Shown: piece after piece, positions 1 to 59,474 of the stretch | Layout: each line of letters opens with the position of its first letter | Position numbering within the stretch: position 1 is the first letter of the stretch | IMG/VR virus record: IMGVR_UViG_3300044940_000380 | Span: 1-59,474 of that record | Origin: a virus | DNA: 59,474 nucleotides | Direction: 5' to 3' (one strand) | The notes under the pieces: generated by a model | The model's database searches: none | What the model was told of the DNA's origin: nothing | Seen by the model: only the letters and a program-made list of their open reading frames with translations | Made by a program: the position numbers and the translations under genes

Positions 1-295
1 TATAAACGAAATTTTTGTAATAAATTTAAAAAAATAAAAATAATTAAGTGAAAATACTTAAAATATTGATTTTAGAAATATTAAATCTTTAATAAGACTT
101 TTTGAATCTAAAATAGATTTAAACAAAATATATGAATGTGTTATATTTGAAATTTAAAAGTTTTCATTCTTATTTTTGAATTTTATTTATGAAGTTGTTA
201 ATTGCAAAAATATTATGATCAAAACTTCATTTATTTAAATAATTTTATTTTAATAAACAAATTTAATAAATAATTTTATTTTAAGGTACATTCAA
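1..295. other. AT-rich non-coding stretch
   Basis: No gene, tRNA or clear promoter is visible. The run is very AT-rich. A 14-base segment (TAATTTTATTTTAA) occurs twice just before the first gene. Confidence 0.5.
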
Positions 296-850
296 ATGAA
301 AATTTGGTTTGAAGGAAAAACAGTTGCTTTAATCGGAAACGCGATGTCGCTTTTTGATAAAAGTTATGGTACTGAAATAGATGAACATGATGTAGTTGTA
401 CGCCTAAATAAAGCAGCAATGTTATATACAAGATTTGATTGTGAATTAAGTCATGGAAAAAGAACAGATGTTTGGATGTTCTGGAATGCTGCAGAATACA
501 GAAACTTTTTTAATAAAACCACCGCAAAAAAGATGCATATGGGGCATCAACAAAGAGATTCTAATAATCTTTCAGATGTAGATTTTGTGTATCCATATGA
601 ATATTATTTAGAACTAAAACCAAAAGTTGGAAATCATCAAAATCCAACTACCGGTATTATGGCATTAGATTATATTAGTCGTTGTAATCCTTTGAAAATA
701 TCAGTCTATGGATTTGATTGGAAAGAAACACCTACTTTTACAGATCCATTGCGAAGAAGAGATAGAGGTTGTCCACACGATCATGCTGCAGAAAAAGAAT
801 ATTGTAAAAATGTGTTCTTTACTCAACCTCATATTATTCTTAAAAAATAA
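296..850 (+). CDS. GT29-like (sialyltransferase-fold) glycosyltransferase
   Basis: A 184-residue protein resembling glycosyltransferase family 29, whose members move sialic acid from CMP-sialic acid to glycans. Residues 10-40 (VALIGNAMSLF then VVVRLNKA) look like the L-sialylmotif nucleotide-binding loop. Residues 116-142 (NPTTGIMALDYI then VYGFDW) look like the S-sialylmotif. HDHAAEKEY at 161-169 resembles the His/Glu VS motif. It is shorter than eukaryotic members and has no signal or membrane segment, so it would act in the cytoplasm. An AAGG site lies about 10 bases before the ATG. The donor and acceptor are unknown; it could modify virion proteins or host surface sugars. The fold call is fairly firm, the substrate is not. 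Confidence 0.7.
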   Translation: MKIWFEGKTVALIGNAMSLFDKSYGTEIDEHDVVVRLNKAAMLYTRFDCELSHGKRTDVWMFWNAAEYRNFFNKTTAKKMHMGHQQRDSNNLSDVDFVYPYEYYLELKPKVGNHQNPTTGIMALDYISRCNPLKISVYGFDWKETPTFTDPLRRRDRGCPHDHAAEKEYCKNVFFTQPHIILKK

Positions 851-867
851 ATTTTGATATCGTTTTT

Positions 868-875
868 TATAAATA
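868..875 (+). promoter_or_regulatory. T4-type late promoter box TATAAATA
   Basis: An exact TATAAATA lies 31 bases before the next start codon. This matches the T4 late promoter -10 consensus. Confidence 0.6.
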
Positions 876-905
876 TTAAAGAGATTTTATTTAAAGAGAT
901 TTAAA

Positions 906-2681
906 ATGGATGATTACATACAAAAAGATAAAAAGAAGAATAAACGTAAATTTAAACCTCTTTTTGATCCTAAGAAATATATAAATGTTAAACCTGTCAT
1001 GAATGAATCCAATAAAAAAGCAATAGTATTCAGTTTTGGAAGATTAAATCCTATTACTATAGGACACGAAAAATTAGTAAACAAAATCATATATGAAGCT
1101 GCAAAAAGAAAAGCTGATGCTGCTTTATATCTCTCTCATTTACATGATAAAAATAAAAATCCTCTTTCGTATGATCAGAAAATTTACTATGCTTCAAAAG
1201 CTTTTGGTAAAATAGTAAAAAAGTCACCTGCTCGTACAATTATAGAAGTTGCTAAAGAACTTAATAAAAAATACAATGAAATAATTCTTGTTGTCGGTTC
1301 TGATCGCGCAAAAGAGTTCGAACTTTTACTCAATAAGTATAATGGAAAAGAATATAATTTTGATAATATTGAAATCATTTCTATTGAAGAGAGAAATTCT
1401 AATAATGGTGACAGTGTTTCAAATATGTCAGCTTCAAAACTAAGAAACCTTGCAGCTCAAGGAAATTTAGAAGAATTTAAAAAAGGATTACCAAAAAAAC
1501 TTCAAAGTCTTGCAAAAGAAATATATGATGACATAAGAAAAGGTATGGGAATAACTGAGGATTTTATGACAGAAGAAGATCTTGCTGAAAAAGCTCCACT
1601 TACAATTGCTCAAAGAAGAAAACGTGCTCTTCTAATGAAACGTATAAAAACAAAACTTAAAATTGCAAGAGAAAAAGCAAAAAAACGTATGGCTTCAAAA
1701 GATAAACTAGAATTAAGATCAAGAAGAAAAGCACTACAAATTATAAGAAATAGACTTTCAAAAAAACCATATAATGAATTATCACCATCAGAAAAAATAG
1801 AACTTGATAAAAGATTATTACGAATTCCACAATCTGTAATTGATCGGATTGCAAAAAAACAACTACCAATTGTAAGAAAGGCAGAAATGGAAAGATTGCA
1901 AAGAATTTTGAATCCTAATGATATGAAAAATGAAGCTTTTGAAAATTTTTATGAAAATTATTCTCAATTAAAAAATAAACTAAATTACTTCATAAAAAGA
2001 TACCATCATGGACTAACAAAAGATGGAAAGATAAATTTTGATAAGCGTTTTAAAATATTCCGTAAAAATGCTTATGATTCATTTTTACAAAAAAATGATA
2101 AAAATTTAAACTTATTAGAAGAAATATTAGATTTAAAAAAATCTGTATCAGAATACTTAAATGAAGTTCTTAAAAAAGAAAAAGACGATCCTTGTTGGGA
2201 TGGATATGTAAAATTAGGTATGAAGAAGAAAGGAAATAAAAAAGTTCCAAATTGTGTACCTATCAAAAATGAAAGCTTTGATACATCACAAGAAAATGAT
2301 AATCGTAAATCGATATATAAACGATTGATAAATTCAATAAAAACAAAAAACATTTCAAGAAAAAAAGAAATAGATAAAAGTGATCCTTCTAATCGAGAAG
2401 AGGGAACTGATTCTTTAGTTAAAATATTGAAAAAAGATACTCCTGGTCAAAACTTAAAAGAATATACTTTAAATCCTCACATTTCTATAGGTGATCGTGT
2501 AAGTTTTAAATATAATACAATTACTGGAGTTTCAAAGATTATTCGAGGAACAGTTGTTGGAACACAAACATATGCTCATTATGATGAAAGCGATCCCATG
2601 ATTAAAAGATCACTAAGAATAAGAGATGATTCTGGAAAACTATATTTTGTTAATCCTAAAGATGTTGATGTCATTGAATAA
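906..2681 (+). CDS. Nucleotidyltransferase-fold protein with phage structural-type C-terminus
   Basis: A 591-residue protein. Residues 38-185 form a cytidylyltransferase-like (HIGH-superfamily) domain: FSFGRLNPITIGHEKL at 42-57 carries the TxGH nucleotide-binding motif, and SNMSASKLR at 172-180 matches the ISxSxxR-type motif. Such domains transfer nucleotides to phosphorylated substrates, for example in NAD or CDP-sugar synthesis. The middle (about 230-340) is very Lys/Arg-rich and helical. DPCWDGYVKLG near residues 428-440 followed by VPNCVP is a motif I know from virion-associated proteins of marine T4-like phages. A late promoter box precedes it, which suits a virion role. The first 30 residues are strongly basic. 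The substrate is unknown. Confidence 0.7.
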   Translation: MDDYIQKDKKKNKRKFKPLFDPKKYINVKPVMNESNKKAIVFSFGRLNPITIGHEKLVNKIIYEAAKRKADAALYLSHLHDKNKNPLSYDQKIYYASKAFGKIVKKSPARTIIEVAKELNKKYNEIILVVGSDRAKEFELLLNKYNGKEYNFDNIEIISIEERNSNNGDSVSNMSASKLRNLAAQGNLEEFKKGLPKKLQSLAKEIYDDIRKGMGITEDFMTEEDLAEKAPLTIAQRRKRALLMKRIKTKLKIAREKAKKRMASKDKLELRSRRKALQIIRNRLSKKPYNELSPSEKIELDKRLLRIPQSVIDRIAKKQLPIVRKAEMERLQRILNPNDMKNEAFENFYENYSQLKNKLNYFIKRYHHGLTKDGKINFDKRFKIFRKNAYDSFLQKNDKNLNLLEEILDLKKSVSEYLNEVLKKEKDDPCWDGYVKLGMKKKGNKKVPNCVPIKNESFDTSQENDNRKSIYKRLINSIKTKNISRKKEIDKSDPSNREEGTDSLVKILKKDTPGQNLKEYTLNPHISIGDRVSFKYNTITGVSKIIRGTVVGTQTYAHYDESDPMIKRSLRIRDDSGKLYFVNPKDVDVIE

Positions 2682-2763
2682 AAATACCCCAATATCATGT
2701 GAAATTTGTAATTAAATAAAATATTTGTAAAATAAAAAATTGGTATCTTATTAAGAATATATA

Positions 2764-2797
2764 AAAAATCTCAGATCATTAAGATCTGAGATTTTTT
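2764..2797. terminator. Bidirectional intrinsic terminator between convergent genes
   Basis: Perfect 14-bp stem (2764-2777 with 2783-2796), 5-base loop, A-run on one side and T-run on the other. It separates the forward gene ending at 2681 from the reverse gene ending at 2817 and can stop transcription from both sides. Confidence 0.9.
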
Positions 2798-2816
2798 TAT
2801 AATAGAGATGGAAAAA

Positions 2817-3053
2817 TTATTCTGAAAAAGAAGCAATTTTTTGAATTTCAAAGGCAGTTTCCATACCTTCGATAAAGGCAATTGCTTCTTCAGCAGTTTG
2901 TTTTTCCCATTTGATTTTTTCAACTAGACCATATTTGTCAATCACACTTTTTGGAGGAAAGATAAAAACACCTTTATGTGAAGAATGAGAAAACTTCCAT
3001 CCTGCTTGTTCTTTCATTGAAAGTTTTTGGTGAATGAGCAGATCTCTGTTCAT
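2817..3053 (-). CDS. Conserved small protein, paralog of 3166..3402
   Basis: A 78-residue protein I do not recognise. It is roughly 60% identical along its full length to the adjacent reverse-strand gene, so the pair arose by tandem duplication. Shared blocks are LSMKE near residue 11, GW at 18-19, a PP pair followed by IDK, KWEKQ, and EEAIAFI.GMETAF near the C-terminus. No membrane segment or known catalytic motif. Each copy has its own AGGAGAAAA ribosome-binding site and its own TTGACA promoter, so they are probably expressed early and separately. Confidence 0.8.
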   Translation of the reverse strand: MNRDLLIHQKLSMKEQAGWKFSHSSHKGVFIFPPKSVIDKYGLVEKIKWEKQTAEEAIAFIEGMETAFEIQKIASFSE

Positions 3054-3081
3054 GATGTTTTCTCCTGATTTATTTAATGTT

Positions 3082-3110
3082 TTTTATAATCTATTTAAAT
3101 TTAATGTCAA
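3082..3110 (-). promoter_or_regulatory. TTGACATT promoter for 2817..3053
   Basis: On the reverse strand, TTGACA (3110-3105) is followed about 17 bases later by TATAAA. Confidence 0.7.
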
Positions 3111-3165
3111 TTTTACGAATATATCTAACGAGTATAATATTACTTGAGATTTCATCGATACACAA

Positions 3166-3402
3166 TTATTTATGAAAAGAAGCAATTTCATGAATATTAA
3201 AAGCAGTTTCCATACCGTCAATAAACGCAATTGCTTCTTCGACTGATTGTTTTTCCCATTTGGTTTTTTCGTTCAGACCAAATTTATCGATCATTTTTTG
3301 AGGTGGATAAATTTTTATATGTCCATTAGACGCCTGTGAAAAGCTCCATCCAGATTCTTCTTTCATTGAAAGTTGTTGATGAATGAAAAGATTAAAATTC
3401 AT
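3166..3402 (-). CDS. Conserved small protein, paralog of 2817..3053
   Basis: A 78-residue protein, second copy of the tandem pair, same length and colinear without gaps. Differences cluster in the central surface-like segment (residues 23-40), while GW, KWEKQ and EEAIAFIDGMETAF are kept. Start is preceded by AAGGAGAAAATGTC. Function unknown; retention of two diverged copies suggests both are used, perhaps on different targets. Confidence 0.8.
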   Translation of the reverse strand: MNFNLFIHQQLSMKEESGWSFSQASNGHIKIYPPQKMIDKFGLNEKTKWEKQSVEEAIAFIDGMETAFNIHEIASFHK

Positions 3403-3433
3403 GACATTTTCTCCTTTAGTATTTAATGATTCT

Positions 3434-3462
3434 CATGTAATTTAATTTACTTCAAATGTCAA
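3434..3462 (-). promoter_or_regulatory. TTGACATT promoter for 3166..3402
   Basis: Reverse-strand TTGACATTT (TTGACA at 3462-3457) with a weak TACATG/TTACAT -10 at 16-17 bases. Confidence 0.55.
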
Positions 3463-3584
3463 CACCGATCTTGATATAGAATACTGATAATAAGAAGAAC
3501 TGATTATAATTTTTGAATTAGATAAATTATGTAACATTTGTAAATAAATATTAATCTATTTTATGTGTTAAGATTTTTACAAAA

Positions 3585-3592
3585 TATAAATA
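3585..3592 (+). promoter_or_regulatory. T4-type late promoter box TATAAATA
   Basis: Exact TATAAATA 170 bases upstream of the structural/lysis gene run that begins at 3762. The distance is long, so this may be chance in AT-rich DNA. Confidence 0.4.
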
Positions 3593-3761
3593 ACAATAGT
3601 AGCATATGAATAATATAAATTATTTGAAACTTAAAATTATGATAAATAAGAAAAGTAATATTATGTAATAATTAAAATTAATTTTAATGATGCTAGAAGG
3701 TAGTTTACAGTGATATCAAAAATGTTTATATTGATTTTACTAGTAAAGTGAAGGAAGAATC

Positions 3762-3977
3762 ATGATGAACGACATTATTCAAATCGGCCAGAAAATGATG
3801 AATCTTGCTCCATATGAAAAAAACGACATTATTTCAAACGCATATTCAAAACTTGGTGATGCTCTTGTTCGTATTGGCACTGTATTTTCTGCAAAAAATA
3901 TGGATGAACTTGAAAGAAAAACTGGTTTGAAAAAAGAAATCATCATTGCTCTTATTGATCGAGTGAAAAAACAATAA
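3762..3977 (+). CDS. Small helical phage protein, unknown
   Basis: A 71-residue, all-helical-looking protein. It sits 18 bases before the virion-type gene at 3996 and shares its direction, so it is likely a late gene. Start is preceded by GGAAGAATC and could be the first or second of two adjacent ATG codons. No known motif. Confidence 0.75.
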   Translation: MMNDIIQIGQKMMNLAPYEKNDIISNAYSKLGDALVRIGTVFSAKNMDELERKTGLKKEIIIALIDRVKKQ

Positions 3978-3995
3978 CAAAAAAAGGAGATAAAA

Positions 3996-4274
3996 ATGCC
4001 CTTGTGGGGAAAAATCGATAACGCAAATAACGCGCCAAAATTTCTTTTAAATAACTCAAATGCAAAACCACAAACTGATATTAATAATGCATATTTTGTT
4101 GATTTAACAGAAGCTTCATCTACAACAAACCGCAACAAAGGAATTAAGACACCAGGTTGGAATTTAATTCAAGATATTGGTAATGGTCGGCTTCGTGTCG
4201 AACCACTTGTTGCTATGAAAGTGCCAAGAACAATTTCTGGTGATTCTGACGGCGGTGTCATAGCAGATAGTTAA
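3996..4274 (+). CDS. Virion-type protein of the MPLWG family
   Basis: A 92-residue protein starting MPLWGKIDNANNAPKF, an opening I recognise from a short conserved protein of marine T4-like phages usually listed as structural. The middle (about residues 30-75) has NNAYFVDL and the KTPGWNLI segment that is also typical. Ends two bases into the next start (TAATG overlap), giving translational coupling to 4274..4651. AAAAGGAG precedes the start. Exact virion location is not known to me. Confidence 0.7.
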   Translation: MPLWGKIDNANNAPKFLLNNSNAKPQTDINNAYFVDLTEASSTTNRNKGIKTPGWNLIQDIGNGRLRVEPLVAMKVPRTISGDSDGGVIADS

Positions 4275-4651
4275 TGCTTAAATTAGAAGAATCAACCTTT
4301 CGTTTTTATGCTGCAAAACATTATGACAATCCTCAGTGTAGTTCAATTGAAGAATTTGAAGAAGATTTAAAAAGATTTCAATATTTACGAAAACTTTTTA
4401 ATAAGTATAGACAATTAGGAGAATTAAAAGAAAGGTTGATTCTTAACCATTTGATTATTTTATACAATTGTTTTGGTCCTGAAGCTACAAATATGCTTTT
4501 TATGAAATTAGAAGAATATCATGATTTACTTAAACCATTTGTTGAATATTTAAATTATATGCCCAAATATATAGAATACAATGGTAAAGTAATTTCATCA
4601 CATAATATAAAATCTGATGAAAATATAAGAGAAATATTAAGGAGAATTTAA
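4274..4651 (+). CDS. Conserved T4-like phage protein of the LKLEE type
   Basis: A 125-residue helical protein opening MLKLEESTFRFYAAKHYDNP. I recognise this from marine T4-like phages, where it sits next to the MPLWG protein as it does here. Middle segments KRFQYLRKLFNKY and LILNHLIILYNCFG are the conserved helices. Coupled to the previous gene by TAATG and followed without a gap by 4652..5209. Role unknown, probably virion assembly by context. Confidence 0.7.
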   Translation: MLKLEESTFRFYAAKHYDNPQCSSIEEFEEDLKRFQYLRKLFNKYRQLGELKERLILNHLIILYNCFGPEATNMLFMKLEEYHDLLKPFVEYLNYMPKYIEYNGKVISSHNIKSDENIREILRRI

Positions 4652-5209
4652 TTGATAGTTGATTTATGGTTAGTATATCAATTCATAAAAAGATTAACTA
4701 CTCCATTTAAAAAATGGGAAGCTTTTAAATTGGGCATAATTGATGAAAATGGTAATATTTTAAAGAAAAGAAAAGATTTTACAACAGCATCAGAAAGAAA
4801 AGCTTTTGGAATATTTGATTTGATGATTCTTAAAATTAAAAAACTATTAGCAAAAATACCAGGTGGATCTTCAACTATAGCTTCTTATGCTGCAGCATTG
4901 TATTTGATTCGCGAATGGAAACATTTTTCTGATTCTTCATTACTTACTGAAGATATACCAGATGAAACAATTGAAGAATCAATTAAATTATTTCATGACA
5001 AATATGTCAATTATATCATCCTTCAAGAAGTTGTCAACAAAAAAATATATGAAGATGCGCCGACTGTAAATGTTGGTTCAGGTGAAATTGCTGGACTTGG
5101 TTTTGGGCCGCAAGGAGAACCGGGTTTTACTGCATCACAAATGAAAAAATATAAAAAGAAAGCAAAAACAATAAAAAGACTTAGAGACATTATAGGGAAT
5201 AATTCATGA
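4652..5209 (+). CDS. Conserved T4-like phage protein, putative virion component
   Basis: A 185-residue protein starting from TTG, directly after the previous TAA and with AAGGAGA just upstream. The N-terminal half is helical with conserved EAFKLGIID and RKDFTTASERKAFG blocks. Residues 65-90 include a Gly/Ala-rich segment (PGGSSTIASYAAAL) that could insert in a membrane or pack as a helix. The tail GEIAGLGFGPQGEPG near 148-162 followed by a Lys-rich end is familiar from marine T4-like phages in this same gene order. Overlaps the endolysin start by ATGA. Confidence 0.7.
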   Translation: MIVDLWLVYQFIKRLTTPFKKWEAFKLGIIDENGNILKKRKDFTTASERKAFGIFDLMILKIKKLLAKIPGGSSTIASYAAALYLIREWKHFSDSSLLTEDIPDETIEESIKLFHDKYVNYIILQEVVNKKIYEDAPTVNVGSGEIAGLGFGPQGEPGFTASQMKKYKKKAKTIKRLRDIIGNNS

Positions 5210-6063
5210 TTACATTCTCACAATTTCAACAAATGATACCATCAAATCGTGAAGCTAATGTTTGGTATAATATAGCAAAGGATTTTTTTGAGAAATATGA
5301 AATTAATACTGTAAATAGAATTGCTGGATTTATGGCGCAGACTGCACATGAATCTAACGATTTTCGTGTTCTTGAAGAGAATTTGAATTATAGTGTAGAA
5401 GGTTTGTTGAAAACATTTGGTAAATATTTTATTAGAGGAAAAGCTAATCCAGAAGATTATGCAAGAAATCCAGAAAAATTAGCAAATTATGTTTACATGG
5501 ACTCTAACAGATCAAAATCTGCTGCACTTGGAAATACACAACCAGGTGATGGATGGAAATTCCGTGGCGGTGGTCTTATACAACTAACGGGCAGAAATAA
5601 CTATACAGCATTTGGTAGAGATATTGGCATGACAGCTGAGCAAGCTGCTGAATATGTTCGTACTAAAAGAGGAGCTTTTGAATCTGCATGTTGGTTTTGG
5701 AAAAAGAATAATCTTGCTCGGTTTGCAGATGCTGACGATATTGATGGTATGAGTCGTAAAGTAAATGGTGGAACTATAGGTCTTGAAGATAGAAGATCTA
5801 AATATGAACGTTTCAAAAGTATATTGAATGCTACAACGATTAATAATAATAGTACAACATCTGTTTCAAATATCTATCCAAATCTTAGCAGAAATTCAAC
5901 AGGTGATTTGGTGAAAAAAGTTCAAACAGCACTTCAAATTACACCGAATGGTGTTTTTGATCTTCAAACTGAGATTGCTGTAAGATCTTGGCAAAGAATA
6001 AATAGATTTACGCCAAATGGAATTTTAAATAACATCCAAATTAAAAAATTATTAGGAGAATAA
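5206..6063 (+). CDS. Endolysin: GH19-type muramidase/chitinase domain plus peptidoglycan-binding domain
   Basis: A 285-residue cell-wall hydrolase that would cut peptidoglycan glycan strands at lysis. Residues 35-205 are a glycoside hydrolase family 19 domain: AGFMAQTAHES (Glu49) and the EENLNYS segment (Glu57/58) supply the usual acidic pair, and KFRGGGLIQLTGRNNY is the family signature. Residues 223-285 form a PG_binding_1-type repeat domain (LSRNSTGDLVKKVQ then PNGVFDLQTE). No signal peptide, so export must depend on the holin at 7469. Start overlaps the previous stop by ATGA. Confidence 0.92.
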   Translation: MITFSQFQQMIPSNREANVWYNIAKDFFEKYEINTVNRIAGFMAQTAHESNDFRVLEENLNYSVEGLLKTFGKYFIRGKANPEDYARNPEKLANYVYMDSNRSKSAALGNTQPGDGWKFRGGGLIQLTGRNNYTAFGRDIGMTAEQAAEYVRTKRGAFESACWFWKKNNLARFADADDIDGMSRKVNGGTIGLEDRRSKYERFKSILNATTINNNSTTSVSNIYPNLSRNSTGDLVKKVQTALQITPNGVFDLQTEIAVRSWQRINRFTPNGILNNIQIKKLLGE

Positions 6064-6064
6064 A

Positions 6065-6340
6065 GTGTCATTAAAAAAAATAATTAAAGAATCGATTGAT
6101 AAAAATCCTCTTGCAATTAAAGAGGCTATTGATGAAGAACTTTTGTCACGTGCTCTTTTGGCTATAAAAGAAAAAATGGAAGTAAATCTTCAAGAAATTA
6201 CAAGAACTGCAATAAAGAAAGCTATTACTTATATTGGTAAAGATGGTCACGAACACATTAGAATAGTACCGATAAAAAGAGTTCCAAAAGAAAAAAATAC
6301 TAATTTAGATAAAATAAGGAGTGATGAAGATGATAATTAA
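6065..6340 (+). CDS. Short helical protein with acidic end, paralog of the next gene
   Basis: A 91-residue protein using GTG, with AGGAGA six bases before. Residues 2-40 (SLKKIIKESIDKNPLAIKE then ALDEELLSRALLAIKEKME-like) match the N-terminus of the next gene and resemble the short helical N-terminus of T4-like prohead core proteins (gp67/gp68 type); that link is inference. The middle contains KDGHEHIRIVPIKRV. The last residues are acidic. It lies inside the lysis cassette between endolysin and spanins, so a lysis role is an alternative. Confidence 0.65.
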   Translation: MSLKKIIKESIDKNPLAIKEAIDEELLSRALLAIKEKMEVNLQEITRTAIKKAITYIGKDGHEHIRIVPIKRVPKEKNTNLDKIRSDEDDN

Positions 6341-6632
6341 AAAAATAATTCAGGAATCAATTAATAAAAATCCTCTTGAACTTAAAGAGATACTTGAACA
6401 AGAACTTGGTTCTCGTGCAGCTCGTGTTATAATTGAAAAAATTACAAAATTAAAAGATGACGATGATGACGACGATCATAATCACGATGACGATTATGAT
6501 GACGAAGATCATGATTATGATGATGATGACTATGATTATGACGACCATGATCATGATGATGACGACGATTATGATCATGATGATGATCATGATGAACACG
6601 ATAAACATCACTATCATAAAAGAAAATATTAA
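6330..6632 (+). CDS. Helical N-terminus with long Asp/His/Tyr-rich tail
   Basis: A 100-residue protein. I chose ATG 6330 because AAGGAG sits 8 bases upstream and the start then aligns with the previous gene (MIIKKIIQES against MSLKKIIKES). GTG 6321 and ATG 6324 are in frame but too close to that site. Residues 1-45 are helical. Residues 47-96 are almost only Asp, His and Tyr, then a basic KRKY end. Such a run could chelate divalent metals. It overlaps the previous gene by 11 bases. No known homolog comes to mind. Confidence 0.7.
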   Translation: MIIKKIIQESINKNPLELKEILEQELGSRAARVIIEKITKLKDDDDDDDHNHDDDYDDEDHDYDDDDYDYDDHDHDDDDDYDHDDDHDEHDKHHYHKRKY

Positions 6633-6644
6633 GATTAAATATAA

Positions 6645-7118
6645 ATGAAATCTTGGATTATTATAGGTGTTTTGACTTCAATTTTGCTCGGTGGGTGGTA
6701 TTACTATTATACCACCTCACAAAAACGTATTGCTTCTTTGATTGAAAATAATGCAAGATTAGAAGCTAATATTCAAATTGCAAATGCCGCAAATGAGCAA
6801 AATATTCAAACAATAAATAATCTTCTTTCGGAATATGATAGAATTCAAGAAAATTTTAATAGATTACAATCTGAATTTCAAATAATAAGATCTCAAAATG
6901 CTGAATTAAGAGAAAGATTGTCAAGACATGAATTAGATGTTCTTGCTGCTGCAAGACCTGCATTAATTGAACGTCGCATTAATAATGCTTCAGCTAACGT
7001 TTTAAGATGTTTTGAATTGATGTCAGGTGCACCACTTAATGAAAGAGAAAGAGCTGCAACTACCGAAAGAGAATTTAATTCTGAATGCCCATGGTTATTT
7101 CAGGAGTTAAAAAGATGA
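6645..7118 (+). CDS. i-spanin (Rz-like inner membrane spanin subunit)
   Basis: A 157-residue protein with one N-terminal membrane segment (residues 4-23, IIIGVLTSILLGGWYYYYTT) and a long periplasmic coiled coil (about 28-105). This is the Rz-type i-spanin layout: anchored in the inner membrane and reaching across the periplasm to the o-spanin to fuse the two membranes in the last step of lysis. Two Cys residues (about 122 and 149) lie in the C-terminal half. The next gene, overlapping by ATGA, is a lipoprotein of the o-spanin type, which strongly supports the call. Confidence 0.85.
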   Translation: MKSWIIIGVLTSILLGGWYYYYTTSQKRIASLIENNARLEANIQIANAANEQNIQTINNLLSEYDRIQENFNRLQSEFQIIRSQNAELRERLSRHELDVLAAARPALIERRINNASANVLRCFELMSGAPLNERERAATTEREFNSECPWLFQELKR

Positions 7119-7453
7119 AATATATTTTTTTATGTTTAATGTTATTTTTGGCTGCATGTTCACAAACGCAGCCAATTGAACAGGTACCAATAATTGAAAC
7201 TAGAACAATTGAAGTTCGAAGACCAGCTCCAATAGTTCCTCCAGTTGATCAATTAAGATTAAGAACTGTAAGATGGTTTGTGATTACACCAGAAAATATT
7301 GAAGAAAAATTTGCTGAAATAACAAACGGTGAACGTGTCTTTTTTGCTCTTACAGCAGAAGGTTATGAAAATCTTGCTTTAAATTTATCTGATATAAGAG
7401 CATTGATTGCTCAACAACAAAGAATTATTGCTATTTACAAATCTCAATTTTAA
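7115..7453 (+). CDS. o-spanin (Rz1-like outer membrane lipoprotein)
   Basis: A 112-residue lipoprotein. Start ATG 7115 is chosen because CAGGAG lies 8 bases upstream and the product then opens with a clean lipoprotein signal, MKYIFLCLMLFLAAC, with the lipidated Cys at residue 15. The mature part is Pro-rich near residues 30-45 (RRPAPIVPPV), typical of o-spanins. It overlaps the i-spanin gene by 4 bases. The pair is a two-component spanin, which implies a Gram-negative host. Confidence 0.88.
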   Translation: MKYIFLCLMLFLAACSQTQPIEQVPIIETRTIEVRRPAPIVPPVDQLRLRTVRWFVITPENIEEKFAEITNGERVFFALTAEGYENLALNLSDIRALIAQQQRIIAIYKSQF

Positions 7454-7455
7454 CG

Positions 7456-7463
7456 TATAAATA
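7456..7463 (+). promoter_or_regulatory. T4-type late promoter box TATAAATA before holin
   Basis: Exact TATAAATA ends only 5 bases before the holin ATG at 7469. Confidence 0.55.
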
Positions 7464-7468
7464 TTCCC

Positions 7469-7771
7469 ATGAGTATTATTATTAATGATAATTGGATGCA
7501 AAAATATTGGAGGCCTTTAATGGCACTCACATATATGATAATTATCATTTTTGATTTCATATTTTTTCCAGTTTTTTGGAGTTTAATTCAAGTTTATGGT
7601 TCTGGTTCTGTTTCTGTACAATGGAGTCCTCTTACTTTATTATCTGGTGGCATTTTTCATGCCGCGCTTGGAGCTGTTTTAGGTATTGCTGCTTGGACTA
7701 GAGGTCAAGAAAAAGTGGAAAGACTTAGATCACAGCTAGAAGAAGGGAATGAAAATGTCACCCGCATCTAA
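7469..7771 (+). CDS. Holin of the GTA-type three-TM family
   Basis: A 100-residue membrane protein with hydrophobic segments at about 16-38 and 52-75. The motifs WRPLMALTYM, FDFIFFPVFWS, QWSPLTLLSGG and AALGAVLGIAAWTRGQEK are the family signature of phage holins related to the gene-transfer-agent holin (PF11351 type). It would form inner membrane lesions that release the GH19 endolysin. No good ribosome-binding site precedes ATG 7469, and a late promoter box ends 5 bases before it, so the start may be ATG 7496 or the message nearly leaderless. Overlaps the next gene. Confidence 0.85.
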   Translation: MSIIINDNWMQKYWRPLMALTYMIIIIFDFIFFPVFWSLIQVYGSGSVSVQWSPLTLLSGGIFHAALGAVLGIAAWTRGQEKVERLRSQLEEGNENVTRI

Positions 7772-8228
7772 TAGCAGTACAAATTCAATCAAAACAGAAA
7801 TTGCTTTAATTAAACAAAATATCAAGCAAATAGAAGAAATATATAACAATTTACGTTCTACGGTAGATCAAATAACGGAAATCCGTAAATCATTTGCTGT
7901 TCAACAAAATATTTTAGATCATAAAGTACAAAAAATAGATAAAATAGAACAATCAATAGTTAAATATACAGAAAAACAACTAGAATATAATAAAGAATTA
8001 AGTGATAAATTAGAAAATATGAGAACTACAATTCAAGATGAAAAACAAAAACAATATAAAGATATCATGAATTCAATTGAAGCATTCAACAAAAATATTA
8101 ATGATAAAATTGAGGAACAAAATCGACGAATTACTTCTCTTGAAAATTGGAGATGGTATATCATTGGAGCAGCTGCAGTTATAGTTTTTATCCTCAATAA
8201 GATTCCTTTGATTGAACTATCATTTTGA
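7755..8228 (+). CDS. Coiled-coil protein with C-terminal membrane anchor
   Basis: A 157-residue protein. ATG 7755 is preferred over 7749 because GAAGGGA lies 7 bases upstream. Residues 10-125 are a long coiled coil; residues 135-152 (WYIIGAAAVIVFILNKI) are one membrane segment near the C-terminus. This follows holins in many marine T4-like phages. It may help lysis timing or membrane organisation; no enzymatic motif is seen. Confidence 0.75.
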   Translation: MSPASNSSTNSIKTEIALIKQNIKQIEEIYNNLRSTVDQITEIRKSFAVQQNILDHKVQKIDKIEQSIVKYTEKQLEYNKELSDKLENMRTTIQDEKQKQYKDIMNSIEAFNKNINDKIEEQNRRITSLENWRWYIIGAAAVIVFILNKIPLIELSF

Positions 8229-8253
8229 CATTTTTTAGTATTTTATATATTAT
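8225..8253 (+). promoter_or_regulatory. TTGACATT promoter for primase
   Basis: TTGACA (8225-8230), 17-base spacer, TATTAT (8248-8253). The -35 overlaps the stop codon of the previous gene. Confidence 0.8.
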
Positions 8254-8290
8254 ATGTTTTATTACTTTCTCTGTATTTTAAGGTTTTGTA

Positions 8291-9304
8291 ATGGTGAATT
8301 ATATCGATCTTCATTATGCAAATTTGATATCCAGTAGAGTAGAACGATTTAAGATACGTTCAACAAATCCTTACAAAATAAATATGAGATGCCCAATATG
8401 CGGCGATTCTCAAAAATCAAAATCAAAAGCACGCGGATGGCTTCTTGAAAGAGAAGATAAAGATACTTTTCATTATTTTTGTCATAATTGTGGTGCAAGT
8501 CAGTCTTTTTCTTTATTTCTTAAAAATATAGATGGCTTGCTTTACAAAGATTATATAACTGAAAAATACATCAATAAAATCAAAGATGAAAAACTAACAA
8601 CAATAAAGAAAACAAGGTTTGAAACAACAAAAATCAAAGAGAATCCATTAAAAACTTTAAAGAAGATATCTCAATTAGATCCTTCACATCCGTTAAAAAA
8701 ATACATTGAAAAAAGAAAAATACCTTCAAATCAACATTATAGACTTTATTATGCTCCAAAATTTAAAACTTGGGTAAATAGTATTATTCCAAATAAGTTT
8801 CAAAATACTGAAAAAGATGAACCTAGGCTTGTAATTCCTTTTATTGATAAGGAAGGCGAAGTTTTTGGTGTTTCTGCTAGAGGATTTGATCCTAATGGTA
8901 TTAGGTATATTACAATTATGTTTGACGAAAGACCTAAAATTTTTGGATTGGATAAAGTTGATTTTACTAAAACCTATTTTGTAGTAGAAGGTGCTATAGA
9001 TTCAATGTTTCTTTCTAATGCTGTTGCTATGGCTGGAGCAGATGGAAATATGGATGGATTGGAAAATCTTGAAAATGCTATAGTCGTTTATGATAATGAA
9101 CCAAGAAACAAAGAAATTCATAAACGCATGGAAAAAATAATTAATCAAGGTTATTCTATTTGTATTTGGCCTCCAAATATAATTGGTAAAGACATCAATG
9201 AGATGATTTTGAATGGATTCAATAATATAGAAGATATAATACTTAAAAATACATATAAGGGCTTAGAAGCAAATCTTAAACTAATATCTTGGAAAAAAAC
9301 ATGA
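8291..9304 (+). CDS. DNA primase, T4 gp61-like
   Basis: A 337-residue primase that would make RNA primers for lagging-strand synthesis with the phage helicase. N-terminal zinc ribbon: Cys34, Cys37, Cys64, Cys67 in RCPICGDS and YFCHNCGAS, as in T4 gp61. A TOPRIM-type core follows: FVVEGAIDSMFL near residue 230 with the acidic metal-binding Glu, and IVVYDNEPRNK near 258-270 with the second acidic site. Length matches T4 gp61 (about 340). Its stop overlaps the DHFR start by ATGA, so replication and thymidylate genes are translated together. Confidence 0.9.
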   Translation: MVNYIDLHYANLISSRVERFKIRSTNPYKINMRCPICGDSQKSKSKARGWLLEREDKDTFHYFCHNCGASQSFSLFLKNIDGLLYKDYITEKYINKIKDEKLTTIKKTRFETTKIKENPLKTLKKISQLDPSHPLKKYIEKRKIPSNQHYRLYYAPKFKTWVNSIIPNKFQNTEKDEPRLVIPFIDKEGEVFGVSARGFDPNGIRYITIMFDERPKIFGLDKVDFTKTYFVVEGAIDSMFLSNAVAMAGADGNMDGLENLENAIVVYDNEPRNKEIHKRMEKIINQGYSICIWPPNIIGKDINEMILNGFNNIEDIILKNTYKGLEANLKLISWKKT

Positions 9305-9813
9305 TTATAAACTCTATATTGGCTCATGATGATAACTATGGTATAGGTAAAAAAGGTCAACTTCCGTGGCCAAAAAATTCTACTGACATGAAATGGTTTC
9401 GTGATAATACAATTGGCCACGTAGTAGTAATGGGTAGAAAAACATGGGAATCAATTGGAAGTAAACCACTTAAAAATCGAATTAATATTGTAGTATCTAA
9501 TCAAAAATTTATAAATTCAAAAGAAGGCAAGCCCGATCATGTAATCAGTTTTGTTAACGGCAATTATATTAATACTATTTTATCAAATTTATATCCAGAT
9601 TCTAAAATTTGGATTATTGGAGGAGCAAACATTTATTCTCAAACTTTATTATATTGTGATAACATTTATGTCACAAAAATTCCTGGAAATTACGATTGTG
9701 ATACCTTCATTCATTTAAATAAGTATTTAATTAATTACACAGAAATTTTTAATAAAAACAAAGATGGATTGACTTTTAGTATATGGAGAAAAAATTGTGA
9801 AACAGTATCATGA
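9301..9813 (+). CDS. folA: Dihydrofolate reductase
   Basis: A 170-residue DHFR that reduces dihydrofolate produced by thymidylate synthase. Start ATG 9301 overlaps the primase stop. Seen motifs: LAHDDNYGIGKKGQLPW (Met20 loop, residues 7-23), the substrate-binding Asp29 in NSTDMKWFR, VVVMGRKTWESIG (NADPH binding, 41-53) and IWIIGGANIY (about 103-112). It overlaps the thymidylate synthase start by 17 bases. Forms a folate cycle unit with the next gene, as in T4 frd-td. Confidence 0.95.
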   Translation: MIINSILAHDDNYGIGKKGQLPWPKNSTDMKWFRDNTIGHVVVMGRKTWESIGSKPLKNRINIVVSNQKFINSKEGKPDHVISFVNGNYINTILSNLYPDSKIWIIGGANIYSQTLLYCDNIYVTKIPGNYDCDTFIHLNKYLINYTEIFNKNKDGLTFSIWRKNCETVS

Positions 9814-10687
9814 TTTATTGCAATATATTTTAGAAAAAGGCGTAGATTGTAAAGATCGAACTGGTATAGGAACAAGATCAATCTTCGGTTATCAAATGAG
9901 ATTTAACTTGAAAGATGGATTTCCTGCAGTGACTACAAAAAAACTTGCATGGAAAGCCGTTGTTGGTGAATTGTTATGGATGCTTGAAGGAAGCACGGAT
10001 GAAAGAAGACTTGCAGAACTTACTTATGGAAAACCTAGAACAGATTTAATAGGAAAAAGTACAATCTGGACTGCAAATGCAGATTTTCAAGGTAAAAAAT
10101 TGGGATATGAAAATAATGATCTTAAAAAAGAATTAGGACCGGTTTATGGTGCTCAATGGAGAAGATTTAATTGTTGTGATAATCCAAATTTTGGTAAAGA
10201 TCAAATAGAATATGTTTTAACTGAACTTAAAAATAATCCAGATTCTAGAAGAATTGTTATTTCTGCTTGGAATCCAATGACTTTGGAGAAACAAGCACTT
10301 CCACCCTGTCATTACGCGTTTCAATTATCATGTAAAGAAGGAAAATTAAGTGGAATGTTAACACAGAGAAGTGGAGATGCAGCTCTTGGTATACCTTTTA
10401 ATATTGCTTCATATTCTTTGTTGATTCACATACTAGCTCGTGAAGTTGAACTTGAAGTTGGTGATTTTATTCATGTAATTGGCGATGCTCATATATATAA
10501 TAATCATATAGATAAAGTAAAAGAACAGTTGACAAGAGAACATTATCCTCTACCACGTTTAAAAATCGATGAAAGTTTTGATCTTTCATATGGACTTAAA
10601 AATGGATTTAAGTTAACAGATTGCAGTTTATTTACACTCGAAAATTATAGATGTCATCCAATGATAAAGATGGATATGGCGGTGTAA
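9797..10687 (+). CDS. thyA: Thymidylate synthase (ThyA type)
   Basis: A 296-residue folate-dependent thymidylate synthase converting dUMP to dTMP. Seen: Arg21 in DRTGIGTRS, the catalytic Cys171 in PPCHYAFQ, the phosphate-binding RR pair at 151-152, the QRSGDAALGIPFNIASY block and HIYNNH. Starts with GTG inside the DHFR gene, implying coupled translation. Length is normal and the gene looks intact, with no intron, unlike T4 td. Confidence 0.95.
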   Translation: MKQYHDLLQYILEKGVDCKDRTGIGTRSIFGYQMRFNLKDGFPAVTTKKLAWKAVVGELLWMLEGSTDERRLAELTYGKPRTDLIGKSTIWTANADFQGKKLGYENNDLKKELGPVYGAQWRRFNCCDNPNFGKDQIEYVLTELKNNPDSRRIVISAWNPMTLEKQALPPCHYAFQLSCKEGKLSGMLTQRSGDAALGIPFNIASYSLLIHILAREVELEVGDFIHVIGDAHIYNNHIDKVKEQLTREHYPLPRLKIDESFDLSYGLKNGFKLTDCSLFTLENYRCHPMIKMDMAV

Positions 10688-10733
10688 AATTTTTGTAACG
10701 CTTGAAACAGACCATATATTGAATTTCTATAGT

Positions 10734-10741
10734 TATAAATA
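10734..10741 (+). promoter_or_regulatory. T4-type late promoter box TATAAATA
   Basis: Exact TATAAATA followed closely by a TTGACA at 10749-10754. Either could serve the ribonucleotide reductase gene. Confidence 0.4.
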
Positions 10742-10792
10742 CTACATATTGACACAAGTGCTTTAAATCAATCTACACGAAAAAAATATATA

Positions 10793-10825
10793 ATCCCTAT
10801 TAAAGGGATGTGAAAATATTTTCAC
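10793..10825 (+). promoter_or_regulatory. Two back-to-back hairpins in the leader of the reductase gene
   Basis: ATCCCT/AGGGAT (10793-10798 with 10804-10809, 5-base loop) is followed at once by GTGAAAAT/ATTTTCAC (10810-10825). They lie 18-50 bases before the ribosome-binding site AAGAGGAG and could control transcription or message stability. Confidence 0.5.
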
Positions 10826-10857
10826 ATTTTAATAGAGAAATAAAAGAGGAGACTAAA

Positions 10858-13101
10858 ATGCTTGATAACGTAATTCATTTCAATGGAGATCGTGATACTC
10901 GAAACATGATGGCTGATGCAAAATTCTTTGAAAGCTATTCACGCTGGAATGAAACAAAAAATAGATATGAAACTTGGGACGAAGCCGTAGAACGTGTCAT
11001 GAATATGCATAGAAATTTTTACAAAAATAAAATGACACCAGAGCTTTCAGCTCTTATTGATGAAGTAGAAGATATGTATAAAAAGAAATATTTTCTTGGA
11101 GCACAAAGAGCCTTGCAATTTGGAGGTGAACAGCTCATTAAACATCAAATGAGATTATATAATTGTACTAGTACTTATGCCGATCGCCCGGAATTTTTTG
11201 GTGAATTCTTTTATATTCTTTTGTGTGGTGCTGGTGCAGGCGTTTCAATTCAAAAACATCATGTAAATAAATTACCAGGCATACAGAATAGAACAAAAAG
11301 AGCAAAGATTCACCATGTAACTGATGATATAGAAGGATGGGCCACAGCTGCCGATGTATTACTTTCTTCATATTTTGTTGGCGGAGGTAAGCACCCAGAA
11401 TATGAAGGTAATAGAGTTTATTTTGATACTTCTGCTATAAGAGAAAAAGGAGCAATGATTTCTGGTGGATTTAAAGCACCGGGTCCAGAACCTCTGCGTA
11501 GAGCATTAGATAAAATTGAATACTTACTACAAGGTTTAGTTTTGAAAGGTGTAACTAAACTTTCTCCAATTCATGTGTATGATATATGTATGCATCTTGC
11601 TGATGCTGTTCTTGCCGGCGGTGTTCGTCGTTCTGCAACTATTTTTCTATTTTCTCCAGACGACGAAGAAATGATGAAAGCAAAAACTGGAAATTGGTTC
11701 ATTGAAAATCCACAAAGAGCCAGATCAAATAATTCCGCTTTGTTAGTCAGATCTGAAGTTACTCGAGAACAATTTTCTAAATTGATGTCTTATGTCAAAG
11801 AATATGGTGAGCCAGGATTTGTTTTTGCGGAAAATACAGAAATTACTGTGAATCCTTGTGTTGAAATAGGTAAATATCCTGTATATATTGATGAAAATGG
11901 AAATAAACATTCTGGTTGGCAAGGATGCAATCTCACAGAAATTAATGGTGCTATGGCAAATACAGAAAAAGAATTTCTTGCTGCTTGCCGAGGCGCCGCT
12001 ATTCTTGGTACTTTACAAGCTGGTTATACAGATTTTAAATTCATCAATCCTGTCTCTAAAAAGATATTTGAACGAGAAGCACTTTTAGGTGTTTCTATTA
12101 CTGGATGGATGAATAATCCTCATATTCTTTTGCAACCGGAAATTCTTCAAAGAGGAGCAACTCTAATTCGTGAAGTTAATAGATATGTTGCAAAATTGAT
12201 TGGTATCAATCCTGCTGCAAGAACAACATGTTGCAAACCTTCAGGAAATGCATCTGTACTTTTAAAGACCTCTTCGGGTGTACATGGTGAACATGCTCCT
12301 ATGTATATTCGTAATATGCAAATGAATAAAGAATCAGAGGTTGCACAACTCATAAAAGCTACAAATCCTTATATGGTTGAAGAATCTGTTTGGTCTCAAA
12401 ATAAAACCGATTATGTAATTTCATTTCCAATTATTGCACCTAAAACATCAATTTGGAAAAAAGATCTTTATGGTGTAAATCTTCTTGAAAAAGTTAAACT
12501 TATTCAACAAAATTGGGTTGAATATGGTACTGATGTATCTCTTTGTGTTGATCCTACAGTTCGTCATAATGTTTCAAATACTGTTGATGTTCTTCCGAAT
12601 CAATGGGATGAAGTAGAAGAATATCTATTTGATAATAGACAGTATTTTGCTGGAGTAAGTTTGCTTTCTTCTACTGGAGATAAAGATTATGCACAGGCAC
12701 CGTTTACTGCAATAGAAACAGAAGAAGAAATTGTTAAAAAATATGGTCGCGGTGCAATGTTTGCTTCTGGATTGATTGTTGATGGAATTAAGATTTTTGA
12801 TGATCTTTGGTCTGCAATCATGATAGCAAATTTCGGTGATAATCAAGGAAGTCAAGAAAAAGCTGATATACGCGCAGATTGGATAAGAAGATTTGCTAAA
12901 TATGCAGATACATATTTTAAAGGTGATCGAAAAAAAGCAGAATATTGCTTAAAGTCTGTTTATCTTCTTCATAAATGGTCAAAAATTCAACAAAATTATA
13001 AGGAAATTGATTTTGCGCATCAACTTGAGTCCAAAAAGTTTACCGATATTGATACGACCGGTGCCGTTGCTTGTTCGGGTCCTTTAGGATGTCAAATATA
13101 A
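10858..13101 (+). CDS. nrdJ: Class II (adenosylcobalamin-dependent) ribonucleotide reductase, monomeric type
   Basis: A 747-residue reductase that makes deoxyribonucleotides using coenzyme B12. ATG 10858 is chosen for its AAGAGGAG site; an earlier GTG at 10810 lies in a hairpin. Motifs: CGAGAGVSIQKHHVNKLPG (about 110-128), NPCVEIGKYPV with the radical-site Cys and Glu, QGCNLTEIN, TTCCKPSGNASVLL then GVHGEHAP in the late barrel, and C-terminal ACSGPLGC with the redox Cys pair. The GGVRRSA segment and overall length match Lactobacillus-type monomeric enzymes that act on triphosphates. No small NrdB subunit is nearby, as expected for class II. It replaces the class I enzyme used by T4. Confidence 0.9.
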   Translation: MLDNVIHFNGDRDTRNMMADAKFFESYSRWNETKNRYETWDEAVERVMNMHRNFYKNKMTPELSALIDEVEDMYKKKYFLGAQRALQFGGEQLIKHQMRLYNCTSTYADRPEFFGEFFYILLCGAGAGVSIQKHHVNKLPGIQNRTKRAKIHHVTDDIEGWATAADVLLSSYFVGGGKHPEYEGNRVYFDTSAIREKGAMISGGFKAPGPEPLRRALDKIEYLLQGLVLKGVTKLSPIHVYDICMHLADAVLAGGVRRSATIFLFSPDDEEMMKAKTGNWFIENPQRARSNNSALLVRSEVTREQFSKLMSYVKEYGEPGFVFAENTEITVNPCVEIGKYPVYIDENGNKHSGWQGCNLTEINGAMANTEKEFLAACRGAAILGTLQAGYTDFKFINPVSKKIFEREALLGVSITGWMNNPHILLQPEILQRGATLIREVNRYVAKLIGINPAARTTCCKPSGNASVLLKTSSGVHGEHAPMYIRNMQMNKESEVAQLIKATNPYMVEESVWSQNKTDYVISFPIIAPKTSIWKKDLYGVNLLEKVKLIQQNWVEYGTDVSLCVDPTVRHNVSNTVDVLPNQWDEVEEYLFDNRQYFAGVSLLSSTGDKDYAQAPFTAIETEEEIVKKYGRGAMFASGLIVDGIKIFDDLWSAIMIANFGDNQGSQEKADIRADWIRRFAKYADTYFKGDRKKAEYCLKSVYLLHKWSKIQQNYKEIDFAHQLESKKFTDIDTTGAVACSGPLGCQI

Positions 13102-13102
13102 A

Positions 13103-13129
13103 AAAAGAGGGGTTTAACCCCTCTTTTTA
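13103..13129 (+). terminator. Intrinsic terminator after the reductase gene
   Basis: GAGGGGT/ACCCCTC stem (7 bp, extended by A-T pairs), 3-base loop and T-run, beginning right after the stop codon. Confidence 0.9.
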
Positions 13130-13253
13130 GTTTACAAAAATGATGATTTCGTTTTTTTTCTAATTAAAAAGAAATTCTTTAAAAAAGAAAAATGATAAAA
13201 AAATTATTGAATATTTGTAAAAGACTATAATATTTACAAGAAAATTTTTGTTG

Positions 13254-13281
13254 TTGACATTTATTTTGAAGATGTTATTAT
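13254..13281 (+). promoter_or_regulatory. TTGACATT promoter
   Basis: TTGTTGACATTT with TTGACA at 13254-13259 and TATTAT at 13276-13281 (16-base spacer). Confidence 0.75.
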
Positions 13282-13312
13282 AATAATTGTTCATTTTTTA
13301 AAAGGAAAAAAT

Positions 13313-13630
13313 ATGAATTCACTAGAAGAAAAGCTTTATTCATGTGAGTCTCTTTCGGTTGAACTTGCTCAAGAAGCTTTGCAGCAAATTCAAGAATTAA
13401 AAAAAGAACTTGAAAAAACAAAAGCAATTATTGAACTCTATCAAAGAGAAAGAGAAAGATTTCGTCATAGTAAACCAGAAATTACAGGAGAATATTTTAT
13501 TGCTGGAGGATATGGTGAAGTTGATGAAAATCTTCTTCCACAATTTATTCGTATTTGTCCTGCATATGGAGCAAATTGGGAACAAGTTTATCAAAAAACA
13601 GACAAAATAATTTCTTATGAAGGAAGTTGA
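13313..13630 (+). CDS. Coiled-coil protein, unknown
   Basis: A 105-residue protein. Residues 1-50 are a strong coiled coil (EALQQIQELKKELEKTKAI). Residues 60-100 form a separate small domain ending near ENLLPQFIRICPAYGANWEQ. It follows its own TTGACATT promoter and has AAAAGGAAAAA before the ATG. Function not recognised. The next gene starts 22 bases on, so the two are probably one transcript. Confidence 0.75.
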   Translation: MNSLEEKLYSCESLSVELAQEALQQIQELKKELEKTKAIIELYQRERERFRHSKPEITGEYFIAGGYGEVDENLLPQFIRICPAYGANWEQVYQKTDKIISYEGS

Positions 13631-13652
13631 TTTTTAATATAGGAGATCTTTT

Positions 13653-14381
13653 ATGAAAATTCGAATTGATCGGCCCAAAAAATGGTTTGGGCCATATCAA
13701 CTTGCTCAGGTTATTATGTTCTGGGTTCCTAAAGAAAAGGACGAATATGGTTTTCTTCACACTGCAGAACGAGTTCATAAATTTGGCGAATGGCTTGCAC
13801 ACGGATCTATCGAAAGCGATTTTGAAGTAGGTGAAATTCGAGTTTTTAATGAAAAACGACCAGAAACTTGGCTCTATCGCTTTCTTAAGTGGATTGATAA
13901 AAAGAGGAAACGTAAAGTAAAAGTTCATATCGATTATTGGGATACGAGGAATATGGATGAAACTTTAAGTTTCATTATTCTTCCTATGCTCAAGCAATTA
14001 AAGAAAAATAAAAATTATATACCAGCAGTTGATGATGAAGATGTTCCTGAAAGTCTTCGAAAAACATCCACGATTTCTATTGCTGACGAACAAAACAACA
14101 TTGAAGATGATAATTATATCAATCGTTGGAATTGGATTCTTGACGAAATGATTTTTGCCTTTGAAACAAAAACCGGTTCTCTTGTGAACTGGAGGAATCA
14201 ATTTACAAAAGGCGAAAGTGAATTTTTATTGAAAAAAATTGATGAAGAAGGAACATATGAAATTATAAAAAGTCCTAACTATACAGAAGAAACAAATTTG
14301 GAAGAACTTGAGAAATATTCAGCTCGTATTCAAAATGGATTCCGTTTGTTTGGAAAATATTATCAATTTTTGCGAGAATAA
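13653..14381 (+). CDS. Conserved phage protein, unknown
   Basis: A 242-residue soluble protein with AGGAGATC before the start. Residues 1-25 carry IDRPKKWFGPYQLAQVIMFW; residues 88-118 carry KVKVHIDYWDTRNMDETL then FIILPMLKQLK; EDVPE follows at about 130. I recognise this as a widely shared uncharacterised protein of alphaproteobacterial and marine phages, often near head genes or replication genes. No catalytic motif is evident. Confidence 0.75.
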   Translation: MKIRIDRPKKWFGPYQLAQVIMFWVPKEKDEYGFLHTAERVHKFGEWLAHGSIESDFEVGEIRVFNEKRPETWLYRFLKWIDKKRKRKVKVHIDYWDTRNMDETLSFIILPMLKQLKKNKNYIPAVDDEDVPESLRKTSTISIADEQNNIEDDNYINRWNWILDEMIFAFETKTGSLVNWRNQFTKGESEFLLKKIDEEGTYEIIKSPNYTEETNLEELEKYSARIQNGFRLFGKYYQFLRE

Positions 14382-14467
14382 AAATTGCACACTCACTAAA
14401 AAATTTAATAAAATATAAATTTATAAAAACAAATAATTTTTTTCAAAAAAGTTTAAATGTTTTTGTA

Positions 14468-14496
14468 TTGACATTCATACAAAAACAATATATATT
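14468..14496 (+). promoter_or_regulatory. TTGACATTCAT promoter
   Basis: TTGACA (14468-14473), 17-base spacer, TATATT (14491-14496). Confidence 0.85.
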
Positions 14497-14525
14497 GATT
14501 ATGAAATAAATGAAAGGAGCAATAA

Positions 14526-14750
14526 ATGCTGAATAACTATGCAATCGAAGTTTTTAAAGTTGGAGGAGAAGCTTTACTTGCTCTTGCAAATAAAGAATTC
14601 AAAAAAGGGTTTTTTATCGTAGCTCGTACACCCGAGTATATCGTTCTTGGAGATAATGAAAAAAATGTAAAATTCGATTTAGGTAGTAAAATTCGTATTT
14701 CTGAAAAATATATCTTTGATAAAAGACAAAATCTTGAAAGAAAACGATAA
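14526..14750 (+). CDS. Small protein, unknown
   Basis: A 74-residue protein with a beta-rich middle (FFIVARTPEYIVLGD) and a basic end. It has its own promoter, a GAAAGGAGC site and its own terminator at 14751, so it is a complete single-gene transcription unit, a typical early-gene arrangement. Not recognised. Confidence 0.75.
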   Translation: MLNNYAIEVFKVGGEALLALANKEFKKGFFIVARTPEYIVLGDNEKNVKFDLGSKIRISEKYIFDKRQNLERKR

Positions 14751-14780
14751 TAGCTAGGATATTTCCTAGCTATTTTTTTA
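14751..14780 (+). terminator. Intrinsic terminator
   Basis: TAGCTAGGA/TCCTAGCTA, perfect 9-bp stem (14751-14759 with 14764-14772), 4-base loop, then seven T. Confidence 0.92.
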
Positions 14781-14868
14781 ATAATAAATATATATGATAA
14801 TTCATATTAATTAATTCATCACAATTGACAATAATAAACCAAAATTAATTAAAGGGGGGTATATTATT

Positions 14869-15135
14869 TTGGAAGTCTTATTTAATGGAAAATATTACAA
14901 TACAAAATATATACCTTTCTTTCGTGTTAAGAAAATGAAAGATTATCATATATTTGCTATTAGATATCCATCCGGAAGAATAGAAAAATTTGCCATAGTT
15001 AATACAAAGAATCCAATTCCTGAATTAAAAAGATATTTAGAATTCTTGATTCAAGAATATTTATTAGAAGAAAAAGATGCTCTTACACCGTTTGGGCAAA
15101 AGCTTAAGGAAGATGTTCATGAACTTTTCGAATAA
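14869..15135 (+). CDS. Small protein, unknown
   Basis: An 88-residue protein that uses TTG, supported by AAGGGGGG eight bases upstream. Beta-rich first half (YHIFAIRYPSGRIEKFAIV) and helical, acidic second half. It overlaps the next small gene by 17 bases, so the two are coupled. Not recognised. Confidence 0.65.
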   Translation: MEVLFNGKYYNTKYIPFFRVKKMKDYHIFAIRYPSGRIEKFAIVNTKNPIPELKRYLEFLIQEYLLEEKDALTPFGQKLKEDVHELFE

Positions 15136-15280
15136 TAAAAATGATATTGTAGAAGAATTTATTGAACATTTTGGTGGTTTGAAAAATATTCCAAATCCTG
15201 ATCAATATCCTATTAGATTTGCTTTTTTTGTAAAATCTTTTAAATATTTTAAAATGATGCAAGAAAAGAATATGAAATAA
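15119..15280 (+). CDS. Small protein, unknown
   Basis: A 53-residue protein starting at ATG 15119 with AAGGAAG 6-7 bases before it; upstream ATG 15113 is too close to that site. Helical, with EEFIEHFGGL and a basic aromatic end. Overlaps the preceding gene. Not recognised. Confidence 0.55.
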   Translation: MNFSNNKNDIVEEFIEHFGGLKNIPNPDQYPIRFAFFVKSFKYFKMMQEKNMK

Positions 15281-15356
15281 TTAACTTAGATCACAATTAG
15301 TTTTATACAAGATTTATCTTAAAGAAAACGTTCAATGTTTTTAATATGATCATTTG

Positions 15357-15384
15357 TTGACTAAGATTACTTATCAAAGATAAT
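15357..15384 (+). promoter_or_regulatory. TTGACT promoter before the YbaN-like gene
   Basis: TTGACT (15357-15362), 16-base spacer, GATAAT (15379-15384). It is preceded by GATCATTTG, a 14-base context that recurs exactly at 24191. Confidence 0.6.
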
Positions 15385-15418
15385 GTTTTGTTCAAAGTAA
15401 CATATAAGGGAAAAAAGA

Positions 15419-15835
15419 ATGAAAATCACTAAAGTTTTTTGGTTTATTTTAGGAATAATTTTATTGGGAATAGCTTATATTGGTTTTATAGTACCTGGTA
15501 TTCCTTGGAGCACTCCAGCCGTTGGAGCTGCTTTTTGTTTTGCAAAATCTAGTGATCGAATGCATAGATGGATATATAATCACAAAATTTTCGGACCTTT
15601 CTTGAATAATTGGAAAGAAAAAAGAATATTCCCAACAAAAGCTAAATATTTAATGGTAGTAACCATGTTAATGTCCTTGATCATAACTTGGTTTACGACT
15701 AAAAATATTATTTTAATTCTATTTGTTTCTATACTTATGATTATTTGTATTATTTGGGGATGGAGATATCCTGGTTCTGAAGAAGAGTATGAAAGACGTG
15801 TAAGAGAAGGAAAAAAGATAGCATGGTTGAAATAA
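15419..15835 (+). CDS. DUF454 (YbaN-like) inner membrane protein
   Basis: A 138-residue membrane protein with segments at about 7-28, 78-98 and 100-118. The block IGFIVPGIPWSTPAVGAAFCFAKSS and the following HRWIYNHKIFGPFLNNW are the DUF454 signature known from E. coli YbaN. The function of the family is unknown. Its presence in a phage suggests acquisition from a bacterium and an effect on the host envelope. Confidence 0.85.
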   Translation: MKITKVFWFILGIILLGIAYIGFIVPGIPWSTPAVGAAFCFAKSSDRMHRWIYNHKIFGPFLNNWKEKRIFPTKAKYLMVVTMLMSLIITWFTTKNIILILFVSILMIICIIWGWRYPGSEEEYERRVREGKKIAWLK

Positions 15836-15947
15836 TTTTATTTATGATATAAATTAATTATTTTACATGTTTATATTGATCATATGAATCAATAGAATAT
15901 AAATTTAAATTAGTTACAGTTTTGTGTCAATAAAAAGGTAAGTGATT

Positions 15948-16637
15948 ATGAGAAATTCTAAAAAAATCGATCTTACAGAAATATTTGGAAATGGAATAAA
16001 ACAGGATGATAGACAATTTCATAAACAAATGGTTAACATCCATGAATTTTATTTGTCAGGTGAAATAGGGCCACCTGAAGAATATATTCAATGGTTTGAT
16101 ACAATACGTCATGCTGGAGAAACAGACGTCATAAAAATATACATTAATTCTCCTGGAGGTGATGTTTTTACTGCAATACAATTTATGCGCGTTCTTCAAG
16201 AAACTGCAGCAAATGTAGTAATTTCTGTAGAAGGTATTTGTGCTTCTGCAGCAACTATGATCATGCTTTGCGGTGATTCTTTTGAAATTTCAGATCATTC
16301 TATGTTTATGTGTCACAATTATTCTGGTTTAACATTTGGTAAAGGTGGAGAAATGCTTGATCAATTACAACATGAGCGTAAATGGTCAGAAAAATTGTTG
16401 CGTAATGTATATAAAGATTTTCTTACTGAAGCTGAAATTACTTCAGTTCTTGAAAATAAAGATATATGGATGGACGGAGAAGAAGTTGTAAAAAGACTGC
16501 GTGCTCGACAAGAAAAAATCGAAGCAGAAATAAATTTTCAACAAGAAAAAGAAGAAACTGAAGAAACAAAAGCAGATAATATAAAAAAATCAAATAGTAA
16601 AAAAACTGCAAATCGTTTGACAAAAAAATTTAAATGA
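15948..16637 (+). CDS. ClpP-like serine protease (family S14)
   Basis: A 229-residue protein with a ClpP-fold core at about 35-185. Catalytic Ser100 in EGICASAATMIML, His123 in MFMCHNYSG, and the oxyanion strand YINSPGGDVFTA at 65-76. The usual Asp is probably in the region after residue 160. The C-terminal 40 residues are a charged low-complexity tail (EKEETEETK then KKTANRLTKKFK). Start ATG 15948 fits AAAAAGGT 8 bases before. T4-like head maturation here is done by the gp21 protease, so this enzyme more likely acts on host or regulatory proteins, perhaps with a host Clp unfoldase. Confidence 0.88.
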   Translation: MRNSKKIDLTEIFGNGIKQDDRQFHKQMVNIHEFYLSGEIGPPEEYIQWFDTIRHAGETDVIKIYINSPGGDVFTAIQFMRVLQETAANVVISVEGICASAATMIMLCGDSFEISDHSMFMCHNYSGLTFGKGGEMLDQLQHERKWSEKLLRNVYKDFLTEAEITSVLENKDIWMDGEEVVKRLRARQEKIEAEINFQQEKEETEETKADNIKKSNSKKTANRLTKKFK

Positions 16638-16649
16638 AATGAGGTTTAG

Positions 16650-17186
16650 ATGATGACAAAATATGTGAATATTTTTGGTGGTCCTGGAACTGGTAAATCC
16701 ACGTTAGCCGCCGAACTTTTTGTTACTATGAAAAAATCTAATCATAATGTTGAAATTGTAACAGAAGTTGCAAAAGATTTTGTTTGGGAAGGTAAATCAA
16801 CTGCATTTATAGCTCAACCTTATATCACAATTAAACAATTTTATAATTTAGCTCGATTGAAAAATAAAGTTGATTATGTTATCACGGATGCACCCATTCT
16901 TCTTGGTTGTGTTTATGCAGATAAATATGCTCCAAATCTTCCAACATCTTATAAGCAACTGATTGTAGATCTTCACAATCAAGAATTAAACCCTTCTATC
17001 AATATAGTTCTTCAAAGAGCTTTTTCATACGATAAAAGAGGTAGATATCAGTCAAAACAAGAGGTACACGAAATCGATGTAGCAATTGTGAATATGTTAG
17101 TAAATAATAATATTTGCTGGAGACCGATAAATCCTAAATTCACTTCAGTTGAATTTTTGGTTGATCTTATAACAAAAATGAGTTGA
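16650..17186 (+). CDS. P-loop NTPase, NadR/AAA_28-type kinase-like
   Basis: A 178-residue P-loop protein. Walker A GGPGTGKS at 10-17, VVE/TDAP-type acidic segment (YVITDAPILLG at about 73-83) and a lid-like Arg segment KRGRYQSKQE. This resembles small nucleoside or nucleotide kinases of the AAA_28 group found in T4-like phages. It follows the ClpP-like gene by 12 bases with GAGG before the start, so both are in one operon. Substrate unknown. Confidence 0.75.
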   Translation: MMTKYVNIFGGPGTGKSTLAAELFVTMKKSNHNVEIVTEVAKDFVWEGKSTAFIAQPYITIKQFYNLARLKNKVDYVITDAPILLGCVYADKYAPNLPTSYKQLIVDLHNQELNPSINIVLQRAFSYDKRGRYQSKQEVHEIDVAIVNMLVNNNICWRPINPKFTSVEFLVDLITKMS

Positions 17187-17209
17187 CAAACATATTTTAA
17201 AATTATAAA
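17183..17209 (+). promoter_or_regulatory. TTGACA promoter
   Basis: TTGACA 17183-17188 with TATAAA at 17204-17209 (15-base spacer). It overlaps the stop of the previous gene. Confidence 0.6.
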
Positions 17210-17248
17210 ATATTACTATAAATTGTTCTCAAAATATGAGACGATCAA

Positions 17249-17692
17249 ATGGATTATATTAACAAATTCAAGCCTTTTCTTACACCATATGAAATGCTTG
17301 AATTGGGTGTTTTTGATGGTTCATATTTTAGTGAATACTCAGATTTTAAATATACACCTGTTGTAAGGAAAAAGAATTTATTTGCTTCTTGTGTTTCTTC
17401 ATCAAAGGAAGAATGGATTAGAAACGGTTGGATCACAAAAGAAGATCCTCTTGGTTGGTTTCAGTGGTATGTTCGTTTTTGGCATGGGCGTCGTATTGAA
17501 GACGTAGATAAATTTCAGATTGGGCGCTGGTGTTCCTTTGTTGCTCGTCATAGCGCTCAAGTGAAAAAACATGGAAATGGTGATGTGAAAAAAAGACTTC
17601 GACAGAGACAATGTCTGATTCATTGGGCTGCAGATCCAATTCCAGATATTGAAATTGAAAACAAGATTTCTTATCTGAAATCCTTGAAATGA
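17249..17692 (+). CDS. Conserved protein of the TPYEMLELGVFDG type, unknown
   Basis: A 147-residue protein. Conserved blocks: TPYEMLELGVFDGSYF (12-27), the SKEEWIRNGWI segment, DPLGWFQWYVRFWHGRR (66-82) and RRQR-type RLRQRQCLIHWAAD near 116-130. I recognise this pattern from an uncharacterised family shared by phages and cellular organisms, rich in Trp, His and Arg, which may bind nucleic acid. Own TTGACA promoter upstream; the ribosome-binding site is weak. Confidence 0.75.
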   Translation: MDYINKFKPFLTPYEMLELGVFDGSYFSEYSDFKYTPVVRKKNLFASCVSSSKEEWIRNGWITKEDPLGWFQWYVRFWHGRRIEDVDKFQIGRWCSFVARHSAQVKKHGNGDVKKRLRQRQCLIHWAADPIPDIEIENKISYLKSLK

Positions 17693-17770
17693 ATCAGATA
17701 ACAGAAATATAAGATTGAATAAATTTTTTTAAACATGTATTTAACTAAACTTAGACACGGAGTAATTTTC

Positions 17771-17893
17771 ATGTCATTAGTTCAAGAATTAGAAGCACTT
17801 ATTAAAAGAACAGGCTCATATCAAGATCGTTTACTTTTAATAAAAGTTCTAGAAGTACTCAAAAAGAATAATTATGCGTGTATTTGGAGTTAG
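17771..17893 (+). CDS. Very small protein (40 aa), unknown
   Basis: Opens MSLVQELEALIKRTGSYQDR and ends CIWS. Helical and Leu-rich, well suited to a short dimerising helix. A CGGAGT site lies about 9 bases before the ATG. It lies between two transcription units, and the codon pattern is like its neighbours. Function unknown. Confidence 0.5.
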   Translation: MSLVQELEALIKRTGSYQDRLLLIKVLEVLKKNNYACIWS

Positions 17894-17905
17894 AATATTT
17901 TACTA

Positions 17906-17934
17906 TTGACATTCATCTACATATTATGTATATA
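17906..17934 (+). promoter_or_regulatory. TTGACATTCAT promoter
   Basis: TTGACA 17906-17911, 17-base spacer, TATATA 17929-17934. Confidence 0.85.
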
Positions 17935-17964
17935 TGATATATCCAATACGGAGGAAAATTAAAT

Positions 17965-18114
17965 ATGAAATCCACACCAAAGCGTTTCAAGTTTGAATTC
18001 AAAACTGAACAGGGAGCAGAGGGATTTGCTTCTTGCAAGAAGCGTGAACCCTTTGTTTCGGATGTTGTAGTGAAAGGTAATATTGTTTATTGGACAGAAG
18101 AAACTACCGATTGA
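17965..18114 (+). CDS. Very small protein (49 aa), unknown
   Basis: Opens MKSTPKRFKFEFKTEQGAEG and ends VYWTEETTD. Beta-rich, one small domain, with codons richer in G and C than the neighbours (AAGCGT, CCCTTT). CGGAGGAAAA precedes the ATG, an excellent site. Strong promoter plus strong site point to high early expression. Its stop codon overlaps the next promoter's -35. Confidence 0.7.
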   Translation: MKSTPKRFKFEFKTEQGAEGFASCKKREPFVSDVVVKGNIVYWTEETTD

Positions 18115-18139
18115 CAATATATTTTAGATAGTATATATT
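18111..18139 (+). promoter_or_regulatory. TTGACA promoter overlapping a stop codon
   Basis: TTGACA 18111-18116, 17-base spacer, TATATT 18134-18139. The predicted start falls inside the inverted repeat that follows. Confidence 0.8.
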
Positions 18140-18174
18140 GATTCTGTAAGGTAATTAAGTTACCTTACAGAATC
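18140..18174 (+). promoter_or_regulatory. Perfect 15-bp inverted repeat at the start of the message
   Basis: The 15-base arm starting GATTCTGTAAGG (18140-18154) pairs without mismatch with 18160-18174 around a 5-base loop. It follows a promoter directly and lies 26 bases before the next start codon. It may be a terminator for the upstream gene, an operator or a 5' stabilising hairpin. Confidence 0.7.
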
Positions 18175-18200
18175 TTTCAAACACAAGAGGTAAAATAATA

Positions 18201-18434
18201 ATGGCCGATTTCATCCACATCTGTGTTCTCGCCGAAAGTCCCGATAAACCCCTTGCAGTTACTTCGGCGGAAGTCGGAAAACAGATGTTTATAAAATCGT
18301 CTTATGGTCCTGATGTTAAGTTTGTAAAGGAAGTTGGGTTGGGATTCTGGTCGGTTTGGAAGGATAATAAAAAAATTGGCTGGATTAACCTGTCTCGTAT
18401 TGTTGATGAAAAGTTTGCAGGTATCGAAAGTTGA
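18201..18434 (+). CDS. Small protein, unknown
   Basis: A 77-residue, beta-rich protein with GFWSVWKDNKKIGWINLSRI near 48-67. AGAGGTAAAA precedes the start. G+C content is visibly higher than in neighbouring genes. It is bracketed by two promoters each followed by a hairpin. Not recognised. Confidence 0.7.
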   Translation: MADFIHICVLAESPDKPLAVTSAEVGKQMFIKSSYGPDVKFVKEVGLGFWSVWKDNKKIGWINLSRIVDEKFAGIES

Positions 18435-18460
18435 CATTTAAATTAAACCATTAATATATA
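18431..18460 (+). promoter_or_regulatory. TTGACATTT promoter overlapping a stop codon
   Basis: TTGACA 18431-18436, 18-base spacer, TATATA 18455-18460. Confidence 0.7.
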
Positions 18461-18463
18461 GAT

Positions 18464-18498
18464 TTTCCTACGTCATTATTTGACGTAGGAAATTTTTT
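18464..18498 (+). terminator. Terminator-like hairpin immediately after a promoter
   Basis: TTTCCTACGTCA/TGACGTAGGAAA, perfect 12-bp stem (18464-18475 with 18481-18492), 5-base loop, then a T-run. It terminates the preceding gene but also lies at the very 5' end of transcripts from the 18431 promoter. Confidence 0.85.
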
Positions 18499-18518
18499 AA
18501 ATTAGAAAACAATCAAAT

Positions 18519-19007
18519 ATGCCTAATCTTACTGTTCTCGTTGGTCTTCCTGGTTCAGGTAAATCATCTTCTATTTCAAATGGTTTTTCGGGTTTTATTT
18601 ATAGCACAGATCGTTATATTGATGAAATTGCTGCTAAAACTGGTTTGACTTATGATGAAGTTTTTAATGATCATATCAAGAATGCTACTTTTGTGATGAA
18701 TCGTATACTTTCTGAGGCCATTGCATCGAATACTGATGTCATTTGGGATCAAACAAATTTGAATTCAAAAAAACGCCAGAAAATTCTTTCTCTCTTTCCA
18801 AAGAATTATAAGAAAATTTGTATTTGTCGAGTTCCTCCTCGAAACGAAGAGGAATTCACTGAACTGAAACGAAGAATTGCTTCACGTGAAGGAAAAAATA
18901 TTCCTTATTATGTAATTCAGTCTATGATCAATTCTTATGTCGAGCCGACTTACAAAGAAGGATTTGATGAAATTTATATTTACGATATCTATGGAAACAC
19001 ACTTTAA
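18519..19007 (+). CDS. Polynucleotide-kinase-like P-loop kinase (AAA_33)
   Basis: A 162-residue kinase domain like the 5'-kinase half of T4 polynucleotide kinase: Walker A VGLPGSGKSS (8-17), STDRYIDE with Asp31/Arg32, and VIWDQTNLNSKKR (74-86) with the conserved Asp77 and Thr79 and lid-like Arg residues after 105. The 3'-phosphatase domain of T4 Pnk is absent. It may phosphorylate RNA or DNA ends for the RNA ligase encoded at 31973, giving a tRNA/RNA repair pair as in T4. Substrate is inferred. Confidence 0.8.
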   Translation: MPNLTVLVGLPGSGKSSSISNGFSGFIYSTDRYIDEIAAKTGLTYDEVFNDHIKNATFVMNRILSEAIASNTDVIWDQTNLNSKKRQKILSLFPKNYKKICICRVPPRNEEEFTELKRRIASREGKNIPYYVIQSMINSYVEPTYKEGFDEIYIYDIYGNTL

Positions 19008-19138
19008 AATAGATTTAATGACAAACAAAAAGTAAATTTTAAAATAATATGATTTAATATAAGTATAGAATTTTATTTAAAAAAAATTATTACATGAAAT
19101 AAATTAATAAAAAATTACTGTATAATGGAATTAAGTTA

Positions 19139-19354
19139 ATGACCAATCATACTCAACACATTCAACGTAAAATTCGACAGCTAGCATTTCTTCGTGCTCA
19201 ATATGCAAATACTCTTTTTAATGAATGTTCTGTTGATCAAAACAAAGAATATGAGTTGATTTATAATAAATGGCAGAATGGATATATTACTTCTCATAAT
19301 ATTCAAAACGAAATCGATGAATATCTTAAACTCATAAAAGCCACTCAAAACTAA
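19139..19354 (+). CDS. Small helical protein, unknown
   Basis: A 71-residue helical protein (IQRKIRQLAFLRAQYANTL). Preceded by TATAAT (19110s) but by only a weak ribosome-binding site. It is followed 12 bases later by the better-supported gene at 19367. Not recognised. Confidence 0.6.
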   Translation: MTNHTQHIQRKIRQLAFLRAQYANTLFNECSVDQNKEYELIYNKWQNGYITSHNIQNEIDEYLKLIKATQN

Positions 19355-19366
19355 AGGAGCTTCATC

Positions 19367-19795
19367 ATGTCTACACATAGCAATATTGGTATTTTAAATC
19401 AAGACGAAAGTGTCACATCAATTTACTGTCATTTTGACGGTTATTTAGATGGCGTTGGTCGTATACTTTTTGAACATTACAAAGATGAAACAAAAATTCG
19501 TCAATTAATGGATTTAGGAGACATTAGTTCTCTTGGTCCTGAAATTGGAAATAAAGTAGATCGTACTTCATATGATTTAGATGATCAACAATGTATTGCT
19601 TATGGCCGAGATTACGGTGAAAAAAATTGTGAATCACAAAATTACATCTCTGAAAAAGAATATCTTAAAAATGCAAATGATTTTGCATACCTGTTCAAAA
19701 ATGGTGCTTGGTATGTTAGTATTAGAAAATCAAACTTCTATTTATTAGAATCCATGTTAAAAAAGTATATACGAAATAAAATAAAAAATGATTAA
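19367..19795 (+). CDS. Conserved phage/plasmid protein of the STHSNIGILNQD type
   Basis: A 142-residue protein. Residues 1-45 (THSNIGILNQDESVTSIYCHFDGY then LLFEHY-like LFEHYKDE) match a family common in phages and mobile elements, and the C-terminal WYVSIRKSNFY segment is also typical. Function of the family is unknown. AAAGGAGC precedes the ATG. Confidence 0.75.
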   Translation: MSTHSNIGILNQDESVTSIYCHFDGYLDGVGRILFEHYKDETKIRQLMDLGDISSLGPEIGNKVDRTSYDLDDQQCIAYGRDYGEKNCESQNYISEKEYLKNANDFAYLFKNGAWYVSIRKSNFYLLESMLKKYIRNKIKND

Positions 19796-19941
19796 AAACA
19801 AAAATAATTTTATGAGTTGAATCGTAAAAGACACTAAAATTTATAATTCATTCATTAATAAAATATATTGTGAATGTTTTGATATATCATGATTCTTTGT
19901 GTATAAACTTTTTGAATTTTTTGTTTCAATTAAGTATATTG

Positions 19942-19968
19942 TTGACATTTTCTTTTGAATAGTATATT
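19942..19968 (+). promoter_or_regulatory. TTGACATTTTC promoter
   Basis: TTGACA 19942-19947 with TATATT 19963-19968 (15-base spacer). Confidence 0.65.
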
Positions 19969-20009
19969 TTATTTTTTATCAAAAATCGATCAGATAAGGA
20001 TCATATATT

Positions 20010-20825
20010 ATGGAAACGAAAGTTCAAATTCAAAAATCAGATGCTCGCACCAAAATTCTTCAGCGCGTTTTGAACCTTCGAGCTCTTGCTGAAAATTCTG
20101 CTGCTTCAGAAGCAGAAGTAAATACGGCCATTACCATGGCTATGAAGCTTATGAATAGCTATAATATTGAAGAAGCAGAACTTGCTCTTGCCGAAGCTTC
20201 TGGTGAAATCAAACTTGATGTAATCACCAAAAATATTAGTTCTACTATTTTTAAAGGTTCTAAACAGAAACACAAGATCGTTAATTGTCTCCCAGCAATT
20301 CAAAAATTTACGGAAACTAGATGTGTTTTTGACATTTATACCGGAGCAATTATTTTTACTGGTCATCGCCCCGATGTAGAACTTGCAGATTTTCTTGTTG
20401 CTGTGATCAAGGAAGCTCTTGATCGTGAATATAATAATTATCGTACTTCTAATCCCGTCGTTGGGTATGGTGCAAAAACTGCCTTTCAACATGCAATGGC
20501 ATCGAGAATTTCACATCGTCTTTTTGAAATGGCTAAACAGCGTGATAAAGAACGCGAATACAACAAAAAAGAAGCAAAAAGAATGATGATTGAAAATTCC
20601 GCTACTGCTTCTTCGACTGCATTGGTGATTGCTGATATTGCTAATCAGAAAGCAAAAATGGTTTCAGAAGAATTTAGTAAAGCTCATCCCATTATTCGAA
20701 AATTTTCTAAAACCCTTACTCGAATTGATAATGTAAACGCCTTTAGTGCCGGGCGAGCGGCTGGAGATAAAGTAAATCTTGGTCGCGCAATTAATCAAAC
20801 ATCTAAAAAAGCAATTACATCTTAA
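20010..20825 (+). CDS. DUF2786-domain protein
   Basis: A 271-residue protein. Residues 12-55 (ARTKILQRVLNLRALAENS then MKLMNSYNIEE) are a DUF2786 domain. Residues 75-160 form a second domain seen with it in phages, including CVFDIYTGAIIFTGHRPDVE. A Lys/Arg-rich helical part at 170-205 and a C-terminal GRAAGDKVNLGRAI end follow. The family is uncharacterised; phage and plasmid members are common. It has its own promoter and AAGGATC site. Confidence 0.8.
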   Translation: METKVQIQKSDARTKILQRVLNLRALAENSAASEAEVNTAITMAMKLMNSYNIEEAELALAEASGEIKLDVITKNISSTIFKGSKQKHKIVNCLPAIQKFTETRCVFDIYTGAIIFTGHRPDVELADFLVAVIKEALDREYNNYRTSNPVVGYGAKTAFQHAMASRISHRLFEMAKQRDKEREYNKKEAKRMMIENSATASSTALVIADIANQKAKMVSEEFSKAHPIIRKFSKTLTRIDNVNAFSAGRAAGDKVNLGRAINQTSKKAITS

Positions 20826-20828
20826 GAA

Positions 20829-20857
20829 TTGACAAATTTCATCTTTTTTAATATATT
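20829..20857 (+). promoter_or_regulatory. TTGACA promoter
   Basis: TTGACA 20829-20834, 17-base spacer, TATATT 20852-20857. Confidence 0.8.
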
Positions 20858-20884
20858 ATCTTTATATATGAAAGGATGAATTAA

Positions 20885-21334
20885 ATGCTTCATATGATCG
20901 AAACTCGAGGATGGGAAACAAACACTGCATGGTGTGTTCCAACTGCAATCAGTTTTCTTACTGGTATTCCTCTTATTCATTCTCATTCTCGAGCAGCATT
21001 CATTCAAAATAAGAAACTTAATGAAGTTTCTAAAGTATATGCTGCAGAAGCACTTTTGATGCTTCGTGAACAGGGTTATAAAGGTGAACAAATTAAACTC
21101 ATTGATAAGTATTCGAAACCTCCTATTTTGAAAGTATTTTTGGCAAATAGAACATCATATGAATATTGTATGCCTTTGATGATTCAAATTGAAGATTCAA
21201 ACAAGTTTTGTCACATGATTACTGCACATTATGATTTTGCTGCTGATAATTATACTATGAAACCCGTGCCAATCAAACAATTCCCTCATATGAATAAATA
21301 TGTCACTAGTGCGTGGGTTGTAAGTAAATTGTAA
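20885..21334 (+). CDS. Putative papain-fold cysteine peptidase-like protein
   Basis: A 149-residue protein. TAWCVPTAISFLTG (14-27) looks like the nucleophile helix of papain-like peptidases (Cys17), and KFCHMITAHYD (107-117) gives the following His on a strand (His110) with an Asp after it. No signal peptide, so it is cytoplasmic unless delivered. It may cleave a host protein, remove a modification, or be an inactive fold member. The fold assignment is by motif only. Confidence 0.5.
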   Translation: MLHMIETRGWETNTAWCVPTAISFLTGIPLIHSHSRAAFIQNKKLNEVSKVYAAEALLMLREQGYKGEQIKLIDKYSKPPILKVFLANRTSYEYCMPLMIQIEDSNKFCHMITAHYDFAADNYTMKPVPIKQFPHMNKYVTSAWVVSKL

Positions 21335-21655
21335 AGAATTTTCAAATATGCAAACATTAGAAATAATTGTTAATATGTAAATAAATACAAAAATATCTTT
21401 ATGTCTTTTAATAAAAACTTAAATAATTTCAATCGTTTTTATTATGATGACAATTTGTTTTCTTCAAGTTTTGTATTTTTTGAAAATTTCTAAACAATAT
21501 AATAAGCGATAAATATTTGTTAAATTAATTATGCCTAATGATATTAATGAATATATTTCTATATTTGAAAATTTTGATATATTGATTATGATAAAAACAC
21601 AAACTTCTTTAAAATGATAACATAGTTTTATTTCAATTTAAAAAGGAGAGTAAAA
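21335..21655. other. Non-coding AT-rich stretch
   Basis: I see no supported gene. A 28-codon reading frame from ATG 21531 has no ribosome-binding site. GATAAATA near 21507 is a late-promoter-like match that may be chance. Confidence 0.4.
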
Positions 21656-21832
21656 ATGGCCACTATTGAAAAATACGCAAAATGGTGTTTAATGCTCATT
21701 GAAGGAAATGATTACATTGTTGATGAAATTTACGAAGCACTTTATGAAGATGGATTTATTGATGAAAATCAAAAATGGAATAATAATGAAGATGAATATG
21801 AAGATGAAGAGTCAATGGGCAATCGATACTAA
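21656..21832 (+). CDS. Small acidic protein (58 aa), unknown
   Basis: Opens MATIEKYAKWCLMLIEGNDY and ends in an acidic run (NNEDEYEDEESM) then GNRY. AAAAAGGAGAG seven bases before the ATG is a strong site. Acidic small proteins of this kind often act as DNA mimics or inhibitors in phages, but nothing here proves that. Confidence 0.65.
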   Translation: MATIEKYAKWCLMLIEGNDYIVDEIYEALYEDGFIDENQKWNNNEDEYEDEESMGNRY

Positions 21833-21846
21833 AGCATCAATCAATT

Positions 21847-21852
21847 GTTGAC
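21847..21852 (+). promoter_or_regulatory. Possible -35 (TTGACT) before tRNA-Asn-like
   Basis: GTTGACT 20 bases before the tRNA-like sequence; the -10 is poor. Confidence 0.3.
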
Positions 21853-21871
21853 TATTAAAATATCTTTGTAT

Positions 21872-21946
21872 TCCGTGTTAGTTCAGTTGGTAAAGTAAGT
21901 GGTTGTTAACCACTGGGTCATAGGTTTGAGTCCGTCTATAGAATCC
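21872..21946 (+). tRNA. tRNA-Asn-like (anticodon GTT), degenerate ends
   Basis: The anticodon arm is perfect (AGTGG, loop TTGTTAA, CCACT) giving GTT for Asn. The acceptor stem (TCCGTGT against TATAGAA) and the T-stem (ATAGG against CCGTC) pair badly and there is no CCA. It matches the sequence at 24745 in layout and length. It is a decayed tRNA or one repaired by editing. Confidence 0.5.
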
Positions 21947-21998
21947 AAAATTAAAATCGGTGTAACTTATTAGTAAAACATTGATTGAATTATTTTAT

Positions 21999-22517
21999 TT
22001 AAAATTCATTTGTGGTTCTTGGAATATTGTTTGGACTCATGATTGGAAGTTTTATATTTGGATTTGGAAATGAAGTTGGCCATCTAGTTGCTAAAAGTCT
22101 GTTTTTTGCAATTCTAGATATGTTTACAGAATTCGATTGATTCCCACCAAGAACATAATAGTCTGTTGAATCTTCACCTACTAAAAATCCTACGTGGCCG
22201 CCTTCATTTCGAGAAAAAACTGCTATAGCCCCATAAACTGGAACCGTTGGAACACCAAAATGAATCCAATTTCTGGCCCAGTATGGATTCTTTGCTAATT
22301 CACCAGTGAAAGTTTCATTTGGTAATGATTTTTTAATGGCAGTTTCAACATAATCGCCACACCAAGGAAGTGCTTTTGGATCTCCAAGTGTTTTTCCATC
22401 GCTTTTTAACCAAGCTTTTAATTCTGCATTATTGTTAATCTCGTGTAATCCAAAAACTTTTTTACCTTCTACTATCCAAGGTAATTCAGTTTCTTTCTTT
22501 TTGAATAATCCAAACAT
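21999..22517 (-). CDS. NlpC/P60-type (TIGR02594) cell-wall peptidase
   Basis: A 172-residue protein with Cys53 in LPWCGDYVETAI, His108 in EGGHVGFLVGED and an Asn/Gln-containing GGNQSN at about 125, the catalytic pattern of TIGR02594/NlpC-P60 peptidases that cut peptidoglycan peptides. It stands alone on the reverse strand, 16 kb from the lysis cassette. It could be a second lysin or a virion-associated entry enzyme. A GATAAATA late-like box (22561-22554) precedes the start. Confidence 0.8.
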   Translation of the reverse strand: MFGLFKKKETELPWIVEGKKVFGLHEINNNAELKAWLKSDGKTLGDPKALPWCGDYVETAIKKSLPNETFTGELAKNPYWARNWIHFGVPTVPVYGAIAVFSRNEGGHVGFLVGEDSTDYYVLGGNQSNSVNISRIAKNRLLATRWPTSFPNPNIKLPIMSPNNIPRTTNEF

Positions 22518-22553
22518 ATTATTTCCTTTTATTGTTAAATCTATACATATATA

Positions 22554-22561
22554 TATTTATC
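22554..22561 (-). promoter_or_regulatory. Late-promoter-like box GATAAATA
   Basis: Reverse-strand GATAAATA 37 bases before the peptidase ATG; one base off the TATAAATA box. Confidence 0.45.
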
Positions 22562-22728
22562 AAAATAAAGAAATCATCTATAAGTAATAAACAACAATTT
22601 TTTGAGTTTGAATAAATTTTCATTGATAAAATTTACTATTTTAGAATCAAATATGTTTTGGATTTTCTTATAATTATGGTTTATTATTGAATTAAAATAA
22701 TTTAATTCATTTATTTTGAAAAAATGTG

Positions 22729-22752
22729 TTGACATTAACCTAAAAATATTGT
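22729..22752 (+). promoter_or_regulatory. TTGACATT promoter
   Basis: TTGACA 22729-22734 followed by TATTGT at 22747-22752; the -10 is weak but the -35 context matches the family. Confidence 0.6.
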
Positions 22753-22789
22753 ATTTCTTAATTACAAAGTAAGAATCGAGAATGGACTC

Positions 22790-22963
22790 ATGATCTACGC
22801 TGTCTATGATACTCAATTCGATACTCTGGATAGCCTCAAGGGGCTCAAAATTATCAATCATCTTGATGCTGTCTATGATGATTTTGATTCAATGCTGAAT
22901 GATTGGGCAGATCATATTATGGCCGGTACTCATGTCTTCTTTGTTCTTTTGGACGACAAATAA
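22790..22963 (+). CDS. Small protein (57 aa), unknown
   Basis: Opens MIYAVYDTQFDTLDSLKGLK and ends HVFFVLLDDK. It is G+C-richer than the surroundings and has an Asp-rich, beta-alpha look. It lies between a TTGACATT promoter and a good terminator, forming a one-gene unit. The ribosome-binding site is weak. Not recognised. Confidence 0.6.
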   Translation: MIYAVYDTQFDTLDSLKGLKIINHLDAVYDDFDSMLNDWADHIMAGTHVFFVLLDDK

Positions 22964-22988
22964 TTTATAACAAAAATAGAAATTTAAG

Positions 22989-23022
22989 AAACTATCATGC
23001 TAATTTAGCAGATAGTTTTTTA
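22989..23022 (+). terminator. Intrinsic terminator
   Basis: AACTATC/GATAGTT outer stem enclosing GCTAA/TTAGC, then a T-run. Confidence 0.85.
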
Positions 23023-23119
23023 TGAATATTACGAAATTACAAAAATAAATAAAAAAAATGAATAACAATCATTATATAGAATTAATTAATATTTTTTCTA
23101 AACACTATATCATTTTCTG

Positions 23120-23147
23120 TTGACATTCATCAAAAATAGTATATACT
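23120..23147 (+). promoter_or_regulatory. TTGACATTCAT promoter for the tRNA region
   Basis: TTGACA 23120-23125, 16-base spacer, TATACT 23142-23147, about 95 bases before tRNA-Met. Confidence 0.8.
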
Positions 23148-23243
23148 GATATTCGAAGAAAACGGTTGATGAATAAGTTTGAATGAAAATGATGAATTTT
23201 TAATGAATTAAATTAACTTATGCGATTTATATTTAAGATTTTT

Positions 23244-23321
23244 GGGTCTCTGGTGTAATCGGTTAACACACTCGCCTCATAAGCGATGAGATTCGCGGTT
23301 CGAATCCGCGGAGACCTACCA
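23244..23321 (+). tRNA. tRNA-Met (CAT)
   Basis: Complete cloverleaf with encoded CCA. Acceptor GGGTCTC/GAGACCT, T-arm CGCGG-TTCGAAT-CCGCG, anticodon loop CTCATAA. CAT could also be an Ile tRNA if the C is modified to lysidine. Confidence 0.9.
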
Positions 23322-23334
23322 AAGTAATTTAGTA

Positions 23335-23372
23335 TTGCTTACTTACTTCAGTTGGATAGAGCAAGTGCCTAA
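23335..23372 (+). pseudogene. tRNA 5'-half fragment
   Basis: CTTCAGTTGGATAGAGCAAG is a clear D-arm of a tRNA, but after it the sequence runs into AT-rich DNA with no anticodon arm or T-arm. A deletion remnant between two intact tRNAs. Confidence 0.55.
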
Positions 23373-23405
23373 ATTTAAATAAATAAATTAAAGATGATTT
23401 TTGAT

Positions 23406-23484
23406 GGGCCCGTAGCTCAGCTGGATTTAGAGCAGAGAACTTCTAATTCTCAGGTCGTAGGTTCGAGTCCTACCGGGTTCGCCA
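23406..23484 (+). tRNA. tRNA-Arg (TCT)
   Basis: Complete, with CCA. Anticodon arm GAGAA-CTTCTAA-TTCTC; T-arm GTAGG-TTCGAGT-CCTAC; acceptor GGGCCCG/CGGGTTC. Reads AGA, a very common codon in this AT-rich genome. Confidence 0.93.
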
Positions 23485-23504
23485 TAAACCATCTTTGATT
23501 TAAA

Positions 23505-23786
23505 AGAGATTTTTTATATCAGGTCTACAAGTATTGTAAAAAAGAATTTAGTAAAAAGGATATAGCTAATCATAGCAGATGGTGTGATTTTAATCATCAA
23601 CAAACAATTATGCTAAAACATAGATCATTTGTTGACCTTCCAGAGTATGATAGATACCTCGATTCTAAAAACAAACGTGCTATAAAAGTCCAAGAAAATA
23701 AACTAAAAATGTTGTTGACACGACATAAAAACATTGATATATTTGATTCACTTGAAGGTTATAGAACTTTTACTATTGAAGATTAG
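23505..23786 (+). pseudogene. Decayed zinc-finger protein gene
   Basis: An open frame without a usable start. It encodes VYKYCKKEFSKKDIANHSRW then CDFNHQQ, which looks like a C2H2-like finger (normally CxxC then HxxxxC) whose first Cys has become Tyr (TAC). The frame continues through VDLPEYDRYLDSKN to IEDtag at 23786. An upstream stop closes the frame before any ATG; an internal ATG at 23610 could give 58 residues. Fingers of this kind begin many phage homing-endonuclease-like or DNA-binding proteins. Likely a remnant. Confidence 0.55.
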
Positions 23787-23822
23787 AATTTCTTAGGAAG
23801 CGCCAAGTTTAATCGTCCTAGT

Positions 23823-23866
23823 ACCCGGGGCGATAGAGAAAGCCTGTCTCTTTACGCGGGTTTTTC
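23823..23866 (+). ncRNA. GC-rich structured element, terminator-like
   Basis: ACCCG (23823-23827) pairs with CGGGT (23857-23861); inside, CG/CG and AGAGA/TCTCT (23835-23839 with 23847-23851) close a 7-base loop; TTTTTCTT follows. It is far richer in G+C than its surroundings. It may end the tRNA-Met/Arg transcript or be part of a larger RNA. Confidence 0.5.
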
Positions 23867-23902
23867 TTGAGTGGGAATTAACCCATAATTAGTAAAGATA
23901 CG

Positions 23903-23925
23903 GTTACGCTGCCGCTCGGCGTAAC
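23903..23925 (+). ncRNA. Stem-loop GTTACGC/GCGTAAC
   Basis: Perfect 7-bp stem with a 9-base GC-rich loop inside the same G+C-rich patch. Possibly part of a non-coding RNA spanning about 23790-23975. Confidence 0.4.
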
Positions 23926-23979
23926 AAGAGATCAATGCACACTGAGTTATTCGGGGTGTATAGGGGCGGCCATATTTTT

Positions 23980-24058
23980 GGGGAATGGGACTGCTTGTGG
24001 TGGTCACCGAGTTTGCACCTCGGACATCAGGTGGGTTAGAATCCCACATTCTCCACCA
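23980..24058 (+). tRNA. tRNA-Ala (TGC), atypical
   Basis: Acceptor GGGGAAT/ATTCTCC, anticodon arm CCGAG-TTTGCAC-CTCGG, T-stem GTGGG/CCCAC and encoded CCA are all sound. Odd features: G instead of T at position 8, D-arm GACT/GGTC with loop GCTTGTGGT, a 7-base variable loop and T-loop TTAGAAT (A at the invariant C56). Confidence 0.75.
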
Positions 24059-24227
24059 AAAAACAAAAGATTGATCGTAGCAAAATAAAAAAGAAATTAG
24101 AAATTCAAAAGTTAATAAACTTAATGATATATTTGACAAATAACTCATAATATTTTATCATAGTAGAAAAAAGATCAATAGTTTTATCATGATCATTTGT
24201 TGACTGTCGATATGTTAAATTTTGTTG

Positions 24228-24256
24228 TTGACATTCATCTGTGAATATGATATATA
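24228..24256 (+). promoter_or_regulatory. TTGACATTCAT promoter for the tandem RNA
   Basis: TTGACA 24228-24233, 17-base spacer, TATATA 24251-24256. The first downstream feature is the structured RNA at 24297, not a gene. Confidence 0.85.
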
Positions 24257-24296
24257 TTATATAGAAAATAAAAAAACTGCTTTTTGACAATATAAT

Positions 24297-24451
24297 GGCA
24301 CTGGCATAAAACGCACCGATGAGCTGGCTGTCGTAAACCCAGTGCTTTTATAAGTCTCTCGGATCTATTGGTTCGACATTTTTTCTGACAGTAACCCTGC
24401 CGACAAACTGGTTGTGGTAAACTCAGAAAAAGAAACCAAAGATCCGAGAGA
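24297..24451 (+). ncRNA. Tandem structured RNA with two copies of a 34-base core
   Basis: Copy A: stem 24298-24304/24339-24345 (GCACTGG/CCAGTGC) closes core 24305-24338. Copy B: stem 24380-24388/24423-24431 (TTTTTCTGA/TCAGAAAAA) closes core 24389-24422. Both cores are exactly 34 bases and share 23 positions, including CCGA at offset 11, CTGG at offset 19 and a terminal GTAAAC, while the closing stems are unrelated in sequence. Copy B sits on a longer stem: TCTCTCGGATC (24355-24365) with 24441-24451, plus TTGGTT/AACCAA. It has its own promoter and no reading frame. I do not match it to a known riboswitch or ribozyme. Confidence 0.75.
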
Positions 24452-24517
24452 AGCTAAAAAATACTATCTCAAATATATTTAATATTAACTAAAGAGCATT
24501 AATCATATTTAAATTTT

Positions 24518-24595
24518 GCCCTGATGGTGAAATTGGTAAACACAACGGACTTAAAATCCGTCTTTTTGTGGGTTCGAGTCCCACTCAGGGTACCA
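24518..24595 (+). tRNA. tRNA-Leu (TAA), short variable arm
   Basis: Complete, with CCA. Anticodon arm ACGGA-CTTAAAA-TCCGT, T-arm GTGGG-TTCGAGT-CCCAC, acceptor GCCCTGA/TCAGGGT. The variable region is only 6 bases, whereas bacterial Leu tRNAs have a long extra arm. Confidence 0.88.
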
Positions 24596-24601
24596 ATAAT
24601 T

Positions 24602-24675
24602 GCGGGTGTGATGTAATGGTAGCTTCTCAGCCTTCCAAGCTGATGGTACGGGTTCGATTCCCGTCACCCGCTCCA
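24602..24675 (+). tRNA. tRNA-Gly (TCC)
   Basis: Complete, with CCA. Acceptor GCGGGTG/CACCCGC, anticodon arm TCAGC-CTTCCAA-GCTGA, T-arm ACGGG-TTCGATT-CCCGT. Reads GGA. Confidence 0.93.
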
Positions 24676-24744
24676 AGTTAATATAATTTATTTAAGCTTC
24701 TACAACGAAATTGATATACGTAACAAATTCAAATTAAATATTTT

Positions 24745-24819
24745 TCCGCCTTAGCTTAGTTGGCAGAGCAAGTAGCTGTTAATCACTGAGTCGTAGGTTC
24801 AAGCCATACAGACGAAACC
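24745..24819 (+). tRNA. tRNA-Asn-like (anticodon GTT), degenerate
   Basis: TAGCTTAGTTGGCAGAGCA is a sound D-arm. The anticodon stem (AGTAG/TCACT) has one mismatch and one wobble around CTGTTAA; acceptor TCCGCCT/AGACGAA has two mismatches; no CCA. Same layout and length as the copy at 21872. Confidence 0.55.
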
Positions 24820-25291
24820 TATTTTGATTTAAACTTTGTCATTCAACCAAATTTATCAATTAAATCAGATTTTACTTTTTGAATAAAAGTTTATAATAAT
24901 TCTTATAATATGATAAAATTGTAGACACATAAACTTAAAGCATTTGTAATGAAAATCATAGAAGTTTGAATTTATCTATAAGTATCAATATTTCATTAAT
25001 AATTTTTTTTACATTTTTTTATTGTAAAAAATAGAAATATTGTTAATAATATTTTTGAATGGTGAATAAGATATTTAATCTTATTCGCCTTGTTTATATT
25101 ATTGTTTTGATTAATTTACATATAAAATAAATAAACAAAAAATGATATCAAAAATAATATTGATTACAAAGAAAATTATTTCTTAAATTTTAAGAAAAAC
25201 TCATTAATAACTTTTAATATAAAATGCTTTAAAAGTAAAAAACTTTAATTCATAATATCAAAAAATTCATTATTTATAGGAGATATTTTAA
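24820..25291. other. AT-rich spacer with hairpins
   Basis: No gene is visible. It has a TTTTTTAC/GTAAAAAA hairpin near 25007-25031 and the terminator-like hairpin listed at 25061. It separates the tRNA region from the repeat-protein island. Confidence 0.5.
25061..25094 (+). terminator. Terminator-like hairpin
   Basis: GGTGAATAAGAT/ATCTTATTCGCC (12 bp with one G-T pair; 25061-25072 with 25078-25089), 5-base loop, then TTGTTT. Confidence 0.7.
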
Positions 25292-26308
25292 ATGATTGTT
25301 TCAAATCAATTTATTTTTGAACAACTAATCGATGAACAAAGAAAAAACTTTTCTCATGTATGTATGACCGATAAAGCTCGTGCTGACACTGATCATTTTT
25401 TTGGTAAAGATAATGATATTGTTTACGGTGAGATTTCAAATGACGCTGGACATATAGAACACAAGAGTGAAATTCATCGCGCTGTAGAAAGACATATTGG
25501 TCAAAAAATTCATCAAGATGATTATAATTGTGGCATAATAAAAGATAAATATGGCCGAGATATTAATATTGTACATCTAATTAAAGATGAAAAATTAAAG
25601 AATGAATTTTTGTTAGATAATACACGCAAAAATTCAAAAAAAGATAGTCTATTTAAGACGACAACTGTTCGTGGTATTAAAATAATAGACAAAACAAACA
25701 ATGTGGAAGATTTACATCATTCAAAAGAATATTCGCAACATCAACTAAATTCTATGAGCTTCAATAATGGATTAGATGCACGACAATATTTAGAAAATGA
25801 AATCCGTCACGGAACTGTAGTTCATCGTGTTCATGATCATGCCGGTCAAGAAATTTATCATGCTACATTGCAACCTTATCATAATGATCAAGGTCATGTA
25901 GCCTATGATGTTGATTCAGAATATGGAATCAATCATCCGGTCTTTACAAAGACCGCTGTTGAAGTTGCAAAAAGGCTATCTGGCGAATACAAACCTGGTT
26001 TATTTAAGAAACATCCAGATGTATATAGTGAAAATGAAAAAGAATATATTCTTCATCCAAATGCAACAGCAGAACATTTACATAAAGCACTCAATGATAA
26101 AAACAAGAGCGTAAGAATTGCAGCTGCTAGACATCCAAATTTGAATTCAGATCATTTACATAAAGCATTAAATGATAAAAATTGGACTGTAAGAGCAATT
26201 GCTGCAAGCCATCCAAATGCAAATGCAGAACATTTACATAAAGCATTAAATGATGAAAATGCTTATGTAAGAGAAGCAGCAGCAAGAAATCCTAATTATA
26301 ATAAATAA
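25292..26308 (+). CDS. Repeat-protein family member A, putative packaged effector
   Basis: A 338-residue protein. Residues 1-10 (MIVSNQFIFE) resemble a capsid targeting peptide with an IxE site at Glu10. Residues 14-245 are the family domain (MTDKARADTDHFFGK, KSEIHRAVERHIGQ, IRHGTVVHRVHDH, VDSEYGINHP). Residues 255-332 are three 26-residue repeats of the form HPNANAEHLHKALNDEN..VREAAA, like leucine-rich-variant/HEAT repeats. Two tandem TAA codons end it; in the same frame downstream lies the cap repeat found in family members D and E, so this copy is C-terminally truncated. AGGAGATA precedes the start. Role in the cell unknown. Confidence 0.75.
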   Translation: MIVSNQFIFEQLIDEQRKNFSHVCMTDKARADTDHFFGKDNDIVYGEISNDAGHIEHKSEIHRAVERHIGQKIHQDDYNCGIIKDKYGRDINIVHLIKDEKLKNEFLLDNTRKNSKKDSLFKTTTVRGIKIIDKTNNVEDLHHSKEYSQHQLNSMSFNNGLDARQYLENEIRHGTVVHRVHDHAGQEIYHATLQPYHNDQGHVAYDVDSEYGINHPVFTKTAVEVAKRLSGEYKPGLFKKHPDVYSENEKEYILHPNATAEHLHKALNDKNKSVRIAAARHPNLNSDHLHKALNDKNWTVRAIAASHPNANAEHLHKALNDENAYVREAAARNPNYNK

Positions 26309-26395
26309 TAATATCATTTAAAAAGAATATTGAATGATGAAAATAAAAAAGTAAGAAAAATTACAAAGAAAAAAACTATAAAAGGGGTATTTTAA

Positions 26396-27589
26396 ATGAT
26401 TACTTTAAAAAAATTTCTTACCGAATATCTAACTGAAGATCAAAAAAAGAGTTTTGCTGATGTATCAATGACTGATAAAGCAAGAGCTGATACAGATCAT
26501 TTCTTTGGTAAAGGAAATGATATAATTCATGGTGAAATTTCAACTCATTTTACAGGAAGAGGATTAAGAAAAAATTCATTCAAGACTTCAACCGCTCGTG
26601 GTACTAAAATAATTGACAAAACAAACAACACGGAAGATTTACATCATTCAGGATTAAATAAACGACAATATTTAAAAAATGAAATTCGTCATGGAACAGT
26701 CGTTTATCGTGTTCATGATCATGCCGGTCATGAAATTTATCATGCTACATTGCAACCTTATCATAATTATCAGGGTCATGTAGCCTATAATGTTGATTCA
26801 GAATATGGAGTCAATCATCCGATTTTTACAAAGAAAGCTTTTGAAGTTGCAAAAAAGCTATCTGGTGAATACAAACCTGGTGTATTTAAGAAACATCCAG
26901 ATGTATATAGTGAAAATGAAAAAGAATATATTCTTCATCCAAATGCAAATATAGAACATTTACATAAATCATTGAATAGTAGAAATATTGATGAAAGGTT
27001 AGCAGCAGCTGCTCATCCAAATTTAAGTTCAGTTCATTTACATAAAGCTTTAGAAGATGAAGATAGTCATGTAAGATATGTTGCTACATTACATCCAAAT
27101 TTGAGTTCAGATCATTTACATAAAGCATTAAACGATAAAGATTGGACTGTAAGAGCAAATGCAGCAAGCCATCCAAATGCAGCCGCAGAACATCTACATA
27201 AAGCATTGAATGATAAAGATGAAAGAGTAAGAGAAGCAGTAGCAAAAAATATAAATGTAAATGCAGAACATTTACATAAAGCATTGAATGATGAAGATGT
27301 CTTTGTAAGAAAAGCAGCTGCAAGTAATCCAAACGCAAATCCCGAACATTTGAATAAAGCATTGAATGATAAAGATAAAAGAATAAGAGAAGCAGCAGCA
27401 AGTCATCCAAATGCAAATGCTGAAAATTTGTATAAAGCATTAAATGATGAAGATATCTTTATAAGAAAAATAGCAGCAAAACACCCAAACGCAAACACAG
27501 AAAATTTACATAAAGCATTGAATGATAAAAATAAAAGAGTAAGAGAATCAGTAAAAAGAAATCCTAACTATAAGATGTATTTTCAATGA
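26396..27589 (+). CDS. Repeat-protein family member B, putative packaged effector
   Basis: A 397-residue paralog of A. It starts MITLKKFLTE with LxE at Glu10. Compared with A, D and E it lacks about 75 residues of the N-terminal domain, including the KSE-HRAVERH helix and the KDKYGRD segment, going from GEISTHF straight into FKTSTARGTK. The IRHGTVVYRVHDHAG and VDSEYGVNHP blocks remain. Eight 26-residue repeats follow from about 179 to 388, then a short NPNYKMYFQ cap. AAGGGG precedes the start; its stop overlaps the next copy's ATG by ATGA. Confidence 0.75.
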   Translation: MITLKKFLTEYLTEDQKKSFADVSMTDKARADTDHFFGKGNDIIHGEISTHFTGRGLRKNSFKTSTARGTKIIDKTNNTEDLHHSGLNKRQYLKNEIRHGTVVYRVHDHAGHEIYHATLQPYHNYQGHVAYNVDSEYGVNHPIFTKKAFEVAKKLSGEYKPGVFKKHPDVYSENEKEYILHPNANIEHLHKSLNSRNIDERLAAAAHPNLSSVHLHKALEDEDSHVRYVATLHPNLSSDHLHKALNDKDWTVRANAASHPNAAAEHLHKALNDKDERVREAVAKNINVNAEHLHKALNDEDVFVRKAAASNPNANPEHLNKALNDKDKRIREAAASHPNANAENLYKALNDEDIFIRKIAAKHPNANTENLHKALNDKNKRVRESVKRNPNYKMYFQ

Positions 27590-28494
27590 TTAGGTTCAAA
27601 TAATTTTTTCTTGAATACTTAATTGATGAATAGTGAAATCGTTTTCCTCATGTATCTATGACAGATAAAGCGCGCGCTGATAGCGCGCGCTAATTACTCA
27701 TCATTTCTTTGGAAAAGGAAATGATATTGTTCATGGAGAAATTACTCATGATGCAGTGCATAATGAACACAAAAGTGAAGTACATCATGCTATTGAAAGA
27801 CATTTTGGTCAATAAATTCATCATGATGATTATCGCCGTGGAATTATTAAAGACAAATATGGACGGGACGTGAAGATCGGTCGACTTATCAAAGATGAAA
27901 AATTAAGAAATGCATTCGCTTCTGATTCTACAAGAGAAGGGTCAAGAAAAGGTAATACATTCAAGATGACAACTGTTCGTGGTATCGATGTTGCTGGTAA
28001 GACAAACAATACACCAGATCCACATTATCCAAAAGGACATTCATGCGCTCAATTGAGTTTTAAAAATGTAGACACCGGTTCAAATTGTCATTATCTAGAA
28101 CACGAAATTCGTCATGGAACTATCGCTCGATAAAGTTTATGATCATATAGGTCATGAAATCTATCGAGCTAAATTGCAGCCACATCATAACGAATATGGT
28201 CATGTTGCCTATGTTGTTGATTCAGAATATGGAATCAAACATCCTGCTTTTACGAAGAGCTCTCATGAAGTAGTAAAGAAATTATCTGGTAAATATAAAT
28301 CTGGCGTTTTCAAAAAATATAACGCTGAACATCTACATAAAGCACTGAATGATAAAGATAAAAGAATAAAACAAGCAGCAGCAAAAAATCTAAATGCTAA
28401 TAAATATCATTTAGAAAGAGCATTGAATGATGAAAATGAAAGAATAAGAAAAGCTGCAAAGGAAAATCCAAATTATAGGAAATATTTTAAATGA
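27586..28494 (+). pseudogene. Repeat-protein family member C, pseudogene
   Basis: Aligns with D and E but is broken many times. After ATG 27586 the frame hits TAA where others have CAA, then TAG-TGA where others have CAA-AGA. A 20-base-scale insertion around 27676-27692 makes a GC-only palindrome. Another TAA replaces a Gln-following codon near 27813. A +1 shift near 28120 follows IRHGT. Only one and a half repeats plus the cap remain. Open pieces survive at 27870-28133 and 28114-28494. ATGA overlaps at both ends are kept, showing it was once part of the coupled array. Confidence 0.85.
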
Positions 28495-29825
28495 TCACGT
28501 TCAAACATTTTCTTCTTGAATACTTAACTGACGAACAAAGAAAACGTTTTGCTCATGTAAAAATGACCGATAAAGCTCGAGCCGACACGGATCATTTCTT
28601 TGGAAAAGATAATGATATAGTTCATGGTGAAATTTCAATTGATGCAGGGCATCATGAACACAAGAGTGAAGTACATCGCGCTGTTGAACGTCATATTGGT
28701 CAAGAAATTCACCACGATGACTATCGCCGTGGATTGATAAAAGATAAGTATGGAAGAGATATTAAAATTGGACGTTTAATCAAAGACGAGAAATTAAGAA
28801 ATGCATTCGCTTCTGATTCGACAAGAGAAGGAGTAAAAAAAGGTAGTTTATTTAAAACATCAACTGTTAGAGGAATTGAAGTTGCCGGTCAAACAAATAG
28901 CACACCAGATCCACATCATCCAAAAGGACATTCTTGGGCACGGCTTAGTTGTAAAAATGTAGATACTGGTTCAAAAAAACACTATTTAGAAAATGAAATC
29001 CGTCATGGAACTGTTGTTCATCGTGTTCATGATCATACAGGACAAGAAATCTATCGCGCTACTTTACAGCCTTATCATAATGAACGAGGTGACGTAGCTT
29101 ATACCGTAGATTCAGAATATGGAATCAAAAACCCTGCCTTCACAAGAAGTGCTCATGAAGTAGCAAAAAAACTTTCTTGTGAATTCAAACCAGATTTATT
29201 CAAAAAACATCCAGAAGTATATGATGACAATGGTATAAAACATATTCTACATCCAAAAACTACACATGAAGATATTACAAAAGCTTTATCTAATAAAGAT
29301 TCTAATATAAGAGCAGCAGCAGCAAGTCATCCAAATGCAACTGCAGATCATTTACATAAAGCACTTAATGACGAAGATTGGGCTGTAAGATTAGCCGCAA
29401 CAACACACAAAAATGCAAATGCTGAACATTTACATAAGGCATTAAATGATGAATATTTTAAAATAAGAAAAATTGTTGCGAGTCATCCAAACGCAAATGC
29501 TGAACATTTGCACAAAGCGTTGAATGATGAATATTTCTTTATAAGAAAAATAGCAGCAAGTCATCCAAATGCAAATGCTGAACATTTACATAAAGCATTG
29601 AATGATGAAGATTTTTCTGTAAGAGAAGTAGCAGCAAGTCATCCAAATGCAAATGCAGAACACCTGCATAAAGCTTTAAATGATAAATATTGGATTGTAA
29701 GAGAGTCCGCAGCAAGAAATCCTAATGTTGATAAATATCATTTAGAAAGAGCATTGAATGATGAAAATGAAAGAGTAAGAAAAGCTGCAAAGGAAAATCC
29801 AAACTATAAAAGGTATTTTCAATGA
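28491..29825 (+). CDS. Repeat-protein family member D, putative packaged effector
   Basis: A 444-residue, apparently complete member. MITFKHFLLE at 1-10 closely resembles the T4 internal-protein targeting sequence, with LLE as the protease site. Domain 11-245 has MTDKARADTDHFFGK, SEVHRAVERHIGQEIHHDD, KDKYGRDIKIGRLIKDEK, FASDSTREG, HPKGHSW.-LSCKNVDTGS, IRHGTVVHRVHDHTGQEIYRA and VDSEYGIKNP. It is very His- and Asp-rich. Seven 26-residue repeats follow from about 253, then a cap NPNYKRYFQ. Repeats share near-identical DNA, a substrate for recombination. Start overlaps the previous stop by ATGA. Confidence 0.8.
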   Translation: MITFKHFLLEYLTDEQRKRFAHVKMTDKARADTDHFFGKDNDIVHGEISIDAGHHEHKSEVHRAVERHIGQEIHHDDYRRGLIKDKYGRDIKIGRLIKDEKLRNAFASDSTREGVKKGSLFKTSTVRGIEVAGQTNSTPDPHHPKGHSWARLSCKNVDTGSKKHYLENEIRHGTVVHRVHDHTGQEIYRATLQPYHNERGDVAYTVDSEYGIKNPAFTRSAHEVAKKLSCEFKPDLFKKHPEVYDDNGIKHILHPKTTHEDITKALSNKDSNIRAAAASHPNATADHLHKALNDEDWAVRLAATTHKNANAEHLHKALNDEYFKIRKIVASHPNANAEHLHKALNDEYFFIRKIAASHPNANAEHLHKALNDEDFSVREVAASHPNANAEHLHKALNDKYWIVRESAARNPNVDKYHLERALNDENERVRKAAKENPNYKRYFQ

Positions 29826-31228
29826 TTAGATTCAAACAATTCCTTATCGAATACTTAACTGACGAACAAAGAAAACGTTTTGCTCATGTATCGATGACTG
29901 ATAAAGCGCGAGCTGATACAGATCATTTCTTTGGTAAAGGTAATGATATAGTTCATGGTGAGATTTCAACTGATGCTGGTCATCAATTTCATAAGAGTGA
30001 AATTCATCGTGCTGTTGAACGCCATCTTGGACAAGAAATTCACCACGATGACTATCGTCGTGGATTGATAAAAGATAAGTATGGTCGAGATGTGAAAATT
30101 GGACGTTTGATCAAAGACAATAAATTAAGGAATGCATTTGCTTCTGATTCGACAAGAGAAGGAGTAAAAAAAGGTAATGTATTCAAGACTTCAACGGTTC
30201 GCGGTATTGAAGTTGCCGGTCAAACAAATAGCGCACCAGATCCACATCATCCAAAAGGTCACTCTTGGGCTCAGCTGAGTTGTAAAAATGTTGTCAATGG
30301 AATAAACAGTGATTTTCTATATAATGAAATTCGTCATGGTACCGTAGTTCATCGCGTTCATGATCATACCGGCCAAGAAATTTATCGTGCTACTTTGCAG
30401 CCTCATCATAATGAAGAAGGTCATGTGGCTTATGCTGTGGATTCAGAATATGGAATCAAGAATCCAGCTTTCACAAGAAGTGCTCATGAAGTAGCAAAAA
30501 AGCTTTCTGGTGAATCCAAACCTGGTGTTTTTGTTAAACATCCACAAGTATATGATGATAATGGTATAACACATATTCTACATCCAAATGCAAATGAAGA
30601 ACATTTATATAAAACATTATCACATCCGGATGAAAAAGTAAGAAAAATGGTTTTAGATTATCCAAATCTGAAACCAAAACATATTTCAAAAGCATTAGAC
30701 GATATTTCTGATAATATAAGAATAGCTGCTGCACAACATCGAAATGCAAATCATGAAAATTTACATAAAGCATTAAATGATAATCATTATGCCGTAAAAG
30801 CAGTAGCAGCAAATCATCCAAATGCAACCGCAGAACATCTACATAAAGCATTAAATGATGAGTTTTACGGAGTAAGAGAAGCTGCTGCAAGTAATCCAAA
30901 TGCAACCGCAGAACATTTACATAAAGCACTTAACGATGAGGTTGATTATGTTAGATATGCTGCAATAAACAATCCAAATGCAAATGCTGAACATATTCAT
31001 AAAGCATTAAATGATAAAGTAATATCAATAAGAAAGGTTGCAGCAGAACATAAAAATGCAAGTGCAAATAATTTACATAAAGCATTAAATGACGAGAATC
31101 ATGCCGTGAGATTAGCTGCAATATTAAATCCAAATGCGAATGAAGAACATGCAAAGAAAGCACTAAAAGATGACTTCTATATGGTTAGAAATGTTGCAAA
31201 ACATAAATTAAATTTAAAAAATGAATAA
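29822..31228 (+). CDS. Repeat-protein family member E, putative packaged effector
   Basis: A 468-residue member, the longest. MIRFKQFLIE at 1-10 with LIE site. The N-terminal domain is about 85% like D. After residue 251 come eight repeats that are more diverse than in B and D (for example YPNLKPKHISKALDDISDNI and HRNANHENLHKALNDN), and the end KLNLKNE differs from the other caps. Coupled to D by ATGA. This is the last intact member of the array. The N-terminal domain is not an enzyme family I know. Confidence 0.8.
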   Translation: MIRFKQFLIEYLTDEQRKRFAHVSMTDKARADTDHFFGKGNDIVHGEISTDAGHQFHKSEIHRAVERHLGQEIHHDDYRRGLIKDKYGRDVKIGRLIKDNKLRNAFASDSTREGVKKGNVFKTSTVRGIEVAGQTNSAPDPHHPKGHSWAQLSCKNVVNGINSDFLYNEIRHGTVVHRVHDHTGQEIYRATLQPHHNEEGHVAYAVDSEYGIKNPAFTRSAHEVAKKLSGESKPGVFVKHPQVYDDNGITHILHPNANEEHLYKTLSHPDEKVRKMVLDYPNLKPKHISKALDDISDNIRIAAAQHRNANHENLHKALNDNHYAVKAVAANHPNATAEHLHKALNDEFYGVREAAASNPNATAEHLHKALNDEVDYVRYAAINNPNANAEHIHKALNDKVISIRKVAAEHKNASANNLHKALNDENHAVRLAAILNPNANEEHAKKALKDDFYMVRNVAKHKLNLKNE

Positions 31229-31357
31229 TAATTTTGTAAAAATTACAAAATAAAAATTAAATATCAATGAATAACTAATTTTAGAAAATTAATTATTTAA
31301 ATATTCATAAAATTTATTTGCATTTAACAATTAAAATTAAGAATACATTTATACAAA
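31229..31357. other. AT-rich spacer
   Basis: No gene visible; leads into the truncated sixth copy. Confidence 0.4.
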
Positions 31358-31585
31358 CAAGGTTTATTCAAAAAACATCTATATAATGATAATGGTATAA
31401 AATATATTCTACATGCAAAAACTACACACGAAGATATTTTAAAAGTGTTAAATAATGAAATTTCTGATATAAGATTGGCTGCAGCAAGTCATCCAAATGC
31501 AAATGCTGAACATTTGCGTAGAGCGTTAAAAGATGATCATTCTAATGTAAGAATATTTGTAATGAGTAATCCAAACTTCAAATAA
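31358..31585 (+). pseudogene. Repeat-protein family fragment F (3' end only)
   Basis: An open frame without a start that reads GLFKKHLYNDNGIKYILHAK then TTHEDILKVL, matching D from about residue 228, followed by one intact repeat (HPNANAEHLRRALKDDHSNV) and a short SNPNFK end. The N-terminal 225 residues are missing. A deletion remnant at the array's downstream edge. Confidence 0.8.
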
Positions 31586-31707
31586 TATATTTTGAATATT
31601 TTATACTCGATAAAAGAATAATCTTTGTCAATCTATTATAAAAGACTGATGATTTAGTTATACTCTTTGTTTATTATTACTTTTTTATATAAATCAAATT
31701 ATATTTG

Positions 31708-31736
31708 TTGACATTTGTTGTAGATGTATTTATTAA
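31708..31736 (+). promoter_or_regulatory. TTGACATTT promoter
   Basis: TTGACA 31708-31713, 17-base spacer, TATTAA 31731-31736. Confidence 0.75.
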
Positions 31737-31766
31737 AATAACATCAGCAGAAAAAGGAATCAAAAA

Positions 31767-31922
31767 ATGTATTGGATTCAAGTTATCTCAAATCTTATTA
31801 ATGTTGACATCAACACTGCTCGTGCAATTTATGAAAAACTTAATTGGTTTGATTTCTCAGAATCTTCTAAAGAAGAAATTATTCGAGAATCCAAAAGAGT
31901 TTTGCTTTTTATGAAGTCTTAA
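31767..31922 (+). CDS. Small protein (51 aa), unknown
   Basis: Opens MYWIQVISNLINVDINTARA and ends VLLFMKS; a compact helical domain resembling a small helix-turn-helix or UBA-like bundle (NTARAIYEKLNW). AAAAAGGAATC lies 6-8 bases before the ATG and a TTGACATTT promoter 54 bases upstream, so it is well supported. It precedes the RNA ligase gene by 50 bases. Confidence 0.7.
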   Translation: MYWIQVISNLINVDINTARAIYEKLNWFDFSESSKEEIIRESKRVLLFMKS

Positions 31923-31972
31923 ATCGTAAAAATTAAAATGAACAAACATAATAAGAATTTGATGTTTTAAGA

Positions 31973-33130
31973 ATGGAATACAATTTTCCTACAATCAGAA
32001 CAATCGATGATGTTCTTCCGCATATTTCTGGAAGATCTGAATTTATTATTGCAGAAAGACCATTTGGAAAAATTATCAACTATGCAGTTGCAATGTCGGA
32101 CACTTTTGATATGAAAGGTCCTGATGATATTGGTGGCGCTATTCGTCGAGAACTTCGTGGTATTATCTTTGATAATAAAGGTAACATCATTTCTCGTCCT
32201 TTTCATAAATTTTTTAATATTGGAGAACGCGAAGAAACAATGCCATATGTTTTAGATTTTTCTCGTGATCATATTATCACCACTAAAGTAGATGGCAGCA
32301 TGTTGCGGCCAATTGAATTTGATAATAAAATTCGTTGGGCTACTAAGATGGGTATCACTGATGTAGCAGAGTTTGCCGAAAAATACATCGAAAAAAATTC
32401 TCATTTTAATGACTTTGCTTCTTTTTGTATTTCTCAAAATCTGACTCCAATTTTTGAATATGTTGGGCCTTTCAATAAAGTAGTGCTTGATTATGAAGAA
32501 GGAATGATTCTTCTTGCTGTTCGTGAAAATATTTCTGGTAAATATTTGAATATTCATGAAGAAACTCAAGATTATTATATTCTTGAAATGATTTCTCGAT
32601 ATAACATTCCAGTTGTTCAAGTTCATTCACGTTTTGAATCTGCTAAAGCTTTGATTGAATATACAAAGCCTCTTATTGGCGTTGAAGGCTTTGTTGTAGA
32701 TTTTAACGGCCATAAACTAAAAGTAAAGGCTGATCAATATGTTATGATTCATAATATTAAAGAATTGATTCGTGAAGAGCGCAATATCGCAGCAATTATT
32801 GTAAACGAAAAATTGGATGATATCATTCCTTTTTTGGATGGACCATCTCTTGAAACCATTCGTGCATATGAAATTCGCTTTTGTGCTGCTCTTGATAATG
32901 TTTTGAATCGACTTGAAAGTCTTGTTAATCTTGCGCGAGTTCTTCATGGTGGAGTAAAGAAAGAAGTTGCAATCAACTTTGTTCAAAATCTAATTAATAA
33001 AGAAGATGCTTCATTTATTTTTTCTGCTCTTGATGGAAAAGAACTTCGTCCTTTAGTAATCAAGAAGATTAAAGACTCGGTGTCTAACGGTCAAAAATAT
33101 GAAAAACTAATGCGTTGGTTGGAAGCTTAA
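31973..33130 (+). CDS. rnlA: RNA ligase 1 family (T4 RnlA-like)
   Basis: A 385-residue ATP-dependent RNA ligase. Motif I KVDGSML at 105-111 (adenylated Lys105), upstream ELRGIIFD (60-67), motif IIIa/IV region FEYVGPFNKVVL (about 162-173) and EGFVVDF (about 236-242), and motif V KLKVKADQYVMIH. The C-terminal 120 residues match the helical Rnl1-specific domain in length. In T4 this enzyme with polynucleotide kinase reseals tRNA cut by host nucleases. A kinase-like gene is at 18519 here. Confidence 0.9.
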   Translation: MEYNFPTIRTIDDVLPHISGRSEFIIAERPFGKIINYAVAMSDTFDMKGPDDIGGAIRRELRGIIFDNKGNIISRPFHKFFNIGEREETMPYVLDFSRDHIITTKVDGSMLRPIEFDNKIRWATKMGITDVAEFAEKYIEKNSHFNDFASFCISQNLTPIFEYVGPFNKVVLDYEEGMILLAVRENISGKYLNIHEETQDYYILEMISRYNIPVVQVHSRFESAKALIEYTKPLIGVEGFVVDFNGHKLKVKADQYVMIHNIKELIREERNIAAIIVNEKLDDIIPFLDGPSLETIRAYEIRFCAALDNVLNRLESLVNLARVLHGGVKKEVAINFVQNLINKEDASFIFSALDGKELRPLVIKKIKDSVSNGQKYEKLMRWLEA

Positions 33131-33131
33131 A

Positions 33132-33392
33132 ATGAATAAATTTATTGACCTTTCTTCTGAAGATCTTGAACAAGCTACAAAATTCTTGCATTCTATCAAT
33201 CCAAAATTGAAAGATAAAACTGTATTTGGAATTGAAAAACACAAAAATGGAGATCGAAGTGTTGTTTTTCATTTGATAGATAATAAAGATAATAATAACA
33301 CAAAAAATCAAAAAGATACACAGCTTTTTATTCTTTCTACATTATATATACTTGAACGTTTTTTTGTGGAAAATTTTTTTGATAATAAATAA
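33132..33392 (+). CDS. Small charged protein, unknown
   Basis: An 86-residue protein one base after the RNA ligase stop. Residues 1-60 look like one small domain (FIDLSSEDLEQATKFLHSIN, VVFHLIDNK), then a hydrophobic helix. No good ribosome-binding site, so probably translated by coupling. Not recognised. Confidence 0.6.
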   Translation: MNKFIDLSSEDLEQATKFLHSINPKLKDKTVFGIEKHKNGDRSVVFHLIDNKDNNNTKNQKDTQLFILSTLYILERFFVENFFDNK

Positions 33393-33467
33393 TATTAAAG
33401 AACATAATCGACTATAAAAATATTTCATATATGTTAAAAGTAAATAAAAATATAAAAAGATACTATT

Positions 33468-34205
33468 ATGACAATTTTCAAAAAAATTATTAATCAAACA
33501 TTAAATAAAGTAAAAGATAATCATATTATTGTAGATGAATCGATTCGTTTTAAAATAGACTTATCTAAATTAAAAAAACTTAATGAATCATCAGTATTAA
33601 TTAATTTAAAAAATAAAAATATAGGTGATTATGGTAATCATAATCATCTTTCTGATTTATTGCACCAAGCAACTGCTAAAACTATAAATGACCAAGAAAA
33701 AAAATATATTCATCATTACACTTGCCATGATGAAGACGCCAATAAAAATTATTCTGAAAGATTAAATCATTCTTTAATAAATGGAACTGCTTTGCACGAT
33801 CATGATCAAAAAATTCATGATACAATCATGAAACACGCAAAGCCTTCCGGATATTCATTTCATTTGTTTTCTGGTGTCAAAAGAAATTTTAAAAAAATGT
33901 CAGAAGAATCTGGATCTGACACTTTTCATTTTCCGGCACATACATCAACCACGCATGACATCGAAATAGCATATGAATTTGCTTCTAAAAAAAGAGATGA
34001 TAAAAATAATATGCACCTTATTCATATTCATGTTAAACCGCAAGATAAAGTTTTACATATAAGTCGTTTTTCTGAAAATCCATATGAACACGAAACAATT
34101 TTACCTGCGGGTACTACATTAAAATATCACGGTACCACAACTGAAAAAAGAGGAAAATATTTTACTCAACACATTCATCACATGACCATTCATTCACAGA
34201 AATAA
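33468..34205 (+). CDS. ADP-ribosyltransferase-like protein 1, putative packaged effector
   Basis: A 245-residue protein. Residues 1-40 look like a propeptide: MTIFKKIINQ, a short IIVDESIRF strand, then KKLNE40-S41, an LxE protease site. The C-terminal half has an ADP-ribosyltransferase pattern: FHLFSG (131-136), HTSTTHDIEIAYEFA (158-172) in place of the STS motif with following helix, and YEHETILPAGTTLKYHG (206-222) with Glu207 and Glu209 as ExE. T4 Alt is a head-packaged enzyme of this class that modifies host RNA polymerase. The first Arg/His residue is not certain, so activity is inferred. Confidence 0.65.
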   Translation: MTIFKKIINQTLNKVKDNHIIVDESIRFKIDLSKLKKLNESSVLINLKNKNIGDYGNHNHLSDLLHQATAKTINDQEKKYIHHYTCHDEDANKNYSERLNHSLINGTALHDHDQKIHDTIMKHAKPSGYSFHLFSGVKRNFKKMSEESGSDTFHFPAHTSTTHDIEIAYEFASKKRDDKNNMHLIHIHVKPQDKVLHISRFSENPYEHETILPAGTTLKYHGTTTEKRGKYFTQHIHHMTIHSQK

Positions 34206-34237
34206 GAACAGAACATAAAATTATAGAGATCATTATT

Positions 34238-34993
34238 ATGATAAGTTTCAAAAAATTTATCAATCGAGCTTTTAATAAAACAGAAAATAAGTACATTATT
34301 TTAAATGAACCAATTCATTTTAAAAAACATCAAATGAAAATAAAAGAAATTAATGAGTCAATTTCTAATTCAAAAATTTTGAATGATTTGAAATATAAAA
34401 ATTTAGAAAAATATGGTGGTCGTGAACGTCTTTCTGAAATATTACATAATTCGACTGCTAAAAATTTAAATAAAGACGAAATAAAACATATTCATTATTT
34501 TACATCTGATATTAGTCATTTTAATAAAACTTATAGAAATGGATCTACAAGATTAAATTATTCTTTAATAAATGGAACTGCTTTGCACGATCATGATCAA
34601 AAAATTCATGATACAATCATGAAACACGCAAAGCCTTCTGGGCATTCATTTCATTTGTTTTCTGGTGACAAGAGAGATTTTAAAAAAATATCAAAACGAT
34701 CTGGATCTAACATTTTTTATTGTCCAGCTCATACATCAGCAACGCATGCTATTGAAGTAGCACATGGTTTTGCTCATGAGAAAAGAGATGAAAAAAATAA
34801 TATGCACTTCATTCATATTCATGTAAATCCACACGATAAAATTTTACATGTAAGTCATTATTCTGAAAATCCAGATGAACACGAAACAATTATACCTGCG
34901 GGTACTACATTAAAATATCACGGTACTACAGTCGAAAAAAACGAGATGAATACGTATCATATTCATCATATGACCATTCACTCACAAAAATAA
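34238..34993 (+). CDS. ADP-ribosyltransferase-like protein 2, putative packaged effector
   Basis: A 251-residue paralog of the previous gene. MISFKKFINR start, propeptide ending EINE40-S41 at exactly the same position, FHLFSG (138-143), HTSATHAIEVAHGFA (165-179) and DEHETIIPAGTTLKYHG (213-229) with Glu214/Glu216. A 77-base block (34562-34638) is identical to 33771-33847 in the paralog, covering SLINGTALHDHDQKIHDTIM. The rest has diverged, which points to gene conversion or strong constraint. Thirty-two bases separate the two genes. Confidence 0.65.
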   Translation: MISFKKFINRAFNKTENKYIILNEPIHFKKHQMKIKEINESISNSKILNDLKYKNLEKYGGRERLSEILHNSTAKNLNKDEIKHIHYFTSDISHFNKTYRNGSTRLNYSLINGTALHDHDQKIHDTIMKHAKPSGHSFHLFSGDKRDFKKISKRSGSNIFYCPAHTSATHAIEVAHGFAHEKRDEKNNMHFIHIHVNPHDKILHVSHYSENPDEHETIIPAGTTLKYHGTTVEKNEMNTYHIHHMTIHSQK

Positions 34994-35081
34994 GTTACTT
35001 TTAAATAAATAAGTTTAGGTTTAAACAATTACATATTAAAAATTTCATTTAAAATGAAAATATAAAAGGAAAATAATAATT

Positions 35082-35475
35082 ATGATAAGCTTTAAAAAAT
35101 TTATTAATCAAGCTTTTAATAAAGTAAAAGATAATTATATTATTGTAGATGAACCAATTCATTTTAAAATGAACCGGATGCCATATGAAATAACAGATGA
35201 CGATTATGTGATTCTAGATGAACCAATTCATTTTAAAATGAACCAGATGCCATATGAAATAACAGATGACGGCTCTGTGATTGTAGATGAACCCGTTCAT
35301 TTTAGAATGAAATAGATACCATATGAATAAACTTAATGAGTCAAAGACATCAATATTAAATAAATTGTCATGTGATAATGTAAATGATTTTAAAAAAGAT
35401 TCGATCCTTTTTTCTGAATTACTTCATGATATGACAGTTAGAGATATAACAGAGGATGAAAGAGAAGATATTTAA
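35082..35475 (+). pseudogene. Third ADP-ribosyltransferase-like copy, decayed
   Basis: Starts MISFKKFINQAFNKVKDNY like the two intact copies. The propeptide segment is then expanded into three 69-base repeats (IVDEPIHFKMNRMPYEITDD type). A TAG at 35313 ends the first frame (77 residues). In another frame, ATG 35323-TAA 35475 encodes NKLNESKTSILNKL then LFSELLHDMT, matching residues 36-80 of the intact copies. The catalytic half is gone. Confidence 0.8.
35111..35317 (+). repeat. Three tandem 69-base repeats
   Basis: Three 23-codon units containing GATGAACCAATTCATTTTA within the decayed third ADP-ribosyltransferase-like gene. Confidence 0.8.
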
Positions 35476-35547
35476 TATACTCGATTATTCTGTAAAATTA
35501 AATTATGTTCTAATAAACAGAAATAAGACATTTCTATCATGAATATA

Positions 35548-35575
35548 TTGACATTTATGAAAATTATTATATTAT
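35548..35575 (+). promoter_or_regulatory. TTGACATTTAT promoter
   Basis: TTGACA 35548-35553, 16-base spacer, TATTAT 35570-35575. Confidence 0.8.
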
Positions 35576-35604
35576 CGTGTATATGCTAAAAATAAAGGTG
35601 AATC

Positions 35605-36024
35605 ATGAGCTATATGAATCTTAATGAATTTTCAACGCGTTTTATTTCAAATGAATTTCAAGATTCTTCGGTTAAAAAACAAATTGAAGCCGGCTGGCGT
35701 GAATGGTCTTGTGAAAATACTTCTCTTCCAGCAAAAACAAAGAAACTTGGTAATAAAGTCATTCAATTGATGAAATCTCATAAAATGAATCCTGAAAAAA
35801 CTTATGTATTGTTTAAAAATATCCTTCCTTTAAAAGGAAGGGATTATGATTATATCAATTTTGTTGATATTGAGACTGACCATTTGCTATATACGATTGT
35901 TCCTTCTTCTGGTCATGAAAGCACAAAGGGTCAGGCTCAAGTTTGGGGTCGTGAAAATTTTTTTCAAAAACCACTTGTTGCTGGAACTTGGAAAGATATA
36001 AAAGATTTTTTTAATGTAAAATAA
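35605..36024 (+). CDS. Small protein, unknown
   Basis: A 139-residue soluble protein with GWREWSCENTSLPAKTKKLG (30-49), LPLKGRDYDYINFVDI and LLYTIVPSSGHE blocks. It follows its own promoter and AAAGGTG. Mixed alpha/beta. Not recognised. Confidence 0.7.
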   Translation: MSYMNLNEFSTRFISNEFQDSSVKKQIEAGWREWSCENTSLPAKTKKLGNKVIQLMKSHKMNPEKTYVLFKNILPLKGRDYDYINFVDIETDHLLYTIVPSSGHESTKGQAQVWGRENFFQKPLVAGTWKDIKDFFNVK

Positions 36025-36083
36025 GCAAAAAATATAATTATTTCAAATTAGTTGTAAAATTTATCTTATTGAAGGAAGAAAAA

Positions 36084-36467
36084 ATGATATTAAAAACAAT
36101 ATATAGTCTTTTAATTATGCTTATTTTTTCTGTAAATTCTGCTTTTGCTAGAGATTCATTTAAATGGGGCGGTTATTATGGCGGAATTATGACAGAATCA
36201 TCTATAACTTTAGTTAGAGCAGAAACTCATTTTGCTAATTTAATAATAACAAATAGACTTAGCCCAAATTTACTTATTGATCGTATAGTGTTAAGTATAG
36301 ATGACGTAGAAGTAATAGTTACTTATGATGATAGATCCGGCAGTCAACCAGATGCTGTGACTGTGACTATTCCACCGGGATATTATATTTTACCTAATCG
36401 GGAAGAATTCATCATTCATGAAAACGATACAATGATAATTGAAATACATCAAATGTTATTGGGATGA
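36084..36467 (+). CDS. Exported protein with signal peptide, unknown
   Basis: A 127-residue protein. ATG 36084 fits AAGGAAG six bases upstream. Residues 1-22 (MILKTIYSLLIMLIFSVNSA then FA) are a signal peptide with a likely cut at AFA/RD. The mature part is beta-rich (LLIDRIVLSIDDVEVIVTYDD). A phage protein sent to the periplasm may act in superinfection exclusion or envelope changes, but no family is recognised. Confidence 0.7.
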   Translation: MILKTIYSLLIMLIFSVNSAFARDSFKWGGYYGGIMTESSITLVRAETHFANLIITNRLSPNLLIDRIVLSIDDVEVIVTYDDRSGSQPDAVTVTIPPGYYILPNREEFIIHENDTMIIEIHQMLLG

Positions 36468-36547
36468 ATATTTGTAAGTAAAAAAGTGTACATTTACTAT
36501 AAACATAATAAATGCAATAATACAAATAAAAATTGGAGAAATGAATT

Positions 36548-36808
36548 TTGATTTTAAATGCTATTTACAAATATTTTAAAAGAGTAGGAATAGCATTGTC
36601 AGTTTTATTGAATACTATACTTGGTGGCTATAGTAATCAAACGTTTAGTGCAAGAAATTATGCTTGGAAAAGAGAAGGAAAACCAAATCTTGTTTGGTTA
36701 ATAGATAAAATATTCTGGTTTGACCCTAATCATTGTCTAGAATCTTGGGTTTATTGGTATACAAGAAAAAAACTTGGAGATACAAAAAATGATAACAATT
36801 TATGGTAA
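36548..36808 (+). CDS. Small conserved membrane-associated protein
   Basis: An 86-residue protein, TTG start with TGGAGA nine bases before. Residues 12-30 (GIALSVLLNTILGGYSNQT) are hydrophobic; SARNYAWKREGK and WLIDKIFWFDPNHC follow. I recognise this SAR-x-G-x-HC layout from a small uncharacterised family in phages and bacteria. It overlaps the glutaredoxin gene by 20 bases. Confidence 0.65.
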   Translation: MILNAIYKYFKRVGIALSVLLNTILGGYSNQTFSARNYAWKREGKPNLVWLIDKIFWFDPNHCLESWVYWYTRKKLGDTKNDNNLW

Positions 36809-37040
36809 TGATAAATGCACGTGGTGCAAAAAGTCTAAATCAATTGCTGAACAATATAATTTAAAATATGAATATTTGAATATCGACAATAAATCCGTTT
36901 TAGAAGATTTAAGAAAACGTCTTCCAGAAGTTAAAACAATTCCACAGATTTGGTGGTCTGATCGTTATATCGGTGGTTATCATGAATTCCTGATTGCAAT
37001 ACACAATTATATAAACGAATCTAAAGAACAAAAAATTTAA
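36789..37040 (+). CDS. Glutaredoxin
   Basis: An 83-residue thiol-disulfide oxidoreductase. Start ATG 36789 gives MITIYGNDKCTWCKKS with active site CTWC at 10-13. The cis-Pro segment TIPQIWW (about 54-60) and GGYHEF (67-72) complete the glutathione site. In T4 the NrdC redoxin feeds electrons to ribonucleotide reductase; the class II reductase here also needs a C-terminal Cys pair to be re-reduced, so this is a likely partner. Confidence 0.9.
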   Translation: MITIYGNDKCTWCKKSKSIAEQYNLKYEYLNIDNKSVLEDLRKRLPEVKTIPQIWWSDRYIGGYHEFLIAIHNYINESKEQKI

Positions 37041-37061
37041 ATCAACACTTAATTATAAATT

Positions 37062-37379
37062 ATGAGATCTTCTATGAAAAAGAAAAAAAGAAAATCACTT
37101 GTGGAAGCAGAACTTTCGATGAAAAAATTTTTAGAGCGTATTGGATATACTGGAAATTTTAAAGGTCAATCTGTAAACGAAATACCAGATTATCGTATAA
37201 AATCAGATCTTCCTTCCACTTCAAACGTAATTCCAGGTAAAACACCAAAGAAAACACCAAATATATATACAGGCAATAAAATTATTGGAATTGCTGTTAC
37301 ACACAAATCTAATCTTGTACCAATCAGTAAAAATAATAAACAAGCAGCAATAGATATTGCACAGATGCGAAGAAGCTAA
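37062..37379 (+). CDS. Conserved phage protein of the NEIPDYR type
   Basis: A 105-residue protein, basic N-terminus, then NEIPDYRIKSDLPSTSNVIP (44-63), YTGNKIIGIAVTHKSNLVP and DIAQMRRS at the end. I recognise this as a frequent uncharacterised protein of T4-like and related phages. Probably virion- or DNA-associated by its basic character. A terminator follows. Confidence 0.7.
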   Translation: MRSSMKKKKRKSLVEAELSMKKFLERIGYTGNFKGQSVNEIPDYRIKSDLPSTSNVIPGKTPKKTPNIYTGNKIIGIAVTHKSNLVPISKNNKQAAIDIAQMRRS

Positions 37380-37401
37380 AAACTAATATAAAAAATATAT
37401 G

Positions 37402-37427
37402 TGAGTTTTATAAAAACTCATTTTTTG
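37402..37427 (+). terminator. Intrinsic terminator
   Basis: TGAGTTTT/AAAACTCA (37402-37409 with 37413-37420), 3-base loop, T-run. Confidence 0.85.
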
Positions 37428-37474
37428 TATTAAAAAATATTTATTTAAAAATTATCAAATCTTTTTCTTTTGAT

Positions 37475-37504
37475 AAATACCTCTATAATAATATAGAGGT
37501 ATTT
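37475..37504 (+). promoter_or_regulatory. Perfect 13-bp hairpin that hides a ribosome-binding site
   Basis: AAATACCTCTATA (37475-37487) pairs without mismatch with 37492-37504 around AATA. The 3' arm contains the GAGGT ribosome-binding site (37496-37500) and ends one base before the ATG at 37506. Confidence 0.85.
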
Positions 37505-37505
37505 T

Positions 37506-38060
37506 ATGTCAATTATAGCAGGAATTGATTACAGTTTAACCAGCCCAGCAATATGTGTACACAAAGGATCTGAATGGTCTATAGATAATTGCACCTTTTA
37601 TTACATGTCACATAAAAAACAATGGATTTCTGTAACTGGGCAATTTATCGGTGAAATATACGAAAAATTTGATTGTGATGCACATCGATATGATAATATA
37701 TCAAAGTGGTCATCAAAAATATTAAAAGAAAATAAAGTAGAAAAATGCTTTATTGAAGGATATTCCTATAATTCAATAGGAAGAGTTTTTCAAATAGCAG
37801 AAAATGGTGGTCTTCTTAAATACAAATTATGGAAAGAAAATATTCCATTTCAAGTTTTTGCTCCCTCCGAAATTAAGAAATTTGCTTCTGGTAAAGGTAA
37901 TGCAAATAAAGAAAAAATGTATAAATCATTCATAAATGAAACTAATATTGACATTCGTAAAAAACTTGATATAATTAATAAAAATATATGGAATCCTATA
38001 TCAGATATTGTAGATTCTTATTATATAGCAAAATTTGGATTTATAAAAAAAAGAAATTGA
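37506..38060 (+). CDS. RuvC-like Holliday junction resolvase-fold protein
   Basis: A 184-residue RNase H-fold protein. AGIDYSLTSPAIC with Asp8, CFIEGYSY with Glu84 and ISDIVDSYYIAK with Asp167/Asp170 give the RuvC-type acidic set; the APSEIKKFASGKGNANKEKM-like helix (119-138) is also typical. It could resolve recombination junctions before packaging, the task of gp49 in T4. Its ribosome-binding site lies in a strong hairpin, so translation is likely controlled. Confidence 0.82.
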   Translation: MSIIAGIDYSLTSPAICVHKGSEWSIDNCTFYYMSHKKQWISVTGQFIGEIYEKFDCDAHRYDNISKWSSKILKENKVEKCFIEGYSYNSIGRVFQIAENGGLLKYKLWKENIPFQVFAPSEIKKFASGKGNANKEKMYKSFINETNIDIRKKLDIINKNIWNPISDIVDSYYIAKFGFIKKRN

Positions 38061-38085
38061 CACTTTTAAATGTTGAATATATAAT
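38057..38085 (+). promoter_or_regulatory. Consensus promoter TTGACA-17-TATAAT
   Basis: TTGACA 38057-38062 and TATAAT 38080-38085 with exactly 17 bases between: a perfect sigma-70 promoter. The -35 overlaps the resolvase stop. Confidence 0.9.
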
Positions 38086-38112
38086 CATATATTATAAAAA
38101 TAAGGGAGAATT

Positions 38113-38328
38113 ATGATGTATATTAAACGAAAAAGTGTTATTACAGGAATAGAACACACTCGTAACATTCCAGTAAATCCTGATGATTATTTTGCATGGA
38201 ACGCTGGCTTAGGTAGTATTGAAGAAATAATGCCTTATCTTAATGATAATGATCGTGAATTCATTCTTTCAGGTATTACTCCAGAAGAATGGAATTCTGC
38301 ATTTGTCTATAATGAACGGGATATATGA
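38113..38328 (+). CDS. Small protein, unknown
   Basis: A 71-residue protein with GGGAGAA before two adjacent ATG codons. NPDDYFAWNAGLGSIEEIMP then LNDNDREFILSGITPEEW look like a small helical domain. Similar short proteins occur in other phages, function unknown. Six bases separate it from the kinase gene. Confidence 0.65.
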   Translation: MMYIKRKSVITGIEHTRNIPVNPDDYFAWNAGLGSIEEIMPYLNDNDREFILSGITPEEWNSAFVYNERDI

Positions 38329-38331
38329 CAA

Positions 38332-39003
38332 TTGATAATAGTTTTTAATGGACCTCCTTTTTCGGGTAAAGATGAAGCATGCACATATTTTAAAAAATTA
38401 GGATATGTGCATCTTTCTTTTAAAGAAGAACTTTTTAAAGAAACAATTGGCTTTTTTCAAGTATCAAAAAAATGGTTTATGGAAGGATATAATGATCGAA
38501 AAATAAAAGACTTACCTGTCGATCAATTACAAATAAATGGTATAAAATTAAGTAGACGTAATGCTATGATTTATGTTTCTGAAAATTTGATAAAACCAAA
38601 ATTTGGTAAAGAATATTTTGGTTTGAAATTGTCAGAACAAATTCAAAATAATTTGAATTATTGTATTAGTGATGGAGGTTTTGAAGAAGAACTCACGCCT
38701 ATTATAAATAAAATTGGAGTTGATAATATAATAATAGTTCAACTCGCACGCGATGGGTGTGATTTTTCTTCTGATTCAAGAAAATATTTAAATGGTAATA
38801 TAATAAAAGAATATATAATTAGAAAAGAAACAAAAATTTCTAATATTCACATTCTTCCAAAAAAATTGGATATTCGCACCTATCGTGTTCATAACAATGG
38901 AACTATCGAAGAGTTCCAAAAAGTTCTTCAATCAATACACGAAAAGGAAAGTGATGTCCAAAACAAAAAAACAAAAAGAGAAATCCGCGCGGATTTTTTT
39001 TGA
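38332..39003 (+). CDS. Deoxynucleoside monophosphate kinase, T4 gp1-like
   Basis: A 223-residue kinase that would turn dNMPs into dNDPs. TTG start. Walker A FNGPPFSGKDEA (5-16); LSRRNAMIYVSENLIKPKFG at 63-82 resembles the substrate-binding segment of gp1; YCISDGGFEEEL supplies the acidic site. The C-terminal 15 residues run over the start of the next gene and end in a hairpin plus T-run. Length fits T4 gp1 (241). Confidence 0.82.
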   Translation: MIIVFNGPPFSGKDEACTYFKKLGYVHLSFKEELFKETIGFFQVSKKWFMEGYNDRKIKDLPVDQLQINGIKLSRRNAMIYVSENLIKPKFGKEYFGLKLSEQIQNNLNYCISDGGFEEELTPIINKIGVDNIIIVQLARDGCDFSSDSRKYLNGNIIKEYIIRKETKISNIHILPKKLDIRTYRVHNNGTIEEFQKVLQSIHEKESDVQNKKTKREIRADFF

Positions 39004-39172
39004 AAACCCCTATGATTTAGAAACTTTTTTTGAATCTTTAAATATTTCTAGTGAAAATGAAAAAGAATTGTTGTTTGTTGATAGATTCATAGCTTCTTTA
39101 AGACTAAATCCTACGGGTGATATTACTACAATAAGTTATAACATACTAAAAGATCTTAAAATCATTAAATAA
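38954..39172 (+). CDS. Small protein overlapping the dNMP kinase
   Basis: A 72-residue protein. ATG 38954 fits AAAAGGAAAG six bases before it and the frame overlaps the kinase gene by 50 bases. Lys-rich start (SKTKKQKEKSARIFFEN) then an acidic helical part. A terminator-like hairpin lies inside its first codons. Not recognised. Confidence 0.6.
   Translation: MSKTKKQKEKSARIFFENPYDLETFFESLNISSENEKELLFVDRFIASLRLNPTGDITTISYNILKDLKIIK
38981..39001 (+). terminator. Terminator-like hairpin inside coding sequence
   Basis: AAATCC-GCGC-GGATTT (38981-38996) followed by a run of T to 39001. It lies within both overlapping genes. Confidence 0.65.
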
Positions 39173-39187
39173 AGGAGTGAATATAAG

Positions 39188-39445
39188 ATGTCAAAAAAGA
39201 ATAGTGGTGGAAAAACACACACCTCAAAAGGAGAACGCAAATCTTCTATGAGAACTCGTTCTTCAGATCCAGCTCAAAAAATGCTTAATTTGCAAAAGGC
39301 TTGGGCAAAAGGTCAAAATCCTTGGATCACGATTGAAAATCCAAATAAAAATGAAACAAATAAGCGTTTCATTCGTGTTCGAATGAATGACACAAATCTC
39401 GGTAATCCAAAAGAACGTTACAAAAAAATGTTTATAATGAATTAA
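39188..39445 (+). CDS. Conserved basic phage protein
   Basis: An 85-residue protein with Lys/Arg/Ser-rich first 30 residues and a conserved end KAWAKGQNPWITIENPNKNE then NKRFIRVRMN. This tail is common in small proteins of alphaproteobacterial T4-like phages. Role unknown; basic character suggests nucleic acid contact. AAAGGAGTG precedes the start. Confidence 0.7.
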   Translation: MSKKNSGGKTHTSKGERKSSMRTRSSDPAQKMLNLQKAWAKGQNPWITIENPNKNETNKRFIRVRMNDTNLGNPKERYKKMFIMN

Positions 39446-39446
39446 C

Positions 39447-39710
39447 ATGAATATGCAGATCTTTAGTAAAGAATATATGATTCCTTATCTAAAAGAAGGA
39501 ATATGTACTGTAACATTTGAGAAAAAAGACGGTACAATTCGTAAAATGAAATGTACTCTTAATAAAGAATTTATTCCGTCATTGGAAATTCATGAAGAAG
39601 CACAAAGGAAAAAAAGAATTGAAAATTCAAATGTGCTTTCAATTTACGACGTCGAAAATAATGAATGGCGATCTTTTAGATTGAATTCTGTTATTGAATT
39701 TAAAGGATAA
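39447..39710 (+). CDS. DUF2693-like SH3-barrel protein
   Basis: An 87-residue protein. KEGICTVTFEKKDGTIRKMK (16-35) with CTL and the end SIYDVENNEWRSFRLNSVI match the SH3-fold DUF2693 family found in many phages and plasmids. Function unknown; the fold suggests nucleic acid or protein binding. Confidence 0.75.
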   Translation: MNMQIFSKEYMIPYLKEGICTVTFEKKDGTIRKMKCTLNKEFIPSLEIHEEAQRKKRIENSNVLSIYDVENNEWRSFRLNSVIEFKG

Positions 39711-39713
39711 TTC

Positions 39714-40694
39714 ATGAGCTGTGTTTATAAAGGTTTTGTGATAGATACAGATCTATCAAGGAATGCTAAAGGTGGAACCGAAATGATGCGGCAACGTTTA
39801 ATTAATAACGTGAGCCCTAATTTGTTAAATCAATTTGCCATACATATTTCAAGACCTAGAAAATTGTATGAAGATGTTCCAAATATTCTTTGGTGTCATG
39901 ATTTAGCAGAAGATAAAGAAAACGATATATTATTCAACGGTGGTTGGAAAAAATTTGAACATTTTGTGTTTGTTTCTTATTGGCAAAGAGATCAATATAT
40001 TGAAAGATTTAAAATTCCTTATTCAAAATGTTCAGTTATTCAAAATGCTATAGAAACCGAATACGATCCAAAATCTTTAAGTCTTGAAAAAGCTCACAGT
40101 CCAATTCGTTTCATATATCATACAACTCCTCATAGAGGTCTTGCACTCGTCTATCCAATTTTTGATGCACTTTCAAAAGAATTTGACGATATTCATCTTG
40201 ATGTGTATTCTTCGTTTAAAATTTATGGATGGGAAAATAGAGATAAACCATATGAGCAGTTATTTAATAAAATAAAACAACATCCAAAAATGACCTATCA
40301 TGGCACTCAGAGTAATGATACTGTAATTGCTGCACTTAAAAAATCACATATTTTTCTTTTTCCATCAATATGGAAAGAAACTTCATGTATTTCAATGATT
40401 GAAGCAATTAGATGCGGTTGTATAGTTATACATCCAAGTTATGGTGCTCTTACTGAAACATCTTCTGGTGCTACTTTGATGTATGAGTTTACTGAAAATT
40501 TAGAAGATCATGCAAACAGAAGTTATAATGTAGCAAGAAATTTACTTCTTTCACATAGAAAAAATCCAGATATTTTTGAACATATTAGAGATCATGTAAG
40601 ATCTCAATTGCCATATCATAGTATTAGTGTATTTACAAATTCTTGGAATGATTTACTTCAAAAATTATTGACAAATCTGAATAAAAAAATATAA
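39714..40694 (+). CDS. Glycosyltransferase, GT-B fold (GT4-like)
   Basis: A 326-residue transferase. N-terminal acceptor side has AKGGTEMMRQRL (17-28) and ILWCHDLAED; the C-terminal donor side has FIYHTTPHRGL (about 131-141) and FLFPSIWKETSCISMIEAI with the E-x7-E donor-sugar motif, then GCIVIHPSYGALTE. T4-like phages use such enzymes for DNA base or virion glycosylation; the GT29-like gene at 296 is a second transferase in this window. Substrate unknown. Confidence 0.85.
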   Translation: MSCVYKGFVIDTDLSRNAKGGTEMMRQRLINNVSPNLLNQFAIHISRPRKLYEDVPNILWCHDLAEDKENDILFNGGWKKFEHFVFVSYWQRDQYIERFKIPYSKCSVIQNAIETEYDPKSLSLEKAHSPIRFIYHTTPHRGLALVYPIFDALSKEFDDIHLDVYSSFKIYGWENRDKPYEQLFNKIKQHPKMTYHGTQSNDTVIAALKKSHIFLFPSIWKETSCISMIEAIRCGCIVIHPSYGALTETSSGATLMYEFTENLEDHANRSYNVARNLLLSHRKNPDIFEHIRDHVRSQLPYHSISVFTNSWNDLLQKLLTNLNKKI

Positions 40695-40778
40695 TAAAAT
40701 GAAAGAAGAAACAATCATCTAAAATGTAGATAAATATCATAAAGTAAATTCAAGTTAAGCGCGTTGCGCGGGAGGTGT

Positions 40779-41642
40779 GTGATTATACTCGTTGATTATA
40801 ACCAAGTAATTTTGGCTTCTTTGTTTTCTAGTATTGGAAATCATTATAATGTTGAAATTGAAGAAAACCTTATTCGTCACATGTTTCTTAACTCTTTACG
40901 TGTAAATCGTAAAAAGTTCTTTAATGATTTCGGTGAAATAGTTATTTGTACAGACGGAAAGAACTCTTGGAGGCGTGAAGTATTTCCTTACTATAAAGCA
41001 GGACGTCGAAAGTCAAGAGAAGAATCTGAACTCGACTGGAATGAATTATTTAGAATTATAAACGTAATTCGAAATGAATTAATTGAATATTTTCCATATA
41101 AAGTCATATATATTGATCATTGCGAAGCAGATGATATTATTGGTACGATAATTGAAAAATATGGAACAAAGTTAAATACGAGCAATTCAGAACAATTTCT
41201 TATCTTATCTGGTGATAAAGATTACATTCAACTTCATAAATATGCTAATGTTAAGCAATATGATCCAGTAAGGAAAAAATGGATTGAAAATTCTAATCCC
41301 GATAAATATCTTATGGAACATATACTTAGAGGTGATACAGGTGATGGTATACCAAATGTTCTTTCTTCAGATAACTCGATTGTTATAGGAGAACGTCAAA
41401 AAGCTATGACATCGAAAAGAATGGCTGAACTTATGAAAGGTCCAGAATATATGGATGAATTAACTCTATTGCGGTTTCATCGAAATAAGATGATGATTGA
41501 TCTTTCAGAAGTTCCACAAAAATATAAAGATCAAATTCTTGAAGAATATAATAAAGACAAAAAAGTTGGTCGATCTCAACTTTTTAACTTTTTTGTCGAA
41601 AAACGTCTTAAAAATTTAATTGCAGATATAGGTGACTTTTAA
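40779..41642 (+). CDS. rnh: RNase H, T4 Rnh-like 5'-3' exonuclease
   Basis: A 287-residue nuclease of the FEN/5'-nuclease family that removes RNA primers. IILVDYNQ (Asp6), VICTDGKNSWRREVFPYYKAGR (about 62-83) with Asp66 and Arg/Lys residues, HCEADDIIG with three acids, ILSGDKDYIQL and RGDTGDGIPNVLS give the complete metal-binding set. The start is awkward: GTG 40779 has GGGAGG only 3 bases before, while TTG 40764 lies before that site. The H3TH motif (GDGIPN) is intact. Confidence 0.88.
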   Translation: MIILVDYNQVILASLFSSIGNHYNVEIEENLIRHMFLNSLRVNRKKFFNDFGEIVICTDGKNSWRREVFPYYKAGRRKSREESELDWNELFRIINVIRNELIEYFPYKVIYIDHCEADDIIGTIIEKYGTKLNTSNSEQFLILSGDKDYIQLHKYANVKQYDPVRKKWIENSNPDKYLMEHILRGDTGDGIPNVLSSDNSIVIGERQKAMTSKRMAELMKGPEYMDELTLLRFHRNKMMIDLSEVPQKYKDQILEEYNKDKKVGRSQLFNFFVEKRLKNLIADIGDF

Positions 41643-42085
41643 TGCTATTATCAATATCAGAAATTGTTAAAAAAGCTACAGAACTTAAAACTGATGAAGA
41701 GAAAATATCTTGGTTAAAAGCTCATGACAATCCAGCTCTTCGAACTGTTTTAAAATATACATATGATAAGGAAAACATCAAATTCTTGATTCCAAAAACA
41801 CCTCCTACATGGAAGAAAAATAACTATTTTGATGTAGAAGGAAAGCTTTATAAAGAAGCACGACGTCTTCGAATCTTTATACAGGGTGGTGGTTATGATA
41901 ATTTAGATAGAGAGAAAAGAGAAAATCTATTTATCGATCTTTTAGAAAATATTGATAATGGAGATGCAGAACTTTTATGCAAAATGATAGCACAAGAACC
42001 TATTGAAGGTCTTTCAAAATCAGTTGTTGTTGCAGCATTTCCTGAAGAGTTTCCGCAAAATCAAGTTGACAAATCAAATCAATAA
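41642..42085 (+). CDS. Conserved T4-like protein (DUF6433-like)
   Basis: A 147-residue helical protein. Opening LSISEIVKKATELKTDEEK then WLKAHDNPALRTVLKYTYD (25-43) and FLIPKTPPTWKKN are a pattern I know from marine T4-like phages next to RNase H. TAATG overlap with RNase H. Function unknown; a replication-linked role is suggested only by position. Confidence 0.7.
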   Translation: MLLSISEIVKKATELKTDEEKISWLKAHDNPALRTVLKYTYDKENIKFLIPKTPPTWKKNNYFDVEGKLYKEARRLRIFIQGGGYDNLDREKRENLFIDLLENIDNGDAELLCKMIAQEPIEGLSKSVVVAAFPEEFPQNQVDKSNQ

Positions 42086-42092
42086 TGATAAT
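42065..42092 (+). promoter_or_regulatory. Possible TTGACA promoter
   Basis: TTGACA 42065-42070 and GATAAT 42087-42092 (16-base spacer), inside the end of the previous gene. Confidence 0.55.
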
Positions 42093-42130
42093 GTAAAAAT
42101 ACAAGTAATAAGTAAAGGATGAAAAATCTT

Positions 42131-42283
42131 ATGAAAAAGTCTTTCAAGAAATTTCGTGATGAAGATTGGAATCAAGATGAAGATTATCGTCGCAAAGATA
42201 AAAAAATGCGCGATCGGCGTCAAAAACGCAAAATGAAAATTGATTATCGTTTTTCACAATTTAAAAATAATAAAGAAGAGTAA
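42131..42283 (+). CDS. Very small Lys/Arg/Asp-rich protein (50 aa)
   Basis: Opens MKKSFKKFRDEDWNQDEDYR and continues RRKDKKMRDRRQKRK. ATG 42119 is also in frame; AAAGGA sits right before 42119, so 42131 has a long 12-base spacing. Similar short, highly charged proteins are common in marine T4-like phages. Role unknown. Confidence 0.6.
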   Translation: MKKSFKKFRDEDWNQDEDYRRKDKKMRDRRQKRKMKIDYRFSQFKNNKEE

Positions 42284-42360
42284 ATATTGAATGATACTTT
42301 ATTATTATCATAATAAACACTGTTTTATTTTATTTTCAAAAAGTTTGAGGTATTTCATTA

Positions 42361-42954
42361 ATGCAACCTTATGATAATGTTATTGTTGTAGATGCCGATG
42401 GTGTTCTGCTTTATTATGAACATGCATTTCACATGTGGATGGTATCAAAAGGTTATACTGTAACCGAAACGGGATTTTATAATATACACGAAAAATATTC
42501 TATTTCTAAAGAAGAAAGTAAACAACTTGTTGAAACTTTCAATCATAGTGCAGCTTTAAGTCGTCTTCCTCCGGTAAGAGATGCAATTAAATATGTTCGT
42601 AAATTGCATGAAGAATACGGTTATGTTTTTCATTGCATTACTGCTATTCCAAATACTGTAGATACTTATAATGCTAGAATGAAAAATATTGAAAATCTTT
42701 TTGGAAAAACTGCATTTGAAAGATTAACACTCTGTGATCATTCAGAAAACAAAAAAGAATTGCTTAAAGAATATAAAGATACAGGCTGTTATTGGATCGA
42801 AGATCTTCACGAAAATCTTAAATACGGTGTTGATCTTGGTATGAAAGGAATTTTAATGGATCATCACTATAATAGATTTGAAAGAAATGATTTCGAATAT
42901 AAAAGAGTTTACAATTGGAAAGAAATTTACAAAGAAATAGTGGGTATAGACTAA
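42361..42954 (+). CDS. HAD-like hydrolase
   Basis: A 197-residue haloacid-dehalogenase-fold protein. VVDADGVLLYY (9-19) has the nucleophile Asp11 and acid/base Asp13; TAIP at about 99-102 is motif II; WIEDLHENLKYGVDLGMKGI (about 144-163) carries the motif IV acids. Phage members are predicted phosphatases, some acting on 5'-nucleotides. Substrate unknown. A terminator follows 50 bases on. Confidence 0.8.
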   Translation: MQPYDNVIVVDADGVLLYYEHAFHMWMVSKGYTVTETGFYNIHEKYSISKEESKQLVETFNHSAALSRLPPVRDAIKYVRKLHEEYGYVFHCITAIPNTVDTYNARMKNIENLFGKTAFERLTLCDHSENKKELLKEYKDTGCYWIEDLHENLKYGVDLGMKGILMDHHYNRFERNDFEYKRVYNWKEIYKEIVGID

Positions 42955-43003
42955 AAATGATAAATATATTTGTAGATCAGAAACATTCCATAATTTTGGA
43001 ATC

Positions 43004-43030
43004 AAGTGATCTACATAGATCACTTTTTTA
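43004..43030 (+). terminator. Intrinsic terminator
   Basis: AAGTGATCT/AGATCACTT stem with 4-base loop and T-run. Confidence 0.85.
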
Positions 43031-43054
43031 TTTTTTAGGAGATTGATTGACTGA

Positions 43055-43291
43055 ATGCCTATCTATTCGATGCGAAATAAAGAAACTCAAGAAGAGTTTG
43101 AAATTAACATAAAATATTCTGAATTAGAAGAATATTTAAAATCAAATCCTCATATTGAACAAATTTTTACAAAATTTCCTGCAACAGGTGATCCTGTACG
43201 TCTTGGTTTAAGAAAACCGGACGAAGGTTTTCGTGATGTTCTTAGAAATATCAAACACCGCAGCAAAGGGAGCAATATAAACACATTTTAA
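43055..43291 (+). CDS. Conserved T4-like small protein of the MPIYxxRNKET type
   Basis: A 78-residue protein. MPIYSMRNKETQEEFEINIK and LEEYLKSNPHIEQIFTKFP, then KPDEGFRDVLRNIKHRSKG-SNINTF match a protein conserved in marine T4-like phages. The opening resembles FmdB-type proteins but the zinc Cys residues are absent. A terminator overlaps its last codons. Confidence 0.72.
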   Translation: MPIYSMRNKETQEEFEINIKYSELEEYLKSNPHIEQIFTKFPATGDPVRLGLRKPDEGFRDVLRNIKHRSKGSNINTF

Positions 43292-43308
43292 TTGCTCTCT
43301 TTTTTTAA
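43268..43308 (+). terminator. Intrinsic terminator overlapping a stop codon
   Basis: GGAGCAAT/ATTGCTCT with a 14-base loop that contains the stop codon, then eight T. Confidence 0.75.
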
Positions 43309-43325
43309 TAAAAACAGGAGCTTTC

Positions 43326-44078
43326 ATGTCAACAAAAAAACGTCTTACTAAAGCAAAAAGAAACCAAATAGAAAGAGAAACAGATTACCTGTTAAATACA
43401 AAATTCAGAATGAAACGAATTGAACCAATTACAAAAAACCAAGAAAGATTATTTAATTCTTATAAAGAAGGTAAAAATATATTAGCAATAGGATCTGCAG
43501 GTACTGGAAAAACTTATATTTCTCTCTATTTGGCGATTAAAGACGTTATGGATAAAAATCAATATAAGGACGTTATAATAATTAGATCATCAGTTCAATC
43601 TCGCGAACAAGGATATATGCCAGGCAGCGCAGCCGAAAAAATGTCATATTTTGAAACTCCATATATTGATATAATAAATGATTTGTTTGAAAGAAATGAT
43701 GCATATCAAATTATGAAACAAAAAAAGATGATTCGTTTCATGAGTACATCTTTCATTCGCGGTCTTACATTTGATAATTCGATCATTATAGTTGATGAAT
43801 GTCAAAATATGAGATGGGATGAATTAAGAACCATTATAACGAGAGTAGGAGAAGAATCTAGAATCATTTTCTGTGGTGATACAAAACAAGATGATTTAGC
43901 TTGTTCAAAAAACAGACTTGATGTTTCAGGTTTAAGATATTTCAAAAAGGTTATTGATCGCATGAATAGTGATTGTTTTGCAACAATTGAATTTACTATA
44001 GAAGATATTGTAAGATCTAATTTAATTAAAGAATTCATAATAGCAGAAGAAAAGTTAGAATTGGAATTATCTTACTGA
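43326..44078 (+). CDS. phoH: PhoH-like ATPase
   Basis: A 250-residue PhoH family protein, common in marine phages. Walker A IGSAGTGKTYIS (55-66), IIIRSSVQSREQGYMPGSAAEKM (86-108), and Walker B IIIVDECQNM with sensor IIFCGDTKQDD. The family has RNA/DNA helicase-like ATPase domains; some members are linked to RNA processing or phosphate stress. CAGGAG precedes the start. Ends with TGATG overlap with the PAAR gene. Confidence 0.92.
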   Translation: MSTKKRLTKAKRNQIERETDYLLNTKFRMKRIEPITKNQERLFNSYKEGKNILAIGSAGTGKTYISLYLAIKDVMDKNQYKDVIIIRSSVQSREQGYMPGSAAEKMSYFETPYIDIINDLFERNDAYQIMKQKKMIRFMSTSFIRGLTFDNSIIIVDECQNMRWDELRTIITRVGEESRIIFCGDTKQDDLACSKNRLDVSGLRYFKKVIDRMNSDCFATIEFTIEDIVRSNLIKEFIIAEEKLELELSY

Positions 44079-44365
44079 TGCCTTTAATAGCAGTAGAAGG
44101 AGATGAAAACACTCATGGCGCCGGCGCTCTTATAGCAGCCGGCGGCTCTTCTCCGCAGAAAGTTTTTATTTCAAATAAACCAATAATAGTTCATCCAAGT
44201 CCTGCTGAACCGGATAATTTTTTACATCCTCCACCACCGACTGATACGGCTGAAGGTTCTACTAAAGTAAGTGCTTATGGATTACCTATTCATCGAGATG
44301 GAGATCTAAGAGAATGTGGAGCCGCTACTGTAGTTACAGGTCAATCAAAAGTATTTGCAGGATAA
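44078..44365 (+). CDS. PAAR-domain tail spike tip (T4 gp5.4-like)
   Basis: A 95-residue PAAR protein: GDENTHGAGALIAAGGS (8-24), VFISNKPIIVHPSP, GLPIHRDGDLRECG and GQSKVFAG are the usual short strands with His/Cys metal ligands. It caps the central spike of the contractile tail and pierces the outer membrane. Coupled to phoH by TGATG, which is unusual but intact. Confidence 0.9.
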   Translation: MPLIAVEGDENTHGAGALIAAGGSSPQKVFISNKPIIVHPSPAEPDNFLHPPPPTDTAEGSTKVSAYGLPIHRDGDLRECGAATVVTGQSKVFAG

Positions 44366-44416
44366 AACTTTAAAATATCTGATAAAAACAATTCTATCAG
44401 CACTTTAAAATGTGAA

Positions 44417-44444
44417 TTGACAGTCTTACCTGTCATATTATAAA
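44417..44444 (+). promoter_or_regulatory. TTGACA promoter with dyad in spacer
   Basis: TTGACA 44417-44422, TATAAA 44439-44444 (16-base spacer). TGACAG (44418-44423) and CTGTCA (44430-44435) form an inverted repeat across the -35 and spacer, an operator candidate. Confidence 0.6.
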
Positions 44445-44447
44445 GTA

Positions 44448-44475
44448 TTGACTTTTTTTAATATTTTATTATAAT
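44448..44475 (+). promoter_or_regulatory. Second promoter TTGACT-16-TATAAT
   Basis: TTGACT 44448-44453 and TATAAT 44470-44475, 40 bases before the nuclease gene. Confidence 0.7.
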
Positions 44476-44515
44476 AATATACATACAAATCAAATGCATA
44501 TAATAGAGGAATAAT

Positions 44516-45172
44516 ATGTTTGAACACATAACTGGAATTGAACTTCCAGATTTAAAAGTTGAAATGACAGATTTGGGTCGTTTTTACATTACACCAGAAG
44601 GAAAAAAATATCCTTCTGTAACAACTGTATTATCTGCGGCTTCAGATAATTCTTGGAAAGAAGAATGGATTGCAAGAGTAGGAAAAGAAAAAGCTGAAAG
44701 AATTTCTCGTAAAGCTACTTCACGTGGTACTGCTGTTCATGAAATTATAGAACAATATTTGAAAAATAATAAGAATTATGCACAAGGACATATGCCTTCA
44801 AATATTGCAAATTTTAAATATATCAAACATTTTCTTGATACACATATAGGAAAAATAGCAGGTTTAGAGCTTCCTCTGTATTCTGATGTTTTGCGTATTG
44901 CGGGCCGTGTTGATTGTATAGCTGAATGGGATAAAACTTTAGCAATAGTAGATTTTAAAACAAGCAGAAAAGAAAAATCTAGAGATGATATTCATAGCTA
45001 TTTTTTACAATGTAGTGCTTATTCCTATATGTTTTATGAAAGAACAAGTCTTTTAGCAAAAAAACTTGTTGTAGTCATGTCAGTTGATGAAGGTGATTCA
45101 ATTGTATTTACTGAAAAGGTAAGTGATTGGCTACCAAAATTTGTAGAATTAAGAAAAAAAGTGCTTTTTTAA
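44516..45172 (+). CDS. PD-(D/E)XK nuclease (RecB/Cas4-like exonuclease fold)
   Basis: A 218-residue nuclease. YPSVTTVLSA (32-41), RGTAVHEIIEQYL (70-82, His75), AGRVDCIAEWDKTLAIVDFKTS (129-150) with Asp133, Asp146 and Lys148, and QCSAYSYMF give the PD-(D/E)XK catalytic set seen in RecB-family phage exonucleases. The N-terminal DLGRFYITPEGKKYPS is also typical. Likely acts in DNA end processing or host DNA breakdown. Strong tandem promoters suggest early expression. Confidence 0.85.
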   Translation: MFEHITGIELPDLKVEMTDLGRFYITPEGKKYPSVTTVLSAASDNSWKEEWIARVGKEKAERISRKATSRGTAVHEIIEQYLKNNKNYAQGHMPSNIANFKYIKHFLDTHIGKIAGLELPLYSDVLRIAGRVDCIAEWDKTLAIVDFKTSRKEKSRDDIHSYFLQCSAYSYMFYERTSLLAKKLVVVMSVDEGDSIVFTEKVSDWLPKFVELRKKVLF

Positions 45173-45240
45173 AAATTTTAATGATTTTTGAAATATCATC
45201 TTTATACTTTATTTATGAAAAATATTCAAAAAATTAGTAG

Positions 45241-45269
45241 TTGACATTTATTTTTAAATAATATATATA
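45241..45269 (+). promoter_or_regulatory. TTGACATTTAT promoter
   Basis: TTGACA 45241-45246, 17-base spacer, TATATA 45264-45269, giving a long (about 115-base) leader before the next gene. Confidence 0.8.
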
Positions 45270-45392
45270 CTCATTATTATCAAATATGTGCAAAAATGAG
45301 TTTTAAATGATGGTACAATACAAATTATTTTAGTTTTAACTATTATTCAATTCAAAATTTCTTTTCATAGATTTTTGAAATGAAATAAATCA

Positions 45393-45704
45393 ATGACAAA
45401 AGCACGTTTTGATATCACTGCCATTATTTATGATAAACGCGGTCGAGTTCTTTCTATTGGAAAAAATAGTTACATCAAAACTCATCCTGAAATGAAAAAA
45501 CATGCAGAAAGGGTCGGTCTTCCTCAAAAAATTTTCTTGCATGCTGAAGTTCATGCTATTGTAAGATGTAAAAATTTGCAAAAAGCTCATAAAATTTCTA
45601 TTATGCGTTTTGATAGTAAAGGTAATCCTAAAATTGCAAAACCGTGTCCTGTATGTGAAAGTGCTATTAAAGCGGCTGGTATAAAGATTGTAGAGCACAC
45701 TTAA
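45393..45704 (+). CDS. Cytidine/dCMP deaminase-like protein
   Basis: A 103-residue zinc deaminase fold. HAE at 50-52 (FLHAEVHAI) and PCPVC at 84-88 are the zinc ligands and catalytic Glu. At 103 residues it is shorter than T4 dCMP deaminase (193) and lacks its extra zinc site. It may deaminate dCMP, making dUMP for the thymidylate synthase at 9797, or act on another base. No clear ribosome-binding site. Confidence 0.78.
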   Translation: MTKARFDITAIIYDKRGRVLSIGKNSYIKTHPEMKKHAERVGLPQKIFLHAEVHAIVRCKNLQKAHKISIMRFDSKGNPKIAKPCPVCESAIKAAGIKIVEHT

Positions 45705-45732
45705 AGTCATATCATTTATTTTATTAATAAAA

Positions 45733-46302
45733 ATGAATATTTTCATTTTGTCTGAAAATCCTGTTGAAGCAGCAAGTATGCTTTGTGATAAGCATGCAGG
45801 CGGTAAAATGGTAGTTGAAAGTGCTCAAATGCTTTCAACTGCACATCGAATGTTAGATGGTATGCTTACACGTGGACCTTCTAAATCTGGTAAAACTATT
45901 TCTAAAAAATGGATACATCCAGATGAAGAAATGGATCGTGTTCTTTACAAAGCTGTGCATATGTCACATCCATGTACAATATGGACAATGACTTCAAGTT
46001 CAAATTATGAATGGCATTATGAATACTATATTGCTCTTTGCAAAGAGTATACATATCGTTATGGTAAGATTCATAGCACTGATAAACTTTTAACTGAATA
46101 TCTTAAACATATTCCAAAAAATATTAAACACGGTCCTCGCACACAATTTCCTCTTGCTATGAAATCAAATCCAGAGTGTATGTTTCCAGATGATCCAGTT
46201 AAATCGTATCGTATGTTCTATCAGACTAAACAAAATCGCTTTAAGATGGTATGGACTAAAAGATCGGTACCAGAATGGTTTAAACAAAGGGAACCATTTT
46301 AA
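45733..46302 (+). CDS. Conserved T4-like protein, pyrimidine-dimer-glycosylase-like family
   Basis: A 189-residue protein. MNIFILSENPVEAASMLCDK then MVVESAQMLSTAHRM, SHPCTIWTMTSSSNYEWHYE (78-97) and CKEYTYRYGKIH match a family widespread in marine phages that is often annotated as a pyrimidine dimer DNA glycosylase relative. Whether it has repair activity is not shown here. Ends with TAATG overlap with the next gene. Confidence 0.65.
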   Translation: MNIFILSENPVEAASMLCDKHAGGKMVVESAQMLSTAHRMLDGMLTRGPSKSGKTISKKWIHPDEEMDRVLYKAVHMSHPCTIWTMTSSSNYEWHYEYYIALCKEYTYRYGKIHSTDKLLTEYLKHIPKNIKHGPRTQFPLAMKSNPECMFPDDPVKSYRMFYQTKQNRFKMVWTKRSVPEWFKQREPF

Positions 46303-46640
46303 TGGTTTCATATAAAAGAACATCTAAAAACATATCAAAAAATATAAGAAAAACAACAACTCAATTATCTAATGGTTCATATTTAAATACGACTTCAATT
46401 AAAACTGGAACCGGTAGAGTTTCATATACACAAAAATCAAATGGTCAATCTTACACAACGGTAACTACAAAATTTGGTAATGGTTTTGTTGAACGCCGCA
46501 GAATTTCAAGTAATAATTCTAAAAAATCAAAAAATATTTCAAAAGAAAATCCACTTATTGGCTATCTGATGTTGATTATTCTTCTATTTTTTGTATATTT
46601 TGTTTCTCTTTTCATAAATATAATCAAAAGTTTAATATAA
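46302..46640 (+). CDS. Protein with C-terminal membrane segment, unknown
   Basis: A 112-residue protein. The first 80 residues are Ser/Thr/Lys-rich with repeated strand-like segments (NGSYLNTTSIKTGTGRVSYT, KSNGQSYTTVTTKFGNGFVE). Residues 86-108 are one membrane segment (LMLIILLFFVYFVSLFI). Coupled to the previous gene. Not recognised. Confidence 0.65.
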   Translation: MVSYKRTSKNISKNIRKTTTQLSNGSYLNTTSIKTGTGRVSYTQKSNGQSYTTVTTKFGNGFVERRRISSNNSKKSKNISKENPLIGYLMLIILLFFVYFVSLFINIIKSLI

Positions 46641-46675
46641 AAAGCTCAAATATCAATCAATACGGAGACGCAAAT

Positions 46676-46978
46676 ATGAGCCGTTATATTATAATAGAAA
46701 AAGATTTGGGAGTATTTGCTGGAGTTTTTGATAAATATCCTGTATTTGCAAAAAATGATATTTTTGGATTCAACAGAATAACAAGTTTTTCTTCTCGTGA
46801 AAATGCAGAAGAATGGATTCATAATTATCTTAATAAAGATAAGAATGAATTTGATATAGTTGAAATTGAAACACCATATGATTTCGTTACAATTATAGAT
46901 GTAATTCGTAGTGGTTATGGTCAATATACACATTATATGATGGACAATATTCCTATGATTTCAGATAAAATACATTAG
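46676..46978 (+). CDS. Small conserved protein, unknown
   Basis: A 100-residue protein. YIIIEKDLGVFAGVFDKYPV at 4-23, FSSRENAEEWIHNYL helix at 42-56, then IVEIETPYDFVTIIDVIRSG. The layout (strands then ENAEEWI helix) is familiar from small T4-like proteins. ACGGAGACG precedes the start. Function unknown. Confidence 0.65.
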   Translation: MSRYIIIEKDLGVFAGVFDKYPVFAKNDIFGFNRITSFSSRENAEEWIHNYLNKDKNEFDIVEIETPYDFVTIIDVIRSGYGQYTHYMMDNIPMISDKIH

Positions 46979-47030
46979 ATATAATTTTGTTGTTCTGATG
47001 TAAATGATATATTTTAAAATCAAAATATAG

Positions 47031-47059
47031 TTGACATTTGTAAAGAATCAGTTTATATT
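47031..47059 (+). promoter_or_regulatory. TTGACATTTGT promoter
   Basis: TTGACA 47031-47036, 17-base spacer, TATATT 47054-47059, about 160 bases before the DUF932 gene. Confidence 0.75.
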
Positions 47060-47226
47060 TTCAAATATAAGTAAATATTCATTTTGTAATCAATTAACGA
47101 ATATATACAGTAATGGTAAAATAACGATCTTCAAAACAGTTCATGAAGATTTCATTCATTCCTCCGTCATCAAAATATTAAAAATAACGTAAATTGTAAC
47201 ATATATAAAATGAAAGGAAACATACT

Positions 47227-48183
47227 ATGACACATATGATTGAAATGATAGATGGGCGCGCACAAATGGCATATCGTTCTTCTCAGGGAAAACCTTGGCA
47301 CAAACTTGGTGTTCCTGTTGATGATGATATGACACCCGAAGAGATGATGAATGCTGCTGGTCTTAACTGGACAGTAAAAAAAGTAGATACATTTATCGAT
47401 TTTAATGGAAAACAAATTAAAACTGGAATTCAAACACTTATTCGTGAAAGTGACGGCAAAATTCTTACACAAGTCGGTCCTGGTTGGAACCCCGTTCAAA
47501 ATAAAGAAGCATTTGAATTCTTTACAGATTTTGTAGAAAAAGGTGATATGATCATGGATACTGCGGGTTCATTAAAAGAAGGTCGTATTGTGTGGGTTTT
47601 AGCTGATATCCGTGATGGATTTACTCTTTTTGGCGGTGATGAGGTTAAAGGTTATCTGCTCTTTTCAAATCCTCATCTTTATGGTAAGTCAATAGATATC
47701 AAGTTTGTTTTGACACGCGTTGTTTGTTATAATACCATTTCAGTTGCTTTAAATGAAAAAGGTCAACCTTCTGTTCGTGTAAATCATCGTTCTAAGTTTG
47801 ATGCTGAACGCGTAAAAGAAGTTCTTGGTCTTTCTCATCGTAAAGTTGAAAAATTCAAGGAAGTAGCTGAATTTCTTGGATCGAAGCAAGCAAATGTAAT
47901 TGATATTCGAGATTATTTTGGTAAGGTATTTGGAAAATCTAATAAAGAAGATAAGGATATCAGTCGTACTGCAGAAATGGTTATGAATCTAATTGAAACA
48001 CAACCCGGTGCAGAATTTCAAAAAGGAAGTTGGTGGCAAGTCTATAACTCTGTGACTTATGCTACAGATCATATTCTTGGACGTTCTGATGATACTCGTA
48101 TGACTTCTGCGTGGTTTGGTACAAATGCAAAACGCAAAATTGATGCTCTAAATCTTGCAGTAAAATATGCTGAGGCTGCTTAA
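47227..48183 (+). CDS. DUF932 / phage-plasmid-like protein (TIGR03299 type)
   Basis: A 318-residue protein. PWHKLGVPVDDDMTPEEMMN (23-42), TQVGPGWNPVQNKEAFEFF (about 81-99), GGDEVKGYLLFSNPHLYGKS, TRVVCYNTISVAL and GSWWQVYNSVTYATDHILG are the family signature of DUF932, common on plasmids and phages. Function is unknown; a role in DNA metabolism or restriction evasion has been suggested for relatives but is not visible here. GAAAGGAAAC precedes the start. Confidence 0.88.
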   Translation: MTHMIEMIDGRAQMAYRSSQGKPWHKLGVPVDDDMTPEEMMNAAGLNWTVKKVDTFIDFNGKQIKTGIQTLIRESDGKILTQVGPGWNPVQNKEAFEFFTDFVEKGDMIMDTAGSLKEGRIVWVLADIRDGFTLFGGDEVKGYLLFSNPHLYGKSIDIKFVLTRVVCYNTISVALNEKGQPSVRVNHRSKFDAERVKEVLGLSHRKVEKFKEVAEFLGSKQANVIDIRDYFGKVFGKSNKEDKDISRTAEMVMNLIETQPGAEFQKGSWWQVYNSVTYATDHILGRSDDTRMTSAWFGTNAKRKIDALNLAVKYAEAA

Positions 48184-48401
48184 TGCAGCTTCAGCGCAAT
48201 ACTTATCAAGAAATGTTACCATCAACGTATGTTTCTAACTATAAAATTTTCATAGATTGAAGATGATTTCTATAATCATAACAGTTTCTAGAACTCAACC
48301 AGTTGATCGCTCATTGACGAAAAAGCATTTTATATATTGATATATATCAGAACAAATCGGTAAACTGGTGATCAACTGATCTACATAAATAATCTATATT
48401 C

Positions 48402-48431
48402 AAACCAACCAGTCAAAACTGGTTGGTTTTT
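48402..48431 (+). terminator. Intrinsic terminator
   Basis: AAACCAACCAGT/ACTGGTTGGTTT, perfect 12-bp stem, loop CAAA, T-run. Confidence 0.92.
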
Positions 48432-48434
48432 GTG

Positions 48435-48463
48435 TTTACATTTTTTGAAAAGTAGTTTATATA
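48435..48463 (+). promoter_or_regulatory. TTTACATTT promoter
   Basis: TTTACA 48435-48440, 17-base spacer, TATATA 48458-48463, overlapping the end of the terminator. Confidence 0.75.
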
Positions 48464-48493
48464 TACTTTATAGATAGTAGAGGGAAGAATCAT

Positions 48494-49024
48494 ATGACCA
48501 ACTACGCTCAGATCGAACAGCGGACCGCTTTTCTTCATACCGAATTCGGTGAAGAACTTGCTCGTCGGTGGTTCGGCGATGAATCCGTCAACGCACTTCC
48601 TCGTTACAAGCGCGGTAAACATAAGGGTAAAATCAAAGGTGCAGTCACTTGGTCAAAAGTTCTTCGTGGCGGTTGGGTTCGTGATGGCTTGTATGGTTAC
48701 GTTGAAAACCGCGTTGGTCACGTCTTTGAACGCAAGCTTCACGAGATTTATTTCAACTTTAATGGAACTCATGTGGGTCGAGTTTTGCGCGATCTTGATA
48801 AAGAACAAGAAATGAATCAGATTTCTGATACTGTTCGTATTGATATCGACAATCAAATTCGCAAAATTGATCGCTATCGTTCCAAACTTGAAACCACTAT
48901 TCTTTCCGAAAAGTTTGATGAATATGCTGAAGATTTTCGGCGAATCATTTCTGAATACAATGAAGAAATCGCTGCTCTTATCGAGCAGCTCAAAAAACTT
49001 CAAATAAATAAATTTAATGAGTAA
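48494..49024 (+). CDS. Conserved protein, unknown; GC-richer than neighbours
   Basis: A 176-residue protein. N-terminal half is compact and basic (ARRWFGDESVNALPRYKRGK, GAVTWSKVLRGGWVRDGLYG); the second half is coiled coil (IDNQIRKIDRYRSKLET and ALIEQLKKLQ). Codons in the first half are clearly G+C-richer than elsewhere, suggesting transfer or selection for high expression. Overlaps the start of the homing-endonuclease-like gene by 8 bases. Confidence 0.72.
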   Translation: MTNYAQIEQRTAFLHTEFGEELARRWFGDESVNALPRYKRGKHKGKIKGAVTWSKVLRGGWVRDGLYGYVENRVGHVFERKLHEIYFNFNGTHVGRVLRDLDKEQEMNQISDTVRIDIDNQIRKIDRYRSKLETTILSEKFDEYAEDFRRIISEYNEEIAALIEQLKKLQINKFNE

Positions 49025-50390
49025 AAAACAAAAAATACCCTCAAAAGAAGAAATATTAGAACTTTATGAAAGAGAAGGATGTACAATTTCTTCTCTTTCA
49101 AGATACTATAATAAGTCAAATCCTACAATAAGATCTTGGCTCATTCATTATGGAATACCAAGAAAATCTCAAAAACAGGCTTCTGCAGAAGCCAATAAAC
49201 TTAAAAGTAGCTCTCCAAGTAAAACTGAATTAAAAGAAGCATATTCAAAATCTTCATTAAAAGAAATTCAAAGTACTTTCAAGATAAGACAAAACAAGAC
49301 TTATAGTTTATTAAAAGAATATAATTTACCTATAAGAACACATTCTGAAGCGACATCTTTAGGTAAAAAGAAACAATATTCAGAAAAGCAATTTTCTAAA
49401 GAATTATTGGAAGAAATATATGAAAGAAATCAACCAATCGAAAAATTAGCTTTTCAACTTTCTGTATCTGTTTCTCATTTAAAAAAACTTTTTAAATCAT
49501 ATAATATTAAACCAGAAATACTTTATAGAAGCAAAAAAGAAATGGAATTATTTGATTATTGTAGAGAAAAATATAAAGAAGATGAATGGGTCTATTGTGA
49601 TAAGAGTGTAATAGCTCCATATGAACTTGATATAGTGAATAAAACAAGAAAAATTGCAATCGAATATTGCGGATTGTATTGGCATTCAGAAAATACCGGT
49701 AAAAAAGATTCAAATTATCATTTCAACAAATTTCTTATGTGCAAAAAAGCCGGTTATAAGCTGATAACTGTTTTTGAAAATGATGACATGAATAAAATCA
49801 AATCTTTACTTGATACTTTACATCAAAAAAATAAAAGAATATATGCAAGAAACACAGAAATTGTTGAAATAAATCCTTATTCAGCTCGTCGTTTTTGTGA
49901 AAAATATCACATGAATGGTTTTGTCGGTGGTAAGTATCATTATGGTCTTGTGCACAATTTAAATTTAGTTATGGTATGTTCTTTTGGTGTATCTCGTTTC
50001 AATAAAAAAATGGAATATGAGTGCACACGAATGGCATGTGCATCAGGTATTACTGTTGTTGGAGGAGCTTCTAAACTTTTCAAGCACTTCATCAAAACAG
50101 TAAAACCGTCTTCGTGTGTTACATATGCAGATCTTCGTTTTGGTGAAGGTGACGTTTATAAACATTGTGGATTTAAATTTGAACAATATACTGGAGCAAA
50201 TTATTGGTATTTTCATAAAGATAACACGTCAGTTCTTTTTTCAAGAGTAAAATTTCAAAAACACAAATTGAAAGATAAACTGCAATTTTTTGATGAAAAC
50301 TTGACAGAATATCAAAATATGTTAGCAAATGGTTGGGACAGAATATGGGACTGTGGAAATGCTAAATACATTTGGCATTCCAATGAATAG
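49017..50390 (+). CDS. Homing-endonuclease-like protein 1 (Vsr/EDxHD-type nuclease)
   Basis: A 457-residue protein. Residues 1-175 hold several helix-turn-helix modules (SSLSRYYNKSNPTIRSWLIH, EIQSTFKIRQNKTYSLLKEY, LAFQLSVSVSHLKKLFKSYN). Residues 195-260 have a PD-(D/E)XK-like Vsr-type core: YELDIVNKTRKIAIEYCGLY then WHSE and HFNKFLMCKKAGYKLITVFE. The C-terminal domain (285-450) is shared with three other genes here (RNTEIVEINPYSARRFCEKY, CSFGVSRFNKKMEYECTRMA). Free-standing phage endonucleases of this sort spread by cutting related genomes. Uses the stop of 48494 for coupling. Confidence 0.78.
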   Translation: MSKKQKIPSKEEILELYEREGCTISSLSRYYNKSNPTIRSWLIHYGIPRKSQKQASAEANKLKSSSPSKTELKEAYSKSSLKEIQSTFKIRQNKTYSLLKEYNLPIRTHSEATSLGKKKQYSEKQFSKELLEEIYERNQPIEKLAFQLSVSVSHLKKLFKSYNIKPEILYRSKKEMELFDYCREKYKEDEWVYCDKSVIAPYELDIVNKTRKIAIEYCGLYWHSENTGKKDSNYHFNKFLMCKKAGYKLITVFENDDMNKIKSLLDTLHQKNKRIYARNTEIVEINPYSARRFCEKYHMNGFVGGKYHYGLVHNLNLVMVCSFGVSRFNKKMEYECTRMACASGITVVGGASKLFKHFIKTVKPSSCVTYADLRFGEGDVYKHCGFKFEQYTGANYWYFHKDNTSVLFSRVKFQKHKLKDKLQFFDENLTEYQNMLANGWDRIWDCGNAKYIWHSNE

Positions 50391-52065
50391 AGAAGAAGTT
50401 ATTTCTTTTATATTAGAAACTATAAAGAAAAGTCCATATGGATATATGAAGATTTTAAAATCAAAACGCTCTGAAATAGAACAGCATTTTACTTTAGTCA
50501 CAGATTCATTTAAAGAAAATTTATATTTACTTGTTCATGGTATAAAGGAAATTCCTTTATGTCAAGTGTGTAAAGAAAAGAAGAAAGTCTTTTTTGATTT
50601 CAAAAAAGGTTATGGAAAAACATGTTCAAAATTATGTTCTGCAAAATTGGGCGGAGAAGCAAATAAAAGAAAATTGTCAAAAATAACACTTGAAGAAAAA
50701 AGAAAAATTGAAGAAAAAAGAATTAACACAAATCAGTTATTATATGGAGTAAATTATCCTCTTCAAAGAGAGGAATCAAAGAAAAAATTCAAACAAACTT
50801 GTAAAGAGCGATACGGTGATTCACATTTTATGAAAAATGAATATTTTTATGAACACTATAAATCAAAAATAAAAGAAAAATATGGAGTAGAATTTTACTT
50901 TCAAACTGAAGAATCTAAATCTAGAAGTTCGATATTGATTCATCAAAAACATTCAAACAACTTTTTCAAAAATTATTTCTTTCAAAGATATGGTGTAGAA
51001 AATTATTATCAAACAGAAGAAGGTTTACGAAAACAATTAAGAGAAAGAAATTGTGAATTTCTTTTTGAAACAATTGAACAATATTTAGACGGAAGGACAT
51101 ATCTTGAGATAGCAAATCAATTCAATATAACAGATCATATGATCAAAAAAATAATTTTATTTAAAGGAATTGATTATACACCAATTAAGTATGAAAGTTC
51201 TTTTGAAAGAGAAATAAAAGAATTCTTATTGAAACATATAAGCCCTCAAGATATGATATTCAATGATAGAACAATTTTAAATGGTCTTGAATTAGATGTG
51301 CTGATACCAAACAAAAATTTAGCAATAGAATGTAATGGTGTATATTATCACACAGACCAATTTAAAGAACCAGAATATCATAAACAAAAATATGAGATGT
51401 GCAGAGCTCTTAATATTCTTTTAATACAAATAGATGATATAGATTATTATAAAAATAAAGAAAAATGGCAATATTTTATACTATCTAAACTTAATAATAA
51501 TATGAAAACTGTATATGCAAGAAACTGTGAAATAAAGGAAGTTTCATCTCAAGATGCTAAAGTTTTTATAGAAAACAATCATCTTCAGGGATATGCTAAT
51601 TCAAGATTTAAATTCGGATTATATGATAATAAATCAAATGAATTAGTTGCTATATCAACTTTTGCTAAACCAAGATTTTCTCAAAAATATGATTATGAGC
51701 TTGTAAGATTCTGTTCTAAAAGAGGAATCAGAGTTTTGGGTGGTTTTTCTAAATTAATTTCACATTTTTATAAAAATGTGATGAAAAAAGACGAAACATG
51801 TGTTTCTTATGCAAATTGTTTTTGGTCAAATGGTGATGTTTATGAAAAAACTGGATTTTCTTTTGTGAGAACTACAAGTCCAAATTATGTATGGTCGGAT
51901 GGAAAGACAAAATTGAGTAAATATCAATCTCAAAAGAAGAAATTATTTGAAAAATACGGTGATATCGTAAAAACAGAAGAAGATTTTATGCGAAATGTTC
52001 TTCGAATGAATAGATATTATGATGCTGGAAATAGAATTTATGTATTAAAAAAAGGCGAGATTTAA
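50383..52065 (+). CDS. Homing-endonuclease-like protein 2
   Basis: A 560-residue relative of the other three. Start ATG 50383 overlaps the previous stop; an earlier ATG at 50329 is possible. Zinc-ribbon-like CQVCKEKKKVFFDFKKGYGK then TCSKLC (about 60-85); KYG/RYG repeat modules (NQLLYGVNYPLQ, CKERYGDSH, KIKEKYGVEFYFQ, QRYGVENYYQ) that resemble DNA-binding NUMOD-type repeats; a helix-turn-helix near 245-265; nuclease core LELDVLIPNKNLAIECNGVY then YHTD and YEMCRALNILLIQI; shared C-terminal domain. It converges on the major capsid gene. Confidence 0.78.
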   Translation: MNREEVISFILETIKKSPYGYMKILKSKRSEIEQHFTLVTDSFKENLYLLVHGIKEIPLCQVCKEKKKVFFDFKKGYGKTCSKLCSAKLGGEANKRKLSKITLEEKRKIEEKRINTNQLLYGVNYPLQREESKKKFKQTCKERYGDSHFMKNEYFYEHYKSKIKEKYGVEFYFQTEESKSRSSILIHQKHSNNFFKNYFFQRYGVENYYQTEEGLRKQLRERNCEFLFETIEQYLDGRTYLEIANQFNITDHMIKKIILFKGIDYTPIKYESSFEREIKEFLLKHISPQDMIFNDRTILNGLELDVLIPNKNLAIECNGVYYHTDQFKEPEYHKQKYEMCRALNILLIQIDDIDYYKNKEKWQYFILSKLNNNMKTVYARNCEIKEVSSQDAKVFIENNHLQGYANSRFKFGLYDNKSNELVAISTFAKPRFSQKYDYELVRFCSKRGIRVLGGFSKLISHFYKNVMKKDETCVSYANCFWSNGDVYEKTGFSFVRTTSPNYVWSDGKTKLSKYQSQKKKLFEKYGDIVKTEEDFMRNVLRMNRYYDAGNRIYVLKKGEI

Positions 52066-52108
52066 ATCTCGCCTTAGTTCGATTCGGTTGATTCCGAATT
52101 CTTTTTTT
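52052..52108. terminator. Double terminator between convergent genes
   Basis: AAGGCGAGATTT/AAATCTCGCCTT (52052-52075, fully palindromic) followed by ATTCGG/CCGAAT (52082-52099) and a T-run to 52108. The first covers the stop codon of the endonuclease-like gene. Confidence 0.88.
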
Positions 52109-52109
52109 A

Positions 52110-53414
52110 TTAAAGAAGGTTGATGACGCGCATCTTTCTGTAGTAAACGTTACTATTTGGAGTGAGTGCTCCAAGATTTTGTGCAGCACCTCCAGCGAAT
52201 GGGTTTGCAACCATGCCATATCTTGTTTTGAAGCCGATTTTTGGCTGGAAGCTGTGCTCACCGACGGCGCGGTACATTTGTAGAGGTACATATGGGCAAT
52301 AGAAAATACCCGCGTCAAATGCAGAACTACCCTTATAACCAACAATTAGATAGTTTCCTCCAGAATATGGATCAATATAAACACGGTAGCGGCTATTAAG
52401 AACACCAGCAAAAGTAATACCCGTATCATCTACGTTAAGAGCATTGCTGTTAAGAGCTGGTGCATAATCAAGAACACCGGCCATTTGCAATGCTGAAGCT
52501 ACGTCAGAGGAACAAATAACGATGTTACCCTTCCCTCTACGAGTCGCTTTTGCGACGGCGTTAGCTTCTGTTTCAATTTGCATCATGAGCCCTTTATACT
52601 TTTCAACTGACCAGCGACCATTTGCATCTACATCAAGGTCGAAAATACCACTGTTTGCAGTATTAACAGCACCAGTAACTGCAGCACTATATATTGTACG
52701 AATAACTTCTCTGTTAATCTCAACGAGAATTTCAGATGAAAGAATATTTGCAAGCTCAGTTTCAGCATCCAAACCATGAATTGCTTTGAGGTCCTGTGCA
52801 ATTTCAGTGGTGTATTCTGTTTTTAGTGCGCGGCTTTTAGCAGTTACAGTTACTTTTTCAATTGAGAATGCCATTTCTGCGAAGTCGTTAGTTCCTGGAA
52901 TAGAACCAAGAGCTTCTGCATCGGCAGTATTCATAGCAGTACCGTAGTTAGTATTGTTTGGAAGTCCTGCCGTGTTTGGAGTGCCTGTACCAGAAAATGC
53001 AGTATTTGCTTCATCGTAAAATGCTTCTGGACCTGACATTGAATTGTATCTAGAACGCATTGCAAAAATAAGACCTGTAGGACCCGTCATTGGCTGAACG
53101 CCTGCAATATCATATGCAATGAGATTGGGCATTGCACGACGAACTAGACTGATAAGAACTGGATCGTAACCAGCAACAGGACCAGCTGCTGGAGAAGAAC
53201 CACCAAATCCTCCAGTTCCAACCGCATTAGTTGGAGTTTCAAAAAGAAGTGAAGTCATAGAAACACCAGAACGGTCTTCCATAAGAGCTTTTTCTGTGTT
53301 TTCAAGAACCACAGCAGTCACAAACTTCTTTTTATTATCATTAATTGGATCAAAGGCTTTATGCTCAAGTAGAGGACCCCACTTTGACATCAAGTCTCTG
53401 TTTAATTGATTCAT
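52110..53414 (-). CDS. Major capsid protein, T4 gp23-like
   Basis: A 434-residue major head protein. N-terminal propeptide MNQLNRDLMSKWGPLLEHK; a likely prohead-protease cut at LFE59-T60 (T4 gp23 is cut at Glu65). VRRAMPNLIAYDIAGVQPM then TGPTGLIFAMRSRY (about 92-125), LKTEYTTEIAQDLKAIHGLD, and the end FQPKIGFKTRYGMVANPF are strong gp23 signatures. Slightly shorter than T4 gp23 (521). AAGGAGAGACAAA precedes the start and a late box lies upstream. G+C is raised, as usual for a highly expressed gene. Confidence 0.95.
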   Translation of the reverse strand: MNQLNRDLMSKWGPLLEHKAFDPINDNKKKFVTAVVLENTEKALMEDRSGVSMTSLLFETPTNAVGTGGFGGSSPAAGPVAGYDPVLISLVRRAMPNLIAYDIAGVQPMTGPTGLIFAMRSRYNSMSGPEAFYDEANTAFSGTGTPNTAGLPNNTNYGTAMNTADAEALGSIPGTNDFAEMAFSIEKVTVTAKSRALKTEYTTEIAQDLKAIHGLDAETELANILSSEILVEINREVIRTIYSAAVTGAVNTANSGIFDLDVDANGRWSVEKYKGLMMQIETEANAVAKATRRGKGNIVICSSDVASALQMAGVLDYAPALNSNALNVDDTGITFAGVLNSRYRVYIDPYSGGNYLIVGYKGSSAFDAGIFYCPYVPLQMYRAVGEHSFQPKIGFKTRYGMVANPFAGGAAQNLGALTPNSNVYYRKMRVINLL

Positions 53415-53446
53415 TTTGTCTCTCCTTATTGTTGTTATTCTAGTTT

Positions 53447-53454
53447 TATTTATA
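53447..53454 (-). promoter_or_regulatory. Late promoter box TATAAATA before the capsid gene
   Basis: Exact TATAAATA on the reverse strand, 33 bases before the major capsid ATG. Confidence 0.85.
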
Positions 53455-53472
53455 AATTTTTATTTTTTACAA

Positions 53473-54453
53473 TTATTTGAAAACACGATTATTAAGAGCT
53501 TTTACTATAGCATCAACAGATGAATAACCGGAAGGAGAAGATTTTGTTTCTTCTGTAAGAAGAGGTTCTTCTTCATCGTTGAATTTTTCATTAAATGTGG
53601 ACACGGAAGAATTTTTCTTTTTGAAGAAAGATTCTTTTAAAGTCTGAAGAGAAGAAGCATATTCGTCAAGATCGCTCTTATCTATTTTTTCAGAAAGTAT
53701 TTTAAGTCTTTCTTTTTGAGAAACTGTAAGTCCTTCTGCAATTTCGTTAAAGACCTTTTCTGCTTGCATCTCAGAAATTAATTTAATAAGTTCAATATTT
53801 TCATTAATAACTTCATTTGCTTTCTTTTCTAATTCAACTACTTGATTCTCAAGAACAGATACAACATCAACTTTTTCGTCATCTATATCTATATTATGCT
53901 CTATAAATAACGTTTTTAGTCCTTCCATAAAGGACTCTGCCATTTCTACTTTAATACCAGATTCAATAGCAATTTTATTATCTTCCATCCATTCTGAAAT
54001 GATATAATCAAGATATGAATCAAGACTTTCTACAATTTCATCAATTATATCATTTACTCTACTTTCAATTTTATTAGACATTTCTTCTTCGATTTGTTCA
54101 GTAATTTTTGATGCCTTTATGGTAGCAGCTTCATTTACTGCTGCTTCAAAAACCATTGAAACTTTTTTCTTAAAATCTTCAGAAAGATCCATTCCTTCAA
54201 AAATTGAAGCTATGGATTCTCGTATAGAAATTTCTTCAAGAGAATCTTCTTCATCAAGATCTTCATCTTCTTTAAGATTTTTTTCTAATTCTTCTTCGTC
54301 TTCGGGCATTGTTAGTTTTTTTGGATCCTGATCAACCTTTTTATTTAAATCTGCTAGACGCTTTTTTACTTTTCCTCCAGCTGGTATAACTGGGCTTGGA
54401 ACACTAGAAACACCGTCATCAGCAACAAATTTTTCTTTTAAATCATGTGACAT
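53473..54453 (-). CDS. Prohead core scaffold, T4 gp22-like
   Basis: A 326-residue, very acidic, coiled-coil scaffold. ATG at 54453 (MSHDLKEKFV) is chosen because AAGGAGAT sits just before it; an ATG 30 bases upstream lacks a site. Residues 25-90 are charged and disordered (EDEEELEKNLKEDEDLDEED); 100-270 are helical. Several LxE/IxE sites fit processing by the gp21 protease. Gene order gp21, gp22, gp23 is as in T4, but with an endonuclease-like gene between gp21 and gp22. Confidence 0.9.
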   Translation of the reverse strand: MSHDLKEKFVADDGVSSVPSPVIPAGGKVKKRLADLNKKVDQDPKKLTMPEDEEELEKNLKEDEDLDEEDSLEEISIRESIASIFEGMDLSEDFKKKVSMVFEAAVNEAATIKASKITEQIEEEMSNKIESRVNDIIDEIVESLDSYLDYIISEWMEDNKIAIESGIKVEMAESFMEGLKTLFIEHNIDIDDEKVDVVSVLENQVVELEKKANEVINENIELIKLISEMQAEKVFNEIAEGLTVSQKERLKILSEKIDKSDLDEYASSLQTLKESFFKKKNSSVSTFNEKFNDEEEPLLTEETKSSPSGYSSVDAIVKALNNRVFK

Positions 54454-54488
54454 TTTTATCTCCTTTTTATTGGACATTTTCATATTAT

Positions 54489-54496
54489 TATTTATA
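54489..54496 (-). promoter_or_regulatory. Late promoter box TATAAATA before gp22
   Basis: Exact TATAAATA on the reverse strand, 36 bases before the scaffold ATG. Confidence 0.75.
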
Positions 54497-54517
54497 ATAA
54501 TTCATTTATCAAATGAA

Positions 54518-56219
54518 TTAATGAAAATTCGAGTATACAAAACAATAATTACCAGCATCTAATAATTTTTTATTATTTATAATTTGAATATTTTCTTTTA
54601 CATTTTTGAAAATATGATTAGAGTTACTATGATAAATTTTATTCATTCCAATTTCTTTAAAAACTGATCCATCAGAAAATCTTGCATCTGAATAAGCTAT
54701 TACGTTTCTTGGACTGAAATCTTCAATGAATTTTTTCCAAAGTTTTTCTGCTCCTCCTGATACATAAAAACCAAGACGAGAACATATTGTAATTATTTTC
54801 CATTTATGGATATCAGATGTATCTTGAGAAAAAGAAGCAATTTGAACAATGTTGTTTTCTGAATCTATAAGACCATAATTAACAGATCCCGGTTCACAAA
54901 ATTCTATACTATTATCATTGATAAATTTTTGAGCAGAATTAAAAGAGATTTGAATGATCCGACAATTTTCAATATTTATTCTTTTAAAAAATTTTAAAAC
55001 ATCTTTCAAAAGAAACATTATTTTCTCATACTTTTCAATCAATTCCCAATCAAAAAATTGTAATAAACGTATATTTGCTTTTTCTGCTGCAATTGCTTTT
55101 TCTCTATGTTGATCACCAACTTTATCTTCTGTATGCCAATAAGAACCATGATATTCTATACCCAAATTATAATCTGGAAGCCAAATATCTATTTCTTTTG
55201 GAAAAATTACAGAACGAGTGTTTCTTATTATTTTGATATTCGGGTCAATTTCAAGTAACATTTTACAAATGATTTCTTCACCGCTTGAAGTAGAACAAGA
55301 ATAAGATCTGTCTAATATCGAAAATCCATTCTTTTTAAATTTTCGAGCAAGTGTATTGCGATCTATTCCTAAAGATTTTGCGAGCTGATTGATTGAAAGT
55401 GAATCGTTTTTATAATAATCATTATAAAGATTTTCAACATCATAAGTAAGAATATGAAATAGATCTTCACCATAATAATTGAATTTTTTTCTCTTTGAAG
55501 ATTTTTGAGATATTAAAGAAGATTGCATAGCATTACGTACATTGTATTTTTCTTCATTTGTTTTTTCTATTTTAGAAAGAAGAATTTTTGAAGAAAATCC
55601 TCTGCCGCCATATTTAGATTTTAGTGTATTTGTTATAGATTCTATAATTTTTTGAGAGCCAAATGGATTTTCTGAACCATATTTTTCTAAACACGTCTTT
55701 TTGATTTGATCAGAATTTCTATAATTTTCATTTCCATATTTTTTTAATTTTGTTTCTTTAGCTTTACTTATATTTACAAAGAATTCATCTCCATATAAGA
55801 TCTTTTTTGTCCTTCTTGCTTTGATGACCATAGAATTGTAATCAAAGAATGTTTCTGATCCATATTTGTTCAAACAAGTTTGTTTACGTTTTTTAACAGC
55901 AGAATTCCAATCTATTTTTTCTTTTCTTTTTTTCTTGTACACATTCTTTATGAGCATAAACGCGTTTTCTTCTATTACTTATATTGAAAAAATCTAATTC
56001 ACCGCCACAAATATTACAAAAAGGTATAACGCAATTTTTGTTGATAACAATATCAACAATCAAATCGATTGGTGCTCTTTTTAAAAAAGTCTCATAAAAA
56101 AGATTTTCTACAATAGAATCTTTAGTTAAATCTCTTTTAGAATTAAGAGTATTGTTTTTAGTTAATAATTTTAATTCTTTGAATAATTCTAAAAAAGGCG
56201 TGTCACATGGTGTTATCAT
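54518..56219 (-). pseudogene. Homing-endonuclease-like protein 3, frameshifted
   Basis: Two overlapping reverse frames (56219-55893, 108 residues; 55957-54518, 479 residues) make one protein when joined. The first holds the zinc-ribbon (PFCNICGGELDFF then AHKEC). The second holds KYG modules (CLNKYGSETFF, LKKYGNENYRNS, CLEKYGSENPFGS), a helix-turn-helix, nuclease core IDIWLPDYNLGIEYHGSYWH then HREKAIAAEKANIRLLQFFD and the shared C-terminal domain. The break is in an A-rich tract near 55905-55930, where one extra base separates the frames. It may be a mutation, a recoding site or a sequencing error. Lies between gp22 and gp21. Confidence 0.8.
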
Positions 56220-56230
56220 GATTTAAAAAA

Positions 56231-56932
56231 TCAATAGTTATTTTTAAGATTATTTACAAAATCTTCAAAAATTCTTATTGCTTTTCTTTCATCAATTTTT
56301 GGACTTGTAACTTTAGATTTTGGTTTGATATATTCTTTTTTCAATTCTTTAACTGTTTCTTGAATATACTGTTGAACTTTCCAAGTTCCAGAAGCTATAT
56401 CATAATAGTATTCTGTATTTTCCATTATACCATTTACAAAGCATTGAGGACCGCTAGGATCCGTCACGATATCTATAGCAGCAAGATGAAAATCATCTTG
56501 AACTTCCATAATACCATTTTTTATGGGCTTTACAGATCCAAGACCTCTTGTAGAAACGCCTATTTTCACGCCTTCTTCGATAAATGTTTTTGCAATTTGG
56601 CCCATAGGAGTTGAAAGAATTTTAGCTTTACCTAAGAAATTTGAACCTTCACGTTTCATTTCTGTAATCAAATGCGAAACACGATCCTGATTAATCTGAG
56701 GTCCATTTGGATGACCGAGTTCACCAAGAGCTCTGTTTGTTTTGATAAATGTTTCATTATATCTGTTCATTTCTTTTTCTAAGACATGTGAAGGATAGAT
56801 GCGGCCGTTCCTATTCTGAATATCACCTTGCATAAAAATGCCTGTAATATAAAGAGACTTTTTTCCACTTTCGTTTGATTCAGTAAGAACTTCACAATTT
56901 TCGTTAAATACTTCTGTTATAAGTAGTGCCAT
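56231..56932 (-). CDS. Prohead protease, T4 gp21-like
   Basis: A 233-residue serine protease that matures the head. SLYITGIFMQGDIQNRNGRI then YPSHVLEKEM (26-55), GELGHPNGPQIN with His74, GVSTRGLGSV with Ser127, and AAIDIVTDPSGPQCFVNGIM give the gp21-type herpesvirus-assemblin-like fold and catalytic residues. T4 gp21 cuts after (L/I)xE; that motif is present in the capsid protein and in effector families of this window. The C-terminal 45 residues are basic and probably removed on activation. Confidence 0.92.
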   Translation of the reverse strand: MALLITEVFNENCEVLTESNESGKKSLYITGIFMQGDIQNRNGRIYPSHVLEKEMNRYNETFIKTNRALGELGHPNGPQINQDRVSHLITEMKREGSNFLGKAKILSTPMGQIAKTFIEEGVKIGVSTRGLGSVKPIKNGIMEVQDDFHLAAIDIVTDPSGPQCFVNGIMENTEYYYDIASGTWKVQQYIQETVKELKKEYIKPKSKVTSPKIDERKAIRIFEDFVNNLKNNY

Positions 56933-56963
56933 TTTTTCCTCTTAATTTTTTGTTATTATTATT

Positions 56964-58646
56964 TTATTTATAATAAACAAAAACTTTATTACCAGCATCA
57001 AAAATTATTCTATAACCATTAGATAACATATTTTCTTTTTCTGATAATTCAGGATTAAATCCTTCTTTAAGCAAATTTTTCAGTTTATGTTTTTGCGCAG
57101 AAATTCTTGATAATTTATCTTGTCCTTTAATATACCAGTAATTTGGAGAAGAATCATGAGAATAGTTAAATCCAAGTTTTTCATATAATTTTCCATTAAA
57201 TAATCTATTATCTGAAAAACTTATAATTGAACTAAAATTAAAGTTTTTTGTAAAATAACTGAATAATTTGGAAGCACCTCCTCTTATAGAAGAATATTTT
57301 TTGTTACAAAATCGTATCATTTCATAATCATGATTACTTTTTGATCTAGGTCTTGAAAAAGACATAATTGAAACTAATTCATCTTTATGAAATAAACCTA
57401 ATTTAATTCGAGAAGGAGCATAACCCTGCATATGATTTTCTTCACAAAAAAGTTTGTACTCTTTTAAAGAAATTTCTTTTACAAGACAATCTCTTGCATT
57501 AATTTTATGATCGTAAAAACCAAATCTAGATTTAATTAGAGAAAAAACGATATCTTCTTTTTCTTCTAATTCCCAATCAAATAATTGAATTAATTCTATG
57601 TTTGCTTTTTTAGCTAATAAGTATTTATTTTGATGTTTACTTTCTTCTATATTTGAATGCCAAAAAGATCCATGATATTCTATACCTAAATTGAATTCAG
57701 GAATGTAAAGATCTATTTCTTTTTGACCGCCTAGTAATTTTCTATCATGAGAAATGATTTTTCCATCATAAAAAGACTCTATAAATTGTTTAATGATGAG
57801 TTCGCCATTAGATACATAATATCTTCTTATTATCGGCAGATTCAAATCTATTAATTGAGATTTTACATAATTAAAAGGTAAATTATATTTCTTACATATA
57901 TAAGAAATAGTATGACCTTCTTCTACATGCTCTTTATCATAGATTTCCTTTAAAGATTTAATTGAATTCTTTTGTTCTTCCAAAAAAAGATTCCAATAAT
58001 TTTCCATTCTAGTTTTTATTGATTTTTGAATTACATTAAAATTTTTATTTGGATGATCAACACCATATTTTTGAATAAAAGTTTGTTTTCTTTTTTCTTT
58101 TACTTCAAAAGAAGAAGATACATTTTCAACACCATATTTTTCTATATTAGTTTTCTTAATTTTTTCCTTAACTTTTTCTGATTGAAATGGATTACTTACA
58201 TTATGATTTTTATTTAATGTGTTTAATCTTTTTTGTTTAATTTCATTATTTTTGAATGAATGTTCAACGCCATATTTTTTTATGCAAGTTTCCTTATACT
58301 TTTTCTTAGTAGAGTTCAATTGAGAAATATGTTCAACACCATATCTTTTTATTGTTGTGATTTTTCTCTTTTCATTTTTTTCTTTTTTTCTACAATCATA
58401 ACAAATGAATTTACGAAAATCAAGTTTCTTAGTAAGAGGAGAACTACAAATGATACAAATAGTATTTCCTGTTTGCAATAAACAATTAATTTTATCTATA
58501 AGTTGTATTTCTTCATCAATTTCAAACAAATCTTCTATTTTAGAAGCTAATTCTTTATCTATTTTTTGATGAAGATTTTTTCTGATAATTTTGTTTGAAT
58601 TAGTTAAAAGCTTACTCTTAATTTCAGCAATCACATCTTGAATCAT
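56964..58646 (-). CDS. Homing-endonuclease-like protein 4
   Basis: A 560-residue intact member. Zinc-ribbon CIICSSPLTKKLDFRKFICY then DCRKK (about 63-90); seven KYG/RYG modules (IKRYGVEHISQL, CIKKYGVEHSFKN, IEKYGVENVSSS, IQKYGVDHPNKN); a helix-turn-helix near 245; nuclease core KEIDLYIPEFNLGIEYHGSF then WHSN and LLAKKANIELIQLFDWE; shared C-terminal domain (ARDCLVKEISLKEYKLFCEE, SFSRPRSKSNHDYEMIRFC). No late box precedes it. It sits upstream of gp21. Confidence 0.8.
   Translation of the reverse strand: MIQDVIAEIKSKLLTNSNKIIRKNLHQKIDKELASKIEDLFEIDEEIQLIDKINCLLQTGNTICIICSSPLTKKLDFRKFICYDCRKKEKNEKRKITTIKRYGVEHISQLNSTKKKYKETCIKKYGVEHSFKNNEIKQKRLNTLNKNHNVSNPFQSEKVKEKIKKTNIEKYGVENVSSSFEVKEKRKQTFIQKYGVDHPNKNFNVIQKSIKTRMENYWNLFLEEQKNSIKSLKEIYDKEHVEEGHTISYICKKYNLPFNYVKSQLIDLNLPIIRRYYVSNGELIIKQFIESFYDGKIISHDRKLLGGQKEIDLYIPEFNLGIEYHGSFWHSNIEESKHQNKYLLAKKANIELIQLFDWELEEKEDIVFSLIKSRFGFYDHKINARDCLVKEISLKEYKLFCEENHMQGYAPSRIKLGLFHKDELVSIMSFSRPRSKSNHDYEMIRFCNKKYSSIRGGASKLFSYFTKNFNFSSIISFSDNRLFNGKLYEKLGFNYSHDSSPNYWYIKGQDKLSRISAQKHKLKNLLKEGFNPELSEKENMLSNGYRIIFDAGNKVFVYYK
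56965..56972 (-). promoter_or_regulatory. Late promoter box TATAAATA before gp21
   Basis: Exact TATAAATA on the reverse strand, 33 bases before the protease ATG; it overlaps the end of the neighbouring endonuclease-like gene. Confidence 0.8.
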
Positions 58647-58694
58647 TTCATTGATTTTTCTTTATTAACAAAAATTTTATTAATAGATTAAAAA

Positions 58695-59039
58695 CTATTC
58701 TATTTCATTTAATGAGTCGACTTCAGATATCATACTCAAATTATTTTCAGATAAAACTTCATTAAAGTGATCTAAATCAGTTATATCATCTCTAAAGCTA
58801 TATATTAAATTGTCAATAATAGGTTGAGCGTATTCCATTCCGAGTGGAAGAGGTTCTATTTTTTTAATCCAATTTTCAAATTGTTCGCTTGTATAAGCAT
58901 GAAGACCGTAATGTGTGACGGAATGACCATCTGAAGAAAGAGGAACAGAATAGTTATTATTTCCCCATCCCATTGCATAAGCAACTTGATTTGCAAAGTC
59001 CACTAAATTATTTGGAATTATAAGAACTGTACTGCGCAT
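58695..59039 (-). CDS. Small phage protein, unknown
   Basis: A 114-residue protein. ATG at 59039 is chosen because AGGAGG lies 10 bases before. VLIIPNNLVDFANQVAYAMG (5-24) then YSVPLSSDGHSVTHYGLHAY-like beta segment and EQFENWI; acidic end. This layout (residue pairs WG.NNYSVPLS) is familiar from proteins found next to tail-fibre or structural genes in other phages. Directly follows the repeat-bearing gene. Confidence 0.65.
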   Translation of the reverse strand: MRSTVLIIPNNLVDFANQVAYAMGWGNNNYSVPLSSDGHSVTHYGLHAYTSEQFENWIKKIEPLPLGMEYAQPIIDNLIYSFRDDITDLDHFNEVLSENNLSMISEVDSLNEIE

Positions 59040-59041
59040 GA

Positions 59042-59474
59042 TTAATAACCTCCTGTAACGGTCACTGTCCAACCACGTGAACGTAGAGTGTCAATTGCTG
59101 CTTGACCTACTGCGCTTGGAGCTGAACCTCCTGATTGATTGAATACACGCGTTCCAGAATTAATTCCTGATGCAACTAGTGATACAAGTATATTATCTAT
59201 ACTAGTCTGTGTAAGATTTGTATTAGTGAAAGCATTAGTAAAATTGCCACCTCTTATATTATCAAACATATTTGCTGGAAAATGAGCTAATGAAGAACAA
59301 TTTCTCCAAGCTTCTTGAAAATTAGTTCCAGAACTAGTGTCAATCAGTGGAAAACTCGTAAGAGAAGAACAATTATGCCAAGTCGATTGAAAATTAATTC
59401 CAGAACTAGTATCAATCAATGGAAAACTCGTAAGAGAAGAACAATTATGCCAAGTCGATTGAAAATTAATTCCA
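59042..59474 (-). CDS. BspA-like repeat protein, possible tail fibre or adhesin, 5' end cut by window
   Basis: Only the C-terminal 143 residues are inside the window. It shows repeats of about 24 residues, NFQSTWHNCSSLTSFPLIDT type, like BspA/DUF285 surface repeats; the DNA of neighbouring units is nearly identical. A short unique end follows (NLTQTSIDNILVSLVASGIN then WTVTVTGGY). Such repeats are found in adhesins and phage fibres; binding to a host surface is inferred. Confidence 0.7.
   Translation of the reverse strand, partial: GINFQSTWHNCSSLTSFPLIDTSSGINFQSTWHNCSSLTSFPLIDTSSGTNFQEAWRNCSSLAHFPANMFDNIRGGNFTNAFTNTNLTQTSIDNILVSLVASGINSGTRVFNQSGGSAPSAVGQAAIDTLRSRGWTVTVTGGY
59306..59474 (-). 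repeat. Tandem 72-base coding repeats
   Basis: Units of 72 bases (24 codons) containing GATACTAGTTCTGGAATTAA recur with few changes up to the window edge. Confidence 0.75.

What the first reader, a model, noticed from the sequence alone, without database searches (positions are those of the whole stretch)
24297..24451. Tandem structured RNA with a repeated 34-base core, possibly a new RNA class
Two cores of exactly 34 bases share 23 positions (CCGA at offset 11, CTGG at offset 19, terminal GTAAAC) but are closed by perfectly paired stems of unrelated sequence (7 bp and 9 bp). Conserved loop and freely varying stem is the signature of a selected RNA structure. Copy B is mounted on a further 11+6 bp helix. 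The unit has its own TTGACATTCAT promoter, no reading frame, and lies among tRNAs.
Basis: partly seen in the sequence, partly recalled or inferred. Interest (0 to 1): 0.88.

Follow-up and report, generated by a model that had tools for sequence, protein, structure and literature searches.

The report
Twin-hairpin RNA in phage tRNA operon
A T4-like phage carries, just ahead of three of its tRNA genes, a small non-coding RNA built from two neighbouring hairpins that display the same 34-base motif; no known RNA family and no relative could be found, so it looks like an orphan phage RNA whose partner and function still have to be found by experiment.

Summary
Observation confirmed. Two 34-nt cores (24305-24338, 24389-24422) match at 23/34 positions. 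Each is closed by a perfect stem. Of 105 such 34-nt-loop hairpins in the window (5,458 pairs) this pair is the most alike; chance is about 1e-6 per position. The region folds far better than shuffles (z -6.3). The stems are not wholly unrelated: three of seven pairs (CTG/CAG) are identical, four are compensated.

The window is a T4-like phage fragment. No Rfam family matches. Pattern scans of 2.9 million viral contigs and 85,000 prokaryote genomes, plus a covariance model run on T4, T2, seven other T4-like genomes, 30 related contigs and about 800 bacterial genomes, found no homolog; the examined near misses lie in protein genes or lack the stem. Covariation can therefore be judged only between the two copies.

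Best reading: an orphan phage ncRNA of the tRNA operon, analogous in position but not homologous to T4 RNAC/RNAD (functions unknown), presenting one binding motif twice, probably to a protein. Rivals: a put-like antiterminator leader, a tandem aptamer, or a relic. "New RNA class" is possible but rests on one locus.

The parts
24278..24498 (+). whole predicted RNA: three-way junction closed by helix P1 (24278-24286 with 24490-24498), arms A and B inside
   Evidence: MFE and base-pair probabilities about 0.8-1.0 for P1 in four different transcript contexts; MFE and centroid
24291..24352 (+). arm A: outer helix 24291-24295/24348-24352, closing stem 24298-24304/24339-24345, core inside
   Evidence: fold; sequence
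24305..24338 (+). core A (34 nt), CATAAAACGCACCGATGAGCTGGCTGTCGTAAAC
24355..24451 (+). arm B: long helix 24355-24373/24432-24451, then 9-bp closing stem, then core B
   Evidence: z -7.1
24389..24422 (+). core B (34 nt), CAGTAACCCTGCCGACAAACTGGTTGTGGTAAAC, 23/34 identical to core A
24228..24256 (+). promoter-like TTGACA (24228-24233) with poor -10 TATATA; its 19-nt surround is 89% repeated at 23113-23131 ahead of tRNA-Met
   Evidence: sequence, repeat D15; not listed by the scan
24133..24161 (+). better-scoring promoter-like site TTGACA-17-TATCAT (11/12)
24518..24819 (+). tRNA-Leu(TAA), tRNA-Gly(TCC), tRNA-Asn(GTT), presumed co-transcribed downstream
   Evidence: co-transcription inferred from lack of a convincing intervening terminator
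25061..25089 (+). probable intrinsic terminator of the transcript (12-bp stem, U-rich tail)
   Evidence: strong local fold

Best explanation
It is a structured non-coding RNA of a T4-like phage, made as the 5' part of a tRNA-operon transcript (promoter about 24130-24260, terminator about 25089) and released from it by the enzymes that mature the tRNAs. The RNA is a three-way junction whose two arms display the same 34-nt motif: a small bulged hairpin plus a conserved A-rich internal loop. The duplicated motif most likely is a protein-binding site presented twice, so that one RNA holds two copies of, or a dimer of, one host or phage protein (a trans-acting decoy or scaffold RNA). Shown here: sequence repeat, strong predicted fold, compensated stems, non-coding status, operon position. 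Inferred: transcription, processing, protein binding, decoy role.
For: Repeat far above chance. Strong fold, z -6.3 and -7.1. Identical core length and conserved unpaired bases while 4 of 7 closing-stem pairs change on both sides and none breaks. Enclosing helix P1 with pair probability about 0.8-1.0. No ORF. Sits directly before tRNA-Leu-Gly-Asn, with a terminator after them and no convincing one between. Stable RNAs of unknown role in the tRNA operon are precedented: T4 rnaC/rnaD (PMC3014915, PMC9697503).
Against: No homolog, so conservation is judged from two paralogs only. No expression data. The -10 of the nearest promoter is poor. The inner helix pairs in different registers in A and B by prediction. 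No partner protein identified.
Confidence: 0.42

Rival explanations
1. A cis-acting leader: two adjacent hairpins emerge just after the promoter and bind the transcribing RNA polymerase, making it read through pauses and terminators into the tRNA operon, as HK022 put RNA does.
For: Two bulged hairpins separated by two unpaired bases near the start of a transcription unit. HK022 putRNAs are about 70 nt, two stem-loops, located downstream of early promoters (PMC9378689).
Against: No match of the motif model to the part of the HK022 genome examined, 27500-30100 (best 8.7 bits). The unit here is about three times as long and enclosed by P1. Only one strong terminator-like site lies downstream, far away.
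Confidence: 0.18
2. A tandem ligand-binding aptamer (riboswitch-like) controlling the tRNA transcript by attenuation; a weak terminator-like hairpin followed by CATTTTTTCT lies at 24359-24376, inside the left arm of unit B, and would compete with unit B.
For: Conserved bases concentrate in internal loops; overlapping alternative terminator-like hairpin.
Against: Terminator-like hits are few and near chance (3 found, 1.4 expected). Unit B is very stable (-41 kcal/mol). No protein gene directly downstream to regulate.
Confidence: 0.1
3. An RNA antitoxin or decoy that mimics the antitoxin repeats of a host type III toxin-antitoxin system (ToxI-like).
For: ToxI-family repeats are 34-36 nt (PMC5086642), and phages can evolve pseudo-ToxI (same paper).
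Against: Type III repeats are tandem pseudoknots processed by the toxin; here each core sits inside its own hairpin, 84 nt apart, and only two diverged copies exist. No Rfam match.
Confidence: 0.08
4. A relic or spacer: a duplicated hairpin stabilising or guiding processing of the tRNA precursor, or a decaying element, without a specific partner.
For: The tRNA region shows decay (tRNA remnant near 23331-23380). No homologs found.
Against: Neutral decay would break stem pairs; none of 14 is broken between copies, and 13 of about 20 unpaired core positions are identical.
Confidence: 0.17

Closest known systems
Phage T4 rnaC/rnaD (species 1 and 2 RNA)
   Same: small structured non-coding RNAs inside the tRNA operon of a T4-like phage; function unknown (PMC3014915, PMC9697503)
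   Different: no sequence or covariance-model match; rnaC ends in a tRNA-like T arm and neither shows a repeated core; they lie after tRNA-Arg rather than before tRNA-Leu
HK022 put RNA
   Same: two adjacent bulged hairpins near the start of a phage transcript
   Different: about 70 nt and known to act on RNA polymerase (PMC9378689); no match of our model in HK022 27500-30100
Type III antitoxin RNAs (ToxI, antiQ)
   Same: repeat unit of about 34-36 nt
   Different: those are tandem pseudoknot repeats next to a toxin gene; here two separate hairpins

Membership tests
Any Rfam 15 family | score above the family's gathering threshold | tested here: not met
   only tRNAs pass in the whole window; best sub-threshold match in the region is 22.7 bits, gathering 47, on the opposite strand
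T4 rnaC/rnaD homologs | sequence/structure similarity to T4 rnaC or rnaD | tested here: not met
   no match of R1 inside rnaC or rnaD with filters off; different folds
T4 rnaC/rnaD-like tRNA-operon RNAs (functional kind) | non-coding structured RNA located in the phage tRNA operon | tested here: met
T4 rnaC/rnaD-like tRNA-operon RNAs (functional kind) | accumulates as a stable RNA in infected cells | not testable with these tools
   needs RNA-seq or Northern blot
HK022 put RNA | sequence/structure match to put | tested here: inconclusive
   R1 gives at most 8.7 bits in HK022 27500-30100, but putL/putR are not annotated in the record, so the stretch may not hold both; Rfam gave no hit in this stretch either
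HK022 put RNA | antitermination in cis through the RNAP beta' zinc-binding domain | not testable with these tools
   needs transcription assays
Type III toxin-antitoxin RNA | tandem repeats of about 34-36 nt in an array next to a toxin gene | tested here: not met
   two copies, 84 nt start to start, each inside its own hairpin; neighbouring genes 25292 onward are HEAT-repeat proteins and the ten proteins scanned gave no toxin hit

The most novel reading that the evidence does not exclude
The 34-nt motif in duplicated arms is a new class of phage RNA with its own binding partner or activity, at present known from one phage lineage only.
Probability: 0.35. Interest if true: 0.75.

Novelty: new variant of a known kind. 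Interest (0 to 1): 0.5.

Why it matters
T4 has long been known to carry two tRNA-operon RNAs of unknown function, and no trans-acting regulatory RNA had been characterised in T4 by the 2010 review PMC3014915. A different T4-like phage with an unrelated but highly organised RNA in a comparable place suggests that tRNA operons are a recurring home for phage non-coding RNAs, and its built-in duplication of one motif makes the partner searchable by pull-down.

Tried and rejected
Pattern scans of viral contigs: strict 17-base consensus, 0 hits; 15-16-base relaxations, 99 and 101 stretches, of which the 80 listed in each were examined and none carries the closing stem at the right place beyond 4 bp; 3' half with stem, 7 stretches, none folding like the motif; variable loop, 11 stretches, none folding like the motif.

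Genome contigs: 66 hits. Many share one repeated sequence that looks like conserved protein code; the best by model, L224 at 33.9 bits, lies in an ORF resembling a histidine kinase on the other strand, and L193 lies in a long ORF.

Covariance model R1: no hit in 30 related viral contigs; nothing below E=1 in 9 T4-like genomes, with the window as positive control at 5e-19. About 295 Bacteroidota-class and 274 plus 240 proteobacterial-class genomes gave scattered hits of at most 30.7 bits; all nine examined lie in long ORFs. Relatives of the neighbouring gene 25292-26308 lack tRNAs and the motif.

Known self-cleaving ribozymes: CCGATGAG..GTAAAC in copy A superficially recalls a hammerhead, but copy B lacks it and Rfam gives no match. 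RNA guides for the four HNH-type genes: those match phage homing endonuclease families and no RNA-guided nuclease domain, and no RNA family was found beside them. BLAST of phage and plasmid collections: no real match.

Full report
What is there. The window is a 59-kb, 29% GC fragment of a T4-like phage: major head protein at 52110-53414 (-), scaffold, head protease, RNA ligase/tail-fibre attachment factor, thymidylate synthase, ribonucleotide reductase. The nearest MCP relatives are 75% identical in viral contigs and 66% in named phages. Seven tRNA genes lie between 21.9 and 24.8 kb. The finding lies between tRNA-Ala (ends 24058) and tRNA-Leu (starts 24518).

Check of the observation. The two 34-nt cores are real: 23/34 identical, the same length, each closed by a perfect stem. 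Random positions give 8.6 +/- 2.5 matches; the next best in the window has 20. Among 105 positions with a 34-nt loop and >=7 bp stem, the pair is the most similar of 5,458. Energy z-scores are -6.3 (24280-24465) and -7.1 (unit B); in a sliding scan of 21.3-25.3 kb, unit B is among the strongest folds on the + strand together with two terminator-like hairpins.

Anatomy. In a common structure both copies pair at all 14 positions, 5 of them through changes on both sides; sliding the partners destroys this. I put weight on the outer stem (4 compensated pairs, 3 identical, CTG/CAG) and on the CCG/UGG hairpin with a 6-base loop, which are favoured in both copies. The middle helix is favoured in different registers in A and B, so that part is uncertain. 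Conserved unpaired bases are CA..AA on the 5' side and U plus UAAAC on the 3' side. Arms A and B are separated by two bases, and a 9-bp helix, 24278-24286/24490-24498, with pair probability about 0.8-1.0 encloses both. No ORF of 25 codons or more covers the cores. The folding energy of the reverse strand is almost as good, so strand is argued from the promoters, the tRNAs and the G-U pairs, not from energy.

Transcription. TTGACA at 24228 is followed at 17 nt by a poor -10 (TATATA); the scan prefers TTGACA-17-TATCAT at 24133. The 19-nt TTTGTTGTTGACATTCATC also stands, 89% identical, before tRNA-Met (23113-23131, D15), so it may be a promoter type of this phage. The only strong terminator downstream is at 25061-25089, after tRNA-Asn. 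A transcript of RNA + Leu + Gly + Asn is the simplest reading (inference).

Relatives. Nothing in Rfam. No homolog by patterns in viral contigs or one-per-species genomes, nor by covariance model in T4, T2, Melnitz, phiN3, phiM12, DLP_6, S-8S56, S-SCSM1, HTVC008M, 30 related contigs and about 800 bacterial genomes. Near misses reach 33.9 bits against 64-67 for the two copies; all whose context I checked lie in protein genes. Patterns are exact and the model rests on two sequences, so distant homologs could be missed. The metagenome collection could not be scanned.

Interpretation. The evidence supports a selected, non-coding structured RNA (about 0.85). Its kind is best described as a tRNA-operon RNA like T4 RNAC/RNAD, whose functions are unknown (PMC3014915, PMC9697503), but it is not their homolog. 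The doubled motif argues for a partner bound twice; a protein partner in trans is my first choice (0.42), a put-like nascent-RNA antiterminator the second (0.18; PMC9378689), then relic, tandem aptamer and type III antitoxin mimic. None is tested beyond sequence. A claim of a new RNA class needs homologs or an activity.

Noticed in passing
window 23331-23380: Apparent remnant of a tRNA gene (acceptor/D-arm-like 'gcttacttacttcagttggatagagcaagtgcct' running into AT-rich sequence) between tRNA-Met and tRNA-Arg; ARAGORN does not call it.
   Followed up: no
window 23787-23979: GC-rich (about 48%) non-coding island of nearly 200 nt directly before tRNA-Ala(TGC), in a 29% GC genome; moderate fold (z about -1.2 to -1.8), no Rfam match.
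   Followed up: partly
window 25292-31228: Cluster of large proteins with HEAT/LRV-type repeats (338, 397, 126, 444, 468 aa), those scanned against PHROGs having no or only a negligible match; the first has relatives in only a few viral contigs, one contig carrying two neighbouring copies (L082/L083).
   Followed up: partly
window 49017-58646: Four large homing-endonuclease-like genes (phrog_3339/559, three with DUF7487) interspersed in the head gene cluster around gp23, gp22 and gp21.
   Followed up: partly
window 22996-23025: Strong hairpin AACTATC...GATAGTT followed by a T run, a likely terminator after the small ORF 22790-22963.
   Followed up: no
window 21999-22517: CHAP-like protein on the minus strand inside the tRNA region, matching the end of a baseplate hub/tail lysozyme family (phrog_1259).
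   Followed up: no

What the first reader, a model, noticed from the sequence alone, without database searches (positions are those of the whole stretch)
37475..37508. Ribosome-binding site of the RuvC-like gene buried in a perfect 13-bp hairpin
The 3' arm of the hairpin contains the GAGGT site and ends one base before the ATG. T4 uses similar hairpins to block translation of late genes from early transcripts (for example the lysozyme gene e), with a late promoter starting inside the hairpin; a GATAAATA late-like box overlaps the 5' arm at 37472-37479, so late transcripts would lack the arm.
Basis: partly seen in the sequence, partly recalled or inferred. Interest (0 to 1): 0.72.

Follow-up and report, generated by a model that had tools for sequence, protein, structure and literature searches.

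The report
Late-only translation switch on phage resolvase
A T4-type phage hides the start signal of its DNA-junction-cutting enzyme in an RNA hairpin that messages made late in infection should lack, and the same arrangement recurs on the unrelated junction-cutting enzyme of T4 and its relatives.

Summary
[quoted passage not shown] GATAAATA (37472-37479) overlaps its 5' arm. With T4's -13/-6 spacing, late transcripts would start at 37485 and lack most of that arm. The window is a T4-type phage: TATAAATA precedes its major head protein, scaffold and head-protease genes.

Of 137 distinct ruvC start regions, 64 pair a TAAATA box with such a hairpin, against 7 of 625 other gene starts in the same loci. 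In the window's own clade it is 32 of 34. The arms covary: swapping arms between relatives weakens pairing (0 of 5000 permutations reach the native value). Ackermannviridae (Vi01, MAM1) carry it too.

T4 gene 49 (endonuclease VII), a non-homologous resolvase also downstream of nrdC, has the same layout, as do 31 of 31 distinct gene-49 homologue starts. One ruvC subgroup places the box exactly 13 nt before AUG, predicting leaderless late mRNA.

The mechanism is a known T4 kind (e, soc, 49, I-TevI); its use on RuvC-type resolvases appears unreported in the searches made here. No transcript has been mapped.

The parts
37472..37479 (+). late-promoter box GATAAATA (NATAAATA, predicted -13 to -6)
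   Evidence: sequence; same box at the same place in relatives; T4 numbering from PMC1524935
37475..37487 (+). 5' arm of the hairpin (AAATACCTCTATA)
   Evidence: covariation
37485..37485 (+). predicted late transcription start (+1), inside the 5' arm
   Evidence: inference from box position and T4 -13/-6 spacing; not mapped
37488..37491 (+). loop ATAA
37492..37504 (+). 3' arm of the hairpin (TATAGAGGTATTT)
37496..37499 (+). Shine-Dalgarno GAGG, 6 nt before ATG; P(unpaired) 0 in long transcripts, 0.60-0.77 for a start at 37485
37506..38060 (+). RuvC-like Holliday junction resolvase, 184 aa
   Evidence: PHROG 159 E 3.9e-33; PF02075 27 bits, cut-off 22.2; D8, E84, D167, D170 invariant in 13 relatives
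37401..37426 (+). terminator-like hairpin plus T run between the upstream ORF and the switch
   Evidence: sequence, -7.0 kcal/mol; not listed by the consensus terminator scan
37062..37379 (+). upstream co-directional ORF (105 aa, unknown function); a similar C-terminus abuts ruvC in L006, L129, L159
36774..37040 (+). glutaredoxin (NrdC-like) ORF; T4 gene 49 likewise lies downstream of nrdC
   Evidence: PF00462; T4 map
38057..38085 (+). perfect sigma-70-type promoter-like site (TTGACA-17-TATAAT) just after ruvC, before the next gene
   Evidence: consensus match only

Best explanation
It is a late-only translation switch of the kind known for T4 genes e, soc, 49 and I-TevI, placed on a RuvC-type Holliday-junction resolvase. 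RNA that reads into ruvC from upstream (early and middle genes) contains both arms, folds, and hides the GAGG site, so no resolvase is made. Late RNA polymerase (gp55/gp33-type) starts at about 37485, within the 5' arm, so late mRNA cannot form the hairpin and is translated. The likely purpose is to keep a junction-cutting nuclease away from replicating, recombining DNA until branched DNA must be resolved for packaging. Shown: the sequence elements, their conservation and covariation, and the computed accessibility. Inferred: the late start, read-through in this phage, the translational effect and the purpose.
For: Perfect hairpin over the SD. TATAAATA precedes the major head protein, scaffold and head protease genes, and GATAAATA a baseplate-hub gene, in the same window. 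SD P(unpaired) is 0 in long RNAs and 0.60-0.77 for a start at 37485. 64 of 137 distinct ruvC start regions carry box plus SD hairpin with the 5' arm at least partly before the predicted start, against 7 of 625 other ORF starts in the same loci. Among those with a box it is 64 of 70 against 7 of 56, Fisher 1e-20. Mean energy is -12.2 for the full form and -1.4 for the truncated form. Arm swap: own -11.8 against swapped -7.2 kcal/mol, 0 of 5000 permutations. CG, TA, AT and GC pairs all occur at stem positions 6, 9, 11 and 13 past the box. 32 of 34 representatives in the window's clade carry it, support 100/97. 59 of those 64 have a co-directional ORF ending within 60 nt upstream. T4 genes 49 and e have the same layout, and 31 of 31 distinct gene-49 homologue starts pass the same test against 0 of 114 controls. 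A gp55 homologue (1e-61) and a gp33 homologue (2e-12) are present in the 218-kb relative. PMC3014915 (passages) describes the mechanism for T4 genes e, soc, 49 and I-TevI.
Against: No transcript ends or expression data exist. In this phage a terminator-like hairpin (37401-37426) would reduce read-through from upstream. 73 of 137 ruvC start regions lack the combination, among them Pootjesviridae, Cr30, pf16 and the pelagiphage Mosig. A weak hairpin that partly pairs the AUG remains in the late form. Box frequency in the window is at chance level. No late sigma factor lies in this 59-kb fragment.
Confidence: 0.85

Rival explanations
1. The hairpin is mainly an intrinsic terminator or attenuator that stops early transcription before ruvC.
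For: The stem is followed by T in the window (TATTTT), and a terminator-like hairpin lies just upstream, so transcription control operates here.
Against: A separate terminator-like element already exists at 37401-37426. In many relatives the 3' arm runs into the start codon without a T tract (for example L140, L019, L115), and in 36 representatives the gap between 3' arm and start codon is 0-9 nt, 0-4 in 32 of them. The conserved features are SD cover and late-box overlap.
Confidence: 0.05
2. The inverted repeat is a DNA or RNA operator bound by a protein (autoregulation, as for the I-TevI operator or gp43).
For: I-TevI binds an operator over its late promoter (PMC2988022, passages), and RuvC-type enzymes bind branched or cruciform DNA (recalled).
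Against: Stem sequence is free to change as long as it pairs and loop length ranges from 3 to 13. No shared sequence remains outside the box. Unrelated enzymes (gp49, RuvC) carry the same layout.
Confidence: 0.05
3. Chance: an A/T-rich late box, a C-rich stretch and an SD happen to be complementary.
For: The box itself (TAAATA) pairs with T-rich sequence before ATG in an A/T-rich genome.
Against: Only 7 of 56 other box-bearing starts, and 7 of 625 starts in all, pass the same test; arm-swap permutation 0 of 5000.
Confidence: 0.02

Closest known systems
T4 gene 49 (endonuclease VII) leader
   Same: NATAAATA box in the 5' arm, SD in the 3' arm, next to the start codon; Holliday-junction resolvase; downstream of nrdC. 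Named as an inhibitory start-region structure in PMC3014915 (passages).
   Different: The enzyme is endonuclease VII (PF02945), not RuvC. PF02945 was found in T4 only, not in the window, G002, G003, Vi01, DLP6 or VAP7.
T4 gene e (lysozyme) leader
   Same: TATAAATACCT...AGGAGGTATT-ATG is nearly the window's layout. Long RNAs are about 100-fold less translated and late RNAs lack the 5' arm (PMC3014915, passages).
   Different: Unrelated gene; T4 e has two late promoters and mapped RNA ends.
I-TevI, I-TevII, I-TevIII, segB and mobE leaders
   Same: Hairpin over the RBS with a late promoter placed so that late RNA lacks it (PMC2988022, passages).
   Different: Homing endonucleases, not a phage DNA-metabolism gene.

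Membership tests
T4-type late-gene occlusion hairpin (e, soc, 49, I-TevI) | SD/start region sequestered in RNA that starts upstream | tested here: met
   P(unpaired) of GAGG is 0.0 for four upstream starts
T4-type late-gene occlusion hairpin (e, soc, 49, I-TevI) | late promoter box positioned so that late RNA lacks the 5' arm | tested here: met
   GATAAATA at 37472-37479 gives +1 at 37485 by T4 spacing; 75% of the counted pairs lost. Sequence only; no 5' end mapped
T4-type late-gene occlusion hairpin (e, soc, 49, I-TevI) | gene lies on longer upstream-initiated transcripts | tested here: inconclusive
   Upstream co-directional ORF present, but gap 126 nt with a terminator-like hairpin; 59 of 64 relatives abut within 60 nt
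T4-type late-gene occlusion hairpin (e, soc, 49, I-TevI) | gp55/gp33 late transcription apparatus in the phage | tested here: inconclusive
   None in the 59-kb fragment; both found in G002, a 218-kb relative
T4-type late-gene occlusion hairpin (e, soc, 49, I-TevI) | lower translation from the long form | not testable with these tools
   needs a reporter
RuvC-type Holliday junction resolvase | RuvC fold family with conserved acidic catalytic residues | tested here: met
   PF02075 over cut-off, PHROG 159; D8, E84, D167, D170 invariant among 13 aligned
RuvC-type Holliday junction resolvase | cleaves four-way junctions | not testable with these tools
   no assay; no PDB sequence match at E 0.1

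The most novel reading that the evidence does not exclude
The switch belongs to the function, not to the gene family. Phages with T4-type late transcription keep their Holliday-junction resolvase untranslated until late, whichever non-homologous enzyme they use (endonuclease VII or RuvC), and they do it in two ways: a late start inside an SD-hiding hairpin, or a late start exactly on the AUG (box 13 nt upstream), giving leaderless late mRNA from an AUG that is otherwise buried in a hairpin.
Probability: 0.45. Interest if true: 0.68.

Novelty: new member of a known kind. Interest (0 to 1): 0.55.

Why it matters
Two unrelated resolvases, at a similar place on the map (downstream of nrdC), carry the same late-only switch. 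This suggests that early resolvase is harmful to recombination-dependent phage replication, and makes that testable by removing one arm. It also gives a sequence handle for calling late promoters and expression timing in uncultured T4-type phages, and points to possible leaderless late mRNAs.

Tried and rejected
Box enrichment as evidence: rejected, TATAAATA and ATAAATAC are at chance frequency in the window.

Repeated cassette: no other copy of the hairpin core in the window. Rfam: no match at E up to 1 in 37000-38200. PDB sequence search: no match.

Terminator, protein operator and chance were considered as rivals and judged unlikely (see rivals).

Absence of endonuclease VII: PF02945 gave no match in the window, G002 or G003, whose controls were silent too; the T4 control rang. 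The window and G003 are fragments, so absence there is weak.

Losses and limits of the counts: of 263 sequences examined for a ruvC start (262 loci and the window), 187 were read and 43 more by coordinates; 33 were never scored. Duplicates of the start region were merged to 137. Start codons were chosen by rule and some may be wrong. The pass criterion was set after seeing the first relatives. Rows are related, so Fisher values overstate independence; at 80% protein identity 36 of 88 clusters have at least one positive. The identities of the 7 passing controls were not examined. The two exceptions in the window's clade are L145 (no pairs before the predicted start) and L179 (-5.0 kcal/mol, 10 pairs). 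In the arm-swap, 5 of 36 own pairings did not beat the median swap. The first pair-type table had indices reversed and was redone.

The spike of NATAAATA at 13 nt before ATG (13 cases against 0-3 for four scrambled boxes) is small and several cases are ruvC itself. In a wider scan only the closest subgroup kept it: 8 of 50 distinct starts at 13 nt, 35 of 50 with no box.

Full report
What is there. The hairpin, its coordinates, the GAGG site and the GATAAATA box are as reported. The gene behind it is a RuvC-like resolvase whose acidic residues D8, E84, D167 and D170 are invariant among 13 relatives. The window is a T4-type phage fragment with gp21-, gp22- and gp23-like head genes on the minus strand and several HNH homing endonucleases among them. 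TATAAATA lies upstream of the major head protein, scaffold and head-protease genes, and GATAAATA upstream of a baseplate-hub/tail-lysozyme gene. This supports NATAAATA as this phage's late box, although its overall frequency is only at chance level.

How it should work. T4's late box TATAAATA occupies -13 to -6, and the base at -13 is poorly conserved in relatives (PMC1524935, passages; PMC2988020, passages). Applied here, +1 is 37485, ten bases into the 13-base 5' arm. GAGG has an unpaired probability of 0.0 in RNAs that start at 37062, 37300, 37431 or 37465, and of 0.60-0.77 in one that starts at 37485; AUG stays partly paired to the coding region in both forms.

Conservation. The first scan for RuvC relatives showed the box and an SD hairpin in the nearest relatives with different stem letters. 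After two more scans and 22 annotated regions of named phages, 137 distinct ruvC start regions were classified. 87 have an SD hairpin, and 64 of those also have a TAAATA box with the 5' arm at least partly upstream of the predicted start. Of 625 other ORF starts in the same loci, 156 have an SD hairpin by the same test, 56 have a box, and 7 have the combination. Mean energies are -12.2 for the full leaders and -1.4 kcal/mol for the truncated ones. 5' and 3' arms belong together: own pairing averages -11.8 and swapped pairing -7.2 kcal/mol over 36 representatives, and 0 of 5000 permutations reach the native sum. Past the box, three or more Watson-Crick pair types occur at each stem position from 6 to 13. 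These pairs come from each sequence's own fold, so the swap test is the stronger evidence.

Distribution. On a tree of 100 representatives the trait fills the window's clade (32 of 34, support 100/97) and part of an Ackermannviridae-containing clade (7 of 12). One or two origins cannot be told apart. Examples from named phages are Vi01, May, Gloob, MAM1 and phiEa2809, with VAP7 in a variant layout. DLP6, phiA8-29, TSW001, PhiW-14 and GR28A have start-region hairpins without a clear box. Pootjesviridae (I34, phiM9, P10VF), Cr30, pf16, Mosig, K471/D504 and Cygsa01 do not show the layout. In 59 of the 64 positives a co-directional ORF ends within 60 nt of ruvC, often with its stop codon in the late box, so read-through RNA is expected. 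The window is an exception, with 126 nt and a terminator-like hairpin in between.

The same switch on a different resolvase. T4 gene 49 encodes endonuclease VII, which is not a RuvC. Its leader (aataaataccctta...taagggtttatt-ATG) has the same layout, as does T4 e. Gene 49 lies downstream of nrdC; the window's ruvC lies downstream of a glutaredoxin ORF, and G002 has a glutaredoxin ORF upstream of ruvC too. A scan with gp49 gave 38 loci with 31 distinct start regions; 31 of 31 pass the same test, against 0 of 114 other ORF starts in those loci. The endonuclease VII domain was found in T4 but not in the window, G002, G003, Vi01, DLP6 or VAP7. PMC7824862 (passages) notes the nearly complementary distribution of RuvC and endonuclease VII in jumbo phages. 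The start-region structure of gene 49 is named in PMC3014915 (passages); the primary paper (Barth et al. 1988) was seen only as a reference entry and is not held.

A second design. In 12 of the ruvC start regions that have a box, it begins 12 or 13 nt before the start codon (10 at exactly 13), and no box begins at 14 to 18. By T4 spacing the late start would then be the first base of AUG, a leaderless mRNA. In the MFHTIVGID subgroup the flanks of the box pair with each other and include the AUG, and CCTAT/ATAGG is replaced by CCCAT/ATGGG in L256. This is suggestive only.

What is known. The mechanism is established for T4 e, soc, 49 and I-TevI (PMC3014915) and for further homing endonucleases (PMC2988022), read here as passages. 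I found no report of it for RuvC-type genes in the searches, which cover only the open-licence PMC library. The finding is therefore a new member of a known kind. Its wider interest is the recurrence of the switch on two unrelated resolvases.

Noticed in passing
window 7456-7771: Holin-like gene (PF11351) whose TATAAATA box begins exactly 13 nt before ATG, predicting a leaderless late mRNA; 13 such boxes were seen in 1.68 Mb of loci against 0-3 for four scrambled boxes.
   Followed up: partly
window 33468-34205 and 34238-34993 (leader also at 35082-35315): Tandem ADP-ribosyltransferase-like ORFs (PF03496 below cut-off) sharing an M..FKK.IN N-terminus; similar N-termini (MQSFKNFL, MKRFSKFI) sit on late-box genes of G002 and G003, perhaps a capsid-targeting leader.
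   Followed up: no
window 49017-52065, 54518-55957, 56964-58646: Four HNH homing-endonuclease-like ORFs around and between the gp21/gp22/gp23-like head genes.
   Followed up: no
window 37948-37975, 38057-38085, 40668-40695: Three perfect 12-of-12 sigma-70-type promoter-like sites in the region of DNA-metabolism genes.
   Followed up: no
L096 653-1145 (G002 60653-61145): Another gene (154 aa, no Pfam match) with tataaatacctc...gaggagatttata directly before ATG, the same box-hairpin-SD layout.
   Followed up: partly
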